Shown piece after piece: positions 1 through 64,000 of a stretch of 64,000 nt of DNA. Within the stretch, counting starts at the first letter, position 1; each line of letters opens with the position of its first letter. The DNA comes from Prevotella sp. (lineage in GTDB: Bacteria > Bacteroidota > Bacteroidia > Bacteroidales > Bacteroidaceae). Where the stretch lies: the NCBI GenBank assembly GCA_017623155.1, contig JAGAPR010000004.1:62001-126000 (forward strand), written 5' to 3'. The notes under the pieces are model-generated. The model worked only from the letters and a program-made list of their open reading frames with translations. It ran no database searches and was not told the origin of the DNA. The position numbers and the translations under genes were made by a program.

Positions 1-139
1 GAATGCCGCCCGCAGTGTTTTCCAAAATGATGCCGTATACAAAGCCTCCGGCTGCTCCGAGTGTCAGGATTAGGTTGATGAATAGCATCAAAAATCCGTT
101 AAGTTTCATTCCGTTGAATGCAAATTCTTTCTTTTCCAT
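1..139 (-). CDS. Partial membrane protein, possibly SPFH/Band 7 family N-terminus
   Basis: Only the first 46 codons are present; the gene runs off the left edge. The start is the ATG whose complement lies at 137-139. The peptide begins MEKKEFAFNGMKLNG and continues into one hydrophobic membrane helix (about residues 15-40, LMLFINLILTLGAAGGFVYG). A short polar N-terminus followed at once by a single helix resembles the start of Bacteroidales SPFH/Band 7 proteins. That identification is from memory of the family and is weak, because the diagnostic domain lies outside the window. It is transcribed divergently from mnmA. Confidence 0.45.
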   Translation of the reverse strand, partial: MEKKEFAFNGMKLNGFLMLFINLILTLGAAGGFVYGIILENTAGGI

Positions 140-296
140 ATTCAAAATTGTATTTAATGTGATATTGTTTTGATATCACAAATATATGAATAATTCTTTG
201 TATATTCATCATTTATAATGTCAATTTTATACTATTTTAACAAAAAAAGCGGTTCAAATCTGTTTGCTGTTGGAGGTGAATTGCATTGTTTTTGAT

Positions 297-304
297 TAAT
301 TTTG
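297..304 (+). promoter_or_regulatory. Bacteroidota -7 promoter box for mnmA
   Basis: TAATTTTG matches the Bacteroidota sigma-ABfr -7 consensus TAnnTTTG exactly. No well-spaced TTTG -33 element is evident. The box ends only four bases before the mnmA ATG, so the transcript leader would be almost absent. Confidence 0.5.
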
Positions 305-308
305 CGCC

Positions 309-1379
309 ATGGAAAAGTTGGAAGATAAGAAGATAGCAGTGCTCCTCTCGGGAGGAGTAGACAGCTCTGTGGTTGTTCATGAGCTGGCTGTCAAGGGATT
401 AAAGCCCGATTGCTTCTATATAAAGATAGGGCCGGAGGAACAGGAAGAGTGGGATTGCTCGAGCGAGGAAGACTTGGAAATGGCCACTGTTGTGGCCGCA
501 AAGTACGGTTGTAAGTTGCAGGTTATAGACTGTCACCGCGAGTATTGGGACGGAGTCACCCGATATACGATGGACAAGGTGCGTGCGGGACTGACTCCAA
601 ATCCTGATGTTATGTGTAACAGACTTATCAAATTCGGTGCGTTTCATGAAAAAATGGGGCACAACTACGACCTTATCGCCACCGGACATTATGCACAGAC
701 GGAGATGGAAGACGGTAAGAAGTGGCTCGTCACAAGTCCCGATCCGGTGAAAGACCAGACCGATTTTCTCGCACAGATATACGATTGGCAGTTGCGTAAG
801 GCTCTGTTTCCAATCGGCCACTACATGAAAGACGAGGTGAGGGAAATCGCGGAGCGCGAGCATTTGGTCAATGCCAAACGCAAAGACTCGCAGGGTATCT
901 GCTTCTTGGGCAAGATAAACTATAACGAATATATCCGGCGTTATCTCGGAGAGAATCCGGGCGATGTTCTGGAATTGGAGACAGGAAAGAAAATCGGGAG
1001 TCACCGCGGACTTTGGTTTCACACCATCGGACAGCGTCACGGCCTCGGTTTCGGTGGCGGACCGTGGTATGCGGTGAAAAAAGACGTGGCAGGGAACATC
1101 CTTTATGTGAGCCACGGCTTTGAACCGAGCGCGGCGTATAAGGATGTTTTCCCGATAAAAGATTTCCATTTCCTCACCGAGCTGGTTGATATGCAGCGCG
1201 TGACATTCAAGATAAGACATACGCCCGAGTATCATCCCGCGACATTGGAAAAGACGGGCGAAGGCTCGTATATCGTTCGTGCTTCGCATCCCATACAGGG
1301 AGTGGCACCGGGACAGTTCTGTGTCGTATATGATGAGCGGCACCATCGCTGCTTCGGGTCGGGCGAGATAACTGTGTAA
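309..1379 (+). CDS. mnmA: tRNA-specific 2-thiouridylase MnmA
   Basis: MnmA adenylates U34 of Glu, Gln and Lys tRNAs and replaces its 2-oxygen with sulfur, supporting accurate wobble decoding in the cytoplasm. The 356-residue protein has the usual family length. The PP-loop ATP motif SGGVDSS is at residues 14-20. The catalytic Cys pair is present: Cys103 in NPDVMCNRLIKF and Cys198 in DSQGICFL. GHYAQ and the C-terminal beta-barrel region (SHRGLWFHTIGQRHGLGFGG) are also conserved. The ATG at 309 starts directly after a promoter-like box, and no Shine-Dalgarno sequence is visible, as is usual in this phylum. The gene converges on the esterase across a shared terminator. Bacteroidales often carry more than one MnmA paralogue, so this may not be the only copy. 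Confidence 0.95.
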   Translation: MEKLEDKKIAVLLSGGVDSSVVVHELAVKGLKPDCFYIKIGPEEQEEWDCSSEEDLEMATVVAAKYGCKLQVIDCHREYWDGVTRYTMDKVRAGLTPNPDVMCNRLIKFGAFHEKMGHNYDLIATGHYAQTEMEDGKKWLVTSPDPVKDQTDFLAQIYDWQLRKALFPIGHYMKDEVREIAEREHLVNAKRKDSQGICFLGKINYNEYIRRYLGENPGDVLELETGKKIGSHRGLWFHTIGQRHGLGFGGGPWYAVKKDVAGNILYVSHGFEPSAAYKDVFPIKDFHFLTELVDMQRVTFKIRHTPEYHPATLEKTGEGSYIVRASHPIQGVAPGQFCVVYDERHHRCFGSGEITV

Positions 1380-1419
1380 AATAATAAAAGCGTAGCCAAA
1401 AGGCTACGCTTTTATTATT
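1380..1419. terminator. Bidirectional terminator between mnmA and the esterase
   Basis: A perfect 18-bp inverted repeat (left arm 1380-1397, loop AAAA at 1398-1401, right arm 1402-1419) has a GC-rich inner stem (GCGTAGCC/GGCTACGC) and A/T-rich outer arms. These outer arms supply a U-tract on either strand. It begins right after the mnmA stop and overlaps the stop codon of the convergent esterase. Confidence 0.9.
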
Positions 1420-2701
1420 TCTTTATTTTGCTTTTCATCCATTCCACAGATTCATCATTGGTCTCGGGAAAACGCCAATGACCGCTTGTGGGAGTTATGT
1501 GCAGCACCTTTTCGGACTTAATCTCGTTGTAAGCTGAGAATGTCGAGGTCGGTGAGCACGTTTCATCGTTATATCCGAACGAGTAGAATACAGGACATTT
1601 GATGCATCGTGCAAAGTTTACCACGTCATAATACTGGAGAGTTTCTTCCGTACCTGCGGACTCGGTTGTGTTTCGGAAATACTTTGGCCAGCCGCCGGCA
1701 CGGTCGTATTTGAAGCCGAGCACGTCGCAAAGGGCGGGGTAGAACGGTGAGCAGAACGTAACTTTCGGGTTTAGCGCGGCCGTTATTATTGATAAGGCTC
1801 CGCCTTGGCTGCCGCCTGTCACGCCCACATTGATGCCGTCCCATTCGGGAAGAGAGCACAGGAAATCCACGCATCTGGAGCACCCGGCGTAAACATCGCG
1901 ATAGTAGAACGTCTCCTTTGAGCCTATACCGTTGCGGTTGTAGTTGTCGGCTATCTTCTGAGCTTCCTTATATTCCTCATCGTTCAGCTCGGGGTTGCAT
2001 CCGCTGTGAATGTTGATGTTTAGATAGATAAAGCCTTGTTCGCTGTAATATGTACTCGGAGATATCTTTTTCGAGCCGGCTCCGGGCGGGCAGAACAATA
2101 CCGGATAGTTGCCTTCGCCTTTCGGTTTTGTGAGATAGCCGTACATATTTCTTCCGTTCGGGCCTACGGTCAGCTTCACAAGGCTCACTTCTACCTTTTC
2201 TGTCGAATATTTTGGAAGCGGTGTTATCACCGGGTTGAGATTTGTTTTCCTTGCTTTTGACAGTGTCTTTTGCCAGAACTTGTCGAAATCATCGGGCATT
2301 GGCGTGAGGCTTTTGATGTTGTTCGGGCTGTATGCCACCTTTACAAGGTCTTTGTATTGCTTGCCGTATACCGTGAAATTGAGGTTGCACGAGCGGAAGC
2401 CGGGGGCTTTTCGCGTACCCATCGGGATTGTAGCGATGCCACTTCTGAATGTCGTCGAGTCTTTTCTTGCGGCCATCATTTCGTCGCCGGTGCTGTAATA
2501 TATGGTCACTCCGTCTATAGGCACGCCGCCTTTATACGCTTCGATTTTTACGGTTGCCTCGTCTCCGGTGTTGTAGTTGCGGTCGGTATGGTCTGTCGTA
2601 ATGATATATTCCACATAGTTGCGCCCCGCTTTCGAAAACTGTGCCGTTGCCGACAGCGAGCAACAAGTCAATAACAGAACTATGAAACTTTTTTTATTCA
2701 T
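1415..2701 (-). CDS. Secreted CE7-type acetyl xylan esterase / deacetylase
   Basis: This is a carbohydrate esterase of the CE7 (AXE1, cephalosporin C deacetylase) type, which removes acetyl groups from xylan-derived or other acetylated substrates. A signal peptide (about residues 1-21, ending SATAQ) predicts export. Residues about 22-125 form an extra N-terminal beta domain before the alpha/beta hydrolase core. The catalytic triad can be read: Ser298 in GGSQGG, Asp379 in GYNDETCSP, His408 in TSGHW. GGSQGG and the DxTCxP segment are CE7 hallmarks. The gene lies 29 bp downstream of the duplicated helical protein and is probably cotranscribed with it. The true substrate cannot be read from sequence. 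Confidence 0.85.
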   Translation of the reverse strand: MNKKSFIVLLLTCCSLSATAQFSKAGRNYVEYIITTDHTDRNYNTGDEATVKIEAYKGGVPIDGVTIYYSTGDEMMAARKDSTTFRSGIATIPMGTRKAPGFRSCNLNFTVYGKQYKDLVKVAYSPNNIKSLTPMPDDFDKFWQKTLSKARKTNLNPVITPLPKYSTEKVEVSLVKLTVGPNGRNMYGYLTKPKGEGNYPVLFCPPGAGSKKISPSTYYSEQGFIYLNINIHSGCNPELNDEEYKEAQKIADNYNRNGIGSKETFYYRDVYAGCSRCVDFLCSLPEWDGINVGVTGGSQGGALSIITAALNPKVTFCSPFYPALCDVLGFKYDRAGGWPKYFRNTTESAGTEETLQYYDVVNFARCIKCPVFYSFGYNDETCSPTSTFSAYNEIKSEKVLHITPTSGHWRFPETNDESVEWMKSKIKK

Positions 2702-2730
2702 GTCAATTTCGTTTTATAGTAGTTAGTATT

Positions 2731-3474
2731 TCAGTTTGCCATATCATCGTTTGATATTATTCCTTCACCTTTTATTATATTCTCGTATGTGATATTCATC
2801 TCGTCCATCATGGCATATATGTTTTTGTCTGTGCGACATACATACCTTATGTATTCGTCCATTGTTTTTATTCTGTCTAATTTTGCTGTATCAAGAGGCT
2901 TGTCGTGCAGTATCAGCGTTATGTTTTCCGTGAGCAGACTGAGCAGTGTTGCCTGTTTAAGTGTGGCCTTACCGGTGTCGGCTTCCCGTATGCCGGCCGC
3001 ATAAGCGGTCATAACAGTCCTCACCAACAGCCTTATTGCCAGTTCACAGTCTACATTATCTTTCATGTTGCTTCGGGTGTATAGCTTCAAATGTTCGGCC
3101 GCTTTCGTGAACCGTCCTTCGAGCAGGGCATATACATTCCGTTTGTATTCGGCTTTCATCGCTTCATACATCTCGTCTGTGCGGCATGCCATTCTCATCA
3201 GTTCGATGAAAGATGTATTTTCGGGATCCATTGATTTGAGATGTTTTTCAATCTCGTCGAGGCTGTAATTAAGTTGCGATATGATGAAAAACAAAGTGTC
3301 GTTGTATTGGGATACCATGTTGTCATAGTGCTCCATGACGATGGTCTTGATAGTTTGCGGATTTATTTCATTGTCCGGTTTTTTATTTCCGGCGTCATAT
3401 ATACCGTTGATATATGCCGTGAAATATCCGCGAATGAATGCTGCGAGTGCTTTATATTTATCTGTTTGTTCCAT
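2731..3474 (-). CDS. Unrecognised all-helical protein with an internal duplication
   Basis: I do not recognise this family. The start is placed at the ATG complementing 3472-3474 (protein begins MEQTDKYKAL) because a -7 box at 3485-3492 lies upstream of it and inside the longer reading frame. The 247-residue protein is predicted helical, soluble and without signal peptide. It appears to consist of two related halves. FIRGYFTAYINGIYDAG near the N-terminus resembles LVRTVMTAYAAGIREAD around residue 150, and MRMACRTDEMYEAMKAEY resembles IRYVCRTDKNIYAMMDEM near the C-terminus, each with a CRTD motif. The repeat unit is roughly 120 residues. There is no obvious helix-turn-helix. It precedes the CE7 esterase by 29 bp and is divergent from the Fur-family gene. 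Confidence 0.7.
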   Translation of the reverse strand: MEQTDKYKALAAFIRGYFTAYINGIYDAGNKKPDNEINPQTIKTIVMEHYDNMVSQYNDTLFFIISQLNYSLDEIEKHLKSMDPENTSFIELMRMACRTDEMYEAMKAEYKRNVYALLEGRFTKAAEHLKLYTRSNMKDNVDCELAIRLLVRTVMTAYAAGIREADTGKATLKQATLLSLLTENITLILHDKPLDTAKLDRIKTMDEYIRYVCRTDKNIYAMMDEMNITYENIIKGEGIISNDDMAN

Positions 3475-3484
3475 AATATGTATG

Positions 3485-3492
3485 CAAAGATA
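3485..3492 (-). promoter_or_regulatory. -7 promoter box for the helical protein gene
   Basis: CAAAGATA on the plus strand reads TATCTTTG on the minus strand, matching TAnnTTTG. It ends ten bases before the chosen ATG at 3474, so the leader would be very short. No clear -33 element was found. Confidence 0.5.
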
Positions 3493-3534
3493 AACAAAAA
3501 AGCATAAACACACCGATGTTGCCTGTGTTTTTAT

Positions 3535-3565
3535 TTTGCCGTTTGCGGAATGATTGTTATTTTTG
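3535..3565 (+). promoter_or_regulatory. Bacteroidota promoter for the Fur-family gene
   Basis: TTTG at 3535-3538 and TATTTTTG at 3558-3565 are separated by 19 bp, which fits the TTTG-N19-21-TAnnTTTG consensus. The promoter overlaps an upstream in-frame ATG (3550), which argues that translation really starts at 3583. Confidence 0.7.
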
Positions 3566-3582
3566 CGGGTAAAAAGAACGAT

Positions 3583-3999
3583 ATGGTATCAGACAGACAT
3601 TCAGACTTATTGACAGCCCATGGCATCCGTCCCACGGCAAACCGGATTTTGGTGGTAAGGGCGCTTTTTGCCGCTGACAGGCCGATGTCGCTTACCGAAC
3701 TTGAACATAAGTTGTTGACATTGGATAAATCCGGGATATTCCGTGCTCTGACTCTTTTTCGCGACAATCATCTTGTGCATGTGATAGAAGATGGTGGTGG
3801 TAGCGTTCGTTATGAGTTGTGCATGAGCGACGGCGATGCAGACGATGATTTGCATGTGCATTTCTATTGTGAGAGATGTCGCCGTACGTTTTGTATAGAC
3901 AATGTTCCTGTTCCTGTCGTGCCGTTGCCTGCCGGCTACGCTCCCGAAACGGTTAATTATATGATTAAGGGATTGTGTCCGAGTTGTTCGGTGAAGTGA
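3583..3999 (+). CDS. Fur-family metal-responsive transcriptional repressor
   Basis: Fur-family proteins bind promoter DNA when loaded with a metal ion (Fe, Zn or Mn) or respond to peroxide. The 138-residue protein starts at ATG 3583 (MVSDRHSD), behind a good promoter. Residues about 8-75 form the winged helix (HGIRPTANRILVVRAL, then SLTELEHKLLTLDKSGIFRALTLF). The C-terminal half has HVHFYCERC and GLCPSCSVK, which supply the two CxxC pairs of the structural zinc site plus His ligands. The order and spacing look most like Zur or a general Fur-like protein; the sensed metal cannot be decided. It is divergent from the helical protein operon and converges on the pectate lyase gene. Confidence 0.88.
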   Translation: MVSDRHSDLLTAHGIRPTANRILVVRALFAADRPMSLTELEHKLLTLDKSGIFRALTLFRDNHLVHVIEDGGGSVRYELCMSDGDADDDLHVHFYCERCRRTFCIDNVPVPVVPLPAGYAPETVNYMIKGLCPSCSVK

Positions 4000-4110
4000 T
4001 ATTTTCGTTTCATCTTTTTCCTTTAATAACATGCGTGCTCTCTGCACAAAATCAGACATTTCGACGTCAATAGCCCCCCGCATGGTTTCTTCGGAGAAAC
4101 TGTTATAAAT

Positions 4111-4163
4111 GATAGAAGAGCCAACTGACAAACGCAACAGGCGTGTCAGTTGGCTCTTCTATC
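4111..4163. terminator. Long hairpin between convergent fur-like and pectate lyase genes
   Basis: A perfect 20-bp inverted repeat (4111-4130 with 4144-4163, 13-base loop) lies between the convergent Fur-family gene and the pectate lyase gene. It is placed as a bidirectional terminator, although there is no long T-tract. Confidence 0.65.
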
Positions 4164-4221
4164 GTTCTTTGCTTGTCTGACAGACAAAGCAAAAGTCCGA
4201 CCATTGCGGTGTTCTTACCGG

Positions 4222-7212
4222 TTATCGGGTTTTGCGTTTCATTGTGACACAAGAACCGTCCGAATAGGTTATGCGCTCTATTACCACGCTGCCGCGTGGG
4301 GCTGTTTCGACGCGCATGCCCTCAACGGTAAATATCTCTCGCTTAACTATCTTGCCGTTGGTGCCGTTCACGGTATTGATGCCGTCAATAACCTCTTCGG
4401 TCATCGGACTGATTACCCAGCGCAGACGTGTACGGTCGGCGGGATAGGCAAAGCTCATTGTTCCCTCTGTGCCGGCATCATTTGGCGTACCCACATTGAG
4501 ACAACGGTTGTTGTCCGGTGACGTTTCGATATAGAAAGCAATATATCCGTTGTCCGTCTTGGCATAATAAGGATATACGGTGGCCGGTGTGCCTGACAAC
4601 TTATTGTCGATTTGCAGATAAGTCTGTGTGGCTGCGTTCTTGAAGTAGACGTTGCCGTCTTCGCCGTATGAAATCTCCCATTTCGCCTCGGCCTGCTCAC
4701 TGATGGCGTCAATCCCTCCGGCAGCGATGTCAGTATCAGAGAGTCCTACGCGGAATATCAGCGAGTCGGCCGTTCCGTCGGCTGTGGGGATGGCCACGAG
4801 ATAGCGGCGCTGTGTGGACGCATCGGCTGTTGTTGCCGACGCATTGTAGATTGTGCCGTAGCTGTAGATGTTGTGATAGTAGTCGGTGTCATAGCCGGCG
4901 AGGGTCATTATCTGCGACGAGCGGAATGTCTTCAGCGCAGCGTCCACTTCGGCTTTCACCGAGTCGATCTGCTCCTGTGTGGCCTCAATGTCGACGGCTT
5001 CGGTGAGGAATTTCTTTGCCGAGGCTACCGTCGTGTTGAGTGCTTCCAGAAAGGATGCGGGATAGCATAGCGTCCTGTTGCCTATCTGTGCCGATGAGGC
5101 CGCGCTCTCGGCTTCTTCCACCGAGCGGCGCAATGCGCTGAGGAAGAGCTTGACCATCGAGGCGTCGACTTCGCTGAAAGTATAGATCATGTCGGCGCGG
5201 TCGAGCGTTCCGTTGCCCCAGAGCCAGTCCGAGCGGAAGTCTCTCGGGCGCAGCTGCTGGTCCTTGTTGGACGGGCTGTTGATGCGGTACATGGATATGT
5301 CGCCGTCGACCCCCGACAGGGCGCACGAGCGGTCACCGATGTAGTTGATGGTGAATGTGGCAGCATCGTCCGTGGCGACAATCTTTGACGTGCCGTTGAC
5401 ATCGCTGTTGGCCGGCGAGAAGCATTTGCCGCTGCCGCGGTTGCGCATGGTCACACCGCCGTCGACGGCCGTTATCTCCCAAAGCAGGGCGGGATTGTCC
5501 CACTCGAAAGTCTCGACGGAGCCGAGCAGACCGGACGACGTTATCGTCAGATACTTGGCCGAACCGGCCAGTGTCGTGCCGGAGTTGTATGCCTTGGTGG
5601 CATAGCTGATGATGCGGTAGAGCTTGCCCTCGGCCGGAACAAACTCCGTCGTGCCGGGAGCCACACCGCCGCCGGCGCGCATGCCTTCATCGTTGATGGT
5701 GACCACGGCCGAATAGAGCGACTCGCGGTCGCCCTTGACTACCTTCAGACGGAAGTAGTAGACCTTTTTGGGCACAAGGCCTTCGAGTGTCGTCTCAACG
5801 GCGTTACCGGGAAGCGTGGCTTCCACTTCATATTTCAAGCCGTCTTCACTCTTTTCTAAAATCACGGCGTCGGCATCCTCCACTTCGAGAGTCCACGTCA
5901 GATGACAGGTCGTGCCGTCGGTCACGACGGCCTTGACGCCGGTAGGATACATCAGATAGTCGGCCTTTTTGGCGAGACTGTTGATGTAGTCCTCTATGTT
6001 GCTGTATCCGTTGCCGTCGCTGTCGTTCATGGCGTCGTTGACGTTGGGGTCTGTTCCGTTGGCCGTCTCCCACTCGTCGGGCATGCCGTCACCGTCGGTG
6101 TCCGTCGGCGGGGTGCCGCCGGAGACATTGCCGATGCCGCCGACGTCCTGCTCACTCTCGATGAAGGCGCCCTCGGTGCCGAGTGATGTCAGCTGGGTGA
6201 TGATGCGGCGGTCGTGGACGTCGCGCACAATCGACGCGCCGACATGGTCGACCACGCTGTAGTAGGCTTCCTCGGCCGTCTCGAGATTCATCGGCGCCGT
6301 GCACTTCAGATTGGGCTGCTGCATCGGCGTCGCACCGTTGTAGTCGGTGATGAGCGTGCCGTTTAGCACGCCGTCGTTGTTTCCGTCGGTATAGTTTCCG
6401 GTGCTGTAGAGATGGTCTGTCTCTGTCCACTGGTCGAAATACTTGTTTGACGAGCCGCTGCTCGGGCCGGTGATGAAGTAGTTGTTCATCAGGTCTTGAT
6501 AGTTGTCGGCCGCCGAGTGTCCGCCGATTACACCCATGCCGTAGTTGTAGCACACATTATTATAATACTGTATGGAGCATTTCATCTTCGGGTTGCGGCT
6601 CTTGTTGTTGGCCCAGAGACAGTGGCTGACGGTCCAGTTGCGCGTGCCGTCGGTGATGGCACCGAAGCGCTGGGGCAGGATGCCCTCGCTGATGATGCAG
6701 TTCTGCCACGTGATGTTGTTGGCGTTGGCGATGTGGACGTTGTCCCACGGTCCCCACGAGATGGAGCAGTGGTCGAGGATGAGGTCGGTGCAGTTGTCGA
6801 GCGTGAGCGTACACTTCTTGCTGTCCACGGCCGAACCGCCGCGCATGCGTATGTAGCGGATGATGACATCCGACGCTCCGGAACAAATCACGCGGCCGCC
6901 ATATATTGTTATACCCTCGCCGGGAGCCGTCTGTCCGGCGATATAGGTGTTGCTGCTCACGGTGATGGAGGTCCCCGTGATGTCTATCACGCCGCCCACG
7001 TCGAAGACGACGATGCGGTTGGGCCGACTCACGGCGTCGGCCAGCGAACCGGCTCCCGAGGCGTTGAGGTTGGTGACGTGGACCACAGTGCCGCCGCGGC
7101 CGCCCTTGGCGTATGCCCCGAAGCCCTCTGCGCCGGGGAAGGCCAACTGCTGGGCACCGGCCGTCAGCGTCATGCCGACAGTCAACAGGCATGTAAGTAA
7201 TAGCTTCTTCAT
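4222..7212 (-). CDS. Secreted multidomain pectate lyase (PL1-like)
   Basis: This is a 996-residue secreted polysaccharide lyase, probably cleaving pectin/polygalacturonate by beta-elimination. Residues 1-20 are a signal peptide. A right-handed beta-helix domain (about 22-375) starts with FPGAEGFGAYAKGGRGG, typical of PL1 pectate lyases of Bacteroidetes. Next come a thrombospondin type 3 Ca-binding segment (about 378-415, DTDGDGMPDEWE), a fibronectin III-like domain (about 425-510), lectin/ricin-like beta modules, and a helical FIVAR-like segment (about 735-790). The last 40 residues (IFTVEGMRVETAPRGS) resemble a type IX secretion C-terminal tail. The gene is visibly richer in G+C than its neighbours. 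Its promoter-like box lies about 180 bp upstream, giving a long leader. Substrate assignment is by family only. Confidence 0.85.
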   Translation of the reverse strand: MKKLLLTCLLTVGMTLTAGAQQLAFPGAEGFGAYAKGGRGGTVVHVTNLNASGAGSLADAVSRPNRIVVFDVGGVIDITGTSITVSSNTYIAGQTAPGEGITIYGGRVICSGASDVIIRYIRMRGGSAVDSKKCTLTLDNCTDLILDHCSISWGPWDNVHIANANNITWQNCIISEGILPQRFGAITDGTRNWTVSHCLWANNKSRNPKMKCSIQYYNNVCYNYGMGVIGGHSAADNYQDLMNNYFITGPSSGSSNKYFDQWTETDHLYSTGNYTDGNNDGVLNGTLITDYNGATPMQQPNLKCTAPMNLETAEEAYYSVVDHVGASIVRDVHDRRIITQLTSLGTEGAFIESEQDVGGIGNVSGGTPPTDTDGDGMPDEWETANGTDPNVNDAMNDSDGNGYSNIEDYINSLAKKADYLMYPTGVKAVVTDGTTCHLTWTLEVEDADAVILEKSEDGLKYEVEATLPGNAVETTLEGLVPKKVYYFRLKVVKGDRESLYSAVVTINDEGMRAGGGVAPGTTEFVPAEGKLYRIISYATKAYNSGTTLAGSAKYLTITSSGLLGSVETFEWDNPALLWEITAVDGGVTMRNRGSGKCFSPANSDVNGTSKIVATDDAATFTINYIGDRSCALSGVDGDISMYRINSPSNKDQQLRPRDFRSDWLWGNGTLDRADMIYTFSEVDASMVKLFLSALRRSVEEAESAASSAQIGNRTLCYPASFLEALNTTVASAKKFLTEAVDIEATQEQIDSVKAEVDAALKTFRSSQIMTLAGYDTDYYHNIYSYGTIYNASATTADASTQRRYLVAIPTADGTADSLIFRVGLSDTDIAAGGIDAISEQAEAKWEISYGEDGNVYFKNAATQTYLQIDNKLSGTPATVYPYYAKTDNGYIAFYIETSPDNNRCLNVGTPNDAGTEGTMSFAYPADRTRLRWVISPMTEEVIDGINTVNGTNGKIVKREIFTVEGMRVETAPRGSVVIERITYSDGSCVTMKRKTR

Positions 7213-7389
7213 ATTGATTTAATTTTTAGTGAATATATAACTATTAGTCATTAATTCTGAACCTCAGTTGAAACTTGTTTGTTTTAAGTACATGGACAAC
7301 AAAAAGTTGCCCGGGATTTTGTCACGTCAGACCTTTCACTTAATCTTGGTGTGTGAATTCAAAGACTGTAAAAATCGTAACAGACATGG

Positions 7390-7397
7390 CAAAGATA
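7390..7397 (-). promoter_or_regulatory. -7 box and long leader upstream of the pectate lyase
   Basis: CAAAGATA reads TATCTTTG on the minus strand (TAnnTTTG). It is the only good match in 7213-7531 and would give the lyase mRNA a leader of roughly 170-180 nt. I see no gene, known riboswitch or repeat in that leader. Confidence 0.45.
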
Positions 7398-7531
7398 GCA
7401 ATAAAAAGCGATAAATTCACTCTTTGGGGAAGTTTATTTGCAATAGTGGAATTCTTTTCCGCTCTATCCACTACAATTAGTTCAACGCGGATTGGGGGGT
7501 CTTGGTGAGTTGAGCTTGATTTAAGGATATA

Positions 7532-7566
7532 ATAAAAGAGACACGGCCGAGCCGTGTCTCTTTTAT
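7532..7566. terminator. Terminator downstream of the HAF-like secreted protein
   Basis: A perfect 16-bp inverted repeat (7532-7547 with 7551-7566, loop CGA) has a GC-rich core (GACACGGC/GCCGTGTC) and A/T ends. It lies 31 bp past the stop of the minus-strand gene at 7598. Confidence 0.85.
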
Positions 7567-7597
7567 CGTTTATGTGATATTTGTAAATATCACTTTC

Positions 7598-8965
7598 TTA
7601 CTTAACGAATATCTTTCTTGTCTCGCCGTTTGCAGTCTTGATGATATTCAATCCTTTCACAGGAGCTGCAACCTTGCGGCCGTCAACGGTGAAGTATTCT
7701 GTATTTTTCTTTGTGTTTACAGTCAGATTGCTGATACCGTCTGAAACAGCTTGTGTGTCGAGCACATATCCTTCAATATATGACATAGGCCAAACTTCTC
7801 CGTCAATTTCCATTTCGGCTACGTTGTATCCAAAACCGGTGATGTATCTGCCGTCTGCCGTAATGCCGAGAGGAGAGTTTATACCATTGTCATCATATGT
7901 GGTGAACTCTTCGAATTGGCTGTATACGTCTTTCAACAGGCGCGGTTGTTCTTCTCCTGCTTTCAAGATAAATCCGAGACGCGGAGAGCCAAAACTTCCG
8001 TCACCGGTATATCCTATAACTGTACCGTCATCGCTGATATCTGTTGGTGTCAAGTCTGTTTCCGCGTCAATGCCGCGGCTTCCGTCAACAGTGATGATTT
8101 TCAACTCTTTTGTCTCTATGTTATAGATACCGATGCGATTTTCTGTTTGTAATACAGTGGTGTATGTGTATCCCTCATATATTTCAATTTCCTCTTCTCC
8201 GAGATATTCGGAAATAATAACCAAAGCATATTTGCCATTAGCGCTGACGTTGGCCCATTGGAAAGTAAGATACGGCTCATCATATTCTCTGAAATCACCA
8301 AGTTCATCATCCCATTGCGTGGGGCGGAATTTACCTTTCCAGATAGAGTCGAGCTTGTATGTATCGCCGTCTTTAATCCAAAGCGCGGCAGGTTCACCTA
8401 TGTCTGCTATGAGATGTCCCATAATGACTGAGCCGTCTGCGCTGACGCGCTTTGCGCTTGCACCGTTGTAGTTGAAGCCAATCTGTTCTGTTGTGGGTTC
8501 CGGAAGCATTGTTCTGACGCCGTCAATCCATACGCACGGTTTCTTTTGCCAACCTTCCATATAGGTATTGCTGTTGATTGAGCCAACGATGATTTTGTCG
8601 TCATCGGTGATGTCCTCTGCAAGAGTGTTATACTCTTCTGTTGCTTCTTCTATGATTTTGAAGTCACCGTTGATGGACAGCGTTGCTGCCGGACCATTAT
8701 ATCCTACTCCGATACCGTTGTTTGACACGCCGCGAACTTCTGCGCCCCATTCATCGAGCATTTCCTTTATTACGGTTTTTTTTGTCTCTACTTCGATCAT
8801 GAACATTTCATTCTGTGCGGTTACGCCACCAATGTACTTTCCGTTGTTCGAGATGTCCATTATCTGATATCCGTTTTCAATACTTTCCGTATTGAATTTT
8901 GTCAGTGTCTGCGCGTTTGCGCATGTTGCCGCCGCAAGGCAGCAGAGAGTAAAAATTTTCTTCAT
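7598..8965 (-). CDS. Secreted beta-propeller-like repeat protein with sorting-type tail
   Basis: This 455-residue protein has a signal peptide (residues 1-18, ending CANAQ). The body is built of recurring units such as ISNNGKYIGGV, VSADGSVIMGHL, ISDDGTVIGYTG and ITADGRYITGFG. These resemble the HAF-type extracellular repeats and suggest a beta-propeller. No catalytic residues are apparent. The C-terminus (YFTVDGRKVAAPVKGLNIIK, then ending KIFVK) matches the short tail seen on many Prevotella-type secreted proteins and may be a type IX secretion signal. It sits 48 bp downstream of the Omp28-like gene on the same strand and is probably cotranscribed. Function unknown; a surface binding role is only a guess. 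Confidence 0.7.
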   Translation of the reverse strand: MKKIFTLCCLAAATCANAQTLTKFNTESIENGYQIMDISNNGKYIGGVTAQNEMFMIEVETKKTVIKEMLDEWGAEVRGVSNNGIGVGYNGPAATLSINGDFKIIEEATEEYNTLAEDITDDDKIIVGSINSNTYMEGWQKKPCVWIDGVRTMLPEPTTEQIGFNYNGASAKRVSADGSVIMGHLIADIGEPAALWIKDGDTYKLDSIWKGKFRPTQWDDELGDFREYDEPYLTFQWANVSANGKYALVIISEYLGEEEIEIYEGYTYTTVLQTENRIGIYNIETKELKIITVDGSRGIDAETDLTPTDISDDGTVIGYTGDGSFGSPRLGFILKAGEEQPRLLKDVYSQFEEFTTYDDNGINSPLGITADGRYITGFGYNVAEMEIDGEVWPMSYIEGYVLDTQAVSDGISNLTVNTKKNTEYFTVDGRKVAAPVKGLNIIKTANGETRKIFVK

Positions 8966-9013
8966 GCTTTTACCTTTCTTTTAATTGTTAATATTAATGG
9001 TGTCAATGTTTTA

Positions 9014-10960
9014 TCATTTGTTCATCACTTTTTTCACACTTCCGTCGCTCATTCTTATTATTGTAAGTCCGTGTGCCTTGCCTGTCGAACGGCGTCCGTC
9101 AATGGTGTAGCGTGCAGTTTCAGTGATGTTCTTGGCTGCCTCCGTGACACTCTCGATGCCGGTAGGACCGTCGTAGATAAGTGCTTTCTCGTCGGCGTTG
9201 ACGATTTCCTGTGTCTTGGTGTTTATCACCATGGCCACGATTTTCAGCTTGCTCTTGTCTTGCAGCACCTTATTCTCGGACAGGTCTATTGTGTATTCGT
9301 GAGTTTGTGTCGCTCCTTCCACTATCGGAGCCTTGATTATGCCTTTCAGTCCGTTTGACACACCGATACCTGCGATGGCCACGTGGTCGTATACCATGTC
9401 CTTGATGGTAGACGGCTTGCTTATCCATTCTCTCATGTATTCGTCAGACATGAATGAAGTCTTGTTGGCGTAATAGTTTGCTTGATACCATCCCGTAGTG
9501 GTTCCCGTCAGACTGTCGGCCACCACTACATATGCAATGGAGTACGGAGCCGAGTTTGAATTGTATTGGAATGTGATGTTCGTGTTCACTTTTATCTTTG
9601 TGTATTCGGCGTCGGCCCATGACGGAGTGACATCCACCGATAACTCGGCGGGAATTTCAAGCATTTCCTTGAAGTCGTTTTCTATATACATCGGCAGCGT
9701 GCATGTCGGGTCTGAGCCGTAGTACGGGTCTATGATGGAGGTTCGGTTCAGCGTGGCGCTTGGCAGGTTTTGACCGTAAGTACTTACTACCGTATTGTAT
9801 ACCGAAACTTTCATCGGGTCGGTTTTTGTCATGTTGGTGTGTGCGGCGATACCTATGAACGAGTCGGGATAGCGTTCTTTCATCAGTCTCAGTCCGGTAA
9901 TTCCTCTCGGGCAGTAGCCGCATCCCGTGGCGGTGAACTCTTCTTCCACTATCATTCGTTTTGATTCTGCAGCCAGAGTGAACAGTGTTCCTTGTGCCGA
10001 TATGTTTTCTGAGCATGCGTTCGGCTGTCCGTTCACCTTGTTGATGACAATCATCATCTTTGCCGTTCCGGATTCTTCCTCGGCGTTGATAGGGAGTTTC
10101 ACTATTCCCGTTGAGTCGAATCCGATTGTATTCTCGCCCAGTTCGGCGTGCATGTCATACGAGCAGTTTTTCGCCGTGTTGGTCACCGTATAATCAAGCG
10201 AACTTATGGGTGTGGTGCCTTCTCCGGTGATTATCAGCGACACTTTTCCGCCTTTGTTTTTGATGGCTCTGCTTTCAGATGCGAAATTGGCTGCCACCGT
10301 GGCTGCGTTTTCCGGGAAATCGCCACTGATGCTTACCATTGTGGTCAGGTTACCAAATCCGGTGCCGTACATGTTTGTCCATTCCTGTACCGTGAGTGAT
10401 GCGCGGAGGAAATGTCCTCCGTTTACGGCCGGCTCTTCTGTCGATGCCGTTATCACCGGGTACTTGCCGTCATATTCCGACGCGTCTTCGATGGAGAACG
10501 AATAGCCCACATAGCATCCGCCTTGCGGGATGGTGTAGGGTGTAGACAATGTTACGGTGGTGAAGTTGTCCATGTAGCTTACCGGGTTGGTTATGTCTAC
10601 GCAAACCCCGTCGGCACTCTCGGCCGAAGCCGGCAATGTAGACGAAATCCACATTTTCGGAGCAACGAGCAGTCTCGGTTCTGTGAGCAGGAAAGCCACG
10701 CTGTCAATCTGTTTTCCGGCATAATCGGCCGGCACGAATATTGCGCAGTCGTACGACGCGGCGGCCTCTTCGCCGAGCGTGCTTGCGCCCGTCAGATTAA
10801 AATATGTAAAAACTTTCGATGCTTGTGCCTTTGCCGGCGCTTGATGACGATTATTATATTTTTTTTTGGTAAAAGAGCCTTTGCCGGCTGTGAGGCCTTG
10901 TGCGCAAATTGTGCCGCATAAGGCGAGAATGATTACAGATATAAAAATCTTTTTGTCCAT
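9014..10960 (-). CDS. Omp28-related secreted protein with thioredoxin-like domain
   Basis: This 648-residue exported protein has a signal peptide at residues 1-20 (ending GTICAQ). Residues about 45-320 form a beta-rich N-terminal region. After it comes a thioredoxin-fold segment, beginning RMIVEEEFTATGCGYCPRG, with a CxxC active-site motif (CGYC). This arrangement is characteristic of the Omp28-related family of Bacteroidetes. The C-terminal tail (ARYTIDGRRSTGKAHGLTII) resembles that of the next gene and may direct type IX secretion. It is the first gene of a probable two-gene unit with the propeller-like protein. A thiol-disulfide role is possible but not proven; CxxC proteins of this family are also found as adhesin-like surface proteins. 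Confidence 0.75.
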   Translation of the reverse strand: MDKKIFISVIILALCGTICAQGLTAGKGSFTKKKYNNRHQAPAKAQASKVFTYFNLTGASTLGEEAAASYDCAIFVPADYAGKQIDSVAFLLTEPRLLVAPKMWISSTLPASAESADGVCVDITNPVSYMDNFTTVTLSTPYTIPQGGCYVGYSFSIEDASEYDGKYPVITASTEEPAVNGGHFLRASLTVQEWTNMYGTGFGNLTTMVSISGDFPENAATVAANFASESRAIKNKGGKVSLIITGEGTTPISSLDYTVTNTAKNCSYDMHAELGENTIGFDSTGIVKLPINAEEESGTAKMMIVINKVNGQPNACSENISAQGTLFTLAAESKRMIVEEEFTATGCGYCPRGITGLRLMKERYPDSFIGIAAHTNMTKTDPMKVSVYNTVVSTYGQNLPSATLNRTSIIDPYYGSDPTCTLPMYIENDFKEMLEIPAELSVDVTPSWADAEYTKIKVNTNITFQYNSNSAPYSIAYVVVADSLTGTTTGWYQANYYANKTSFMSDEYMREWISKPSTIKDMVYDHVAIAGIGVSNGLKGIIKAPIVEGATQTHEYTIDLSENKVLQDKSKLKIVAMVINTKTQEIVNADEKALIYDGPTGIESVTEAAKNITETARYTIDGRRSTGKAHGLTIIRMSDGSVKKVMNK

Positions 10961-11064
10961 AATTTATTATAAAAATGTTGTTAAACTTCTCACACATGAA
11001 ACATATTTGCATGTTTTATACATAAATATGTAACATGATGTAAGCCTTTCAATCTTAACCGCGA

Positions 11065-11072
11065 CAAAAGTA
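11065..11072 (-). promoter_or_regulatory. -7 promoter box for the Omp28-like operon
   Basis: CAAAAGTA reads TACTTTTG on the minus strand, matching TAnnTTTG, about 105 bp upstream of the Omp28-like start. No spaced -33 box is clear. Confidence 0.45.
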
Positions 11073-11433
11073 AATAAAAATAATGGAAAATATTTGTATG
11101 ATGCAAAGAAAAATGATTTTCTTGTACATTTTTTAACGTTTAAACGGACCACGGATGTTGTTTCGCTAAATGAATTACTGAAAATTGATTGTGTTTTGTA
11201 AGTTGTTGATTTGTTGGGTGTTGGAGCTTGTTGTGCAGGCCTTGTCGGCTGGTTTTATTCTATGAATACGTGTATTTTATCTATTAAATCGGGTTTTTAA
11301 TGTATTAAATATTGTTGTAGATAGCTAAATTTAATGTAGTACTCAAAGGAATATAGATAACCTTTTCTTTGGCTCATCCATTTCAAGTGACATATATATT
11401 CGCTCACTTTTTATTGGGCGCACAAGCCGTGGC

Positions 11434-11912
11434 GTTAACATTTCGACTTCGTGTTTAACTTAAAAGATGTAAACAAAAAGTAAAAAGCTGTGACAAAAGA
11501 TTTTCGTGAAGTAGGTTTTGTTAACTTAAAATATTTAACTAAAAAGACAATTGCTTAATATTTGTAAACAATTAAATGTGGGTCTTTTCTCTTTTTCGTA
11601 CATTTTTGCCTTGCAATAAGGCCGTAATTGCACTGCGTTTACGGCCTAACGGGAGTGCAATTAGGCCGTAATTGGAATGTAATTACGGCCTAATTGGAAA
11701 ACAAGACGATTTTCAAGGCATCGAAAAGCAGTGAAAATCATCATAACACTCTTGTATACAGATATTTACGTAAAGTGCTCTATAATTCTCGTATTTGCGC
11801 AAAAAAACTTTTCTTGGAAAAGAATCGATTCTCAGCGGCGTTAACATAAAATATTATGACAGTTTGTTTGTGTATTTTTAACAAAAAACGAATAATGTGT
11901 TAAAATTGTACT
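11434..11912. repeat. Long intergenic repeat, copy A (GGCCGTAATTG family)
   Basis: This noncoding segment of about 480 bp closely matches 24473-24945 in the same orientation. Both contain GTGTTTAACT, AAAGTAAAAAG, GAAGTAGGTTTT and TTAACTTAAAATATTTAACT, then the core, then CAGTTT/TTTGTGT near the end. The core (about 11612-11700) holds four GGCCGTAA/TTACGGCC units arranged as overlapping palindromes beginning GCAATAAGGCCGTAATTGCA. It fills most of the 1.1-kb gap between the Omp28-like gene and the antiporter gene. No plausible reading frame crosses it. Confidence 0.85.
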
Positions 11913-11984
11913 TGCTTTATTTAAAATAAAACGGAAAAGCCGTGCGTTTCTGCAAAAAATTGCATTTCATATTGACATACTTTC

Positions 11985-12048
11985 CTGCGGGTAATGAGAA
12001 TTTTTCTGCGGGCAATGGCAAAACTCCATGCGGGCAACAAGAATTCAC
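11985..12048 (+). repeat. Three imperfect 21-22-bp direct repeats
   Basis: Units starting CTGCGGGTAATGAGAATT (11985), CTGCGGGCAATGGCAAAA (12006) and ATGCGGGCAACAAGAATT (12028) follow each other at 21-22 bp. They lie between repeat copy A and the antiporter stop. Function unknown. Confidence 0.6.
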
Positions 12049-12088
12049 CATCTGCAATGCCTGTACGGTTGTCACTCGAAATCAAAAA

Positions 12089-13087
12089 TCAGGCATTGAA
12101 AAGTCGCCATGCCGCATATCCTATATAACTTGCTGTGAGAAAAATGCCTTCTATCCGGCTTACGGTATACTTTGTGAACGAGAAGAGCCATACTGTTACG
12201 GCTCCGGCAATCATTACATAGAGGTCGGTCATGGTGATGTCGGTGATTGTCAGCGGAGATATGGCGGAGGTGATACCGAGAATGGCGAGAATATTGAAAA
12301 TGTTGCTGCCGAGAACATTACCGATTGCCATTGCCGACTGTCCTTTGCGGGCCGCGATTACCGTTGTTGCAAGTTCGGGCAGCGAAGTGCCTCCGGCAAC
12401 GATGGTTATTCCTATGGCCGCATCGCTCATGCCGAGTGTTCCGGCCACTTTTGCTGCATATTCCGAGAACAGGTCGCTTCCGAATATAAGAAAAAGCAGT
12501 CCCACGGCGATGAGTGTGATACTTTTCCACACGGGCGTTGCCGGCTCGGATGATTTGTCGAGCTCGTGTCCGTTGTTCTTGTCGGCTGTGTCGGCATTGC
12601 TTTTTGCATTGTCTCGCTTTGCCGTATGGATGGTGAAAGCCATGAAAGCCGCAAAGCATGCGAGCATTATAATTCCGTCCGTGCGGCTGACGGTGTTGCC
12701 TCTGATGTCGGTATCGGAAAAATTGTCGAGGCAGAGAATAATCAGGAGTATCGTTACGGCAACCGACAAGGGTAGGTCTTTCGATACGGTAGACCGTGCG
12801 ATGGCAATCGGTGCTACCATTGCCGCGCATCCCACGATGAGCAATGTGTTGAGAATGTTGCTGCCAATGACGTTACCCACGGCAATGTCGGCCGAGCCTT
12901 TCAATGCCGAGGAGAGACTGACGAACAGTTCGGGAGCCGATGTGCCGGCAGCCACTATCGTCAGGCCGATGATAATTTCGGGCACTTGCATGCGTCGGGC
13001 GAGTGCGGCTGCGCCTTCCGTCAGTCGGTCGGCTCCGCGCAGCACGAGCACTATACCTATTATTATATATATAATGTCAAATAGCAT
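12089..13087 (-). CDS. Calcium/sodium antiporter (CaCA family, YrbG-like)
   Basis: This inner-membrane exchanger of 332 residues is built from two inverted five-helix repeats. Each repeat carries the family signature: GTSAPELFVS plus GNVIGSNILN in the first half, GGTSLPELATT plus GNVLGSNIFN in the second. These acidic and asparagine residues form the cation site. The hydrophilic stretch in the middle (about residues 165-185) is the usual cytoplasmic loop. Length and layout match E. coli YrbG. The start (ATG complementing 13085-13087) overlaps the 3' end of purN by 11 bp, so the two genes are probably translationally coupled. Ion selectivity is inferred from the family only. Confidence 0.92.
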   Translation of the reverse strand: MLFDIIYIIIGIVLVLRGADRLTEGAAALARRMQVPEIIIGLTIVAAGTSAPELFVSLSSALKGSADIAVGNVIGSNILNTLLIVGCAAMVAPIAIARSTVSKDLPLSVAVTILLIILCLDNFSDTDIRGNTVSRTDGIIMLACFAAFMAFTIHTAKRDNAKSNADTADKNNGHELDKSSEPATPVWKSITLIAVGLLFLIFGSDLFSEYAAKVAGTLGMSDAAIGITIVAGGTSLPELATTVIAARKGQSAMAIGNVLGSNIFNILAILGITSAISPLTITDITMTDLYVMIAGAVTVWLFSFTKYTVSRIEGIFLTASYIGYAAWRLFNA

Positions 13088-13652
13088 GGCGCTTGATGGT
13101 GTCTTCTATGATTTTCGGGAAATGTTGCTGTTCGAGGCGTTGCACGTTGGCGGCAATGTCATCGGGAGTATCTTTCGGGGAGACGGGTGTGGATGCTTGA
13201 AATATAATCTCGCCGCCGTCGCATACATCGCTGACATAATGAATGGTGATACCGGTCTCGGTCTCGTTGTTTGCTCTTACGGCTTCATGGATATGATGCC
13301 CGTACATGCCCTTTCCGCCGTATTTGGGAAGCAGGGCGGGGTGGATGTTGATGATGTGCCGGGGATATCGTTCGATGAGAAATGGAGGAACCATAAGCAG
13401 AAAGCCTGCCAGCACGATGAAGTCGATTGCGTATCGCTCCATCATGTCGGGCAGGCTTTTACCGTCGTTAAACTCGTTTTTCGTCATCACTTCGGTCGGT
13501 ATACCGAGCTGTTTGGCTCGCGTCAATGCGAATGCATCGGCCTTGTTGCTGAGAACCAAGGCTGTTTTTATGTCACTGTTTCCGCTAAAATATCGAATGA
13601 TATTCTCACAGTTGCTGCCTGTGCCGGAAACGAATATGGCTATGTTTGTCAT
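13077..13652 (-). CDS. purN: Phosphoribosylglycinamide formyltransferase PurN
   Basis: PurN transfers the formyl group of 10-formyltetrahydrofolate to GAR in the third step of purine synthesis. The 191-residue protein starts MTNIAIFVSGTGSNCENI, the usual phosphate-binding N-terminus. The catalytic Asn-His pair is in NIHPALLPKYGGKGMYG and the Asp is in HYVSDVCDGGEI, so all three key residues are present. Length matches the family. It overlaps the antiporter start by 11 bp and follows the lipoprotein gene by 37 bp. Another purine gene, purD, is far away at 43881. Confidence 0.95.
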   Translation of the reverse strand: MTNIAIFVSGTGSNCENIIRYFSGNSDIKTALVLSNKADAFALTRAKQLGIPTEVMTKNEFNDGKSLPDMMERYAIDFIVLAGFLLMVPPFLIERYPRHIINIHPALLPKYGGKGMYGHHIHEAVRANNETETGITIHYVSDVCDGGEIIFQASTPVSPKDTPDDIAANVQRLEQQHFPKIIEDTIKRHAI

Positions 13653-13689
13653 TTACGTATCGCTTCGTGATGATGAAAACCGCTTTGTG

Positions 13690-14772
13690 TTAATAACCGA
13701 ATGTGTATGTTTTCTTGTTGCCGTTCTTGTCGGTGACGGTCATTGTGCTTACACTCTTGTCGGGGTTAAGGGTGGTAGCGACCGTATAATCCCCGTCTTT
13801 TCCGGCTGCTTTGGTTATGACATAGCTGTTGCGCATGTTGCGGAACAAAGAGAGCAGCATGTAAGGATTGCACTCTTCCATGCCGAGCAACAGCTGATTG
13901 ACATCTACCGATTGGTTACGGTTGCTCACTTTCGTGTTTTCTTCACCGAAATAAAGTTTCAAGTCTTCCCCGTAAGTTTGTCTGCCGTCGGAGTATATGT
14001 GCCTGTATTTCAGACTGTCGGCAACATGCTCGTCGTCGGCTCCGAAGCGTTGGCCTCCGGCAAACAGTTGTGACACTCCGTATTGTTCGCCTCCGGCAAG
14101 ACGGCGTTCCACCATGATGGCGATAGAGTTTGCGTATACGCTGTTCCTGCATGTCACGGAATCGTTTCTTGATGTCAGTTGGTCGGGTTGGTAACCTACG
14201 TCAAAACGTCCTTCCAACGTGTTGGAACCGGAATATACATATAGTGTGGTGTCACTGTCGTTGTAGTCGAATGACATGTCATATACCAACGCTCCGTCGC
14301 GATTCATACTGAAAATATTGGGTCGGCACTTGTCGTCGTAAGTGATGTTAAACTCGGCGCCGTCATCGCATGTTATTGTTTTCACGAGCGGGGCGTTTCC
14401 AAGCGAGCCGTCGCCTCTGGTGGCATATTGGCCTATACTGAACATCGTGTACGCGTCGGATTCATTGGCATCCTGTATTCTTATTCTCGCCATGCGCATG
14501 TTTCCTGTCGTGTTTTGCGAGAAATGCGTGGGAATGAAGTACAGACTGTATCCGTCTCCTTTCATGAGATCTATTTTCAACCAGTCTGTGCTTGCGTCTT
14601 GCACTATGTACCAATTACCGAGCGAGGCGAATTGTATGTATCCGTTTGTGGTGTTTGCGTAGCCGCTCGAGCCACCGACTGCACTAAATCCCGAATTTGT
14701 TTCATCGTTGTCAAGACATGAAGCCAAAAGCGGTAGTATGGCTGCCATGATGAATAGTTTGATTGATTTCAT
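13690..14772 (-). CDS. Lipoprotein with BACON-like and DUF4595-like regions
   Basis: The start is set at the ATG complementing 14770-14772 (MKSIKLFIMAAILPLLASCL), giving a signal peptide with lipobox LASC and lipidation at Cys19. The 21 codons upstream of it in the same frame look like leader sequence. Residues about 35-105 resemble a BACON-type immunoglobulin-like domain (W..I..ASTDWLKID, then RMARIRIQD). The C-terminal part contains FNITYDDKCRPN and later strand-turn repeats like DUF4595 lipoproteins of Bacteroidales. It is probably tethered at the outer membrane. No enzyme motif is seen and the role is unknown. It lies inside a minus-strand gene run between the S4 protein and purN. Confidence 0.75.
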   Translation of the reverse strand: MKSIKLFIMAAILPLLASCLDNDETNSGFSAVGGSSGYANTTNGYIQFASLGNWYIVQDASTDWLKIDLMKGDGYSLYFIPTHFSQNTTGNMRMARIRIQDANESDAYTMFSIGQYATRGDGSLGNAPLVKTITCDDGAEFNITYDDKCRPNIFSMNRDGALVYDMSFDYNDSDTTLYVYSGSNTLEGRFDVGYQPDQLTSRNDSVTCRNSVYANSIAIMVERRLAGGEQYGVSQLFAGGQRFGADDEHVADSLKYRHIYSDGRQTYGEDLKLYFGEENTKVSNRNQSVDVNQLLLGMEECNPYMLLSLFRNMRNSYVITKAAGKDGDYTVATTLNPDKSVSTMTVTDKNGNKKTYTFGY

Positions 14773-14843
14773 AAGCTGTATATTAATTAAAGATTTGATA
14801 TCAATGTTTATTTGAACGATTTTGCCCGTGAACATGTCGTTTT

Positions 14844-15290
14844 TTAGTCTTCGACATCGTCTTCATCGTTATATTCCATATAGTCGTCATCGTAAATGTC
14901 GAGCCCCTCGAGCGATGGAACAATGAAAGCATCGAGCGACCTACGGTCTTTTTTCGTGGGGCGTCCCGTTCCTCTTGCTCTGTTTACAAATCCGCTTATG
15001 CGGTTCATTTCAAGCAATTCGTATTGGTCTGCCGTGGTCACATTCTCGTAAATCTCGGGCAGCATCTTTGCTCCCACGCGTTGCTCGATGGGCTTTAATA
15101 TCTTAAACGAATAAGTGACGGGAGGTTTTCGCACGCAGACAGTCTCGCCGGCCTTGACAGTATGCGCCGGTTTGACATTGGCACCGCCTATCGTCACGCG
15201 CCCGTTCTTGCAGGCATCGGCGGCGATTGAGCGTGTCTTGAAAATGCGGGCGGCCCACAACCATTTGTCTATTCTTGCCTCATTGGTCAT
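14844..15290 (-). CDS. S4-domain RNA-binding protein (Hsp15/HslR-like)
   Basis: This 148-residue protein opens with an S4 RNA-binding domain (residues about 5-65: RIDKWLWAARIFKTRSIAAD, then GRVTIGG and VKAGETV). This matches heat-shock protein 15, which binds 50S subunits carrying a stalled nascent chain. The middle holds the basic segment RGTGRPTKKDRRSLD and the tail is acidic (YDDDYMEYNDEDDVED). It follows pth by 63 bp on the same strand, placing it with two other translation genes (rplY, pth). Start chosen at ATG complementing 15288-15290; family length agrees. Confidence 0.88.
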   Translation of the reverse strand: MTNEARIDKWLWAARIFKTRSIAADACKNGRVTIGGANVKPAHTVKAGETVCVRKPPVTYSFKILKPIEQRVGAKMLPEIYENVTTADQYELLEMNRISGFVNRARGTGRPTKKDRRSLDAFIVPSLEGLDIYDDDYMEYNDEDDVED

Positions 15291-15353
15291 CTTCTTGTTC
15301 TTATTTTAGAGTATTGCAGTAGGACTGTTTGATATTCTGGTGTCGCAGTGCGG

Positions 15354-15923
15354 TTATTTCTTTTTGTTAAAAGCGTTCATGGTGACGTTTACACCCGAAA
15401 GCACAAAACTCTTTATTATCTCACAGGCCGTGTCAATCTTCGGCTCAAGCGTTTTCATATCCTCTTCGTCGTATCGGCCGAGCACCCATTCTACCTGCAT
15501 GCCGCGCGGAAAATCGTTGCCTATTCCCACGCGCAGACGGCTGTATTTATCGGTGCCGAGCACAGACTGTATGTTTCCGAGACCGTTATGCCCTCCGTTG
15601 CTTCCCGACGGTTTGAGACGTAGAGAGCCCAGCGGCAGCGAAAGGTCATCGACAATGACAAGCAATCGTTCGATATCAATGTTTTCCTTGTTCATCCAAT
15701 ACCGCACGGCGTTTCCGCTTAGGTTCATGAATGTGCTTGGCTTCAGCAGGAAAACTTTTCTTCCTTTGATGCTTGTCTCGGCGACAAAGCCGTAACGGCG
15801 GTCGCTAAAAAAAATATTGGATGCCTTGGCAAAGGCATCCAATATCATAAATCCTGTATTGTGGCGGGTGTTGGCGTATTCGTCGCCGATATTTCCCAAC
15901 CCAACTATTAAAAATTTGTCCAT
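15354..15923 (-). CDS. pth: Peptidyl-tRNA hydrolase Pth
   Basis: Pth frees tRNA from peptidyl-tRNAs dropped during translation. The start is the ATG complementing 15921-15923, which shares one base with the rplY stop (TAATG); the longer frame upstream lies inside rplY. The 189-residue protein has the expected length and begins [20 protein letters not shown]. The catalytic His is in RHNTGF, with conserved Asn in [10 protein letters not shown], Asp in [11 protein letters not shown] and Asn-Gly in [10 protein letters not shown]. One-base overlap implies translational coupling to rplY, a common arrangement. Confidence 0.95.
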
Positions 15924-16525
15924 TATTGAGCGGCAGCAGCAGCGGCAGCGGCTGATTTGGATGCACGTGTTGTCTTGACAGAACATACGATAACTTCTGC
16001 CGGAGTAGCTATTTCGAGACCCTCGAATTTCAACTCGCCGACCTTGATGCTCTTGCCGAGACGAAGATTTGTAACGTCGATATCGAGCTGTTCGGGAATA
16101 ACCTGATAGGGAGCTGTGACGTTAATCTTGCGGATAGAGAGGTTGATACGACCACCATCGCGCACACCCTGAGCCAATCCGTTGAGCTTAACAGGAATAC
16201 CGATAGTAATGGGTTTTGTCTCATTTATCTCATAAAAATCCACATGCAGCAAAGCATCTGTAACGGGGTGGAACTGCAACTCTTTGAGAACAGCCTTGTG
16301 CTCCTTGCCATCGATGTTCAGGTTTACTACATAGATGTGCGGAGTGTATACGACCTTGCGGAGCTCTGCCATCGACACTGCGAATGACATTGCCTCGGGA
16401 AGACCGTTCTCTCCCTTTTTCTCACCATACATGTTGCAGGGAATAAGTCCCTCTTTGCGCATTGACTTAGATGCTTTCTTGCCTAAATCGGTACGCATCT
16501 TACCTGTTAAATTGATTTCTTTCAT
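15923..16525 (-). CDS. rplY: 50S ribosomal protein L25/Ctc
   Basis: L25 of the long CTC type binds 5S rRNA in the large subunit. The 200-residue protein starts [20 protein letters not shown]. It has the N-terminal L25 beta-barrel (to about residue 95, including [15 protein letters not shown]) and the C-terminal TL5-like domain ([18 protein letters not shown]). The end is an unusual poly-alanine run ([12 protein letters not shown]). It heads a minus-strand unit with pth and the S4 protein, and a TATCTTTG promoter box lies upstream at 16618-16649. Confidence 0.95.
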
Positions 16526-16617
16526 AACTTTGTGTTACTCTAAATTAAGTTTTAAAATTAATACTTGCTTAATTCACCATCACACGAATATTAATCGATG
16601 TGCTTGAAAAAGCGCTG

Positions 16618-16649
16618 CAAAGATAGTCGTTTATATTCAATTACGCAAG
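16618..16649 (-). promoter_or_regulatory. Promoter for the rplY-pth unit
   Basis: On the minus strand CTTG (complement of 16646-16649) and TATCTTTG (complement of 16618-16625) are 20 bp apart, close to the Bacteroidota consensus. The leader to rplY would be about 90 nt. Confidence 0.6.
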
Positions 16650-16696
16650 CATTATGCGGCTATTAATGAGAAAAAGTGCAATATTTTCACTTATTT

Positions 16697-16728
16697 CTTG
16701 CATTATATAGGTTTTTTATCTAATTTTG
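16697..16728 (+). promoter_or_regulatory. Promoter for the nusB operon
   Basis: CTTG (16697-16700) and TAATTTTG (16721-16728) are separated by 20 bp, matching the phylum consensus. The leader to nusB would be about 60 nt. Confidence 0.6.
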
Positions 16729-16793
16729 CATCAAAATACGTTGTGTTAAAGATAAGTGTATCTTAGAAAATAAAGTCAACTATATAAATAAGT

Positions 16794-17777
16794 ATGATAA
16801 ACCGCGAAATTATAAGAATAAAGATAGTTCAGTTAACCTATGCTTACTATCAAAATGGAAACAAGAATATAGACTCTGCCGAGAAAGAACTGTTTTTCAG
16901 TCTTTCAAAGGCTTACGACCTGTATAATTATCTGTTGGCGCTTATTGTGGCGGTGACAAAAGAGGCGCGTAAGCATGTCGAAGTGGCTCAGGCAAGAGCG
17001 AAGAGAGAAGGAACGGAAGAACCGTCTGTAAAATTCATATACAATAAATTCGCTATGCAACTGGAAGAAAACAAGATGCTTAACGAGTTTATGAGTAATC
17101 AAAAGAAGACATGGGACGATGAGGCAGAGTTCGTGAAGAATTTATATTTGCAGATAGCAAATAGCAGTATTTATCAGGATTACATGGCAAGCACCGAGGA
17201 TACTTATGCTGCCGACCGTGAATTCTGGAGAAAAATATATCGCACTTTCATACAGGAAAACGAGGCACTCGATGATGTTCTTGAAGAGCAGAGTCTGTAC
17301 TGGAACGATGATAAGGAGGTCGTTGATACGTTTGTGCTGAAAACGATAAAGCGGTTTGACGAGAAAAACGGTGCAAAGCAGGAACTGTTGCCTGAGTATC
17401 ACAGTGACGACGACCGTGATTATGCCCGCAAATTGTTCCGTGCCACGATATTGAATGCCGACGAGTATCAGCGTTTTATGAGCGAGGCATCACGCAATTG
17501 GGATTTCGGACGACTCGCATATATGGATGTTGTGATAATGCAGATTGCCATAGCAGAGATGATGACATTCCCGACAATACCGGTGAGTGTGTCCATTAAT
17601 GAATATGTGGAGATGGCGAAACTGTATAGTACGGCACGCAGTGGAGGATATATTAACGGTATGCTCGATGCGATAGCGCGGCATCTTATAGATACCGGTC
17701 GCCTGCTTAAAAGCATTGACGCCGTAAAGACCGGTAAAACGAAAGCAAAAGAAGATGCTGAGGGCGAACAGGCTTAA
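16794..17777 (+). CDS. nusB: Transcription antitermination factor NusB (long Bacteroidetes form)
   Basis: NusB takes part in rRNA antitermination complexes. The 327-residue protein is about twice the length of E. coli NusB, as is normal in Bacteroidetes. An N-terminal helical extension (INREIIRIKIVQLTYAYYQN) precedes the core NusB fold, which is best seen at about residues 215-305 (YARKLFRATI, then MDVVIMQIAIAEMMTFPTIP and SVSINEYVEMAKLYST). The C-terminus is lysine-rich. It heads a plus-strand run with yajC, the YbbR-like gene, coaE and DUF5606, an order often kept in Bacteroidales. Confidence 0.93.
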   Translation: MINREIIRIKIVQLTYAYYQNGNKNIDSAEKELFFSLSKAYDLYNYLLALIVAVTKEARKHVEVAQARAKREGTEEPSVKFIYNKFAMQLEENKMLNEFMSNQKKTWDDEAEFVKNLYLQIANSSIYQDYMASTEDTYAADREFWRKIYRTFIQENEALDDVLEEQSLYWNDDKEVVDTFVLKTIKRFDEKNGAKQELLPEYHSDDDRDYARKLFRATILNADEYQRFMSEASRNWDFGRLAYMDVVIMQIAIAEMMTFPTIPVSVSINEYVEMAKLYSTARSGGYINGMLDAIARHLIDTGRLLKSIDAVKTGKTKAKEDAEGEQA

Positions 17778-17844
17778 TGCCGTATGTGCATGAATATAAT
17801 AGGAAACAGAGTAAATCAAATTCAGAAAAGAATAATTATAGAAT

Positions 17845-18171
17845 ATGACAACAACATTGTTTTTATCGGCTCAGGCCGCTCAAGGTGGCGGAATGACAAG
17901 TATGCTTTTTATGATGGTGGCCTTGTTTGCCATCATGTGGTTCTTCATGATTAGACCGCAGCAAAAGAAACAGAAAGAGATACAGAACTTCCAAAACTCG
18001 CTTGTAGAGGGAACATCTGTGGTTACCGGCGGTGGAATTTACGGAACGGTGAAGAAAATAGATCTCGTGGCAAACATCATTGAGGTGGAAATTGCCAAAG
18101 GAGTGATTATACGTGTAGATAAAAGCTATGTCTTCAAGGATATGGCAAGCACGCCGGTACAGGCAAAATAA
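17845..18171 (+). CDS. yajC: Preprotein translocase subunit YajC
   Basis: YajC is a small accessory inner-membrane subunit of the Sec holotranslocon (SecDF-YajC). The 108-residue protein has one membrane helix (about residues 17-37, MTSMLFMMVALFAIMWFFMI) followed by the signature RPQQKKQKEIQ and a small cytoplasmic beta domain (GTSVVTGGGIYGTVKKID). Its stop codon directly abuts the ATG of the YbbR-like gene. It follows nusB by 67 bp. Confidence 0.95.
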   Translation: MTTTLFLSAQAAQGGGMTSMLFMMVALFAIMWFFMIRPQQKKQKEIQNFQNSLVEGTSVVTGGGIYGTVKKIDLVANIIEVEIAKGVIIRVDKSYVFKDMASTPVQAK

Positions 18172-19149
18172 ATGAATTTACGGCGTAAGATAACATACGA
18201 AATCAGGAAATCCTTATTCAGGTTAGTGAATAAGGATTTCCTGATTTTTTTGTTTTTTCTTGCTCTTTCGGCCGTTTTTTGGCTGCTGATGACGCTAAAC
18301 GAGACTTATGAGAAAGAGATAAGAATACCTGTCAGCATAGTAAATGTACCCGATAATGTGGTGCTGATATCGCCAAGCACCGATACTGTGAAAGTGACGG
18401 TGCGCGACAAGGGACTCGTTTTGTTGGGATATGAATACAAAGATGTATTGCGTCCGTTGCGCATAAACTTCAAATCATATATCCGCGGAGCGGAAAGTGC
18501 ATCGATAACCGCAGCCGAACTGCAGCGTTTCATATATCAACAGTTGTCGGCTTCTACGAAAATCGTAAGCGTAAAGCCGGATAAGTCGGAGTTCTTTTTC
18601 AATTACGGAATGTGCAAACGGGTACCTGTCAGGTGGCGCGGCCGTGTTGTTCCCGAACAGCTTTACTTTATCTCTCATGTGGAATATCATCCCGACAGTG
18701 TCGATGTATATGCCGCAGAGGAGAAGTTAGACAGCATCGAGGTTGTGTATACAGATGCTTTGAACTATGAAAACTTCCGTGATACGCTCTCGATAACGTG
18801 CGGATTGCAGAAAATACGGGGCGCAAAGTGTATTCCCGATAAGATAACAATAGATTTTCATACGGATGTTCTTACCGAGGCAACTATGAATGTTCCGGTT
18901 ACGGGAATAAATCTGCCGGAGGGAAAAGTGCTTAGAACATTCCCTTCGAAAGTCACTGTGAATTTTGTTACAGGCATAAGTCGCTTGAAGAAGTTGCGCC
19001 CGACCGATTTTAAGGTGATAGCCGATTATGAAGAGATTAAGCGACATCCGTCTGACAAATGTACCATTTTGTTAAAGGGAATACCGCATGACGTAAGTAG
19101 GGCAAAGCTCGAAGTCGGTTCTGTGGATTATCTGATAGAGGCGGAGTGA
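18172..19149 (+). CDS. YbbR-domain membrane-anchored protein (CdaR-like)
   Basis: This 325-residue protein has one N-terminal membrane helix (about residues 22-42) and a periplasmic region made of YbbR-type repeats. The repeats begin with segments such as EIRIPVSIVNVPDNVV, RVPVRWRGRV, and NVPVTGINLPEGKVLR. YbbR proteins of Firmicutes (CdaR) regulate diadenylate cyclase. In Bacteroidales the gene sits with yajC and coaE, so its partner is not evident here. It starts at the base after the yajC stop and its own stop overlaps the coaE start (TGATG), indicating tight coupling. Confidence 0.85.
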   Translation: MNLRRKITYEIRKSLFRLVNKDFLIFLFFLALSAVFWLLMTLNETYEKEIRIPVSIVNVPDNVVLISPSTDTVKVTVRDKGLVLLGYEYKDVLRPLRINFKSYIRGAESASITAAELQRFIYQQLSASTKIVSVKPDKSEFFFNYGMCKRVPVRWRGRVVPEQLYFISHVEYHPDSVDVYAAEEKLDSIEVVYTDALNYENFRDTLSITCGLQKIRGAKCIPDKITIDFHTDVLTEATMNVPVTGINLPEGKVLRTFPSKVTVNFVTGISRLKKLRPTDFKVIADYEEIKRHPSDKCTILLKGIPHDVSRAKLEVGSVDYLIEAE

Positions 19150-19706
19150 TGAGGATTGGAATAACGGGAGGCATCGGTAGCGGCAAGAGTTATGTTTGTG
19201 CCAGACTTGAAGCGTTGTTGGGAATAAAGGTCTATGATTGCGATAGCGCGGCGAAGAGGATAATCCGTTCATCTGCTGATATAAAGGAACGGCTTACCGC
19301 TCTCATCGGGCCGGAGACATATATAGACGGGAAACTCAACAAGGCGGCTGTCGCCAATTTTCTTCTTGCGTCTGAAAGCAATGCGCAGGCGATAGATAAG
19401 ATTGTTCATCCGGCTGTGGCTCTTGATTTCGAGAAAAGTGGAATGGAGTGGATGGAGTGTGCCATTCTCTACGAGTCCGGGTTCGACAGGCTTGTTGATA
19501 AAGTCATTGCTGTGACCGCTCCGGAAGCCGTCAGGGTGGAGAGGGTGATGAAACGCGACGGCATCACATGCGATAAGGCACGCGAGTGGATGACTCGTCA
19601 GTTGCCTCAGGACACTGTTTTGGCGCGTGCCGATTATGAGATAATAAACGATGGTACACAAGATGTGGACCGACAGATAAACGAATTAATAAACAAATTG
19701 AAGTAA
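19149..19706 (+). CDS. coaE: Dephospho-CoA kinase CoaE
   Basis: CoaE phosphorylates the ribose 3'-OH of dephospho-CoA, the last step of coenzyme A synthesis. The ATG at 19149 overlaps the YbbR stop in TGATG; a GTG one codon earlier is less likely. The 185-residue protein begins MRIGITGGIGSGKSYV with the P-loop GGIGSGKS. It also has YDCDSAAKRI and a lid region ending VKRDGITCDKAREWM-like (MKRDGITCDKAREWMTRQL). Length fits the family. Confidence 0.94.
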   Translation: MRIGITGGIGSGKSYVCARLEALLGIKVYDCDSAAKRIIRSSADIKERLTALIGPETYIDGKLNKAAVANFLLASESNAQAIDKIVHPAVALDFEKSGMEWMECAILYESGFDRLVDKVIAVTAPEAVRVERVMKRDGITCDKAREWMTRQLPQDTVLARADYEIINDGTQDVDRQINELINKLK

Positions 19707-19714
19707 ACAAAGAC

Positions 19715-20155
19715 ATGTTACAAACAATCTTAGCAATCTCGGGAAAGCCCGGACTTTACAAATTGGTATCAAGAGCAAAGAACAGTCTTATAGTCGAGGT
19801 TCTTGACGATACTCACCGTCGTATGCCTGCATTCGCAACCGACAGGATTACATCGCTCGCAGACATTGCAATGTATACGGAAACAGACGATATCCCCTTG
19901 CATAAGGTGCTTACAAGCATGAAAGAACTTGAAGAGGGTAAAGTGTCTTCTTTGGATTACAAGAAGGCAAGTGGCGAGGAATTGCGCGAATATTTTGCAA
20001 AGATATTGCCCGATTTCGATCGCGAGCGTGTTCACAACAGCGATATAAAGAAACTCATTCAGTGGTATAACATACTGATAAGCAACGGCATTTCCGATTT
20101 CGACGAGGAGATGACTCCAACAGAAGGTGATAATATCGATGACCGTGCGGAGTAA
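19715..20155 (+). CDS. DUF5606 domain protein
   Basis: This 146-residue conserved Bacteroidetes protein begins LQTILAISGKPGLYKLVSRA, the signature opening of the DUF5606 family. A middle helical part (KELEEGKVSSLDYKKASGEE) and a C-terminal motif (RVHNSDIKKLIQWYNIL) follow, then an acidic tail. It is soluble and cytoplasmic by appearance, with no catalytic motif. It follows coaE by 8 bp and precedes the LacI-type regulator by 21 bp. The function of the family is unknown to me. Confidence 0.85.
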   Translation: MLQTILAISGKPGLYKLVSRAKNSLIVEVLDDTHRRMPAFATDRITSLADIAMYTETDDIPLHKVLTSMKELEEGKVSSLDYKKASGEELREYFAKILPDFDRERVHNSDIKKLIQWYNILISNGISDFDEEMTPTEGDNIDDRAE

Positions 20156-20176
20156 TGTTTCATACCGTATGATAAT

Positions 20177-21196
20177 ATGAAAAGAGATAGAAGGCCGGCC
20201 AAGCTGAAAGACATTGCCGACAGACTCGGTATCAGTGTCGCCACGGTGAGCCGTGCCCTTCAATCAAATCCCGCCATAAGCAAGCATACGAGAGATCTTG
20301 TGATGCAGACGGCACGGGATATGAACTATACCAAAAACATCATCGCCGATAGCCTGCGCAGTGGTTCACTGCCGGTTATCGGCGTTATTGTTCCCCATGC
20401 CGTGACTCATTTTTATTCGTCGGTGCTCGACGGTATAGAGCATGTGGCGGCTGCAGCGGGATATGCCGTGGCGAGTATGAACTCGCACGAGCGGTATATC
20501 GAGGAATGTGCCAACGTGCGCAATCTTGCCAATTTGCACGTTGCAGGTATAATAGCGAGTGTCACTCAGGAGACGGAAGATTTCTCGCATTTCGGCTGTT
20601 TGGCGGATAGCGGAATTCCGGTGGTGTTTGTCGCGCGCGATATACCCATGCACACGTTTTCCTCTGTCACGGCCGATGGTTCCGAGGCTGCATATCGTGC
20701 CACCCTGCATCTCATTGAGCAAGGTTGTCGCAGGATAGCCATGCTGTGCGGACCGAGCCGCTTGAAGATGGTGAAAGAGCGTAAGCATGGATATATAGAG
20801 GCTCTGCGCGAGCATGGATTGCCTTTGAGGCCGGAGTATGTGGCGTATAGCGATATTGATTCTGCTTCGGCAATTGATGCCACCGACGAACTTCTTGACC
20901 TTGAAGAGCGGCCCGACGCCATAATTGCCCTTAACGACACTCTTCTTTTTTCTGCCATGAAGACAATAAAGCGGCGCGGACTTTCCATGCCATCGGATAT
21001 TGCCGTGATAGGTTTTAGCGATGCGGAGTATGTTGACGATGTGTGTCCCACGCTGTCCACGATAGAAGATCGGAGTCGTCTGATGGGTGAGAGCGCGGCG
21101 CAAATCCTTTTAAATCATATTCATGGAGATGCCGCCCCGGTGCGGAAAATAATCCCCACTGTGCAGCGGATACGTCAAAGCAGCCGGCGGGTATAA
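20177..21196 (+). CDS. LacI-family transcriptional regulator
   Basis: This 339-residue DNA-binding regulator has an N-terminal LacI helix-turn-helix (residues about 9-55: LKDIADRLGISVATVSRAL, then hinge helix IIADSLRSG). A periplasmic-binding-protein-like sensor domain follows (VIGVIVPHAVTHFYSSVLDG, VPVVFVARD-like VVFVARDIPM, and PDAIIALNDTLLFSAM). The dimer and ligand parts look complete. Ligands in this family are usually sugars or nucleotides; none can be named here. It ends before a strong terminator and is convergent with the barrel protein gene. It is unlikely to control that gene by position alone. Confidence 0.92.
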   Translation: MKRDRRPAKLKDIADRLGISVATVSRALQSNPAISKHTRDLVMQTARDMNYTKNIIADSLRSGSLPVIGVIVPHAVTHFYSSVLDGIEHVAAAAGYAVASMNSHERYIEECANVRNLANLHVAGIIASVTQETEDFSHFGCLADSGIPVVFVARDIPMHTFSSVTADGSEAAYRATLHLIEQGCRRIAMLCGPSRLKMVKERKHGYIEALREHGLPLRPEYVAYSDIDSASAIDATDELLDLEERPDAIIALNDTLLFSAMKTIKRRGLSMPSDIAVIGFSDAEYVDDVCPTLSTIEDRSRLMGESAAQILLNHIHGDAAPVRKIIPTVQRIRQSSRRV

Positions 21197-21237
21197 TCAT
21201 ACCTCTATTCCCTAAATATTATATTTAAAACAGAATA

Positions 21238-21275
21238 CACCCGCTTTTGGGCCGTGAAAGCCTCAAAAGCGGGTG
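21238..21275. terminator. Terminator between LacI gene and barrel protein gene
   Basis: A 12-bp perfect stem CACCCGCTTTTG (21238-21249) / CAAAAGCGGGTG (21264-21275) with a 14-base loop lies between convergent genes. Confidence 0.8.
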
Positions 21276-21332
21276 CCGTCTTTGTTTTAAGTTTAAAGTG
21301 TCTGTCTGCGATATATGTAGTTGTAGTTTGTT

Positions 21333-24281
21333 TCAGAACATTCCCGGGCCTCCGAAGCCGCCGCCTCTGTTTCTTCCGCCATTGCGGTTCCCGCTTCTTT
21401 CTCTCGGACTGTCGGGGCGGTCGTTGCCCGGTCCCTCGCGCATTCCCTGTCGTGCGGCCTTTCCGCCAAACAAGTTCATTTTATATATCACGTGCAACAT
21501 GGCGAAGTTTGTGATGGCGTTATACTCCGTATCGTTGCGCTGCATGGCGTTGATGGTACGGCTGATGGTCGACTGTTGGTGCAGCAGGTCGTAGAATTGC
21601 AGCGAGAAAGTGAGTCGCTTGCCTTTCAGAAAGCTCTGGCTTATCTGCGCGTTCCATACCAGCTCGTTCGTATTCATCGATTCGTCGTTAAATCCCCGGC
21701 GACTGTTCATGTTGAAGTCTGTCGATATTCCCGTTCCCCAAGGCAGTGTCAGACTTGTGTTGAAGCCGTAAGAGTATTGCCATGTGTCGAGATTGCTGTT
21801 CGGTTGCAGCGCGTTTCGGGCGTGGTTGTATGTCAGTGTTCCGTTCAGTTCAAACTCTATCCATTCGTTGCGGTAGCTTCCGGCGAGTTTCTCGTGTATC
21901 GAAGTGGATTTTGTCACGTTCTTCTGCGAGTCGGATTTACGGTCGATGCTGACATAGTTCACATGGTGGTTGTACTTTATGTCGGTCGATGTGTTCACGT
22001 TGAAATATCCGGCCGTGTCAATGGCCATGTTGTAGAATACCGACCCCGATATGTCCCAGTTGCCGTTGATGTTCTCCGGTCGGGTGATGCGTCCGCCCGT
22101 TTCCGGGTCGTATGTCACCTTGCTGCTTATGCTGTTGCTCGTGGTACTGAAATTAATGTTTGCCCCGAGAGCCTGTTGACGGTGCTGTATATAGTTGTTG
22201 TAGCGCAGGAAAAACCTGTTGGTGAACGACGGTTTCAGTCCCGGGTTGCCCATTGTTATGTTCAGCGGGTCGCTGTTGTCGGTGATGTCGAGCAGGTCTG
22301 TCATGCTCGGTTGGCTTGTGGAGCCGCGGTAGTTAAATCGCAGTTGGCTCACTTTCGATATCTTCCATCTGAAATTAACCATCGGACTGACGTTTGTCAC
22401 CGTTCTCACAGTGTCGGCGTTGTGCCCCTGATAGTGTTGCACGAAGTGCGTCTTCTGCGGCATTACCGTCACTCCTACATTTAAGTTGTATGCCTGACGT
22501 ATCACTCTGAGCATCAACTGAATGTCGTGTATGTAGTTCTTGTATTCCGAGAAGCGGCTCAGGTCGCTGTCGAGGTAGTCGGTATACGGCTTGTCGAGCC
22601 GGTTAAGATACTGGTCCCACTCGCGGAATTGCGGTGTTATGCCGTCGAAGTAGTTTTCTCCGAGATTGCTGAAGTCGAATGTCGAGCGTTCGCTTTTGGA
22701 GTATTTATACTGAAACTCATAGCTGAATTGCAGGAACGTGGCTTTCAGTATAGGCTCGCTGTATGTCGCTCTCACGCTGTAATTGTAGTTTTTCTGCGGC
22801 GTGAGGTTAAAGCGGTTGGTCTGATACGTCGAGTCGAGGCCGAGAATGTCTTTCACCTGATACAGATGCACGTTGTTCGACGACAGGCTCTTGCTGCTTG
22901 TCTCTCCGTAATTGGCACTCATTCTCAGCGTGACGTTTCGCCCCGTGTTGTTCAGTTTACGGTTTATCTGCAACGAGCCGCCGAGTTTTTTCGAGTCGTT
23001 GTAGCTGATAGAGTTGTTGTTTCGCGAGTTCACCACCACATCGTTGTCGGCCAGTTCGTCGAGCGACTGTTGTGATAGCGGGTCATTCACGTACAGATAC
23101 GGGTCTTCGTTGAAAGTCGCCGAGCGGCTCATCGTTACGCCGTCGCTCGTGGAGTAGCTGAAATTCGGGCGGAACATGATGTTTGTCATCGAGTCGGGCA
23201 TCCATTCGATGCGCATCTGCGTGTCCCAGTTGTTGCCGCGAGAGTAGTTCTGGCTGATGCGGTTTGAGAACGAGCCGGCTGTGCTCATGAAGTTTTCGGT
23301 AGCCTGTTTGGTCCGGGTGTCGCCGTCGCTGTGGTCCCAGCGCACGTGTCCGTCAATCTTCAACTTATCTTTTTTCTCGTAGTTTATGTTCACTCCGAGC
23401 ATCTTGCTCGAGTTGAGGCCTTGTCGGCCGCCGCCGCCTCTGCCGGAGAAACCGCGGTCGTTGACATTATTTGCGCTTCCCATGCCCATTACTCTCAGGT
23501 CGTCTTTCATGCTTGCTCCCATCAGTCGTGCGGCGTATCGGTCTTTTGTGCCTATCGCAAGGTCGTCGTTGGTGAAAAATCCTTTCTTCATACCTTTCTT
23601 GATGCCGAAGTCGAGCACTGTCTGCTCGTTGCCGTCGTCAATACCCGAGATGCGGGCGAGGTCGCTTTTCTCGTCATACGATTTCACCTTTTCTATAATA
23701 GAGGTCGGCAGGTTCTTCATCGCCGTCTTCGTGTCGCCCGTCATGAACTCCTTGCCATCGACGAGAATTTTTTTCACTTCCTTGCCGTTTATGGTGATTT
23801 TGCCGTCGTCGTCTACCTGCGCGCCGGGCAGTCTTTTCACCAGTTCTTCTACTACCGAGCCTTCCGGAGTACGGTATGCGGCGGCGTTATATACGAAAGT
23901 ATCTTCTTTCAGTGTCACCTTTGCGGCGTGTCCGGTCACCGTCGTGCCTTCGAGCATTATGGCGTCGGCTGTGAGTGCTATCGTTCCGAGTGGCACGTCT
24001 TTACCACCGCTAACGGTTATGTTTCTCGTGTAGTCTTTATATCCCACGCTTGTCACTTTCAGTATATACCTGCCGTCGGTCGGCGCGGTGATGCTGAAAG
24101 TGCCGTTTTCTGCTGTTAGCAGTCCTTTCACGAGCGTGCTGTCGGTCTTCATCAGTTTCACGGTCGTCATCATCATCGCTTCTTTCGATGCGTTCTCCAC
24201 AATCTTTCCTGTGATGGCGCGCTGGCCCAATGCCGGTATTGCTGCCGCCATGATGGCGATGCACAATAGAAGTTTTTTCAT
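21333..24281 (-). CDS. Outer-membrane beta-barrel protein (OMP_b-brl_3, TonB-receptor-like)
   Basis: This 982-residue outer-membrane protein has a signal peptide (residues 1-19), a carboxypeptidase-regulatory-like beta-sandwich (about 20-100, ITGKIVENASKEAMMMTTVK) and a plug domain (about 110-225, with LPGAQVDDDGKITINGKEV and VLVDGKEF-like KILVDGKEFMTGD). The long C-terminal barrel is rich in aromatic strand ends. No SusD-type partner gene is adjacent, so it is unlike a PUL SusC. The end is odd: after the last strand, about 45 residues rich in Gly, Arg, Asn and Pro (such as RNGGRNRGGGFGGPGMF) finish in Phe. Cargo unknown. Confidence 0.85.
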   Translation of the reverse strand: MKKLLLCIAIMAAAIPALGQRAITGKIVENASKEAMMMTTVKLMKTDSTLVKGLLTAENGTFSITAPTDGRYILKVTSVGYKDYTRNITVSGGKDVPLGTIALTADAIMLEGTTVTGHAAKVTLKEDTFVYNAAAYRTPEGSVVEELVKRLPGAQVDDDGKITINGKEVKKILVDGKEFMTGDTKTAMKNLPTSIIEKVKSYDEKSDLARISGIDDGNEQTVLDFGIKKGMKKGFFTNDDLAIGTKDRYAARLMGASMKDDLRVMGMGSANNVNDRGFSGRGGGGRQGLNSSKMLGVNINYEKKDKLKIDGHVRWDHSDGDTRTKQATENFMSTAGSFSNRISQNYSRGNNWDTQMRIEWMPDSMTNIMFRPNFSYSTSDGVTMSRSATFNEDPYLYVNDPLSQQSLDELADNDVVVNSRNNNSISYNDSKKLGGSLQINRKLNNTGRNVTLRMSANYGETSSKSLSSNNVHLYQVKDILGLDSTYQTNRFNLTPQKNYNYSVRATYSEPILKATFLQFSYEFQYKYSKSERSTFDFSNLGENYFDGITPQFREWDQYLNRLDKPYTDYLDSDLSRFSEYKNYIHDIQLMLRVIRQAYNLNVGVTVMPQKTHFVQHYQGHNADTVRTVTNVSPMVNFRWKISKVSQLRFNYRGSTSQPSMTDLLDITDNSDPLNITMGNPGLKPSFTNRFFLRYNNYIQHRQQALGANINFSTTSNSISSKVTYDPETGGRITRPENINGNWDISGSVFYNMAIDTAGYFNVNTSTDIKYNHHVNYVSIDRKSDSQKNVTKSTSIHEKLAGSYRNEWIEFELNGTLTYNHARNALQPNSNLDTWQYSYGFNTSLTLPWGTGISTDFNMNSRRGFNDESMNTNELVWNAQISQSFLKGKRLTFSLQFYDLLHQQSTISRTINAMQRNDTEYNAITNFAMLHVIYKMNLFGGKAARQGMREGPGNDRPDSPRERSGNRNGGRNRGGGFGGPGMF

Positions 24282-24412
24282 TATGTCGTTCTTTTTTTTT
24301 ATTTACTTTACGCTTTTTATGACGGGATAATCGCCGAAACGTTTAATCGATGGTGGCGGAAAAAGCGAATAAATCGACGAGTATCTTTCTTTTGCCGATA
24401 AATTCGGAATTC

Positions 24413-24420
24413 CAAATATA
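24413..24420 (-). promoter_or_regulatory. -7 promoter box for the barrel protein gene
   Basis: CAAATATA reads TATATTTG on the minus strand (TAnnTTTG), about 130 bp upstream of the ATG. No -33 element is clear. Confidence 0.45.
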
Positions 24421-24472
24421 GAGGTAATCATAATTCTGCACTTCTTCTCCCTTTGGGGTAGTAGGGCGGGTC

Positions 24473-24945
24473 TTAACATTTTATTTTGTGTTTAACTAAA
24501 AATATGTGAACGAAAAGTAAAAAGTCGATACATAATATTTTCACGAAGTAGGTTTTATTAACTTAAAATATTTAACTTAAAAGGCAATTATTTAATATTC
24601 GTAAACAATCGCGCACCGACTTTCACCCCCTTTTGCCTCTTTTTGCCTTGCAATAAGGCCGTAATTGCACTGCGTTTACGGCCTAACGGGAGTGCAATTA
24701 GGCCGTAATTGGAATGCAATTATGGCCTAATTGGAAAACAAGACGGTTTTTAAGGCAGCAAAAAACGGGATAAATATCTGTAACAGTTTTATATACAGAT
24801 GATTACATAAAGTGTCTCAAAACTCGCGAATTTGCGAGCCCGAGAAAATATTTTCAGAAAAACGTAAATACGGGGAGTGTTAAAGAAAATAATCGTACAG
24901 TTTATTTGTGTTTATTTAACCAAAAGCGGGGTAAACTGTTAAATA
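24473..24945. repeat. Long intergenic repeat, copy B (GGCCGTAATTG family)
   Basis: This is a close relative of copy A (11434-11912) in the same orientation. The core at about 24650-24740 keeps the GCAATAAGGCCGTAATTGCA unit, the GGAGTGCAATTAGGCCGTAA stretch and CCTAATTGGAAAACAAGACG almost unchanged; the flanks vary more. It occupies most of the 0.8-kb space between the divergent barrel and C10 peptidase genes. Nothing coding is seen in it. Confidence 0.85.
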
Positions 24946-25052
24946 TAGGATGTGTATGCACTCGAAATGTCTGATACGCCTTAAAAACATTGATTTTAAA
25001 ACATTTCCGCAAATAAATTGTAAAAACATTAATCAAATCAATAAATATTGTT

Positions 25053-25060
25053 TATATTTG
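25053..25060 (+). promoter_or_regulatory. -7 promoter box for the C10 peptidase gene
   Basis: TATATTTG matches TAnnTTTG and lies 32 bp before the ATG at 25093. A TTTG box at the expected spacing was not found. Confidence 0.45.
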
Positions 25061-25092
25061 TAACGGATATTAACCTAAAATATTTATTGAAT

Positions 25093-26335
25093 ATGAGAAA
25101 GATATTTTTGTTTTATGCTACGTTTGCGTTGTTTTTTTTCGTGTACGGATGATTTTGACTTGACCGTCGAGGATGGTAATATTTTGACTGAGCAGGCACG
25201 GAAAGTCAACGACAAGTTTAAAATCAATGAGTCGAAAGCAATGTCTATTGCCAATAAGTTCTTTAAATCCTCGACAAGAAGTTCTTCTTCTTTTTCTGTG
25301 GATTATGTAATCGAAAATAAGTATAATCCGACAAGGAGTGGAGGGCTTTCACGGGACACGCTTGCATATATTCTGAACAGGGGAGATAACGAGGGATTTG
25401 TCGTTGTGGCTTCCGACAATCGTGTTTTTCCCGTTCTCGCTTATTCCGAGACAGGAACTTTCAGTTATGAGGAAACAATGAGAGATCCTGTTTATGCGAA
25501 TTTCATATCTCGATTGGACGGATATTTGAAGAGTGCGGAGGAGAAAGACTCGGTGATTGAAGTGCCGGATGATTATATTCTGACATGTGTGAATAAAGAA
25601 CCGGTAGTAGATTCTTCATGGCATCAACTCTCACCTTATAATAGATACGTTGTGAAAGAGCATCCCAATTGTCCGGTAGGGTGTGTCGCGTTAGCTACGG
25701 CACAAGCAATGAAACATTCCAAAGATGAATTAGTATATGGTGATAGAACTTATGATTTTGAGGTGATAAGAGAAGTCTTGTCGGAAAACAGAAAGTCGGA
25801 TAGTCCACCTCTAACAATGGATTATGATACAGCTATGGATAAAATAGCGTATTTATTATATCAAATAGGTATAAGCACAGAAATGGAATACGATTCAATA
25901 GAAGGGAGTGGAACCACATTGGCAAAAGCCAGATTGTTGCTTGATAGTTTAAATTTTCGTGTACGAAATCAAAAAGAAATAGATTTTGTAGATTCTATTG
26001 TTGTGAATTATTTATTGAACGATGATATTATTTGTATAGGTGGTACCGGTGTTACTAATGCAGGTGAAATTAGACATGCTTGGATTATAGATGGTTGTTC
26101 TTTTTGTTGGAAAGAACTTCGTCCCCAATCAGGGGTACAGTATATTTTTCTTCATTGTAATTGGGGATGGGGTGGAAAATCGAATGGTTATTATTCGTCT
26201 GATATATACTTTCATCCAACCGGATGTTTGTTTTATACATTTGGATTGAAATATTTTTCTGTTTGTAAAAAACCTTTTTTAGAAAGTCTTATATGTGAAA
26301 ACTTATGGGGAGGATTTGTCGGCTCAGGACAATAA
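25093..26335 (+). CDS. C10-family (streptopain-like) cysteine protease, frameshifted in its signal peptide
   Basis: This is a secreted papain-like protease of the C10 family. The natural start appears to be ATG 25093 (MRKIFLFYATFALF), but that frame meets TGA at 25150. The protease body is in the next frame, open from 25115. A change of one T in the eight-T run at 25132-25139 would join them and give a lipoprotein signal ending LFFSC. The body has the C10 propeptide (residues about 45-150 of the open frame), the catalytic Cys in NCPVGCVALATAQAMKH, and the catalytic His in IRHAWIIDGC, followed by HCNWGWGGKSNGYY. So the enzyme is intact apart from the shift. It may be phase-variable, inactivated, or a sequencing error. 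The next gene overlaps its 3' end by 31 bp. Confidence 0.8.
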
Positions 26336-27177
26336 TTATTCTTGTTGCTACATTTATGGTTTCGTGTGGTTTGGGAATAGATTATAAAAGTGATGGCATT
26401 AAGAGTAGTAATGCCATTGCTTTAAATTGGGATGATGGTCATATAAAAGATGTCATAGGCCTGTCAAGACGTATGTTGTATATGAGAGATAACAGTGACA
26501 CAATAGCGGTTACTGCACGATATGGCGGGTGGTTGATAGACAGTATCGCCGTGTATGAAGAGCGTAATTATCTTCCGCATCCGAAGATAGTGAGATCTGT
26601 GTATGGTCTTTCGAAAGCCGATAAGCGTAAGATTGTAACACGCAGATGCTTTGAGAAACGGCATTTGTGGCTCACAACAGAGGTGAAAGGAAACGAACTG
26701 ACTTTCATATCCCCAATGACAGACATGCATGACGACCGCAAGGCGATAATATATTTGAGCAAAGGAGACTATACTGACAGTATAAAGATTATACAGTCTG
26801 GTTTTCTTCTTGGCAAAAAAAACAATGTTTATTCTCCTATCGATATTTGGCCTCATGTATTAGAAGCTCCTGCGAGTGGCGGCAAGACAGAAGCAACGAC
26901 CCGTGGAACAACATGGTGGATAGAAAAAATAGTGTTTTATCATGATATAAAAAGGACAGGAAAAGATGAATTTATATTCTCCGATAGCGACAAAGAAAAG
27001 CGGTTAAGGACGCAGAGATGTGACACGACAGTGAGATATGTGACGATAAAAAATGAGGGAAAGAACATTGATATTTCTGTTTCGGCTAACAAAACAGGCC
27101 GTCGTAGGTGTTTCATGATTGTTTTACGGTGTAATAATCGTTGTAGTTATTTTGACGGAATGCAGGCCGCTGAGTGA
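26305..27177 (+). CDS. Lipoprotein with two BACON-like domains
   Basis: This 290-residue protein has a lipoprotein signal (RTIIILVATFMVSCG, lipobox MVSC, Cys about residue 22). The first domain (about 40-170) ends DRKAIIYLSKGDYTDSIKII, a pattern typical of BACON domains (R-A-x-I...D-x-I-x-I-x-Q). The second (about 190-285) starts LEAPASGGKTEATTRGTTWW and has the conserved Trp pair. It overlaps the C10 protease gene by 31 bp and is surely coexpressed with it. Small lipoproteins next to C10 proteases are sometimes inhibitor-like, but nothing here proves that. Substrate binding is an equally good guess. Confidence 0.7.
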   Translation: MGRICRLRTIIILVATFMVSCGLGIDYKSDGIKSSNAIALNWDDGHIKDVIGLSRRMLYMRDNSDTIAVTARYGGWLIDSIAVYEERNYLPHPKIVRSVYGLSKADKRKIVTRRCFEKRHLWLTTEVKGNELTFISPMTDMHDDRKAIIYLSKGDYTDSIKIIQSGFLLGKKNNVYSPIDIWPHVLEAPASGGKTEATTRGTTWWIEKIVFYHDIKRTGKDEFIFSDSDKEKRLRTQRCDTTVRYVTIKNEGKNIDISVSANKTGRRRCFMIVLRCNNRCSYFDGMQAAE

Positions 27178-27226
27178 TTATATCTTATTTGCGGACTATG
27201 CGATAATAGTTATTGCTGTACTGTCG

Positions 27227-27259
27227 TTTGCGGATATTGGCAAAAAATGTTTATCTTTG
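27227..27259 (+). promoter_or_regulatory. Promoter for aroB
   Basis: TTTG (27227-27230) and TATCTTTG (27252-27259) are 21 bp apart, a full match to the Bacteroidota consensus. It ends ten bases before the aroB ATG, giving a very short leader. Confidence 0.7.
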
Positions 27260-27269
27260 CATGTAGATT

Positions 27270-28325
27270 ATGAACAGACAGGAAGTTATAATATCGGAAA
27301 ATATCGGTCGCTCGCTGGCCGATGCAATTGCGAAATGCCCGCACGACCGCCTCTTTGTGCTCGTCGACGAGACAACGCAACGGCTTTGTCTGCCGCAGGT
27401 GGCGGATTTGGAATGCCTGCGCGGGGCGCAAACAATAACGATAGGAGCCACCGATGTGAGCAAGACGCTCGACACCGTGGCGCACGTATGGACCGAGCTC
27501 GGACGCTTGGGAGCCACACGCCACTCGCTGATGATAAACCTCGGGGGCGGCATGGTGACAGATCTCGGCGGTTTTGCCGCGTCTGTTTTCAAGCGGGGAA
27601 TAAGCTACATAAACATTCCGACGACGCTTCTCTCGATGGTGGATGCCTCCGTTGGCGGCAAAACGGGAATAAATTTCAACGGTCTTAAAAACGAGATAGG
27701 AGTGTTCAACAACGCGCGCTGCGTAATTCTCGACACGGTGTTTCTGAAAACGATGGATGCCGAAAATATCCTTTCCGGATATGCAGAGATGCTGAAGCAC
27801 GGACTGATAAGCGACGAGCGGATGTGGAGCGAACTGATGTCGTTCGACTTGAACAACCCCGACCTCGCCGTTCTGCGCCGTATGGTGGCCGACTCGGTGG
27901 CGGTGAAAGAACGCATCGTGGAGCAGGACCCCACGGAGCGGGGACTGCGCAAGGCTCTTAATCTCGGTCACACGGCGGGACATGCTTTCGAATCGTTAGC
28001 CATGCGGCGCGGCACTCCCGTATTGCACGGCTATGCTGTGGCGTATGGATTGATATGCGAGTTGTATCTCTGTACGGTAAAAACCGGTTTCCCTGCCGAC
28101 CGTATGCGCCAAACGGTGGCGTTCATCGCCGCCAATTACGGGCGGATGAGCATATCGTGCGATGACTACGACGAGCTTTTTGAACTGATGACGCACGACA
28201 AGAAGAACACGGCGGGCACGATAAACTTCACGCTCTTGGGTGGAATAGGCGATATCCGAATAGACCAAACGGCTGCGAAAGAAGAAATTTTCGAGGCTCT
28301 CGACTTTTACAGAGAGGGCTTGTGA
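27270..28325 (+). CDS. aroB: 3-dehydroquinate synthase AroB
   Basis: AroB converts DAHP to 3-dehydroquinate in the shikimate pathway, using NAD and a divalent metal. The 351-residue protein has the NAD-binding GGGMVTDLGGF, the active-site segment NIPTTLLSMVDASVGGKTGI, the metal ligands in SGYAEMLKHGLI (Glu) and NLGHTAGHAFE (His), and HGYAVAYGL. Length is normal. It is followed after two bases by trmO, so the two genes share a transcript. The gene is clearly more GC-rich than the C10/lipoprotein pair upstream. Confidence 0.96.
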   Translation: MNRQEVIISENIGRSLADAIAKCPHDRLFVLVDETTQRLCLPQVADLECLRGAQTITIGATDVSKTLDTVAHVWTELGRLGATRHSLMINLGGGMVTDLGGFAASVFKRGISYINIPTTLLSMVDASVGGKTGINFNGLKNEIGVFNNARCVILDTVFLKTMDAENILSGYAEMLKHGLISDERMWSELMSFDLNNPDLAVLRRMVADSVAVKERIVEQDPTERGLRKALNLGHTAGHAFESLAMRRGTPVLHGYAVAYGLICELYLCTVKTGFPADRMRQTVAFIAANYGRMSISCDDYDELFELMTHDKKNTAGTINFTLLGGIGDIRIDQTAAKEEIFEALDFYREGL

Positions 28326-28327
28326 CG

Positions 28328-29008
28328 ATGGAAATACGACCCATTGCATATTTCAACTCGCCCTTTACATCGAAATTCGGCATACCGAGACAGAGCGGAC
28401 TGGTGGACAAACTGCGCGGAACGATTGTTTTCACCGACGAATATTCGTCTCTCGATGCCGTGCGCGGGCTTGACGGTTTCGACTGTCTGTGGATTATCTG
28501 GGGGTTCTCGGAAAACGTGTCGGCACGCAAGCATCCCACGGTGAGGCCCCCGCGGCTCGGCGGAAACAGGCAGATGGGCGTCTTTGCCACCCGCTCTCCA
28601 TTCCGACCGAACAATCTCGGACTGTCTGCCGTGAGGATAAATAAGATTGAAATGCGGGGCGGGAAGTTGACGATAAGCGTGTCCGGAGCCGACCTGATGC
28701 ACGGAACTCCGATATACGACATAAAGCCTTACGTGGTGCAGGCCGACTGCCGGCCCGGCATCAGAAGCGGATTTACCGACACGGAAGAATGGAAAACGCT
28801 GTCGGTGAGTATGCCCGAGGAATATGAAAAGATGTTTGACGGCGACGAACTTGATGCTGTCAAACAGGCACTCGCGCTCGACCCGCGACCGCATTACCAC
28901 TCGGATGCCGAACGGATATACGGTATGCCGTTCGCCGGTCGCGACGTTCGGTTTACCGTTGAAGACAGTACGGTGAGGGTGGTGGATGTTGTCGATGCCC
29001 GGGAGTGA
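28328..29008 (+). CDS. trmO: tRNA N6-threonylcarbamoyladenosine methyltransferase TrmO (TsaA/YaeB family)
   Basis: TrmO uses SAM to N6-methylate t6A at position 37 of tRNA-Thr. The ATG at 28328 (MEIRPIAYF) is preferred over a GTG that overlaps the aroB stop. The 226-residue protein has the TsaA beta-barrel with IRPIAYFNSPFTSKFGIPRQ, DGFDCLWIIWGFSEN, RPPRLGG and the signature GVFATRSPFRPNNLGLS. A C-terminal domain (about 145-226) is also typical. It is translated two bases after aroB. Confidence 0.92.
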   Translation: MEIRPIAYFNSPFTSKFGIPRQSGLVDKLRGTIVFTDEYSSLDAVRGLDGFDCLWIIWGFSENVSARKHPTVRPPRLGGNRQMGVFATRSPFRPNNLGLSAVRINKIEMRGGKLTISVSGADLMHGTPIYDIKPYVVQADCRPGIRSGFTDTEEWKTLSVSMPEEYEKMFDGDELDAVKQALALDPRPHYHSDAERIYGMPFAGRDVRFTVEDSTVRVVDVVDARE

Positions 29009-29026
29009 GTTCCGTTATTCCCGTGA

Positions 29027-29665
29027 TTACGGTTTGTCGTCAAACCGTATAGTGATATATTTAAATCCCACAGATTTCAACATGTTGCGCATTTGGGCGT
29101 CGGCATTGTTCCGTGCGCTGTTGATATTGGATTTTGTCATGCCCTGTTCAAGCATTTTTCGATGGGCACGCATATACATGTCTTCACGGTCGGCTTCGGT
29201 CCAGCGTCCGCTTTCAAAGAAAGAACGTGTGCGCGCCTCGTCGATGAAGTCGTTGTCGAGCAGCGAAATGGCGGGCAAAATCATTGTGACAGAGTCGCCC
29301 GACGCTTTTATCCATCCCGGTTTCACATGGTGCATGTTCACTCCGAGACGCATCGTTCCGTAGTAAATGCGCACAAGATGGTCGTCGGAGAAAATTCCCC
29401 GGCGCACGGTGTCAATCATTTCTTCATCGGAAACAGACAAAAACTCCCATTCGCCGATGGCCTTTATCGATTCTATCAACTCCGGGGTGATGTCTATTTT
29501 ATTGTCGCTCTCAATAGTGATGGAAGTCTGATTGGCAATGCTGAAAACCTTGAACACGGCTATTGATGCGGCAATCACCGCCACGGCGATGACAATAAGT
29601 TTGATATTTGCGATGCTTGCCAATCTCTTTTTTATCTTTCCCATATCCTTTTTGTCTCCTTTCAT
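29027..29665 (-). CDS. DUF4230 membrane-anchored protein
   Basis: This 212-residue protein has an N-terminal anchor (about residues 20-42, NIKLIVIAVAVIAASIAVFK) and a DUF4230 domain (about 60-205) seen in RGIFSDDHLVRIYYGTMRLG, VTMILPAISLLDNDF and the C-terminal VGFKYITIRF. It overlaps the next DUF4230 gene by four bases (ATGA) and is its shorter, anchor-bearing paralogue. The end lies 18 bp from the convergent trmO stop. No function is known to me for the family. Confidence 0.8.
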   Translation of the reverse strand: MKGDKKDMGKIKKRLASIANIKLIVIAVAVIAASIAVFKVFSIANQTSITIESDNKIDITPELIESIKAIGEWEFLSVSDEEMIDTVRRGIFSDDHLVRIYYGTMRLGVNMHHVKPGWIKASGDSVTMILPAISLLDNDFIDEARTRSFFESGRWTEADREDMYMRAHRKMLEQGMTKSNINSARNNADAQMRNMLKSVGFKYITIRFDDKP

Positions 29666-30357
29666 GGCGTGTGCTCGACGGTGGTGGCGTCGATGATTGT
29701 TCTCAAATCGTTGTTGTCGAATTGCTTGCGGAATGTCACTGTGATGTCTTTCTCGTCATATCCCATTTGTTCTATCATCGGTATTATTATCCGGGCGGCA
29801 TTCTCTCCGGCCGTCTCAATAATTCCGGTGCGGGCTATCGACGATATTATCGCGGCGCGCCCTTGCGCCTCGAAGTCGGCCATCTCCTTGTCGGTAAACC
29901 GTGCTCTGGTGAACGATACATATTCTTTCACGTTGTCACGGTCGATCTTGCTGCTTGTCAGTGTCACTTTCGGGTCGGGCAATATGATGGTAATCCTGTC
30001 GCCTTGTCGTTCGACATTATCCTCTGAAAATTCGGAAAAGTCGATATATGCTTTGAGCTTGGCTGTCATCGGAATGGCAATTTTACGGTCGCCGATAGGC
30101 ATTCTCACGTCAAACTGCCTGCCGAGAAACGTTCCTTTCAGTCGTTTTACATCGTCGTGAGTCACTATTTTCCTTATCTTATATTCGGCGGTGTACAGTT
30201 TTGAATGTTTTTGTATCTGCATAACAAGCATTGGCAGACTGTCGGTACACTCCGATTTCGGCACGGCCGCCTCTTCCTTATTGGCGGAACAAGAGCATCC
30301 CGCTATCGTCATCAATGCCAAAAACAGTAACAACTGTCTCGTATAGTAGTATCGCAT
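29662..30357 (-). CDS. DUF4230 lipoprotein
   Basis: The start at the ATG complementing 30355-30357 (MRYYYTRQLLLFLALMTIAG) gives a lipoprotein signal with lipobox IAGC. A promoter box just upstream at 30386-30393 excludes the longer reading. Residues about 45-225 are a DUF4230 domain (YTAEYKIRKIVTHDD, KAYIDFSEF, ITIILPDPKVTLTSSKID). The gene is first of a two-gene unit with the anchored DUF4230 protein. The pair may act together at the envelope, which is an inference from coupling only. Confidence 0.8.
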   Translation of the reverse strand: MRYYYTRQLLLFLALMTIAGCSCSANKEEAAVPKSECTDSLPMLVMQIQKHSKLYTAEYKIRKIVTHDDVKRLKGTFLGRQFDVRMPIGDRKIAIPMTAKLKAYIDFSEFSEDNVERQGDRITIILPDPKVTLTSSKIDRDNVKEYVSFTRARFTDKEMADFEAQGRAAIISSIARTGIIETAGENAARIIIPMIEQMGYDEKDITVTFRKQFDNNDLRTIIDATTVEHTP

Positions 30358-30385
30358 ATATCTTACAGTATGATTAATGTTGATG

Positions 30386-30393
30386 CAAAAGTA
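30386..30393 (-). promoter_or_regulatory. -7 promoter box for the DUF4230 pair
   Basis: CAAAAGTA reads TACTTTTG on the minus strand, matching TAnnTTTG, 29 bp upstream of the chosen ATG. Confidence 0.5.
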
Positions 30394-30526
30394 AGAAAAA
30401 AACGCCTGTTCGTCATAAAAAAGCAATTATTTTTGATAATCATTTAAACTTTTAAAGCATAGAGGCATCATATAATCAGTCGCGACAAAGACAAAAGAAT
30501 AATAACAAAGAAATAAAGAAACGATT

Positions 30527-31000
30527 ATGAAGAAGATGATAATGGCTTTGGCCACAATGATGATAGTCAGTACCGCAGCGATGGCACAGGGTGAAAGACC
30601 GCGCGGAGGAAAGAAAATCGACCGCACGGAAATGGCAAAGAAGCGCACCGACGCCATAGTGAAGAAGTATGACTTGAATGAGGAGCAGGCTCAAAAAGTA
30701 TTGGAGCTGAACACAAAATATATGGGACAGATGCGCCCCGCGGCCGGTGTCAAAGCCGGAGCGAAAGGCAATTTCGACTCACGGAAAGCCGTGAAGCGCG
30801 ATACAACGAAGCGCAAGATGGTGATGCCGGCAAAAAACAACAGGATGCGCGAAGGAATAAATCGCTCGGAAATGCGTGAGAACATGAAAAAGTACGATGA
30901 GGAATTGAAGTCAATACTGACCGAAGAGCAATACTCCAAATATCAGAAAGACAAGGAAGAGCGTAGAAACGCGCGTCTCGAAAAGAAAAAAGATAAGTAA
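30527..31000 (+). CDS. DUF4890 periplasmic protein (CpxP/Spy-like)
   Basis: This 157-residue protein has a signal peptide (residues 1-21, ending TAAMAQ) and a highly charged helical body. The recurring pattern DAIVKKYDLNEEQAQKVLEL and ILTEEQYSKYQKDKEERR is the LTxxQ-like signature of Spy/CpxP periplasmic chaperones and of DUF4890. The basic, RG/KK-rich surface is notable. It is monocistronic, with a strong terminator downstream at 31144. An envelope-stress role is inferred from the family. Confidence 0.8.
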   Translation: MKKMIMALATMMIVSTAAMAQGERPRGGKKIDRTEMAKKRTDAIVKKYDLNEEQAQKVLELNTKYMGQMRPAAGVKAGAKGNFDSRKAVKRDTTKRKMVMPAKNNRMREGINRSEMRENMKKYDEELKSILTEEQYSKYQKDKEERRNARLEKKKDK

Positions 31001-31143
31001 TGTATAAAATATAGAGGATTATAATTTTCATAATGATTTGGTGAACATAATAGTGATTTAGGTAATTTAAATCCAAGAAAGGCAAGCGTGCCAGTCTTCA
31101 AAGGTTTTTAAATCTTTGAGTAAAAAGAATATGAAAGGATAGC

Positions 31144-31178
31144 GGGGCGTCTCTTTTTAGAGAAACGCCCCTTTTTTG
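31144..31178 (+). terminator. Rho-independent terminator after the DUF4890 gene
   Basis: GGGGCGT (31144-31150) pairs with ACGCCCC (31165-31171), extended by an inner stem with one mismatch, and is followed by a run of six T. Confidence 0.85.
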
Positions 31179-31239
31179 TTTTCATTGTTACTCGATTTTG
31201 CAGGGAAACGGGCTTGAAAGAATAATCTTTTATTGCTGT

Positions 31240-31302
31240 CCTTTAAAAGTGTATTCCGTGTAGATTTTTGGGAACTATTATGCTTGAATACACTTTTAAA
31301 GG
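31240..31302. terminator. Hairpin downstream of the DUF2807 gene
   Basis: A perfect 17-bp inverted repeat CCTTTAAAAGTGTATTC (31240-31256) with its complement at 31286-31302 and a 29-base loop. It starts ten bases past the DUF2807 stop. There is no T-tract, so it may be a transcript-end stabiliser rather than a classical terminator. Confidence 0.55.
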
Positions 31303-31311
31303 GACGATGTC

Positions 31312-32124
31312 TTATTTCCCTACATGTAAGTTTTTGATGTGATAATCGCCGCTTCCGAGTTGTTCTTTTTTCATGGAAGCCACTTTGCCGCGGAATGTTA
31401 TGTCTCCGCTACCTTTCAGATTACTTTCCAGTCGATTGCATTTATTGAATGATATGCTGATGTCTCCGCTGCCTTTTAGTGAAACGTTGGTGTGTTTCGT
31501 GTTTTTTTGCGATATGCCAATGTCTCCGCTTCCGACGAGATTTACTTTGGAGTACAGTGCGTCAAGATTTTTAATGTTGATGTCTCCGCTGCCAATAAGT
31601 TTTGTTGTTATATCATCGCAGATGATGTTTTTGAAGTTTATATCTCCCGACCCTTTCAGTTCTATATACATATTGTCGGTATCTAATAGGCCGGAGCAGA
31701 TGAAATTGCCGCTTCCAAGCACCATGACACCAATGAGATTGGGAGACGTTATATATACGTACACACCGTTGTCTTTTCTATTATTGCCCAAAAAAGAATT
31801 TATCAGGTTTTTGCCTTTGAGTGCTATAATTCTTGCGCTGCTGTTTTTTGATGAAACGAGCAGTGTGTTGTCTTTTACCTTTACTGTCAGTTCTTTGAGT
31901 GCTTCAGCCGGTCCTTTCACCTTGACGGAGTGCTTGCTGCCTTGCGTATAATACACTGTCACGCATCCGTCGACAGCTATTTTCGTGAATTTTGATACCG
32001 TTCTGTTCTCTACTTTCGTGCTCGTGTTGTCGGCTTCTACCGTAATGTCGTTCTCGTTCTCACCCGCATATATTGCGGAAAAAGCGGCAATTGTGACAAA
32101 TGTCAGTAATAACAGTCTCTTCAT
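31312..32124 (-). CDS. DUF2807 (GIN-type adhesin-like) secreted protein
   Basis: This 270-residue exported protein has a signal peptide (about residues 1-20) and then a DUF2807 beta-helix-type domain. The sequence repeats the motif GSGDI (six clear or near copies, such as LKGSGDINFKN, LIGSGDINIKN, LVGSGDIGIS and LKGSGDISIS) about every 20 residues, each one strand-turn of a right-handed beta solenoid. No enzyme motif is present; a surface-exposed structural or adhesive role is suggested by family name only. A hairpin-flanked promoterless gap separates it from the DUF5686 gene upstream, so the two may be one transcript. Confidence 0.8.
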   Translation of the reverse strand: MKRLLLLTFVTIAAFSAIYAGENENDITVEADNTSTKVENRTVSKFTKIAVDGCVTVYYTQGSKHSVKVKGPAEALKELTVKVKDNTLLVSSKNSSARIIALKGKNLINSFLGNNRKDNGVYVYITSPNLIGVMVLGSGNFICSGLLDTDNMYIELKGSGDINFKNIICDDITTKLIGSGDINIKNLDALYSKVNLVGSGDIGISQKNTKHTNVSLKGSGDISISFNKCNRLESNLKGSGDITFRGKVASMKKEQLGSGDYHIKNLHVGK

Positions 32125-32144
32125 AATGCTTATATTGATAAAAA

Positions 32145-32202
32145 TATTTCCGGTCTTACGCTCTATTGTTTTTGATTTATAGACGTTATAAGACCGGAAA
32201 TA
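32145..32202. terminator. Hairpin between DUF5686 and DUF2807 genes
   Basis: A 14-bp perfect stem TATTTCCGGTCTTA (32145-32158) / TAAGACCGGAAATA (32189-32202) with a 30-base loop lies 51 bp past the DUF5686 stop and 20 bp before the DUF2807 start. It could terminate the first gene or sit in the leader of the second. Confidence 0.55.
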
Positions 32203-32253
32203 GTTGCGCCAACCGACGATTTTCTTATATTTTTTATTTGTTATGAAGTTTCG

Positions 32254-34794
32254 TCAGAATGTCATACGGAACATAAATCTTATTCCGTGCTTGTTTGCCG
32301 TGGGCAAATCAAGATAGTTCAGTCGTCGTGCGTATTCCACATGTATAATCTTAAAGATGTTGTGAATGCCGAATGCCATTTCAACATACGGCGTTTTTGA
32401 ATTCATGAGATACGCCCCGTCGGGGAATTCCATTATCGTTGCGTCTCCCGCATTTTGCGGCAGATATGGGTTGTTCTTGTCGCTCAGGCTGCCCCACAGG
32501 CACTTTACGGCTATATATTCGCGCCATTTCAGTTTTTTTATCAGCGGTATGCGGTTGAATATTTTACCGTTTAAATCCCAACTGATGTCGGCACTTACGA
32601 ACCTGTCGTTGAGGAATTCCATATTGTTTATCAACTGGAACGTGTTGTCTTGGATGATATACGACAGGTTTGTCTCCGGCATACATAGCAGTGGGAACGG
32701 CACCTTATCCCATTGAACGCCACCGCGCACGAAGCAGTCTATCTTTCCCCAGCTGTTCATCCAGAAACGTTTGTAGATGCTTGCTTCCGTATAATTATAA
32801 TGATAATCGCCTCCGAGCACGTCTTTCAGTCCCACTGTATGGCTTATAGTGAACACCGGAGCGTCGAGGTTGATTTTCAAACGACGCTGTTTCGTGTTGA
32901 TAAAAGTCTCACCGGGAGCAAAACGCAGTTCGGCGCGCAGTTCGGTAGTTCTTATTTTGGTGTTTTCAAGCGTAGCCAGCGGGCGGAAATACAATTCTCC
33001 GCACGGCTCGTTCTCTTCTGCTTTCAATCCTAATGTGGTTTTAAATCCCCAGTCTTCTTCGCATTCAAAGGTGATTTCTTGTTTGTTGTAGAACATCATC
33101 TTGTCTACTTTCGCCCATTTGAACGACGTGAACACATTATCCTTGTCCGTGTGCATGAACTTATCGGATGGCGAACAGACATCGTATGTCGACGTGAATG
33201 TCAGTGTCCGCTTGGGGAATTCTCTTGGCAGATATTCCTTTTTATTGAAAGAGTATACAAATTCGCCCTTATAATAGTTCTTATGGCTGCCCCATCCGTG
33301 TGCGTAATATCCGTTGAGAAACAGGTGCTTGTGCAGTTTAGCCGTTGTTTGCGCCGTAATTCTTGTGCGGAAGCCGTCTACGAAGTTACTCGTAAACATC
33401 GTGTTAATCGGTCCTATGTCCACTTTGCTCGGGTTGCCTGTCTCCACGAAGTTCTCGATAAAGGCCTTGGCACCAAATATGATATATTTAAATCCTTTTA
33501 TTTGTTCAAGATTATGCACGAAAGCATCCATCTTGCTCTCGCTCTTAGTCAGGTGAACCTGCCGATATTTATCCCAGAAAGTATCGTCGCGCATCATGGC
33601 ATCGGCCTCTTTTACCTCTTTCGCTTTTCCTTTGAACAACTGTTTCGGCAGTTCGTCGAAAGCATAATCAGTGAGTCTTGTAGTGCGTATGACGATTGCT
33701 TTTTGTATGAAGTTGGCCACTTTTAGTTCTGCCACCATGTCGTCGACAGTGAGAACCCACGTACTGTCGGGCAGCATTGTGAATTCCTGTTCCACTTTCA
33801 ACTTCTCGACAAAGTTCACGTCGCTGCGTTTCGGTATGGTCAGTTCGCATCGTTTTACCTGATATGACGAGTCGGCCATGATGTATATATCGCCACGGAA
33901 TCCGAAATCCTGTTGGTTGTTTGGCAGAAAATGCAAGTGAAAGCATTTATCCCGTTCCACGTAAACGGTGTCTTCGATGTAAAACCGGTAAAATGATATT
34001 GCGCCTTTTCCTATCGGTGACGTGAACGGATACTGCAACAGCCGCACTTGGTCGTCGTATATGTTCACATCGGTGAACACGTCTTTCAGTGTCGTTGTGA
34101 GTATGTCACCTGTTTGAAACAGGTCGTTTATTCCCGTTGAGTTCTGTCCTTTGATAATGCTTTTTTCGCTATGCGGGTGCTTGCGGTATATTTTTTGCGT
34201 CACGGTTTCATCCACAGATATCGGCAAAATCATTTTCTTGTTGTATTGGCACAGTTCCACTTGATCTTTGAGCCATGCTTTTTTCTTGAACGTCGGCGAT
34301 TCGAGACGTTCTTTTGTTATGTCGTTGAATGCGAGAGTAATCTTCTGATAGTTGTTGTACTGATAATAATCGCGGTTTGACAGATCTGTTTTTTTCTTGC
34401 GTTCTATCACCTTTTTCATCAGTTCCACCGCCGGATTGTTTTTCCTGCTGTACCTGCGGCGTTTTGTTTTCACGGTTACCTCTTTCAGCAGGCGGTTGTC
34501 TCTTTTCAGTTTTATGTTGAGATTGTTTTTCGTTCCAGTTCCTATAGTCATCGTTTTAGGCAGATATCCCACGGCACTGAACGTCAGAGCCCAGCCGTCA
34601 TGCCGCGCTATGGTATATCGTCCGTTTATATTTGATGCCACGGCAACATTGTGCCCTTTGTATATAACACTGGCGTATGGTATGCTGTCACCGTTCTCTT
34701 CATCTATGATGTAGCCTGAAATCTGTGCGCGTAAAGGCAGTGTCATTATCAGGAGAAACAGCATTATAATGTATGTTGTCCTGTTACTGTTCAA
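32254..34794 (-). CDS. DUF5686 outer-membrane protein with carboxypeptidase-like regulatory domain
   Basis: This 846-residue protein appears to use a TTG start at 34794 (reading MNSNRTTYIIMLFLLIM), because the first ATG would leave too short a signal peptide; cleavage is likely after LRAQ. Residues about 23-110 are a carboxypeptidase-regulatory-like domain (ISGYIIDEENGDSIPYASVI). The remainder is the DUF5686 family, large and beta-rich, ending HGIRFMFRMTF with the aromatic end typical of outer-membrane barrels. Family role is not established. It follows the inositol phosphate synthase gene by 279 bp. Confidence 0.82.
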   Translation of the reverse strand: MNSNRTTYIIMLFLLIMTLPLRAQISGYIIDEENGDSIPYASVIYKGHNVAVASNINGRYTIARHDGWALTFSAVGYLPKTMTIGTGTKNNLNIKLKRDNRLLKEVTVKTKRRRYSRKNNPAVELMKKVIERKKKTDLSNRDYYQYNNYQKITLAFNDITKERLESPTFKKKAWLKDQVELCQYNKKMILPISVDETVTQKIYRKHPHSEKSIIKGQNSTGINDLFQTGDILTTTLKDVFTDVNIYDDQVRLLQYPFTSPIGKGAISFYRFYIEDTVYVERDKCFHLHFLPNNQQDFGFRGDIYIMADSSYQVKRCELTIPKRSDVNFVEKLKVEQEFTMLPDSTWVLTVDDMVAELKVANFIQKAIVIRTTRLTDYAFDELPKQLFKGKAKEVKEADAMMRDDTFWDKYRQVHLTKSESKMDAFVHNLEQIKGFKYIIFGAKAFIENFVETGNPSKVDIGPINTMFTSNFVDGFRTRITAQTTAKLHKHLFLNGYYAHGWGSHKNYYKGEFVYSFNKKEYLPREFPKRTLTFTSTYDVCSPSDKFMHTDKDNVFTSFKWAKVDKMMFYNKQEITFECEEDWGFKTTLGLKAEENEPCGELYFRPLATLENTKIRTTELRAELRFAPGETFINTKQRRLKINLDAPVFTISHTVGLKDVLGGDYHYNYTEASIYKRFWMNSWGKIDCFVRGGVQWDKVPFPLLCMPETNLSYIIQDNTFQLINNMEFLNDRFVSADISWDLNGKIFNRIPLIKKLKWREYIAVKCLWGSLSDKNNPYLPQNAGDATIMEFPDGAYLMNSKTPYVEMAFGIHNIFKIIHVEYARRLNYLDLPTANKHGIRFMFRMTF

Positions 34795-35073
34795 ATCTTT
34801 TTACTTGTTTGTTGTTAATATAAGAGTATTTGAGTAAACGTAAGTGCCGTTTGCCGCACTCTGTTTAAATAAAAACAATCTTTTGTCTAAATTCAATCAG
34901 CCTGATTTGGTGGATAAAGGAGTTAACAGCGTCAAGACATTTACCGTATATTGTGATTTGCTCACATCGCCATGTTCGCATTATTCGCAATTGCCTGTGC
35001 GTCATCTAATGCGCGGCCGGGCTGCAAATGGCTTAACTCCGTTAACTCCGTCTTGTCTATACTTTACCGTTTG

Positions 35074-36402
35074 TTAGTCTATTTCTTCGTCTGCCTCATA
35101 GCCACCCATCTCTCTGATGGCGTTCTTCAGCATCGTATATTGCTGATAGAGGTGGTTTACAGCCTCTTCTCCCTTTGTGTAGTCGTGCATGGGCGACTTG
35201 AGGAAGAAGCTCAGGAACCGCTGTGTTCCGCAGCGTCCGGCACGTGCTGCGAGGTCGCTCAGCAAGCAAAGGTCGAGGCAAAGCGGTGCTGCGAGGATAG
35301 AGTCGCGGCAGAGGAAGTTGATCTTTATCTGCATCGGGTATCCCATCCATCCGAAGATGTCGATGTTGTCCCATCCTTCCTTGTTGTCGTTGCGCGGCGG
35401 GTAGTAGTTGATGCGCACCTTGTGATAGTACTGCGTGTCCTCGTCGTTGCCGTGTCCGTAGAGGTCGGGCTGTGTCTCGGGCTTCAAAATCGTTTCGAGA
35501 GTAGACAGTTTTGAAACCTCTTTTGTGCGGAAGTTGGCCGGCTCGTCGAGCACGAGACCGTCGCGATTTCCGAGTATGTTTGTAGAGAACCATCCGTTCA
35601 GTCCGAGGCAGCGGGTGCCGATGATGGGAGCGAAGCCGCTCTTCACCAGTGTCTGTCCTGTCTTGAAGTCCTTGCCTGCGATTGGCATACCTGTCTTTTC
35701 GGCCAATTCCCACATTGCGGGTATGTCTACCGTGGTGTTCGGTGCGCCCATGATGAACGGTGCGCCTTCTTCGAGAGCGGCCATCGCATAACACATAGAC
35801 GGAGCAATGTGCTCGCGGTCGTCGGCTTTCATTGCAGCCACGAGGTCGTCGAGTTTGTAGTGAACCTCCTCACACACGGGAACATAAATCTCTGTCGAAG
35901 CAGCCCAAAGCACAACGATGCGCGAGCAGTTGTTGTCGGCCTTGAACTTGCGGATGTCTTCGCGCAGCTGCTCTTTCATGTCCCATCGGTCCTTGCATTC
36001 CTTTACGTTGTCTCCGTCAAGGCGCTTCGCATAGTTCTTGTCGAAAGCGGCTTTCATGGGCACGATTTTTTCGAGCTCGTCTTTTACCGGGTTGATGTCT
36101 TTTTCTTTCAACACCTCGGCATACATGGCTGCCTGATATGCGTTTTGCGGATACACATCCCATGTTCCGAACACAATATCATCGAGCTTTACCATCGGCA
36201 CAATCTCATCGTAATGCAGGTATTTCTTGTCGTTGCCCTTGCCCACACGTATTTTGTCATACTGTGTCATAGAGCCAACGGGCTTTGTCAGTCCGCGGCG
36301 TGCCATAAGAACACCCGTCATAAATGTAGTGGCAACGGCACCGTTGCCCACAACCATAATTCCTAATTTGCCGTCAGCCGGCTTTACATTAGTTTGTTTC
36401 AT
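35074..36402 (-). CDS. ino1: Myo-inositol-1-phosphate (3-phosphate) synthase
   Basis: This enzyme converts glucose 6-phosphate to myo-inositol 3-phosphate with NAD. The 442-residue protein has the NAD-binding N-terminus (LGIMVVGNGAVATTFMTGV), the segment FGTWDVYPQNAYQAA, IAGKDFKTGQTLVKS with the catalytic Lys, and the C-terminal LGLNGWFSTNILGNRDG. Length fits bacterial forms of the family. In gut Bacteroidetes such synthases feed inositol phospho- and sphingolipid synthesis (established for a Bacteroides thetaiotaomicron homologue). It is last in an operon with a HAD phosphatase and an ATP-grasp protein, 22 bp behind the HAD gene. Confidence 0.95.
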   Translation of the reverse strand: MKQTNVKPADGKLGIMVVGNGAVATTFMTGVLMARRGLTKPVGSMTQYDKIRVGKGNDKKYLHYDEIVPMVKLDDIVFGTWDVYPQNAYQAAMYAEVLKEKDINPVKDELEKIVPMKAAFDKNYAKRLDGDNVKECKDRWDMKEQLREDIRKFKADNNCSRIVVLWAASTEIYVPVCEEVHYKLDDLVAAMKADDREHIAPSMCYAMAALEEGAPFIMGAPNTTVDIPAMWELAEKTGMPIAGKDFKTGQTLVKSGFAPIIGTRCLGLNGWFSTNILGNRDGLVLDEPANFRTKEVSKLSTLETILKPETQPDLYGHGNDEDTQYYHKVRINYYPPRNDNKEGWDNIDIFGWMGYPMQIKINFLCRDSILAAPLCLDLCLLSDLAARAGRCGTQRFLSFFLKSPMHDYTKGEEAVNHLYQQYTMLKNAIREMGGYEADEEID

Positions 36403-36424
36403 TACTTCGAATATTTTTTAAGTA

Positions 36425-37132
36425 TTATAATATTTCACTCAATTCCGTTATAACTTTGTCGGCCGCCGAAGTGTCATTATCCTCGTTGTCCGTCCATCCC
36501 TCGCCGCGCATCCATATCGTGCGGCATCCGGCTTTCTTTGCCGGCGCGATGTCTTTGTCATAGCTGTCGCCGACCACGGTCACCTCTTCCGCACTCATTC
36601 CGAGTGCTTCCACTCCGAGTGTGAATATGCGATGGTCGGGCTTGCGCACACCGACAACAGCCGATTCCACTATGCTGTCAAAGATATTGTCGAGTTTGAA
36701 CTCTTCCAGCACCGTCGAGATGTTGCCGTAGAAGTTGCTTACCAGCACCAAGGGATGATGCTCTTTCAGTCTTATCAGCACCTCGCGGCTTTTCGCCGTT
36801 TCCTCTGTTGTCTGCTTGTATAGAATGTCGAGCACGTCGTTTCGCCATCTGGCGGCATCAAAATCGGCTTGTCTTTCCGATATGTACTCCATCTCTATTC
36901 GCAGTTTCACGTTGAGAGTCTTGTGGAAAGTATAGTCGGGTTGTATGATGGGATTGCGCCCCAGCTCTCGCTCGGCATATACATACGCTTCGCGAAAGAG
37001 TTGCTCGCTCACCGGTACGCCCGCTTTCTCGTAGGCGTGCCATATTCTCCGTCCCCAGTGGCATCCGCCCGTGTCGAGCGTTCCGCCGTAATCGAAAATA
37101 TAACCTTTCGTAGTCTTATGATTATCTGTCAT
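36425..37132 (-). CDS. HAD-superfamily hydrolase
   Basis: This 235-residue phosphatase-like protein has HAD motif I in FDYGGTLDTGG (Asp nucleophile), motif II near VLVSNFYGN, a Lys in RKPDHRIF and motif IV in VVGDSYDKDI. All four catalytic elements are readable. The cap insertion (about residues 25-95) is of the YjjG/C1 helical type. It overlaps the ATP-grasp gene by 11 bp upstream and precedes ino1 by 22 bp. It could dephosphorylate inositol phosphate made by the neighbour or an unrelated metabolite; the sequence does not decide. Confidence 0.85.
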   Translation of the reverse strand: MTDNHKTTKGYIFDYGGTLDTGGCHWGRRIWHAYEKAGVPVSEQLFREAYVYAERELGRNPIIQPDYTFHKTLNVKLRIEMEYISERQADFDAARWRNDVLDILYKQTTEETAKSREVLIRLKEHHPLVLVSNFYGNISTVLEEFKLDNIFDSIVESAVVGVRKPDHRIFTLGVEALGMSAEEVTVVGDSYDKDIAPAKKAGCRTIWMRGEGWTDNEDNDTSAADKVITELSEIL

Positions 37133-37961
37133 TCGATGTGTTCTTTATTTCATATAGCCTGACGCGCTTTGTCACCGTTTCGGCTATCGCTGTCGCGGCT
37201 TTCTCTCGGCATCGCGAGAAACTCGGCCAGTCGTTGAAGTCGATGATTGTCACTCTTCCATTGCTGTCCACTATGCAGTCGCCTCCGTATACCGTCGTTT
37301 CCGTGGTCTCGGCAGCGCGCTCCGCCATGTCGTGAAGTTCCTGCTTGTCAAACAAGTAATGACACGTTGTGCCGTTGCGCCGCTCGTCTTCAAATTTCCA
37401 GTTGCCGTCGTCGCAGGGATAACACAGATGAAAGAAGTCCGTGCCGCTCACTCCGTAAAACTTCACGAGGTCGCCTCGCACGTGCGCCTGTACTATTATA
37501 TCATTTATTCCGGCACTTTTCATCAGCATTAATTCCCGTTCGGCCGTTTGTCTGTCGGCGGCAAATCTTATGTCGCCGGAGCTCTCGGCGGTGCCGTCGG
37601 CTCTTTTTAGCCAGTATCCGCAGTTGCCCTCGGTGTCGGGAAGACGCACCCCCGCCCGCCGCATCATGTCGTTGACCCGCCTGCGATTACAGCATGTCTC
37701 CACGCTGCGGGCGCTGTTTATCACCGGCACTCCGGCATTCTCGATGCGTTTCAGAGTTGCCACGGTGGCCGGTTCGCGTCCCATTGATATGTATGCCGCG
37801 GCCTCTGTTGTCAGGGGAATGTCTCCCTCGGAGCGTATCTCCACGTCAAATCCGGCCTGCCGCAATTCGCAGGCAACGCCTTCAAGTATGGCCGCGTCTT
37901 TGTCGACCGAATTGGGCGAGAAACGCTTTGCCCTGCTTATGGCATAAATTCTTCGTCGCAC
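37122..37961 (-). CDS. Uncharacterised ATP-grasp-like protein
   Basis: This 279-residue protein starts at a GTG (complement of 37959-37961) behind a promoter box. It has an N-terminal Rossmann-like part (to about residue 85, MRRRIYAISRAKRFSPNSVD), a linker with RRAGVRLPDTEGN, and a C-terminal ATP-grasp-type half. There the metal and nucleotide ligands are suggested by VYGGDCIVDSNGRVTIIDFN followed by DWPSFSRC, much like the end of RimK and D-Ala-D-Ala ligase folds. I do not recognise a named family. It overlaps the HAD gene by 11 bp, and ino1 follows, so a ligase step on an inositol-derived or other metabolite is conceivable but unproven. Confidence 0.6.
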   Translation of the reverse strand: MRRRIYAISRAKRFSPNSVDKDAAILEGVACELRQAGFDVEIRSEGDIPLTTEAAAYISMGREPATVATLKRIENAGVPVINSARSVETCCNRRRVNDMMRRAGVRLPDTEGNCGYWLKRADGTAESSGDIRFAADRQTAERELMLMKSAGINDIIVQAHVRGDLVKFYGVSGTDFFHLCYPCDDGNWKFEDERRNGTTCHYLFDKQELHDMAERAAETTETTVYGGDCIVDSNGRVTIIDFNDWPSFSRCREKAATAIAETVTKRVRLYEIKNTSNDR

Positions 37962-37981
37962 GTCTTTTTTTTCTTACACCG

Positions 37982-37989
37982 CAAAATTA
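37982..37989 (-). promoter_or_regulatory. -7 promoter box for the ATP-grasp-HAD-ino1 operon
   Basis: CAAAATTA reads TAATTTTG on the minus strand, matching TAnnTTTG. It lies 20 bases before the GTG start. No clear -33 box. Confidence 0.5.
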
Positions 37990-38359
37990 TACAATATTTC
38001 CAACATGGAAAACTTTTTTACGGTAAATATTTTTCTGTTTTGGATAAATAACCCGAAAAGGGGATTATTTTAAAGAATATAGTGTATTTTTAAACAAATT
38101 TTAAAACTATTCGGCATGTCGGGCGACAGGCATACATCTGTTAACGAAACGTTTTCCCGTTGCCGGTAGTGGACAGTTTCAAAATGCGAAGGAAGCTCAA
38201 AATAGGTTCCTACTGTGCGCAAAAACCTTATTTTGACACACCCTCGCCGGAATGTCTGTCTGTCCGAGAAATGCGGCTGCACGAACCGTGCGGCCCTGCG
38301 AATAATCAGATATAACGTTACTCGAAATATCGGATGAGCCTTAAATTCTTTGTAAGAGT

Positions 38360-38813
38360 CCCGAAACTTAATATCTCTTAAAAATGTTAATATTTTGATA
38401 TTATATTTACAAAATAAGGCCTCATAATTGCGTTCTTTTCAAAAAAAAGTTTCCTCGGCGAAAAAAACGCATTTTTAGAGCATTTTGCGTAAAATATTGT
38501 CTGTCAGATTGTTATCCGTGAAATCTGCCATTTCTACTTCCCCTACAAACCCTCTTCATTTCCAATTAGGCCGTAATTGCATTCCAATTAGGCCGTAATT
38601 GGAACGCAATAAGGCCGTAAATGCAATGCAATTACGGCCTTATTGCAGAGCAAAAACACCCGAAAATCATGTCTTGCCCCGAATAATTGCATCTCAACCT
38701 CGAAATAATGACACGAAAATGTCAATTTAAATTCTCGGCTTTTTCTAAACGGTGACTTCAAGTCGCACCTTTCGCTTTTAACAAACGCCCCTTGATTTTC
38801 ACATTTTTAAACA
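38360..38813. repeat. Long intergenic repeat, copy C (inverted relative to copy D)
   Basis: This segment of about 455 bp is closely matched, as reverse complement, by 62763-63225. The core (about 38561-38650) has four GGCCGTAA/TTACGGCC units in overlapping palindromes. The shared flanks include AAATAAGGCCTCA, TTTCCTCGGCGAAAAAAACG and GGTGACTTCAAGTCGCAC. It dominates the 1.06-kb gap between the inositol operon and the acetyltransferase gene. The left part of that gap (37990-38359) holds no gene, only a degenerate end of the REP-like palindrome around 38270-38300. Confidence 0.85.
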
Positions 38814-38868
38814 TAAAGATGCAAGGGTACAAAGATTTTTTTTAACACAGAGACACGGAGACGCAGAG

Positions 38869-38924
38869 TTTTTTTTACCTTTTTACTTTTTTACCTTTTT
38901 ACTTTTTTACCTTTAAAAAGGCTC
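38869..38924. repeat. T-rich 16-bp tandem repeat
   Basis: Units of ACCTTTTTACTTTTTT start at 38877, 38893 and (partial) 38909, ending in AAAAAGG that can fold back. They follow a purine-rich stretch (ACAGAGACACGGAGACGCAG) just upstream of the acetyltransferase promoter. No function is evident. Confidence 0.75.
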
Positions 38925-38963
38925 TCTCAAAATTCCGTATAAGTTAAAAAAACTATTATTTAA

Positions 38964-38995
38964 TTTGTGTATTTGCGATGTTTACAGTAACTTTG
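38964..38995 (+). promoter_or_regulatory. Promoter for the serine acetyltransferase gene
   Basis: TTTG (38964-38967) and TAACTTTG (38988-38995) are 20 bp apart, a full match to the Bacteroidota consensus. The leader to the ATG at 39025 is about 25 nt. Confidence 0.7.
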
Positions 38996-39024
38996 CAGCC
39001 ATAAATATTGACATAGTGTAAATA

Positions 39025-39915
39025 ATGAGTACAACTGATTTCACTCATATATTAACCCGAACGGTGGACGAATTGTCGGAAGCGAAGTCACTCGAAGGCT
39101 TGTTTCATCAGCACCGCGACGGTACCCCGTTGCCATCGGGAAAGGCTCTTAAAGAAATAATCGGGTTGGCTCGTTCCATTATTTTCCCCGGATATTTCGG
39201 AAAATCATCTGTCAATACCCGTACAATCAGATATCATATAGGTGTGAACATAGAGCGCCTGTACAAGTTGCTGGCCGAGCAGGTAATGGCCGGGTTGTGC
39301 TTCTCGTGCCACGACGGTGACGATTTTGACCCGAACGAGTGTCGCGACAGGGCGTGCGAGATATCCGCGAGGCTGATAGAGAAAATCCCGGAAATAAGAC
39401 GAACGCTCGCCACCGACGTGGAAGCGGCATACAACGGCGACCCGGCGGCCGAAAATCATGGCGAGGTGATATCGTGCTATCCGGCGATAAAAGCACTCGC
39501 CAATCACCGCATAGCCCATGAACTGCTGTTGCTCGGCGTGCCGCTGATACCGAGGATAATATCGGAGATGGCACATTCTGAGACCGGTATCGACATACAT
39601 CCCGGCGCGAGCATCGGCCATCATTTTACTATTGACCACGGCACGGGAGTGGTGATAGGGGCAACGTGCATAATCGGCAACAACGTGAAACTGTATCAGG
39701 GCGTGACGCTCGGTGCTAAGAGTTTTCCGCTCGACGACAACGGAAATCCCATCAAGGGCATTCCGCGCCATCCCATACTCGAAGACAACGTCATCGTTTA
39801 TTCAAACGCCACGATACTCGGGCGCGTTACGATTGGTCACGACTCGGTGGTGGGAGCCAACCTGTGGGTGACGGAAGACATAAAGCCGGAGACAACGATT
39901 GTCAACAAGAAGTAA
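39025..39915 (+). CDS. cysE: Serine O-acetyltransferase (EpsC/CysE type)
   Basis: The enzyme acetylates serine with acetyl-CoA to O-acetylserine, the precursor of cysteine. The 296-residue protein has a helical N-terminal domain (to about residue 170) and a left-handed beta-helix of hexapeptide repeats. The motif run GIDIHPGASIGHHFTIDHGT is followed by GVVIGATCIIGNNVKLYQG and VTLGAKSFP, with the catalytic His-Asp in the first of these. The length and absence of the long CysE N-terminus point to the EpsC subgroup. It has its own promoter and a stand-alone position before the methyltransferase gene. Confidence 0.93.
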   Translation: MSTTDFTHILTRTVDELSEAKSLEGLFHQHRDGTPLPSGKALKEIIGLARSIIFPGYFGKSSVNTRTIRYHIGVNIERLYKLLAEQVMAGLCFSCHDGDDFDPNECRDRACEISARLIEKIPEIRRTLATDVEAAYNGDPAAENHGEVISCYPAIKALANHRIAHELLLLGVPLIPRIISEMAHSETGIDIHPGASIGHHFTIDHGTGVVIGATCIIGNNVKLYQGVTLGAKSFPLDDNGNPIKGIPRHPILEDNVIVYSNATILGRVTIGHDSVVGANLWVTEDIKPETTIVNKK

Positions 39916-40027
39916 ACGGAGGTAGAGTGGGGCGGTGCTCCATCGCGTTAACGGGGCAATGACATGAGTTACCGTTGCGCTTGAAAAGTTAAGTAACGAA
40001 ATAAAAAAAATAACGACAGTAATATAA

Positions 40028-41629
40028 ATGGAACAGGAATTTGAGTTAATCGCCAAAACTTTCATGGGCTTGGAGCCGGTGCTGGCGAAAGAGTTGACAG
40101 AACTTGGTGCCAATGATGTGCAGACGGGCCGCAGAATGGTGTCGTTCAAGGGTGACAAGGAATTGATGTATAGAGCCAATTTTCAGTTGCATACCGCCAT
40201 CAGGATACTGAAACCCATCTGCCGCTTCAAGGCTTTGTCGGCCGATGACGTATACGAAGAGGTGAAAAAGATAGACTGGACAAAGTATATGTCAGTCGAC
40301 AAGACATTCGCGGTAGACTCGGTGGTATTCTCCGAAGAGTTCCGTCACTCCAAATTCGTGTCTTATAAAGTGAAAGATGCAATCGTGGATCAGTTTCGCG
40401 AGAAAACGGGCAAGCGTCCGAATATCAGTGTTGCCAACCCCGACCTGCGCCTGAACATGCACATCGCCGAAGATCAGTGCACTTTGTCGCTCGACTCGAG
40501 CGGCGAGAGCCTGCACCGTCGCGGCTATCGGCAGGAGAGTGTAGAGGCTCCGCTGAACGAAGTTCTCGCTGCTGGAATGATACTCATGACCGGATGGAAT
40601 GGCGAGACAGACTTCATCGACCCCATGTGCGGTTCGGGAACGTTGCTCGTCGAGGCCGCGCTGATAGCCTGCAACATGGCTCCGGGATTGTTCCGCAAGG
40701 AATTCGCTTTCGAGAAGTGGGCGGATTTTGACAAAGATTTGTTCGACAGGATATACAACGACGACTCGCAGGAGCGAGAGTTCAAACACCATATTTACGG
40801 CTACGACATTGACATCAAGGCCGTGAATACCGCACGGCTGAACGTCAAGGCGGCAGGACTCACAAGCATGATAACCGTGAACGAAGGCGACTTCAAAGAT
40901 TTCACACAACCGGAAAACAAGAGTATCATCGTCACAAATCCGCCATACGGAGAGCGGATTTCCACACCCGACCTGCTCGGTACATACAGGATGATAGGCG
41001 AGCGGCTCAAACATCAGTTCCTGAATAACGATGCGTGGGTGCTCAGTTATCGCGAGGAGTGCTTCGACCAGATAGGCTTGAAACCGTCGATAAAGATACC
41101 GCTGTACAACGGGTCGTTGGAATGTGAGTTCCGCAAATATCAGATTTTCGACGGGAAATTAAAAGATTTCAGAAGCGAAGGCGGAATTGTCAAGACGGAA
41201 GAAGAGAAAAAACAAATGGCCGAAAAACACCGTTTCAAGAAAGAACGCGAGTTTAAGAAGCGTCTTACGGACGATGACGACAACAACGAGGAGGATGATA
41301 TACGCTCGTTTAAGTTCCGTCATGTGAAGTTTGACAGCGACAAAGCAAAGGGGTATAAGTCGCAAGGACGCGAGCGCAGAGACTTCAACGACGACAGAAA
41401 GGACAACGGCAGAGACAAGAGAAGTTTCGAGCGCGGAGGAAAAGGCGGAGGCCGTGAGCGCAGGACATACGACGACAGAGGGGGAAATCGCGGCGGTCAC
41501 GAGCGTTTCGACCGCAGCGGAAAGAACTTCGGCCGCTCATCCGGCAAAGACGGATACGGGAACAAGGACCGGAAAGGCGGCAATCGTGATTATGGAAAGA
41601 AAAAAAACAGATACGATAATGAGGATTAA
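40028..41629 (+). CDS. THUMP-domain class I rRNA/tRNA methyltransferase (RlmL/K-like) with RG-rich tail
   Basis: This 533-residue protein has an N-terminal THUMP RNA-binding domain (residues about 1-160) and a Rossmann methyltransferase core with motif FIDPMCGSGTLLVEAALIA (SAM binding) and catalytic VTNPPYGERIS (N6 guanosine/adenosine type NPPY). It resembles the N-terminal half of RlmL/RlmK. From about residue 400 there is an unusual low-complexity tail rich in Arg, Gly, Asp and Lys (such as RGGKGGGRERRTYDDRGGNR). Such tails often bind RNA. The dipeptidyl peptidase gene starts within its last 11 bases. Confidence 0.88.
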   Translation: MEQEFELIAKTFMGLEPVLAKELTELGANDVQTGRRMVSFKGDKELMYRANFQLHTAIRILKPICRFKALSADDVYEEVKKIDWTKYMSVDKTFAVDSVVFSEEFRHSKFVSYKVKDAIVDQFREKTGKRPNISVANPDLRLNMHIAEDQCTLSLDSSGESLHRRGYRQESVEAPLNEVLAAGMILMTGWNGETDFIDPMCGSGTLLVEAALIACNMAPGLFRKEFAFEKWADFDKDLFDRIYNDDSQEREFKHHIYGYDIDIKAVNTARLNVKAAGLTSMITVNEGDFKDFTQPENKSIIVTNPPYGERISTPDLLGTYRMIGERLKHQFLNNDAWVLSYREECFDQIGLKPSIKIPLYNGSLECEFRKYQIFDGKLKDFRSEGGIVKTEEEKKQMAEKHRFKKEREFKKRLTDDDDNNEEDDIRSFKFRHVKFDSDKAKGYKSQGRERRDFNDDRKDNGRDKRSFERGGKGGGRERRTYDDRGGNRGGHERFDRSGKNFGRSSGKDGYGNKDRKGGNRDYGKKKNRYDNED

Positions 41630-43820
41630 GGCATTCGGATATGCGCTATTTGCATTGATTATGACACCGCTCATGGCCACACTCGCGCAGCAGAAACAGT
41701 TCACTCTCGAAGATCTCAACTTCGGAGGAAACAACTATTACAACATGTCGCCCAAGAACATGTATCTGACATGGTGGGGAGATGTGTTGATGTATCAGGA
41801 CGCCGAGGAGACAGGGACGGTAGACATGAAGACAGGCGAAAAGAAAACACTGTTCACTCTCGATGATGTGAACGGCGCGTGGAGCGGCGACAAGATGCGC
41901 TCGATGATGAATGTGCGCTTCCCTTATCCCGAAAAACCGCTCGCTCTGTTGCGAAACGGCAAGCAGCGGCTACTGTACGACTGGCAGAAAAAGGTGGTGG
42001 TGTGGAGTCGGAATTGCGAAAACGAGGCTTTTGCCGATTGGAACAGCAAGTCGAAAGCTGTGGCATTCGTGCGCGACAATCAGCTTTGTATTACCGATGC
42101 AGAAGGGAAAACGACACAAATATCGACAGACGGCAGCCGCGATATAGTATACGGACAGGCCGTGCATCGCAACGAATTCGGCATAATGAGCGGCACGTTC
42201 TGGAACAACGACGGCACGCGATTGGCATTCTATCGCATGGATCAGAGCATGGTCACCGACTATCCGCAGGTCAATACATTTGAGCGAGTGGCGCAATACG
42301 CTCCCGACAAATATCCCATGGCTGGCATGACGAGTCACAAAGTAACCGTGGGCGTGTATGACATGAACACCGGAAAAACCGTATATCTGGATGCGGGAGA
42401 CCCTACCGACCGCTATTTCACGAACATAGCATGGGCACCGGACTCGAAGACAATATACATGCAAGAGCTCAACCGCGACCAAAATGAGATGCAACTCGTG
42501 GCATACGATGCCATTACGGGTGTCAGAAAGGATGTGCTTTACGAAGAGAAAAGCGACAAATACGTGGAGCCACAGCATCCGATAGTTTTTCTTCCGTGGG
42601 ATAACAGCAGGTTTATTTTGCAGAGTCAGCGCGATGGATACAATCATTTGTATATAGTAGACACGAAGAAAAAGGTTTATCCGGATACGCATGAGACCGA
42701 TTTCGGTGTGGAATACAAGTGTTATTTCAAGACGACACAGCTCACATCCGGCTCTTTTGTGGTGCAGGAGATTGTGGGATTTAACGCTAAAAAGAAGAGC
42801 GTGATAATCCTTTCCAACGAGAAAAGCCCGATCCAAAGCAATGTTTTTGCCGTAAACACATCAACGGGAAAGCGACAGATGCTCGACAACGGGCGCGGAG
42901 TGCACTATGGAGTGTTGTCGACAAGCGGCTCGCTGATGTACGACAAATACAGCGAACCCGATGTTCCGCGCAACATCGAGATAATAAACACGGCCACGGC
43001 AAAACGTGATAGGATATTCAGTGCGCCCGATCCGTGGATAGGATATAACGTTCCGGAATACTCTTGCGGCACCATAAAGGCGGCAGATGGTACTACCGAT
43101 CTTTATTACAGAATGGTGAAACCGATTGATTTCGACCCCGCCAAGAAATATCCGACCGTGGTTTACGTCTACGGTGGGCCTCACGCTCACAATGTCGATG
43201 CCCGTTGGCACTACATGAGTCGTTCGTGGGAGACTTACATGGCGCAGAAAGGATACCTTATTTTTGTGCTCGACAATCGCGGAAGCGAGAACAGGGGGCT
43301 CGCGTTTGAGCAGGCAACATTCCGCAATCTCGGACAGGAAGAGATGAAAGACCAGATGAAAGGCGTGGAATATCTGAAATCATTGCCATACGTCGATACC
43401 GAGCGACTCGGCGTTCACGGGTGGAGCTATGGCGGATTTATGACCATATCGCTGATGACAAACTATCCCGACGTGTTTAAAGTGGGTGTTGCCGGTGGGC
43501 CGGTAATCGACTGGAAGTGGTATGAGGTGATGTATGGCGAGCGATATATGGATACTCCCGAGAGCAATCCCGAGGGCTATAAGCGGACGTCTCTCATCGA
43601 CAAGGCAAAGGATTTGAAAGGAAAATTGCAGATAATCATAGGTATGAACGACCCCACGGTGGTGCCGCAGCACGCCTTGCAGTTCATCAACGCGTGCACG
43701 GAAACAGGCACACAGCCCGACTTTTTCGTGTATCCGGGAGAAGGACATAACATGATGGGGCATAAAAGCGTGCATCTGCATGAGCGGATTACGCAGTATT
43801 TTGAAGATTATTTGAAATAA
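41619..43820 (+). CDS. Dipeptidyl peptidase IV (S9 family)
   Basis: This exported serine peptidase removes Xaa-Pro or Xaa-Ala dipeptides from peptides. The ATG at 41619 (MRIKAFGYALFALIMTPLMA) gives a proper signal peptide; an upstream in-frame ATG at 41592 would add ten charged residues and is less likely. The 733-residue protein has a beta-propeller N-terminal domain and a C-terminal hydrolase with the nucleophile Ser in HGWSYGGFMT, Asp in GMNDPTVVPQ and His in GEGHNMMG. The segment YVYGGPHAHNV is also conserved. It overlaps the methyltransferase gene by 11 bp. The typical partner substrates are peptides scavenged by the cell. Confidence 0.94.
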   Translation: MRIKAFGYALFALIMTPLMATLAQQKQFTLEDLNFGGNNYYNMSPKNMYLTWWGDVLMYQDAEETGTVDMKTGEKKTLFTLDDVNGAWSGDKMRSMMNVRFPYPEKPLALLRNGKQRLLYDWQKKVVVWSRNCENEAFADWNSKSKAVAFVRDNQLCITDAEGKTTQISTDGSRDIVYGQAVHRNEFGIMSGTFWNNDGTRLAFYRMDQSMVTDYPQVNTFERVAQYAPDKYPMAGMTSHKVTVGVYDMNTGKTVYLDAGDPTDRYFTNIAWAPDSKTIYMQELNRDQNEMQLVAYDAITGVRKDVLYEEKSDKYVEPQHPIVFLPWDNSRFILQSQRDGYNHLYIVDTKKKVYPDTHETDFGVEYKCYFKTTQLTSGSFVVQEIVGFNAKKKSVIILSNEKSPIQSNVFAVNTSTGKRQMLDNGRGVHYGVLSTSGSLMYDKYSEPDVPRNIEIINTATAKRDRIFSAPDPWIGYNVPEYSCGTIKAADGTTDLYYRMVKPIDFDPAKKYPTVVYVYGGPHAHNVDARWHYMSRSWETYMAQKGYLIFVLDNRGSENRGLAFEQATFRNLGQEEMKDQMKGVEYLKSLPYVDTERLGVHGWSYGGFMTISLMTNYPDVFKVGVAGGPVIDWKWYEVMYGERYMDTPESNPEGYKRTSLIDKAKDLKGKLQIIIGMNDPTVVPQHALQFINACTETGTQPDFFVYPGEGHNMMGHKSVHLHERITQYFEDYLK

Positions 43821-43880
43821 AAGAAACAGTCAATTAAGGCGTAAAACAAAGAAAACGGCAAACAATAAAAATATAATTAC

Positions 43881-45149
43881 ATGAAAATATTACTGTTAGG
43901 AAGCGGCGGACGGGAGCATGCGCTGGCATGGAAAATATCTCAAAGCCCGCGAGTGGACAAGCTTTTCATCGCCCCCGGCAACGCGGGAACAGGTAATTGC
44001 GGTGAGAATGTGGCAATGGGAGTGAACGATTTTGAGGCAATAAAGACATTTGTTGCCGGCAACGATGTGGATATGGTAGTCGTAGGACCGGAAGACCCGT
44101 TGGTGAGAGGCATCTACGACGATTTCAAGAACGATGAGCGAACGAAGAATATTCCCGTTGTCGGTCCTTCGAAAGCCGGTGCCGTGCTCGAAGGCTCAAA
44201 GGATTTCGCGAAAGGGTTTATGCAGCGTCACAATATTCCGACGGCGCGATACAAGACTATCGATGGCACGACGCTCGATGAAGGACTCGCTTTCCTTGAA
44301 ACGCTTGAGGCCCCGTATGTGCTCAAAGCCGACGGACTGTGTGCCGGAAAAGGCGTGCTGATACTGCCGACGCTTGACGAAGCGAAAAGCGAACTGCGCG
44401 AGATGCTCGGCGGAATGTTCGGTAACGCATCGGCACAGGTGGTTATCGAAGAGTTTCTCAGTGGTATCGAGTGCTCCGTGTTCGTGCTTACCGACGGTAA
44501 GAACTACAAGATACTGCCCGAGGCAAAGGACTATAAGCGCATCGGTGAGCATGACACCGGCCTGAATACCGGCGGAATGGGCAGCGTGTCTCCGGTGCCG
44601 TTCGCCACGAACGAGTGGATGAAAAAGGTGGAAGACCGTATCATCCGTCCCACGGTAGACGGTCTTGCTGCCGAAGGTATCGATTATAAGGGCTTCATTT
44701 TCTTCGGACTCATCAACGTGAAAGGAGAGCCTATGGTGATAGAATACAACTGTCGAATGGGCGATCCTGAGACGGAGAGCGTGATGCTGCGCTTGAAGAG
44801 TGACATTGTCGACCTGTTTGAAGGCGTGGCAAACGGCGACCTCGACAAGCGGAAGATTGAGTTTGACGAGCGGGCTGCGGTATGTGTGATGCTTGTCAGC
44901 GGCGGTTATCCGCAGGAGTATAAGAAAGGTTATCCCATAAGCGGTATTGAAGATGTTGACGGAAGCATCGTTTTCCATGCCGGAACAGCACTCAAAGACA
45001 ATCAGGTAGTGACTGCGGGAGGACGTGTGATAGCCGTAAGCTCATACGGAAAAGACAAGGCCGAGGCTTTGGCAAAGTCGTTTGAAGAGGCTAATAAAAT
45101 TCATTTTACCGACAAATATTTCCGCAGCGACATAGGCAGCGACTTGTGA
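43881..45149 (+). CDS. purD: Phosphoribosylamine-glycine ligase PurD (GARS)
   Basis: PurD joins phosphoribosylamine and glycine with ATP in the second step of purine synthesis. The 422-residue ATP-grasp enzyme starts [19 protein letters not shown], with [12 protein letters not shown], the ATP-grasp segment [11 protein letters not shown], and the metal-binding [29 protein letters not shown] completes the core. Length is normal. It follows the peptidase gene by 60 bp and precedes the membrane protein by 12 bp. The next step in the pathway, PurN, is encoded at 13077. Confidence 0.96.
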
Positions 45150-45161
45150 TTTCGGTCAGAA

Positions 45162-46100
45162 ATGGTCAAACGACTGCAAAATAAAATATCAGAGAGTAGG
45201 ACAACTCTGCCCATTGTCGCCATTTACGGGACGGCAATATGGATGGCAGACGGACTGTATCCCGCGCATATGTGGATACAGTTCGCCTGCTTTGTTTTGT
45301 CAACCTACCTGATGATGGAGTTGAACAACAGCAACGCCCTTATCAGAGTATACAGCCGCATGGTGTCGTGCTCGTTCATTGCCCTTGCCGCGATGTGTTG
45401 TTTCCTGTTCGATGCGGTGAACGAAGCAGCCGCGGCGACATTCGTCACGGCGTCATATCTGCCGCTATTTCACAGTTATCAGGACAAGACGGCAACAGGA
45501 AGAATATTCTACGGCTTCATGATGATAGGACTGTCGAGCTTGTTTTATGTGCATACTTTGTTCCTTGTACCGGCAATGTGGATAGTAATGATATTCTATT
45601 TGCAGACGATGAGCCGGCGCACATTTCTCGCTTCGGTCATCGGTGTGGTAACACCTTATTGGTTTGCCACATTATATTATATATATTCAGGCGGCATACA
45701 TGCTGTCATCGACCATTTTTTGCCGCTCGGAATAATCGTTTATCCGCCCGACTATTCCATACTGTCGGTGAATAAAATCATTTCTTTTGCTTTCATCGCC
45801 GTGCTTGCCGTCATCGGGATAATACATTTCATACGCACGGCATACAACGACAAGATAAGGATAAGAATGCTATATAACATTTTCATATTCATGGCATTGG
45901 TTGTCATTGCGTTGACAATAACTTTCCCCCAACATTACGATATACTGACGCGGATACTCATAATAAACACGGCTCCGCTCATAGGCCATTTCATTTCGCT
46001 CACCAACACGCGGGTCACAAACGTTGTTTTTTGTGCAATCGTGATAATATTGATGGCGATAACAGGATTTAATTTATGGACTTCATTATTACTCTTCTGA
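45162..46100 (+). CDS. Uncharacterised multi-pass membrane protein
   Basis: This 312-residue protein has about nine to ten hydrophobic segments (for example residues 17-45, 68-90, 120-150, 160-180, 205-225, 240-262 and 285-312). It has no recognisable transporter or enzyme motif. The first TM region follows a short basic N-terminus (MVKRLQNKISESR). It starts 12 bp after purD, and its 3' end overlaps the YqaA-like gene by 25 bp, so it is cotranscribed and perhaps coupled. Similar conserved proteins occur in Bacteroidales next to purD; I cannot name the family with confidence. Confidence 0.7.
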   Translation: MVKRLQNKISESRTTLPIVAIYGTAIWMADGLYPAHMWIQFACFVLSTYLMMELNNSNALIRVYSRMVSCSFIALAAMCCFLFDAVNEAAAATFVTASYLPLFHSYQDKTATGRIFYGFMMIGLSSLFYVHTLFLVPAMWIVMIFYLQTMSRRTFLASVIGVVTPYWFATLYYIYSGGIHAVIDHFLPLGIIVYPPDYSILSVNKIISFAFIAVLAVIGIIHFIRTAYNDKIRIRMLYNIFIFMALVVIALTITFPQHYDILTRILIINTAPLIGHFISLTNTRVTNVVFCAIVIILMAITGFNLWTSLLLF

Positions 46101-46528
46101 CAGATTACGGATATTTCGGCATGCTGATAGCCGCATTTTTAGCCGGCAGTTTCTTCCCTTTCAGCAGTGAGGCTGTGATGATTGCCCTTTTGGCCGCCGG
46201 CTTAAATCCGTGGCTTCTCATTGTCTATGGCAGCGTTGGCAATGTTGCCGGCGGGATGTTTAACTATATGGTAGGCCGTCAGGGCAAGTTGGAATGGATA
46301 GAACAATATCTCCATGTGAAGCGCAAAGACCTTGACCGGGCAGAGAAATTCATGGCAGGGCACGGAGCGTGGATGGGCTTTTTCGCTTTCGTTCCCATTC
46401 TCGGCAGTGCCATTACGATAGCTCTCGGACTGATGAGGGCCAATATCACAATCTCTTTCATAAGCATAACGATTGGCAAGTTCTTGCGATATGTACTGTT
46501 GATATACGGTGCAAGCATGTTGATATGA
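46076..46528 (+). CDS. YqaA-family (DedA/SNARE-associated-like) membrane protein
   Basis: This 150-residue inner-membrane protein has about four helices and the compact DedA-like core. It begins MDFIITLLTDYGYFGMLIAA and has LAGSFFPFSSEAVMIALLAA, a hydrophilic loop with GRQGKLEWIEQ, and the motif GAWMGFFAFVPILGSAITIA. This fits YqaA, a small relative of DedA flippase-like proteins. It overlaps the preceding membrane protein gene by 25 bp. Substrate unknown; the family is linked to lipid scrambling. Confidence 0.82.
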   Translation: MDFIITLLTDYGYFGMLIAAFLAGSFFPFSSEAVMIALLAAGLNPWLLIVYGSVGNVAGGMFNYMVGRQGKLEWIEQYLHVKRKDLDRAEKFMAGHGAWMGFFAFVPILGSAITIALGLMRANITISFISITIGKFLRYVLLIYGASMLI

Positions 46529-46590
46529 ATGTACGGGGACGAATAGGAGTTAAAAAAAACAAAATATTTAATATCTCACCTTATTTATAT

Positions 46591-46598
46591 TACCTTTG
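46591..46598 (+). promoter_or_regulatory. -7 promoter box for the DUF2723 gene
   Basis: TACCTTTG matches TAnnTTTG and lies about 75 bp upstream of the ATG. A matched -33 element is not clear. Confidence 0.45.
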
Positions 46599-46671
46599 CA
46601 CGGATAATATCACAGCTAAAAGAATATAGATATAACAATAAAGAATTAGAATAACGTAATAATCATTTGGG

Positions 46672-49600
46672 ATGATGAAACAGTTTAAGCGAGTGGACAA
46701 TTTGGTAGGGTGGCTGTCTTTTTTGATAGCTGCTTTCGTTTATTGCTCCACGATTGAACCGACAGCAAGTTTTTGGGACTGTCCGGAGTTTATAACAACA
46801 GGGTATAAACTTGAAGTGGGGCACCCGCCGGGAGCACCTTTCTTTGCCATGACGGCAAACATATTCTCGCAATTCGCAAGCGACCCGACGCAAGTGGCAT
46901 ACATGGTTAACATGATGAGCGCGCTGTTGTCGGCCATCACCATAATGTTTTTGTTCTGGTCTATATCACATCTCGCACGTAAGTTGCTCATCAAGGATTG
47001 GAGTGAGCTTACCGTGGCGAAAGTCATTGCCATAGAAGCCTCTGGACTTGTGGGCGCGCTGATATACACTTTCAGTGACACGTTCTGGTTTAGCGCGGTC
47101 GAGGGCGAGGTATATGCCTATTCATCGGCATTCACGGCCATTGTGTTTTGGCTCATATTGAAATGGGAAGACCATGCCGACGAGCCTCACAGCGACCGAT
47201 GGTTAGTGCTCATCATGTATATGACCGGTCTGTCTATCGGAGTCCATCTGCTCAATTTGCTCTGCTTGCCGGCGATAGTGCTCGTTTACTACTACCGTCG
47301 TTTCCCGCACAAAAATTCGGATGCCGATTTGCGCGGCTCGCTGATAGCACTCGGAATATCGGTAGCCATACTCGTGGCGGTGCTTTATGGCGTTGTGCCG
47401 GGCATCGTGCGTGTGGGCGGATGGTTTGAATTGTTCTTCGTGAACACCCTCGGTTGCCCGTTCAATACAGGCGAGATTGTATATATAATACTTCTTGTGG
47501 CATGTATTATTTGGGCAATATATGAGACATATAAAGACAACAACCAGAAGCGCGGCAATATCGCTTTCATGGCATCAGTGGCCATGCTCGGTATTCCTTT
47601 CTACGGCCATGGTATATCTTCGATTGTCATCGGTGTGATAGTGCTGTCGGTATTGTGGCTTGTGTTGAAGTATACTAAAAAGGGTATGCCGCTTATCAGC
47701 TCGCGAGTGAAAAACACTTCGCTGCTCTGCATGCTCATGCTGATGATAGGATATTCCAGTTATGCGATGATAGTGATACGTTCATCGGCCAATCCTCCCA
47801 TGGACCAGAACTCCCCCGAGGATATATTCACTCTCGGAGAATATCTCGGACGTGAGCAATATGGCAACCGGCCGTTGTTCTACGGACAGGCTTATACGTC
47901 GCAGGTTGCTCTCGATAAAGAAGGAGAATACTGCCGTCCGCAGATGAAGAAAGGTGCGCCGGTATATCAGCGTAAGGAAAAAGCATCTGCCGATGAGAAA
48001 GATTCATATTTCGTAGTACGCACGAAAGATGAGTATAAGTATGCCCAAAACATGCTGTTCCCCCGAATGTATAGTGATACTCATGCCAGCGCTTACGAGA
48101 GTTGGATGGGCGGTGTGAGCGGAAGTCAGGTGCCTTACGACCGTTGTGGCGAGCCGATGATGGTCAAGATGCCGTCGCAATTGGAAAATCTACGTTTCTT
48201 CCTGTCTTACCAATGTAACTTCATGTATTGGCGTTACTTTATGTGGAACTTCGCAGGACGCCAAAACGACTTGCAGGGAAACGGAGAACTCGAGCACGGC
48301 AACTGGATAACCGGCTTCTCATGGTTCGACAACTGGCGGCTCGGAAATCAAGACCTGTTGCCCGATGAACTGAAAGAGAACAAGGGACATAACGTGTTCT
48401 ATTGTCTGCCACTGCTGCTTGGTATTATCGGATTGCTTTGGCAGTCGTTTAGAAAAGGTCCCAACGGAATACGCCAATTCTGGGTTGTATTCTTCCTTTT
48501 CTTCATGACAGGACTTGCTATTGTCATATATCTTAATCAGACACCAATGCAACCGCGTGAACGCGACTATGCTTACGCCGGCTCATTCTATGCATTCGCA
48601 ATATGGTGCGGACTCGGAGTAGCGGCTATTATAGACGAGATAAACCGCAGGTTGAAAGGCCACGAAAATGTTGTTGCGGCAATAGTGGGAATTGTCTGCC
48701 TGCTTGTACCTGTACAGATGGCATCTCAGACATGGGATGATCACGACCGTAGCGGACGCTATACATGCCGCGATTTCGGACAGAACTATCTTATGTCGCT
48801 TCAGAAAGAGGGTAATCCTATTATCTATACCAACGGAGATAACGATACCTTCCCACTTTGGTATAATCAGGATGTGGAGGGAATACGCACCGACGCGCGC
48901 GTTTGCAACCTCAGCTATCTGCAAACCGACTGGTATATAGACCAGATGTGCCGTCCGGCTTATGACTCGCCTTCCGTGCCGATAACATGGAACCGACTTG
49001 AATATTGCTCCGGAACAAACGAATATGTGCAACTTAATCCGATGCTGAAAGAAAGCATCAAGGAGCTTTACAGCATATATCCGGAAGAGGCCAAGAAGAT
49101 GTTTGGAGATGAACCGTTTGAGTTAAAGAACATACTCAAATACTGGGTGCGCAACGAGGTCAACGACAGTCAACGCGACGTGATGTCGCTTATGGCCGGC
49201 GGCGACCGCGAAAGCATTCATGTAATTCCCACCGATACAGTGTATGTCACAATCGATAAAGAGGCGGTAAGGAAGAGTGGAATGATGATGGCTACCGATT
49301 CAATACCGGACAAGATGGTAATCTCGCTCGCCGGAAAGCGTGCCTTGTATAAAGGTGACCTCATGATGCTCGAGATGATAGCGCAAAGTAACTGGGTGCG
49401 CCCGATTTATGTGGCTCTCACAGTTGGTTCAAACAACTACATGAACCTTGGAGACAACTTCATACAAGAGGGACTTGTGAACCGCATCACACCGTTTACC
49501 ACCAACGTTCCCGGAGCAAAGAACTTCGATACAAAGCGAAGTTACGATGTGATGATGAACAAGTTTAAGTTCGGAGGCATATCGAAGAAAGGTATATACA

Positions 49601-50061
49601 TCGACGAAACGGTGATGCACATGTGCTATACACACCGCCGTACATTCGTGCAGTTGGCGATGAATCTTGTCGTTGAGGGACAGAATGAGAAAGCAGCAGA
49701 AGTGCTTGCATACGTCGACAAGAACATCCCTGAGTACAATGTGCCGCTCGATTATCAGTCGGGTTCGCTTGATGAGGCTCGCGTTTACGCCGCGATAGGC
49801 AACAAAAAAGCCGCAAACCATTTGATAAAGGAGTTGTGGAAGAAGTCGAGTCAGTACATGAATTGGTATCTGTCGCTTGAGGGTATCCGCTTCACAAGTT
49901 CGCAAAGAGAGTGCTTGGCAAATCTGCACATCATGCAGCAAACCGCCATAATAGCCGGCGAGACAGATCCGGCATGGGGCGAAAAGAAGATGAAAGAAGT
50001 AGAGATATTCGCCGAGAGATATCAGAACAAGGGCGGAAAATTTAGTTTGGAAGGCCAATAA
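46672..50061 (+). CDS. DUF2723 membrane glycosyltransferase-like protein
   Basis: This 1129-residue integral membrane protein has an N-terminal hydrophobic half (to about residue 680) with a GT-C-like layout. The conserved acidic motif SFWDCPEF, in the first extracytoplasmic loop, is the DUF2723 hallmark. The C-terminal half is a soluble region with helical repeat-like segments (AMNLVVEGQNEKAAEVLAYV). DUF2723 proteins are widely conserved in Bacteroidota and are proposed to be lipid-sugar-dependent protein O-mannosyl/glycosyltransferases. Length is normal. The gene ends ten bases before the deacetylase gene and is probably cotranscribed with it. Confidence 0.88.
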   Translation: MMKQFKRVDNLVGWLSFLIAAFVYCSTIEPTASFWDCPEFITTGYKLEVGHPPGAPFFAMTANIFSQFASDPTQVAYMVNMMSALLSAITIMFLFWSISHLARKLLIKDWSELTVAKVIAIEASGLVGALIYTFSDTFWFSAVEGEVYAYSSAFTAIVFWLILKWEDHADEPHSDRWLVLIMYMTGLSIGVHLLNLLCLPAIVLVYYYRRFPHKNSDADLRGSLIALGISVAILVAVLYGVVPGIVRVGGWFELFFVNTLGCPFNTGEIVYIILLVACIIWAIYETYKDNNQKRGNIAFMASVAMLGIPFYGHGISSIVIGVIVLSVLWLVLKYTKKGMPLISSRVKNTSLLCMLMLMIGYSSYAMIVIRSSANPPMDQNSPEDIFTLGEYLGREQYGNRPLFYGQAYTSQVALDKEGEYCRPQMKKGAPVYQRKEKASADEKDSYFVVRTKDEYKYAQNMLFPRMYSDTHASAYESWMGGVSGSQVPYDRCGEPMMVKMPSQLENLRFFLSYQCNFMYWRYFMWNFAGRQNDLQGNGELEHGNWITGFSWFDNWRLGNQDLLPDELKENKGHNVFYCLPLLLGIIGLLWQSFRKGPNGIRQFWVVFFLFFMTGLAIVIYLNQTPMQPRERDYAYAGSFYAFAIWCGLGVAAIIDEINRRLKGHENVVAAIVGIVCLLVPVQMASQTWDDHDRSGRYTCRDFGQNYLMSLQKEGNPIIYTNGDNDTFPLWYNQDVEGIRTDARVCNLSYLQTDWYIDQMCRPAYDSPSVPITWNRLEYCSGTNEYVQLNPMLKESIKELYSIYPEEAKKMFGDEPFELKNILKYWVRNEVNDSQRDVMSLMAGGDRESIHVIPTDTVYVTIDKEAVRKSGMMMATDSIPDKMVISLAGKRALYKGDLMMLEMIAQSNWVRPIYVALTVGSNNYMNLGDNFIQEGLVNRITPFTTNVPGAKNFDTKRSYDVMMNKFKFGGISKKGIYIDETVMHMCYTHRRTFVQLAMNLVVEGQNEKAAEVLAYVDKNIPEYNVPLDYQSGSLDEARVYAAIGNKKAANHLIKELWKKSSQYMNWYLSLEGIRFTSSQRECLANLHIMQQTAIIAGETDPAWGEKKMKEVEIFAERYQNKGGKFSLEGQ

Positions 50062-50070
50062 GATTATAAG

Positions 50071-50682
50071 ATGATTATAGAGCAGCCTGCAATGTGGTTG
50101 CGCTGGTTATATCCCAGAGCAACATGGAGAATGGATAAGCACGAGAAAGTCGTATATCTGACTTTCGATGATGGCCCTATACCCGAGGCTACGCCATTTA
50201 TTCTCGACACACTTGCCGCTGCCGGCGTTCATGCCACTTTCTTTATGGTGGGGGATAATGTCAGAAAATATCCCGAATTATACGAGAGAGTAGTGTCTGA
50301 GGGGCACAGGATAGGCAATCATACTTATAATCATATAGGAGGATTTCGACATTCGATAAAGGCGTATTACGACAATGCGGAGAAAGCGAACGAGTTGCTT
50401 CACACAAATTTGTTTCGTCCTCCGCATGGATGGATGCGCTTGGATCAGTACATTTGGCTCGGTCGCAAATACAGGATTGTTATGTGGGACTTGGTGACAA
50501 GAGACTATTCGAAGTGGATGACGGCCGAGGGGGTTCTCAATAACGTTAAGCGATATGTTCGCAATGGGTCGATAATAACCTTTCACGACTCGCTCAAAAG
50601 CATCGACAAATTGCATAAAGCCTTGCCCGAAGCAATAAAATGGCTGAAAGAACAAGGTTATGAGTTCAAGACTTTTGAATAG
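50071..50682 (+). CDS. Polysaccharide deacetylase family protein (NodB-like)
   Basis: This 203-residue protein has the complete NodB homology domain: motif 1 TFDDGP (catalytic base and metal Asp), motif 2 GNHTYNH (metal His pair), motif 3 FRPPHGWM, motif 4 WDLVTRDYS and motif 5 IITFHDS. It should therefore remove N- or O-acetyl groups from a glycan such as peptidoglycan or a cell-surface polymer. There is no signal peptide or membrane helix, so it is probably cytoplasmic or anchored by other means. It follows the DUF2723 gene by nine bases, placing it in a glycan-related unit. Terminator follows at 50706. Confidence 0.9.
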   Translation: MIIEQPAMWLRWLYPRATWRMDKHEKVVYLTFDDGPIPEATPFILDTLAAAGVHATFFMVGDNVRKYPELYERVVSEGHRIGNHTYNHIGGFRHSIKAYYDNAEKANELLHTNLFRPPHGWMRLDQYIWLGRKYRIVMWDLVTRDYSKWMTAEGVLNNVKRYVRNGSIITFHDSLKSIDKLHKALPEAIKWLKEQGYEFKTFE

Positions 50683-50705
50683 AACAATAGCGTAAACAGC
50701 AAGTT

Positions 50706-50754
50706 AAAGCGGAGAGAATAGGTATATTAACATGCCGTCTCTTCGCTTTTTTTT
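50706..50754 (+). terminator. Terminator after the deacetylase gene
   Basis: AAAGCGGAGAGA (50706-50717) pairs with TCTCTTCGCTTT (50738-50749) with one G-T wobble and a 20-base loop, followed by a run of T. Confidence 0.8.
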
Positions 50755-50853
50755 GCTCTTGCCATTATGCTGTTGACAGCAATGCGTATATGATTTTTTT
50801 GCCGGAGCAATAAAATTAAAATCCTTTTGTTTCGATTTTTCAGAATAAATAAT

Positions 50854-50861
50854 TATTTTTG
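50854..50861 (+). promoter_or_regulatory. -7 promoter box in front of the candidate ncRNA
   Basis: TATTTTTG matches TAnnTTTG. It ends five bases before the 5' strand of the closing stem of the RNA candidate, so the transcript would begin at the stem. The nearest TTTG (50826-50829) is 24 bp upstream, slightly longer spacing than usual. Confidence 0.5.
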
Positions 50862-50866
50862 CAGAT

Positions 50867-51050
50867 GACTCCCGGAGTTTCCTGCTTCGTAGGGCTATGG
50901 CCGACGTGTCTGCCGCTGCCTCTCATAGGAGAAGGATTGCTTGCCTGCGCCGTGCCGGAGGAAAGGGCTTGAAGCCTTGACTGACGGCAGTAGATGGGTG
51001 GGACGGGAGTCGCTATATATAGAAAGGCGTTTGCTAAACGCTTTGTTCTT
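50867..51050 (+). ncRNA. Candidate structured noncoding RNA (6S-like size)
   Basis: About 180 nt of GC-rich noncoding DNA begins right after a -7 promoter box and ends with a terminator-like hairpin. GACTCCCG (50867-50874) pairs with CGGGAGTC (51004-51011), and inside it CTGCCG (50910-50915) pairs with CGGCAG (50985-50990). Small hairpins fill the centre. GCGTTT (51027-51032) and AAACGC (51036-51041) form a terminal hairpin followed by TTTGTTCTT. A rod of about 145-185 nt closed by its ends recalls 6S RNA, but no diagnostic 6S motif was proven. SRP RNA, tmRNA and RNase P signatures are absent. Confidence 0.5.
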
Positions 51051-51484
51051 GACACTTCGAAATCTCGCAAATTTCCTAAGTTCAGTCAGAACATGGCAAC
51101 GGTAGATGCTCATGGGATGTTTTTATAGGCATTCCTATTGCTGTTATATCATGCCATTATTGTATCCTTACGATGATGTGCATTGGTGTAATGGTATATG
51201 GGGATAATTATATAAACGCATCGGCGTGGGTTCTGCGTTGCTCGTTCTACTAAGATGGGCAATGCGAGAAGCCTCAGAGTGTGGGACGGGCGACAGGCAC
51301 GGATCTCCACGCTTGAACCTAAATGTAATGCTTAACAATTTGTAGATCAGTGCTCATATATAACTGAAAGGCTATTTTGATACCACATGTTTTCCATCGA
51401 TTGTTAAGGTCATTGTTTCCCCCTTACACGAATTGAAAATGATAATTGAGCGCATTTTATTCCACCATTTGCAGTTTACATTCA
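51051..51484. other. Noncoding tract with hairpins at the left edge of the island
   Basis: No reading frame of note is present. At 51205-51320 there are two stem-loops: GCGTTGC with GCAATGC (one wobble) around a loop containing TTCTACTAAGATGG, and AGTGTGGGA with TCTCCACGCT. The layout recalls the 3' guide-RNA end of IS200/IS605-type elements, but no transposase or TnpB gene is nearby. The rest (51321-51484) is AT-rich with no structure I can name. It separates the ncRNA candidate from the TOTE gene. Confidence 0.35.
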
Positions 51485-54331
51485 TTAACACCGTCCACCT
51501 ATAATATCCAGCAGTTCATTGGCTATAGATGAATCAACGATTCGTAGCACGTTGTTCTCTTCTGTGTTGTACCCAAAGAAGTTGATGCTGCCATACCATA
51601 CTGTGGATTTGTCTATTATCGCACCTTGCACTGACAGGTTTTCGTCGTACTGGATTCCTATGCCATATGCCACTAATTCTTGATCGCAATAACCTTGTTC
51701 CTTGACACAGACAACAATTTCAAGACCATTGCTCATCAGGTCTCGTAAAAGATATAATAATCGAGGGGTGTATTTGTACTTTATCTTCTGACAGGAGATG
51801 ACTATGCTATGTTTGGCTGCAAGCATGTCTTGACGGAATGGTTGGGAAAAAGAATGACCATCATAAATCAATTCTGGCCTTGACACGCTATTTCCATCTG
51901 TTGGTTTCGGGACACCATAACCCACAGATGCGTACCCTCTCAATCGCTTTCGATACATAGAATCGCAGAGGTGAACGCGTATGTCAACATAGTCATAGAT
52001 ACGAACCTCATTCTTTCCCTCATAATCCCGATGCAATCTGCCTGCATATTGGGCTATATTCCCTTTCCATGAAATGGGTAGCGCAAGAAACAGCGTGTCA
52101 AGTCTTGGATAGTCAAAGCCTTCACCGATGTATTTGCCTGTGGCAACTATGACCAAAGTATCGGATGAGGGAATGTTCTCCAATTTTTCCATTGCTATTC
52201 TCTTCTCTTTCGCAGAGTCTGCACCTACAAGACTTACTACATGCATTGCATGAGGTTGCAACAATTCCGTCAAGATTCTCACATGGGATGTCAAGTTTGT
52301 AAGGATGATTGGAGTTCGTCCTTCTTCAATTACAGTTTTCACATCCTCTATGATGAGCTTGTTTCTCACATCGTCTGTTGATAAAGCCTCTATGGTTTGA
52401 GTATATGTTTTGGTATCAGGCAAGACATTACGGAAAGATGTGAAACGCGGTATTAGGGTGCGGACAAAGCTTTGTCTGTCCATTTGGCTTTTTGCATCAG
52501 CAGTATATCGTATCTTACCACATTGCATGAAGATGATGGGTTGATGTCCGTCCTTGCGCATCGGGGTGGCAGTAAGTCCATAAACGTAATGAGCTTTTAC
52601 TTCTTTCATTACTTGTTCAAAGCTTACAGATGAGACATGATGACATTCGTCGACAATCACCATGCCGTAGTCTCGAACGAAAGGTTTAACCTCGTTGTTT
52701 TCCAAACATGATTGAATCAAGGCAATGTCAATCACTCCATGCAGAGAGTCCTTTCCCGAGCACAGTTCCCCTATGGGAGAAAGGTCTTTCTTCCGTCGTT
52801 TTGATTTGCCATCTACGACTTCGTTTATTTCCAAAAAGTCTTTCAATTGCTTTTTCCACTGGTCGAGCAGCGACTTCCTGTGTACCAATATCAACGTGTT
52901 CACTTTCCTTTGAGCAATCATCGCAATGGCAAACACGGTTTTCCCAAAAGCCGTTGTGGCAGATAGTGTGCCAACAGGATGAGAAAGCATGCATGACATG
53001 GCTTGCTGTTGTTCTTCACGAAGTTCACCTTTAAAAGTTACATTGATGGCTCGTCCGTGACAGGTCTTATCATCTATGGAGTATTTTACATTGTTTGTTT
53101 CAAGGAGATCCACCACATCATCTTCGCATCCACGAGGCAGAGCTATAAATTTGTCCGTCAATTCTGAGCATGATATTATACGAGGAACATCATAGGTTGA
53201 CAGCCTCATACCTTGCTTTGCATAAAACTCAGGATTATGAAAAGCCGCCATTCGCTTAAAATAGTTGATGGTCTTAGCCGACAGGCAAGACAATGGAATA
53301 TACAGCATATTCGCCCTTATCAACGTGATATTTGGTGGAAAATCTGATTGGTCAATAGTCTCTGGCTTAGGTATTTCCCAAGGTTTTCCCTCGCTACTTT
53401 TTGTCAATTCACCCGATGTCGAAGCGTGTTCTTGTAGAATGACATCAACGGTTGCCTCTGACAGTTTCTGAATACCGAGAAGGAATGCCCATTGGTCGAG
53501 ATAAGGCTGGAAAGTTTCATTTACAAAAATGCTGTTGCCATTCCTTCGTGCCTGTCCTTGTAAGGGTAGCGCCACGAGATTTCCCAATCCACCATTGGGC
53601 AATGTGTCTTGGTTAGGAAAAAACCTGTCGTATGATTTAAAGGATAGATGCACCTCCTTATTCATTGCCTCTGACAGAATAGACTTTCCCAGTCGTCTTG
53701 CTTTAATGGCTGCTATGGCTGTGTCAAAGAACACCCACACGTGTGCCCCATTGCCGGAGCGTGACCGCTCAACGTAACAAGGAACGCCCCATTCCTTGCA
53801 TACACTTGTAAAAGCAAGCACATCTTGCTGATACCCATGCTCACAACTCTTGTCATCGAAATCAGTACAAAGGAAATAGCAGGTGTTGTCATTCAACATC
53901 GGATATAAGCCAACTACATCACGGCCATAGGCATCCTTACCTGCAAGGTGGTTGAAGATATGTTCGTATGATAATGGAGCGAATTTTCGGTTAGGACATT
54001 CTGAACATTTGTATTTACGCTTATCGCAGAACTCCCTGTTCCATTCCCGTTCGCACACCGGTTGATAGCCCGACTTCTTAGACGTATCGCTATACCATCT
54101 TTTGGCAAAGACATCCTTGCGCCCTTTGAATAGGCTTTGGAACAACTCCACCTTTTCCTGCAAAGAAAGGCTGATGGTTGAATTCGTTGGGCTTGAGGAT
54201 TGGGACGCAGTAAGGTTCCCATCATGAGCACACGCTTCAAACGGTATGCCATGTTCGGCAAGAAGAGACCTTAGTCGCTTGTTCTCCTCTTCCAATTCGT
54301 ACAATCTTCTCATGATGGTATCTGCATCCAT
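51485..54331 (-). CDS. TOTE conflict-system primase-helicase-PLD protein
   Basis: This 948-residue protein combines several modules. A short N-terminal coiled coil (about 1-28) leads to a Cys cluster (C93, C102, C109, C112), then a TOTE-type archaeo-eukaryotic primase domain with the metal motif CTDFDD (about 155-160) and SGNGAHVWVFF (192-202). Next is a superfamily 2 helicase with an AFGKT ATP motif (about 461-465), DECHH (561-565) and VATGKYIGEGFDYPRLDTL. The C-terminal 130 residues resemble a phospholipase D-type nuclease (AIIDKSTVWYGSINFFG), but the usual HxK is not visible. TOTE proteins are predicted anti-mobile-element systems. The XRE gene lies ten bases upstream. Confidence 0.85.
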   Translation of the reverse strand: MDADTIMRRLYELEEENKRLRSLLAEHGIPFEACAHDGNLTASQSSSPTNSTISLSLQEKVELFQSLFKGRKDVFAKRWYSDTSKKSGYQPVCEREWNREFCDKRKYKCSECPNRKFAPLSYEHIFNHLAGKDAYGRDVVGLYPMLNDNTCYFLCTDFDDKSCEHGYQQDVLAFTSVCKEWGVPCYVERSRSGNGAHVWVFFDTAIAAIKARRLGKSILSEAMNKEVHLSFKSYDRFFPNQDTLPNGGLGNLVALPLQGQARRNGNSIFVNETFQPYLDQWAFLLGIQKLSEATVDVILQEHASTSGELTKSSEGKPWEIPKPETIDQSDFPPNITLIRANMLYIPLSCLSAKTINYFKRMAAFHNPEFYAKQGMRLSTYDVPRIISCSELTDKFIALPRGCEDDVVDLLETNNVKYSIDDKTCHGRAINVTFKGELREEQQQAMSCMLSHPVGTLSATTAFGKTVFAIAMIAQRKVNTLILVHRKSLLDQWKKQLKDFLEINEVVDGKSKRRKKDLSPIGELCSGKDSLHGVIDIALIQSCLENNEVKPFVRDYGMVIVDECHHVSSVSFEQVMKEVKAHYVYGLTATPMRKDGHQPIIFMQCGKIRYTADAKSQMDRQSFVRTLIPRFTSFRNVLPDTKTYTQTIEALSTDDVRNKLIIEDVKTVIEEGRTPIILTNLTSHVRILTELLQPHAMHVVSLVGADSAKEKRIAMEKLENIPSSDTLVIVATGKYIGEGFDYPRLDTLFLALPISWKGNIAQYAGRLHRDYEGKNEVRIYDYVDIRVHLCDSMYRKRLRGYASVGYGVPKPTDGNSVSRPELIYDGHSFSQPFRQDMLAAKHSIVISCQKIKYKYTPRLLYLLRDLMSNGLEIVVCVKEQGYCDQELVAYGIGIQYDENLSVQGAIIDKSTVWYGSINFFGYNTEENNVLRIVDSSIANELLDIIGGRC

Positions 54332-54341
54332 AATCGTAGTC

Positions 54342-54629
54342 TTACATGATTGTTTTTTGTGCCACTTCTATGGCATCCCGTTTCAGAATATGGTCATTTT
54401 CTGTACCTACAGCATCTATCACTTTGTCGGCAAGCCATAGCTTCAGCATCTCGTTCTCATCTTGATGCAGCAATTCTGCAAGTTTGACTACTTGCTCTCG
54501 TTTGGCTCGTCTATCTCCACGCTCAATCTTACTGAACATAGGGGTATCAATCTCTAAAGCTGCTGCCAGCTGGCGTTGCAACAAACCTTGCTCGTCTCTG
54601 AGCTCTCTGATTTTGTCTCCAAATAACAT
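54342..54629 (-). CDS. XRE-family helix-turn-helix regulator
   Basis: This 95-residue protein has a helix-turn-helix (residues about 5-60: IRELRDEQGLLQRQLAAALE, then FSKIERGDRRAKREQVVKLA) and a short C-terminal helix. The type is usual for small autoregulators of defence and toxin loci. It begins just downstream of direct repeats spaced 11-12 bp (54649-54778), which are good operator candidates, and it is followed ten bases later by the TOTE gene. So it probably controls its own operon. Confidence 0.88.
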   Translation of the reverse strand: MLFGDKIRELRDEQGLLQRQLAAALEIDTPMFSKIERGDRRAKREQVVKLAELLHQDENEMLKLWLADKVIDAVGTENDHILKRDAIEVAQKTIM

Positions 54630-54648
54630 ATCTCTTATTTTCTTTAAG

Positions 54649-54778
54649 TTCGACTAAACAAATTTTGTTCTACTAACGCATAAAAGATGCATTGTTATTG
54701 ATTATCAGAATATTATAAATTCAAATGTGTACACTTCGACTAATATTTCGACTAAAGTTGGACTAAACTTTGACTAAA
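54649..54778. repeat. Direct repeats (TTCGACTAAA) upstream of the XRE gene
   Basis: Four copies of a TTCGACTAAA-like unit occur at 54735 (TTCGACTAA), 54747, 54758 (TTGGACTAAA) and 54769 (TTTGACTAAA), spaced 12, 11 and 11 bp. Two more are at 54649 (TTCGACTAAA) and 54668 (TTCTACTAA). The last copy overlaps the final codons of the AlbA_2 gene. The one-helical-turn spacing suggests a protein-binding array, most likely for the XRE regulator. Confidence 0.65.
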
Positions 54779-56433
54779 ACCCACTTCTTGCCGTTTGTTA
54801 ATTCGATAATGCCTTCTTTTTTGAGAGCCGATAGCAAGTTACTTATCTTTCGTATCTTCTGTTCATCTGTCAATACATCAGACAATTTGGATTGCAATAG
54901 TTGATTGAGCTCGCCTCTGGTAGCTCCACCGAACGATTTTAGGTATGATATGATCATCTCTTTGAAGTGCATGTCATTGAAGCTCCTGTTTCTGATGTAT
55001 TCAGTTTTCAGTTCTTCATTATTGGCAGTTTTGGCAACATATTCCGACAGGTATAACTTGGGATAGCGTCCTTCTATAAGGTGCAACTTCCTTAATCGAA
55101 TGGCAGTCTCTTTGTCTATAGTGTCATGTTTCTGTACCATATCCAATGCTATGCAGTCATTTAGAGACAGATTGGGATTGGCTTTCAACAAACGATAATA
55201 TTCCTCATTGATAAGTTTGCCGTAGATTTTTACTGTGACTTCCTTTCTTGCTTGGTCAATCTTGTAATCGGGCATTGGGAAGAAACGTTTTTGTTGTTCT
55301 GTGAACACCTTTCGGATTCCTCTTCCAATTGTGTCTATCATATTAAAATTAACCATACCCTGGCACAGGGCATAGTTTCGATAGAATTTCTGTGGACCAT
55401 TCTGTTCAATTGCATTCCTGACAGTGCCAGGAAGAAAATATCCTCCATTTGCGAAAGTCACAGAATTTGGATCTTCCACCATGGTAATACGTTCCTGCAT
55501 GGTGTAATCTTGGTGAGCTATACAATTATGGAGCACCTCGCGTATGCTGTAGTCATCGTATTGTTTGACAATGTCTGGAAACAAAGTTCCACCGGGTAAG
55601 ATACGCTGATTCAGATTGCGAATCCTTGACAATGCCTCATTTACTGTCAGAATAAATGGCGTAGGGAAGTGCTCGTAATCAATCTTCTCGTCATGGTCAT
55701 CAATCAGTACCCATGTGATAGTAGCCACAGCGGGACTAATCAGATGAACCGCAGTCTCTTTACCTAACAATAAAATTGCAGCACGTGTCAGTTTACTTTT
55801 TATTGCCACGCCAGCACGATTAAGCAGTTCCATATCATCCCATTCATCAACTTCATCTGCTAAGCGGGGATGAACTGCCTTGTACTCATCACGTGCTTTA
55901 ACCAAGGCCTTTCTGTCAAGGTCGTCCAAAGTGGCATTTTCAACAATCTCTGCAGACCAATCAAAAACAGGGCTATTTTCTTCCAATATGGCATTCAACC
56001 TCTCTTGAGTTAATTCCACCAAGGAATCCTCAATGCGTTGCCATGCCTTGTTATGGGCATATACCGGTAATTTGGGGCGATGTTTAGGAATGTGAATCAC
56101 CCAAACCTTCTTTCTGGTATCATTCGTGATGAACTCTTCAACATCAAGTCCTTCTGTAGATAGATTGGCACAGCGTTCCGTCAATCTCAGAATAGCTTTC
56201 TGTCTATCATAATTGTAGATGTCAGTTCCAATGATATCTAATGTCTTATCATGTACACCTATCACAAGATGCCCGCCCTCCATGTTGGCGATAACCGACA
56301 CGTAAGAAATTACATTATCTTTCTCGTCCCCGCAGAACGAATTCTTCATATTCTTAAATTCCTTCCACTCGCAGCGAGCATTTTCCTGTGGGTACTCGCG
56401 GAGGAGATATTGTTGTAATTCGAGTTCGGTCAT
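54763..56433 (-). CDS. AlbA_2 (Schlafen-like) putative DNA-binding ATPase regulator
   Basis: This 556-residue protein starts with an AlbA_2 domain (residues about 10-130; ENARCEWKEFKNMKNSFCG, then VIANMEGGHLVIGVHDKT). Next is the ATP-binding, RecG-C-terminal-like region (about 270-420, with REVLHNCIAHQDYTMQERIT and NGGYFLPGTVRNAIEQNGP and GRGIRKVF). The C-terminal part has winged-helix segments (SLNDCIALDMVQKHDTIDKE, and MHFKEMIISYLKSFGGATRG). Such proteins are common near defence and mobile-element genes, where they act as regulators or effectors. The gene lies 133 bp upstream of the XRE-TOTE pair and 99 bp downstream of the giant gene, all on one strand. The function here is inferred from the domain only. 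Confidence 0.85.
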   Translation of the reverse strand: MTELELQQYLLREYPQENARCEWKEFKNMKNSFCGDEKDNVISYVSVIANMEGGHLVIGVHDKTLDIIGTDIYNYDRQKAILRLTERCANLSTEGLDVEEFITNDTRKKVWVIHIPKHRPKLPVYAHNKAWQRIEDSLVELTQERLNAILEENSPVFDWSAEIVENATLDDLDRKALVKARDEYKAVHPRLADEVDEWDDMELLNRAGVAIKSKLTRAAILLLGKETAVHLISPAVATITWVLIDDHDEKIDYEHFPTPFILTVNEALSRIRNLNQRILPGGTLFPDIVKQYDDYSIREVLHNCIAHQDYTMQERITMVEDPNSVTFANGGYFLPGTVRNAIEQNGPQKFYRNYALCQGMVNFNMIDTIGRGIRKVFTEQQKRFFPMPDYKIDQARKEVTVKIYGKLINEEYYRLLKANPNLSLNDCIALDMVQKHDTIDKETAIRLRKLHLIEGRYPKLYLSEYVAKTANNEELKTEYIRNRSFNDMHFKEMIISYLKSFGGATRGELNQLLQSKLSDVLTDEQKIRKISNLLSALKKEGIIELTNGKKWVLVKV

Positions 56434-56532
56434 ATTATATATTTCTACAAGGTTCTATTTCGGTTATTTATCGCTTATTTTTGTTTTCTTTTTATAAGTA
56501 TGTTGAACATGTTCAAAGACAGTTATTATTAT

Positions 56533-59500
56533 TCACTCTGTATCCATAGAACGATTTAATTTTGTCTCCCAAATAGGGTGGCCATTATTATCTTTGCCTA
56601 AATATTTAGCAATGAAAGATTCTCCCTTTTTAAAATCCTTTTTCTCTTTGAACAGATACTTTTTGTGTACAATAAATGAATTACCTTGAATTTTAATAAT
56701 TAGACCTATTGGCATGAAAGATTGTACTTTGGCATCATATTCCGTTCCAACTGACAATTCTAATACATGAGAAGCTTTCTTTTTTAAATTTTGTAACGAT
56801 ATAGTCTTCTTTTTACCATTAGCATTTGTTGTCGTTAGGTTTTGCTCATCGTCAAAATCTGATATTGAAGAGTATTTACATGTGATTACAATACGTAAAG
56901 TTCTATCAATGATACCATATTTCTTTTCTTTCTTATTATCTGAAGTGTAGTAAGTATATGGATTTCTTCTATAACCATAGCCGATATGGCGAACTCGTAT
57001 TTTTTTTGAGATGGTTCGAGATACAGCATAAAAGCCATTGCCAATTGATCTGACAGACTCGTATACTAATTCCGTCTTTTCATTGGCAATATTACCAATT
57101 GCTACTTTACTTCCTTTCCATAAAGCCAGAATGCCGTCATTATCCAGTATTTCTATTTTTGAATACCCTGTTGGAATAAGAATCTCATCAGCATCATTAA
57201 ATACAGAATAGTCTCCATATGATGATCTCAAATATCCACCAGCAAATGTTTCCACATCGGCTATTTCATTACCATTGATATCTAAACCGCCGACGCTACT
57301 ATTGCGAGTCGCTTGGATAGATCCATCTTCTTTACATAAAATATCAGTATATTTGAAATCTGTAAGAGTTTCACCCTTAATGCTAAACAATGCATACTTG
57401 TTCTGCTTGCAGACTTTTAGAAGCGTATCTGCGAGGAATTCAATGTTAGAGAAATGTTCGCCCAAGGATAGAATAACAGTTCCATCAGCATCTTCCAGTC
57501 CCCTATCTGCAAAACAACGCGTTAGAATGAGTCCGTTGTCACAATAGTTTTTTTCTACGATGGCATTGCCATTCAAATCAACAAAGCCTTCATACCCGTT
57601 AATGCTGACTTTAAATAATTCCTCATTAGCTTCTATAATGGAGTCATATTCCCTATCACTCAAATAGGTACAATTTTTATTTGCTAATTTCCATGTAGGT
57701 TTTACATTATATCCAATACCGTATTTTTGTAATGCAATATAGCCATTATCCAATAGTACAACCGATGAAAAACATTCGGAAGATAATTGATTTATGCCCC
57801 TATATAATTGATAGACATTTTTATAGGAATTAGAATAGTCGTATGATGCCCCCTGTGTTTTTACGACAAGTATTTCACCCACGAGATGGGTAATGTCTAT
57901 AAAGCTATTCTCTGATGTCTTTTTCACTTCTGAGGAATATAATTTGACTTTTCCATAGTAAAATGTCAACATGAATATTCCGTCATACAAATGTTCAATT
58001 TCTTTACATCCGTCAAAATACTCACATTCTCCATTCACAAATAAGCCAGATTTACCATCGGTATTTTTTATTATAGCTGTTGTTTCAGAGATAAATAAAA
58101 CTTCAGAAAGGCTATAACTGACAAGCTCTTCACTATTTGACGACAATATTGAATACAATTCCCCCGAATGCCTGATATGATATTGCCCTATAGTTTTTTC
58201 CGTATAGACAATTGAAAGACGATTCTTTGACAACAAATACGTTTTCCTGTTAATCCATATGGTGCAAAATTCCTTATTTTCAACAACAGTAAAAAGTGTT
58301 GATTTAGAATGATCAGACCAATTCTTGTGACAGATTGGATGGCCTCCATAGTGACTTTGAGAATAAGAATAACTATATGTGTTGGTTTGAAGTATATAAT
58401 TCGTTTTGCCATTCTCTTCTTCCTTTATAATTGATTGCTTTTTATCATCATAATCGCTCCTCAAAGAGAAATATTCATCTCCCAGCCAGAGATCAATTCG
58501 CTTGTATGAAGCCATTACAATCCCATGTTGGCTGTTTATTATATCTATATTCTTATACTCAACAGGTACGATTTCCTTACCATCTTTTCTTACCAATCCA
58601 ATTTTTCTGTTGAATCCCACTTTTGCATAGCCATTTTCACCAATGATTTCCGCACTTGTGTATTTTGCAGGAATAATTGTTGTGCCTTCAAAATGGTAGC
58701 CATATTTTGTGCCACTACGAAAACGTTCTACACATTTGTCTGTATTCAATAATTGCGATTGAAGGTTGGAACGCTCTGCGTCCCTCATTCTTTCAAGCTC
58801 TTCTTCATGCTTTTGGCGTTCCATTAAGGCCTTCAAAATATCTTCGCGAGAATTTTCAAGTTGCTTTCTACGTTCAACATATTCTGGATGTTTTTCAAGA
58901 TATGCTTTATCAGCATCTATTATGAATGGTTTGTGGCTTTCCTCATCATATTGGAACATATCCAATGTTACGAACTCATCGCTACTCCACACTCCATTCT
59001 CATCAAGCCAACGACATTTTAAAACAAGTTCGCCTCTTTCTTTTGACAGTTCTTCTGCATCTGCATCAAAAATAAAAACATTACGTTTGTTGGCATAGTA
59101 AATGTCCTTGCACATGAGATTATGCAAGTTAACGTATTCTTTGTTGTCTTCAAAGTTAAATACCCATATTATATGGTAATTATTTAATCGATAAAAAATA
59201 TCTCTATCCACAATGACACTAACAAATGTCGTAGAAAGTTGGAGTTCAAACACATATTTACGGCCATTATATTCTGCGTATATATCTGGACGCCTCCATT
59301 TAAGATATGGGATTTCGCTATTGATGCGTTTCTCGCATTCAACTTTTCCGACTCCCATTGATTTACTTTTTTCTCCCTCCAGTACAGATGCAATAGCAGC
59401 CTTTAAGCGCTTATGCCTTTCACTTTCTTGTACCAGAGAATATTTGAGCCTTTCAATTTCTTCTTTTGTCCTGTTAGTACCAGTTTTGTATGGGCAATCA

Positions 59501-61101
59501 TCAGAATCTTTAAAATGTGCAAAGTAACATACTCTTCCTCTTTGCAACTTATGACCATTAATTTTTACAGGCTGTTTACATTCAGGGCAAATGAAACGCG
59601 CATTCCCCATTAAGTACTCTTCTTGAAGATTGCGACGCCAAAGAATTAATTCGCTCTCATGTTGAGAGAAAAAATCTCTTGCATTTATGATTCTATCTTC
59701 TTTGACATCATACACTTCTGGAATAGACAACTTTTCAGCAGGTATTAAACCAATGTCGTATATGTTAGGTAGAGTGTCGTCTTCAAACGCTTCATCAACG
59801 GCTTCATCTGTATTTACAGAAGCAGCCTTAAAACATTCTTCTTCCTCGTTGTGTTTCTGTTCAGCTATCTCTTCTTCCTTAAGCAGGTGCTCAGCTTCTC
59901 CCTGTTCTTTACGTTTTCTTTCAGCTTCCTCTTCTTCACTGCGTTTTCGCTCAGATTCTTCTTGCTCAATCAGTTTCTTTTCTTGCTCTTCTGCTACATT
60001 AGACGCAGAATCTAAACTTATTTTTGAATCATTCAGTTCTTCAAGTGTGCAATCAATAGAATCAACTAATTCACGTGAAGACTTTATAACATCTTCTAAT
60101 GAATTCTTCACTTCTTCATGTTTGATGGTTGATGAAATAGACATGGCAGAATCCAATGAATTCTGCAAATTCTCTCTTGCTTCTTTAATCGCAGATTCAA
60201 TTGCTTCCTGCTCTTTCTTTGCTTCAACCAGATACATGTAAGGCGATAACTCTTCTTTTTCTGCAATCAATTCTTGAATTTGTTGTTGAAGAGAGTCGTT
60301 TTCAGTCTTTTGTTTATCTAATTCTTCGTGTAGTGCGGATTTCTCACTTTCTTTACTTGAACTTTCTTCAGTTAAAAGATTTATCTTTTCCTTTGCTTCG
60401 GCAGAGTTTTCCTTTAAACGACTGTTTTCACTTGTCAATTCGTCTACAGCAACTTGCAATGAATCGGATCTCTCTGATAGAATGCGATTTCGTTCCTGTA
60501 ACTGGGCTAATTTATCTTCCAAAAACTTTTTTGCCGTTTTTTCACTTTCTATAGTTCTATTTGTGTCTTCTAGTTGTTCTTTATTTTTGTTATAATCGGA
60601 TTGGAGTTTATTATAGTTAGCCTCCATCATAGAAATTATAGCATCTTTCTCGGATAGTTCTGATTGTTGTCTTAACTGATTTGTCTCCAATAGTGTGGTT
60701 TTTTCTTCAAGTGCCTTTACTTTATTTGTAAGGGCTAGGTTCTTACCATTTAACGATGTATTAGATTTTATAGTTTTCTCATACTTATCTTTAAACTTTT
60801 GTTCTGAAGTCCCAAGTATTTCATTTTCATTTTTTAGCTCTGCAATGATTTTACTTAGGTCATCAACTTTACCTTCTAGGATAGAATATTTGTTTCTCTC
60901 CATATTCACATCCTTAGATAAAGAAACATTCTGTTGCTTTAAGGACGCGATTTCGTTATATTTTTCTGTTAGCGACGTTGAATATCTGGATACTTCTTTC
61001 TTTGCAGAAGAAATATCTTTTTTTAAGGAGTTGATTTCCCGCAAAAGATTGTCTATATCGACTCCATTTAATAAATGTTGAATATTTGAAAGAAATGCCA
61101 T
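56533..61101 (-). CDS. Giant coiled-coil/CoiA-like nuclease/WG-repeat/S1 protein
   Basis: The 1522-residue protein is assigned start ATG complementing 61099-61101 (MAFLSNIQHLL); the codons upstream of it begin at TTG. Residues about 15-300 are a long coiled coil, followed by a charged Glu/Lys/Arg-rich stretch (about 370-425). Next is a CoiA/DUF6035-like unit. It has a zinc cluster (CPEC at about 505-508, C525, H529, C536, in FICPECKQPV and VCYFAHF) and then PDIYAEYNGRKYVFELQLS (D about 605, E about 619, Q about 621), which resembles a PD-(D/E)xK nuclease core. Residues about 800-1440 are WG-type beta repeats. The last 80 residues are an S1-like RNA-binding domain (VGTEYDAKVQSFMPIGLIIK). No exact architecture match is known to me. 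It is the first gene of the island. Confidence 0.75.
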   Translation of the reverse strand: MAFLSNIQHLLNGVDIDNLLREINSLKKDISSAKKEVSRYSTSLTEKYNEIASLKQQNVSLSKDVNMERNKYSILEGKVDDLSKIIAELKNENEILGTSEQKFKDKYEKTIKSNTSLNGKNLALTNKVKALEEKTTLLETNQLRQQSELSEKDAIISMMEANYNKLQSDYNKNKEQLEDTNRTIESEKTAKKFLEDKLAQLQERNRILSERSDSLQVAVDELTSENSRLKENSAEAKEKINLLTEESSSKESEKSALHEELDKQKTENDSLQQQIQELIAEKEELSPYMYLVEAKKEQEAIESAIKEARENLQNSLDSAMSISSTIKHEEVKNSLEDVIKSSRELVDSIDCTLEELNDSKISLDSASNVAEEQEKKLIEQEESERKRSEEEEAERKRKEQGEAEHLLKEEEIAEQKHNEEEECFKAASVNTDEAVDEAFEDDTLPNIYDIGLIPAEKLSIPEVYDVKEDRIINARDFFSQHESELILWRRNLQEEYLMGNARFICPECKQPVKINGHKLQRGRVCYFAHFKDSDDCPYKTGTNRTKEEIERLKYSLVQESERHKRLKAAIASVLEGEKSKSMGVGKVECEKRINSEIPYLKWRRPDIYAEYNGRKYVFELQLSTTFVSVIVDRDIFYRLNNYHIIWVFNFEDNKEYVNLHNLMCKDIYYANKRNVFIFDADAEELSKERGELVLKCRWLDENGVWSSDEFVTLDMFQYDEESHKPFIIDADKAYLEKHPEYVERRKQLENSREDILKALMERQKHEEELERMRDAERSNLQSQLLNTDKCVERFRSGTKYGYHFEGTTIIPAKYTSAEIIGENGYAKVGFNRKIGLVRKDGKEIVPVEYKNIDIINSQHGIVMASYKRIDLWLGDEYFSLRSDYDDKKQSIIKEEENGKTNYILQTNTYSYSYSQSHYGGHPICHKNWSDHSKSTLFTVVENKEFCTIWINRKTYLLSKNRLSIVYTEKTIGQYHIRHSGELYSILSSNSEELVSYSLSEVLFISETTAIIKNTDGKSGLFVNGECEYFDGCKEIEHLYDGIFMLTFYYGKVKLYSSEVKKTSENSFIDITHLVGEILVVKTQGASYDYSNSYKNVYQLYRGINQLSSECFSSVVLLDNGYIALQKYGIGYNVKPTWKLANKNCTYLSDREYDSIIEANEELFKVSINGYEGFVDLNGNAIVEKNYCDNGLILTRCFADRGLEDADGTVILSLGEHFSNIEFLADTLLKVCKQNKYALFSIKGETLTDFKYTDILCKEDGSIQATRNSSVGGLDINGNEIADVETFAGGYLRSSYGDYSVFNDADEILIPTGYSKIEILDNDGILALWKGSKVAIGNIANEKTELVYESVRSIGNGFYAVSRTISKKIRVRHIGYGYRRNPYTYYTSDNKKEKKYGIIDRTLRIVITCKYSSISDFDDEQNLTTTNANGKKKTISLQNLKKKASHVLELSVGTEYDAKVQSFMPIGLIIKIQGNSFIVHKKYLFKEKKDFKKGESFIAKYLGKDNNGHPIWETKLNRSMDTE

Positions 61102-61173
61102 ACGATTATTTTTTGAGTGGTTCAACAAATATTATTAAAGACCATTTTAATATGTTGGGATTATTTAGGGAGG

Positions 61174-61458
61174 GACTGACTAAAGGAATCGAACCTTCAT
61201 CCCCGACCAGATTTGCTACCAGCGTCAGTCTTTTTCGAGAGTGTTAGTCAAGTGCCTACTTTCGTTGATACTTTTTTGAGTCTTTTACATCCTCGTAAGC
61301 TCCTAGGAGATTGCAGTTGAGAGAAATCTCGTTCACAAGGCTCGGTTGCTAACAGTACTGCTACATATCTCCATTCAAGGTCAGCAAACTTGTTGCCAGT
61401 TGTGATACTATCCACAACTTTTTAGCAGCTTGAATCCATCTCTCTGATTCAAGCTACT
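61174..61458 (-). ncRNA. Candidate structured RNA with a tRNA-like 3' domain
   Basis: Reading the minus strand, a 57-nt domain (complement of 61174-61230) opens GACTGAC and closes GTCAGTC (7-bp acceptor-like stem) and contains a T-arm-like hairpin GAAGG-TTCGATT-CCTTT (complement of 61182-61198). It is too short for a complete tRNA because the anticodon arm region is missing. Upstream on the same strand are strong hairpins, including a 13-bp stem at 61424-61436 / 61446-61458 with one wobble, and GTTGTG/CACAAC. A tRNA-like element attached to a hairpin-rich body recalls YrlA-type Y RNAs or a decayed tmRNA; neither is proven. No coding frame fits. Confidence 0.4.
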
Positions 61459-61920
61459 TTCTGAAATAATTTATATTCATAATTGTAACTTAATTTATGA
61501 CCTTCGCATATCAGGCTTAGCGTTGGTCGGGTTAGTTGCCTGTTAGTATGTTTTATCATTAAAACGACCAATCTCACATTCATAATTATCGAATATTATA
61601 CTAGCATAAAATCTATGTGGGAAGGCCGACTTCACTTATAAAGATTTGTCAAATTTTGACTATAAAGATATAAAAACAAATGCAGACTCTCGCATAAATG
61701 GACGAAAATCTGTAATTTAAAGATGTAAAAAAGGCGTTTTAACTCGGTTTTAGAATGAAAACTAATCTATTTAACCCGTTGGCGGAATTAAAAAATAACA
61801 AATTATCAGACACTTCAGCGGACAGAACTTATTATCGCATGCGCACTCAACCGTAGAACTATATACGCTGAATAGTTACGAAACACAAACGAAACACATT
61901 GTAGGGACGCACGGTTCGTG

Positions 61921-62599
61921 CACTACTGTCCCAAGAAAAATTTAACATTCAATTTTCATGTATATTTTGGTCTGGTAAAGTGACAAAATGTCAAAAGTCA
62001 AACAAAGGCAGTATCTGCGTATTTTCCGGTCGTGGCATTTGTCCTTCACTGCGCAAGATTAAATCATCAATCCATACTTTCTCCGTGGTGAGACGTTCAT
62101 GAGGTTGCAGAATTTGTTCATCCGACATTTGGAGTGACGTAATATCTGATTATTCGTAGGGACGCACGGTTCGTGCGTCCGCTTGTAAAACACTGATAAT
62201 CAACCATTATCCATTCGGACGCACGAGCCGTGCGTCCCTACAATGTGTTTCATTTGCATTTTGACACAGCTCCCTACGGGCAACGGGAAAACGTTTATAC
62301 GCAGGCATGAATTCAATATCCGGCATGTTAGCCCGATTATCACTCCAAATATCGGATGAACCGCAAAATTCATACCGTTGCTTTTATTGACCAGACGGTC
62401 GAAAGTATCCTTTAAAAGATAGTTTGTGAGCTGAGTAAAAATGTAAGGAGTTTGGCGCATTTGCTGACATTTTGATATTTGATGCAAAAATACATTTAAA
62501 ACATCGTATTAAAATGTACCGCGCGCTTTTTTATACTATATCTTGCTTATACATAGCAGTTTAAATATAATTGTTAACAACTTTCTTGGGACAGTAGTG
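61921..62599 (-). mobile_element. 679-bp IS derivative with terminal inverted repeats and 11-bp target duplication
   Basis: Perfect 18-bp terminal inverted repeats (CACTACTGTCCCAAGAAA at 61921-61938 and its complement at 62582-62599) bound the element. It is flanked by an 11-bp direct repeat, CACGGTTCGTG, at 61910-61920 and 62600-62610. On the minus strand the right part encodes a transposase-like start (KCQQMRQTPYIFTQLTNYLL, then KDTFDRLVNKSNG) resembling IS4-family N-termini, and the left part ends with PENTQILPLFDF and a stop. The middle of a normal transposase is missing, so this is a non-autonomous internal-deletion derivative. An 11-bp duplication fits the IS4 group. Family assignment is tentative. 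Confidence 0.7.
62156..62241. repeat. REP-like palindrome (intact copy)
   Basis: A 26-bp left arm (62156-62181, GTAGGGACGCACGG...) pairs with a right arm at 62216-62241 with one mismatch, separated by a 34-base loop. It lies inside the IS derivative. Fragments of the same arm type occur near 38276. Confidence 0.85.
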
Positions 62600-62762
62600 C
62601 ACGGTTCGTGCGTCCGAATAAATAACACCTGATTATCAATAGATTATAATGCGGACGCACGAACCGTGCGTCCCTACACCTTGTTGGTAATCATAACTCT
62701 AAACTCTGCACTCATAACTCTTCACTCCGTTTCTTCCCTTTGGGAAGATTAAGAGGGGCTCC

Positions 62763-63225
62763 GTTTAAAAATGTAAAAATCGCGAGCCAATTGTTAAACG
62801 CAAAAAGTGCGACTTGAAGTCACCATTTAGAAAAAGGAGAGAATTTTAATTGACATTTTTGTATCATTATTTGAGGGTTGTGTTACAATTATTCGGGGTC
62901 GGACATGCTTTTCGGGTATTTTTGCTCTGCAATAAGGCCGTAATTGCATTGCATTTACGGCCTTATTGCATTCCAATTACGGCCTTATTGCATTCCAATT
63001 ACGGCCTAATTGGAATGCAATTACGGCCTAATTGGAAAAGGGTAGGGGGCGTAAGGGGAGTAGGGACGGTGGGTTTTGTAGATAAAAGACTGACAGACAA
63101 TATTTTACGCGAAATGCTCTAAAAATGCGTTTTTTTCGCCGAGGAAATTATTTTTTGAAAAGAACGCAATTGTGAGGCCTTATTTTGTAAATATAATATC
63201 AGAGTTGTTAAAAGGATTAAGATAT
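62763..63225. repeat. Long intergenic repeat, copy D (GGCCGTAATTG family)
   Basis: This segment of about 460 bp is the close reverse-complement match of copy C (38360-38813). The core at about 62930-63040 has more palindromic units than the other copies (five TTACGGCC/GGCCGTAA), in the pattern GCAATAAGGCCGTAATTGCA then AATTACGGCC units. It sits between the structured RNA/IS region and the final gene. An apparent reading frame through it is not translated in any plausible way because it repeats the palindrome. Confidence 0.85.
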
Positions 63226-63329
63226 ATTAGTAATTCGATTTGTTTGCCGGACAGCAATATATTGCGATAATCGATGTTTCTATGACCATAAAAGCCGGTG
63301 TATTATTTCATTCTTTCATTTATAATTAG

Positions 63330-63337
63330 TAATTTTG
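63330..63337 (+). promoter_or_regulatory. -7 promoter box for the final gene
   Basis: TAATTTTG matches TAnnTTTG and lies 26 bp before the ATG at 63364. No clear -33 element. Confidence 0.45.
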
Positions 63338-63363
63338 CCGAATATTGATAATGTATATACATA

Positions 63364-64000
63364 ATGAAGTATGCTGTAATAGCTGCCGGAGAGGGCAGCA
63401 GACTGGCCTCTGAGGGAATTGACGACCCGAAACCGCTGGTGAGAATTCATGGCGAACATCTTATAGACAGGCTCATTCGGGTGTTTATGGAGAATGATGC
63501 CGAGGAGATTGTGGTTATATGTAATGACATAACTGCGTTGGTAAGTCTGCATCTTGTGAAGTTGCAGACCGACGGACTTGAAGGCAAGCCGGTGCCGTTG
63601 CGTTTCGTTGTGAAGAGCACTCCAAGCTCAATGCACAGTTTTTATGAGATAAGCCGTTATTTGGGAGACGCTCCTTTCTGTCTCACCACAGTAGATACTA
63701 TATTCCGTGAGAGTGAGTTCAAGGAATATATATCGGCCTTTAACAAGATGTTGGAGAGCGGTGAGGGCGACGGCCTGATGGGAGTTACCGATTATATCGA
63801 CGATGAAAAGCCGCTATATGTGGCTACCGATGGCGACATGAACATCACGGGCTTTCTCGACAACTCTGATACATGCCGCTATATATCCGGTGGCATATAC
63901 GGTCTTACGCCGAAGGCGATAGACACTCTCAACAGATGTATGGCTCGCGGCGAGAGTAGGATGCGCAATTTCCAGCGTGCCCTTATTGCCGATGGCAGCT
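63364..64000 (+). CDS. NTP-transferase domain protein (nucleotidyltransferase), partial
   Basis: The 5' 212 codons are present and the 3' end is cut off by the window edge. It starts MKYAVIAAGEGSRLASEGID, with the signature of sugar/inositol nucleotidyltransferases (GxGxR-type loop), then DPKPLVRIHGEHLIDRLIRV and later SGGIYGLTPKAID. The fold is the GT-A-type nucleotidyltransferase used to make NDP-sugars or CDP-alcohols. The C-terminal domain that would tell the substrate is missing. It is far from the inositol operon, so a link to it is only a thought. Confidence 0.8.
   Translation, partial: MKYAVIAAGEGSRLASEGIDDPKPLVRIHGEHLIDRLIRVFMENDAEEIVVICNDITALVSLHLVKLQTDGLEGKPVPLRFVVKSTPSSMHSFYEISRYLGDAPFCLTTVDTIFRESEFKEYISAFNKMLESGEGDGLMGVTDYIDDEKPLYVATDGDMNITGFLDNSDTCRYISGGIYGLTPKAIDTLNRCMARGESRMRNFQRALIADGS

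Follow-up and report, generated by a model that had tools for sequence, protein, structure and literature searches.

A 64,000-nucleotide stretch of a Prevotella sp. contig (JAGAPR010000004.1; hereafter the window) encodes a protein of 1522 aa, here called the giant, close to an AlbA_2 gene and a TOTE gene, and the question is whether this protein acts in defence, alone or together with these neighbours, or handles nucleic acids for another purpose. We hold it fairly probable that the giant works alone as a defence effector, moves horizontally and is carried as cargo of an exchangeable cassette. Its gene (56533..61101) lies on the minus strand and runs from an ATG at 61101 to its end at 56533, in agreement with the predicted single open frame of 1522 codons; a TTG 27 nt upstream of the ATG is an alternative start that would give 1531 aa. 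The frame cannot be a chance one because it is so long and because relatives exist. The protein consists of a coiled coil, a DUF7830 domain, a DUF6035 nuclease domain, WG repeats and an S1-like end. This domain order had been thought unique, but seven relatives have the nuclease-WG-S1-like order, three of them with a coil, and DUF7830, DUF6035 and WG exceed the Pfam cut-offs in all seven giants scanned. WP_237827879.1 ('DUF6035 family protein'; PLSDB, Prevotella plasmid) is an example of a family member with WG repeats and S1. A search of a limited literature collection (DUF6035, TOTE, WG repeat and CoiA with anti-phage terms) revealed no description of this architecture in the material seen.

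The zinc finger and PD-(D/E)xK-like segment of the original prediction were confirmed by Pfam as DUF7830, DUF6035 and CoiA_nuc. The DUF7830 zinc ribbon comprises residues 470-542 (59476..59694, minus strand; C505, C508, H529, C536; 2e-19, 69.7 bits, gathering score 27.5). It is followed by the DUF6035/CoiA-like PD-(D/E)xQ nuclease at residues 555-686 (59044..59439, minus strand; 6e-13, 49.5 bits, gathering score 22.6), within which CoiA_nuc matches residues 602-678 (5e-7, 30.4 bits, cut-off 20.3). D606, E619 and Q621, whose codons span 59239-59286, are presumably the D...ExK/Q motif of a PD-(D/E)xK-type nuclease. The catalytic pair had been given as D605 and E619; the glutamate is correct, and the aspartate is D606, since residue 605 is a proline. 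A check of conservation, as originally proposed, showed no variation of D606, E619 and the zinc cysteines across the 19 family members aligned; Q621 is kept in 18 of them, with L in L018 (L numbers denote individual loci). No PDB relative of the predicted nuclease was found by sequence. In the mechanism that we propose, this putative metal-dependent nuclease of CoiA/DUF6035 type, presented by the zinc ribbon, would be the killing part; its activity and its substrate are predictions.

Zinc ribbon and CoiA-like nuclease are common to the giant and the DUF6035 family (PF19500, with DUF7830 PF25169). In the 13 shorter DUF6035 members checked (416-727 aa) a lax profile picks up no more than two weak WG-like stretches each, and a Pfam scan of one of them, L062, found neither WG nor S1; compared with these, the window protein adds the coiled coil, the WG repeats and a divergent S1. 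A paper on an E. coli functional screen (PMC9519451, section 7) lists a CoiA domain as a feature found in systems with experimentally validated anti-phage activity in E. coli. The giant shares the CoiA domain label with that anti-phage system, for which section 7 mentions no WG-S1 half.

The giant also resembles the CoiA competence nuclease (PF06054) in its nuclease-like domain above cut-off and its conserved D...ExQ residues. CoiA is thought to act on incoming single strands in competence, and the giant might likewise serve mobile elements by handling nucleic acids, for example incoming single strands, rather than be an immune effector. The significant CoiA_nuc match, the presence of relatives on plasmids and on an integrase-bearing element, and the ability of S1/OB ends to bind single strands would fit such a role. 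However, CoiA_N stays below its cut-off (19.4 vs 26.3 bits), so that CoiA_nuc is not accompanied by CoiA_N; several neighbours are defence systems, and no competence genes by name were seen beside the giant, which also differs from CoiA in its very large C-terminal extension and in its neighbours. We regard this reading as quite unlikely.

The N-terminal coiled coil (residues 1-450; 59752..61101, minus strand) contains one proline and three glycines in residues 21-300, and a coil-like N-terminal extension is found in four of eight giants (window, L011, L013, L016). It had been described as SMC-like. A generic coiled coil is present, but not an SMC protein with its ABC ATPase head and hinge: TIGR02168 (NCBIfam; cut-off 567) scored 35.6 bits, in the coil region only, and Pfam detected no ATPase domain in the giant. 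A PADLOC LmuB match to the coil (8e-5) and three weak PDB matches, two of them named coil or checkpoint proteins, were taken as coiled-coil noise. In the window subtype the coil may multimerise the nuclease.

The WG-repeat region (residues 805-1418; 56848..58689, minus strand) is degenerate. 'Many' repeats, as first proposed, are seen with an iterated home-made WG profile at a lax threshold, which marks 10 stretches, a count to be read as approximate because the same profile gives one or two in five of the 13 shorter members that lack an array; Pfam shows a single stretch (2e-10; WG_beta_rep 41 bits, gathering score 25.6). The C-terminus, about residues 1438-1516 (56554..56790, minus strand), is a putative divergent S1/OB-like domain according to the family alignment. 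In the window protein alone neither Pfam nor NCBIfam calls S1, and it falls below every single-sequence threshold. Pfam calls S1 in three of the seven giants scanned (L014, 1.2e-8; L018, 5.5e-9; L055, 9e-20) and not in those of the window, L011, L012 and L016. Window-type tails can be aligned to the S1 tails of these three relatives (hhalign E 5.5e-4, with a probability of only 30%). A profile of window-type tails alone matched nothing in the PDB, and family alignment A5, which contains the three clear S1 tails, matches Rrp5 (2e-26), bS1 (3e-24) and PNPase (5e-12).

In a comparison of three close giants, the WG/S1 part proved to change 2-5 times faster than the nuclease (dN between window and L011: nuclease 0.068, WG 0.13-0.33, S1 0.22). 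Three repeat blocks present in L011 and L012 are missing from the window giant. Positive selection in the WG half cannot be claimed because dS is saturated, and the faster change of the C-terminal half in these giants could reflect weaker constraint. We propose that contact with the invader would fall to the WG array together with the S1/OB-like end, with repeats diversifying by block gain or loss and by faster substitution; that the WG repeats act as a sensor is a guess. The S1-like end may bind nucleic acid, which would probably be RNA or single strands, and thereby bring the nuclease onto the bound target.

Giants occur in 5 of 399 family genomes, and a sixth genome has a short member. The loci L014 and L015, from genomes of two genera, are 99.66% identical over 13.9 kb, integrase gene included. 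Viral contigs contained four distant DUF6035 loci, among them L065, which is cut, and none looks like a WG giant. Exclusively housekeeping surroundings of relatives had been named as speaking against a defence role, and here the picture is mixed, though not one of housekeeping alone: defence or mobile neighbours are clear for four of eight giants (window, L012, L014, L055), suggestive for L013, and not clear for L011, L016 and L018. In L012 the genes for TerB_C, SngB, SngC, RT_UG26 and a giant are consecutive on one strand, and we take the PADLOC labels SngB and SngC to indicate Shango. This giant, a close relative of the window giant (80% in the nuclease core), stands directly downstream of the RT gene, whereas the window giant has no PADLOC match to SngB, SngC or RT and no such genes beside it. 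Among shorter DUF6035 proteins, L022 adjoins QatA and L062 adjoins DndC, DndD/PbeC-like and DndE/DndH-like genes; the neighbours of L056, L057, L059 and L061 looked ordinary by eye. R-M, toxin-antitoxin, Qat or SIR2 genes accompany DUF6035 in seven of 11 plasmid neighbourhoods, two of these (both Pontibacter) having the same neighbours and not being independent, and defence genes by name are absent from the other four (L018, L019, L075, L077). In a control that covered seven of the 11, such genes were found in 5/7 neighbourhoods vs 0/7 stretches half a plasmid away (1/7 counting a Sir2 deacetylase). Mobile DNA of any kind often carries defence genes, which weakens the neighbourhood argument.

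The best evidence for defence is the position of the giant in its cassette. Downstream, all on the minus strand, follow an SLFN_AlbA_2 protein with a RecG-like C-terminal part (556 aa; 54763..56433), whose start codon is the cargo junction, a regulator-like HTH protein (HTH_31/HTH_3 by Pfam, 95 aa; 54342..54629) and a 948 aa AEP-TOTE primase-SF2 helicase with a weak, sub-threshold PLD-like C-terminus (Pfam; 51485..54331); the TOTE and AlbA_2 neighbours originally named were thus recovered by Pfam. L087 is 91.4% identical to window positions 51222-56434, a homology that breaks off at the AlbA_2 start codon; upstream of this codon, MkoA/MkoB- and IetA-like genes (Mokosh-like) take the giant's place. 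The same AlbA_2-HTH-TOTE order stands behind the Kiwa genes KwaA (2.6e-28) and KwaB (2.8e-73) in L090, where AlbA_2 is 54% identical to that of the window and TOTE is broken, and behind DruE in L089, where the AlbA_2 protein has the same Pfam domains as the window's without a BLAST match to it. The cassette sample is five loci, with no cargo seen in L088. In the window cassette the giant is the sole occupant of the cargo position. Because related bacteria keep known virus-defence systems in this position, the giant is probably a one-gene defence system, and the original suggestion that it may be a new effector against phages or plasmids is reasonable.

Alternatively, the giant could be one component, the nuclease, of a four-gene primase-helicase conflict system with AlbA_2, HTH and TOTE. 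All four share a strand and are separated by 99, 133 and 10 nt. However, AEP-TOTE proteins (PF22548), though adjacent to the giant in the window, are encoded by a separate gene that recurs without it: TOTE is found in 23 of 251 family genomes vs giants in 5/399, none of seven other TOTE neighbourhoods (some cut by contig ends) contains a giant, and TOTE, AlbA_2 and HTH were unmatched around seven other giants (6.6 to 24.3 kb per locus, with little sequence for L055, L011 and L016). A single system of giant, TOTE and AlbA_2 therefore finds no support in the other TOTE neighbourhoods, and we judge it unlikely. DNA similarity to same-genus genomes stops at about 50.7 kb (nine genomes, chosen from 95 others carrying the left-flank gene). 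We claim no exact island ends or empty site, because the window contains no tRNA and no integrase was seen beside the island.

On the other side of the giant lies a conserved cassette leader (61643..61751, minus strand) with a hairpin at 61712-61683 followed by a T run. It is 82% identical in L094, where it reappears beyond the Mokosh-like cargo of the L087 cassette, and 74% over 61641-61731 in L088. Between leader and giant, about 60 nt upstream of the latter, we found a conserved structured RNA candidate of about 375 nt (61160..61535, minus strand; no Rfam family), in which all 81 pairs are retained and eight changes are two-sided. ARAGORN detected no tRNA or tmRNA in it, and Rfam gave a single chance-level match (E 0.75, other strand) and none in L099. 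L099 holds the only other good copy found, beside an AbiD-like and a TIR-like/WD40 gene. A partnership of the RNA with the Abi_2 gene of L099 is unsupported, because a 93% identical Abi_2 gene in L102 has no such RNA within 2 kb upstream. Plasmids, phages and viral contigs gave no match to the RNA.

The giant could also be an RNA-controlled toxin, the upstream RNA binding the S1 end and silencing or guiding the nuclease as RNA antitoxins do. The position and conserved pairing of the RNA candidate and the S1-like end of the giant would suit this, and AbiF with RCd22 provides a precedent (PMC12373285). Yet the L099 copy stands without a giant and the RNA was unmatched at the other giant loci examined, and we consider such control very unlikely. 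In our preferred reading the giant would be expressed as cargo of a cassette in the order leader, cargo, AlbA_2, HTH and TOTE, with the HTH protein probably controlling the operon. A more elaborate version, rather unlikely in our view, is a plug-in cassette: a fixed chassis of leader hairpin, AlbA_2, HTH and TOTE, first-position defence systems that are exchanged, and here a one-protein nuclease whose block-diversifying WG-S1 arm reads its own RNA.

If the giant is a defence effector, a family so far known by DUF numbers would become an immune effector encoded by one gene, its catalytic half separate from its recognition half. The AlbA_2-HTH-TOTE cassette would then offer a way to find defence systems, any occupant of the cargo position being a candidate, and would raise the question of why diverse systems share TOTE and AlbA_2 proteins.

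The minus-strand frame running from 61101 to 56533 comprises 1522 codons counted from the ATG and is present as a single copy in its own genome (84% complete). In the encoded protein, termed the giant, Pfam placed DUF7830, DUF6035, CoiA_nuc and WG_beta_rep each above its cut-off, and residues 1-450 form a coiled coil. The original prediction of one protein joining coil, nuclease, WG repeats and an S1 end holds as an observation but needs corrections: the coil had been called SMC-like, and the SMC match lies far under the SMC cut-off. The GC content is 34.4% for the giant gene, 41-44% for the three genes that follow and 47.5% for the left flank (46672-50682). Its relatives suggest that the source organism belongs to the Bacteroidales.

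A protein search detected the DUF6035 core in 6 of 399 family genomes, five of which encode giants. The core profile found it in 9/393 order and 6/395 phylum genomes, many of these matches being short DUF6035 members; the own genome is included in all three counts. Eight distinct giants were collected from genome contigs and plasmids: those of the window, L011, L012, L013 (split into two frames), L014 (counted as one with its near-identical copy L015), L016, L018 and L055. The genomes of L013, L014, L016 and L055 fall within the family or order of the window; L012 carries the label Bacteroidales, and L018 is a Prevotella plasmid. L011 is labelled Pseudobutyrivibrio, likely through misbinning or transfer, because its core is 87% identical to that of the window giant. 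WG repeats exceeded the Pfam cut-off in all seven giants scanned, and S1 was called in three of them (L014, L018, L055). For the window, L011, L012 and L016 giants the S1-like end is based on a tail alignment, least convincing for L016. The second frame of L013, the only one scanned, gave 15.3 bits for S1 (cut-off 22), and the WG repeats of L013 were assigned with a home-made profile. A coil-like N-terminal extension was found in the window, L011, L013 and L016 giants (4/8). This recurrence of the architecture in relatives is a new point.

An alignment of 19 family members, selected by hand among those collected, showed C505, C508, C536, E559, H563, P605, D606 and E619 to be invariant (numbering is alignment position plus 454, checked against the window protein). 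H529 and Q621 were nearly invariant, with L018 as the exception for Q621. These residues are those expected in an active PD-(D/E)xQ enzyme and suggest nuclease activity. No solved structure related by sequence to the nuclease was found.

Between the window and L011 giants, dN was 0.068 for the nuclease, 0.13-0.33 for the four common WG stretches and 0.22 for S1. The window-L012 and L011-L012 comparisons followed the same order (nuclease 0.12, WG 0.33-0.54, S1 0.39-0.50). Three repeat blocks of L011 and L012 are missing, in frame, from the window giant, by either gain or loss. With faster dN and block differences outside the nuclease, the catalytic half is therefore held while the other half is changing. 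Such a changing half would be as expected for a recognition arm; weaker constraint on the non-catalytic half is the alternative explanation of its faster change.

Behind the giant follow minus-strand genes for AlbA_2 (54763..56433), HTH (54342..54629) and TOTE (51485..54331) proteins. TOTE relatives occur in 23/251 family genomes at E <= 1e-100, and seven of their neighbourhoods (L087-L093) were read. In the four closest loci (L087-L090; TOTE 65-87% identical to the window's) the HTH gene directly precedes TOTE (69-96% identical; 5/5 loci with the window). AlbA_2 precedes HTH in L087 (97% identical) and L090 (54%), and the L089 protein at this position shares the AlbA_2 and RecG-like Pfam domains of the window's protein but gives no BLAST match to it. 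No AlbA_2 gene was seen before HTH in L088, and the more distant L091-L093 have neither HTH nor AlbA_2. Upstream of these genes the cargo differs: L087 has MkoA/MkoB-like and IetA-like genes, L089 has DruE, L090 has KwaA and KwaB, and the window has the giant. The names Druantia, Mokosh, Shango and Qat are those we take the PADLOC labels to denote; Kiwa was also given by Pfam. L087 DNA is 91.4% identical to window 51222-56434, the identity ending at the AlbA_2 start codon. The leader reappears beyond the L087 cargo (L094, 82% over 109 nt), with two integrase genes further out, and close upstream of HTH in L088 (74%). Across the window, L087-L090 and L094, AlbA_2-HTH-TOTE is read as a cassette that takes interchangeable defence cargo (Kiwa, DruE, Mokosh-like). 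This cargo-slot argument for the giant is a new point. By eye, a leader hairpin (61683-61712, minus strand) followed by a T run is kept in three loci; close to it, the inverted repeat GTCAAA-A-TTTGAC may serve the HTH protein as an operator. Also by eye, a short dispersed repeat (GTAGGGACGCACGG...) occurs in more than one copy in non-coding 62100-62700, right of the leader.

The neighbourhoods of the other giants vary. In L012 the giant lies behind TerB_C, SngB, SngC and a UG26 reverse transcriptase in one run on one strand (4073-14350), possibly a composite system. L014 has a PDC-S02 gene and an integrase gene as neighbours, and 13.9 kb of it recur at 99.66% identity in a genome of another genus. 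The L055 giant adjoins HEPN and nucleotidyltransferase genes, and L013 has WYL and exonuclease genes. A 404-aa protein directly upstream of the L013 giant (8268-9482) has no Pfam or PADLOC match. The neighbours read in L011, L016 and L018 revealed no clear defence context. Among shorter DUF6035 members, that of L022 adjoins QatA, that of L062 lies directly downstream of DndC, DndD/PbeC-like and DndE/DndH-like genes (973-8674), and those of L056, L057, L059 and L061 have neighbours that look ordinary by eye.

Eleven plasmid DUF6035 neighbourhoods were hand-chosen from two plasmid searches (34 and 116 records), with gene products classed by name. Seven contained R-M, toxin-antitoxin, Qat or SIR2 genes, two of these being Pontibacter plasmids that resemble each other. 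On seven plasmids with a control, such genes were found at DUF6035 in 5/7 and half a plasmid away in 0/7 (1/7 if a Sir2 deacetylase is included).

Between leader and giant lies a structured RNA candidate of about 375 nt (61160-61535, minus strand). Across 399 genomes the stretch has one other good match, L099 (6134-6512; 74%, E 2e-60), and two further matches of 25-27 nt that look incidental. The two-sequence consensus keeps 81/81 pairs with 8 two-sided changes, reached by 2/500 shuffles, though its derivation from the same two sequences leans in its favour; slid controls gave 33-49% pairing. The single-sequence fold is modestly stable (z -1.49; 7/100 shuffles fold as well). An Rfam search of both copies revealed no family above chance, and the candidate is a further new point. 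The DNA available around the other giant loci showed no match to it, so its association with the giant is tentative. The L099 copy adjoins genes for an AbiD-like and a TIR-like/WD40 protein; the latter protein (2413-5175, minus strand) has 921 aa, Pfam finds WD40 propeller repeats in it, and by PADLOC models its N-terminus is TIR-like.

On positional evidence, the giant is best read as a defence effector, which we consider its probable role.
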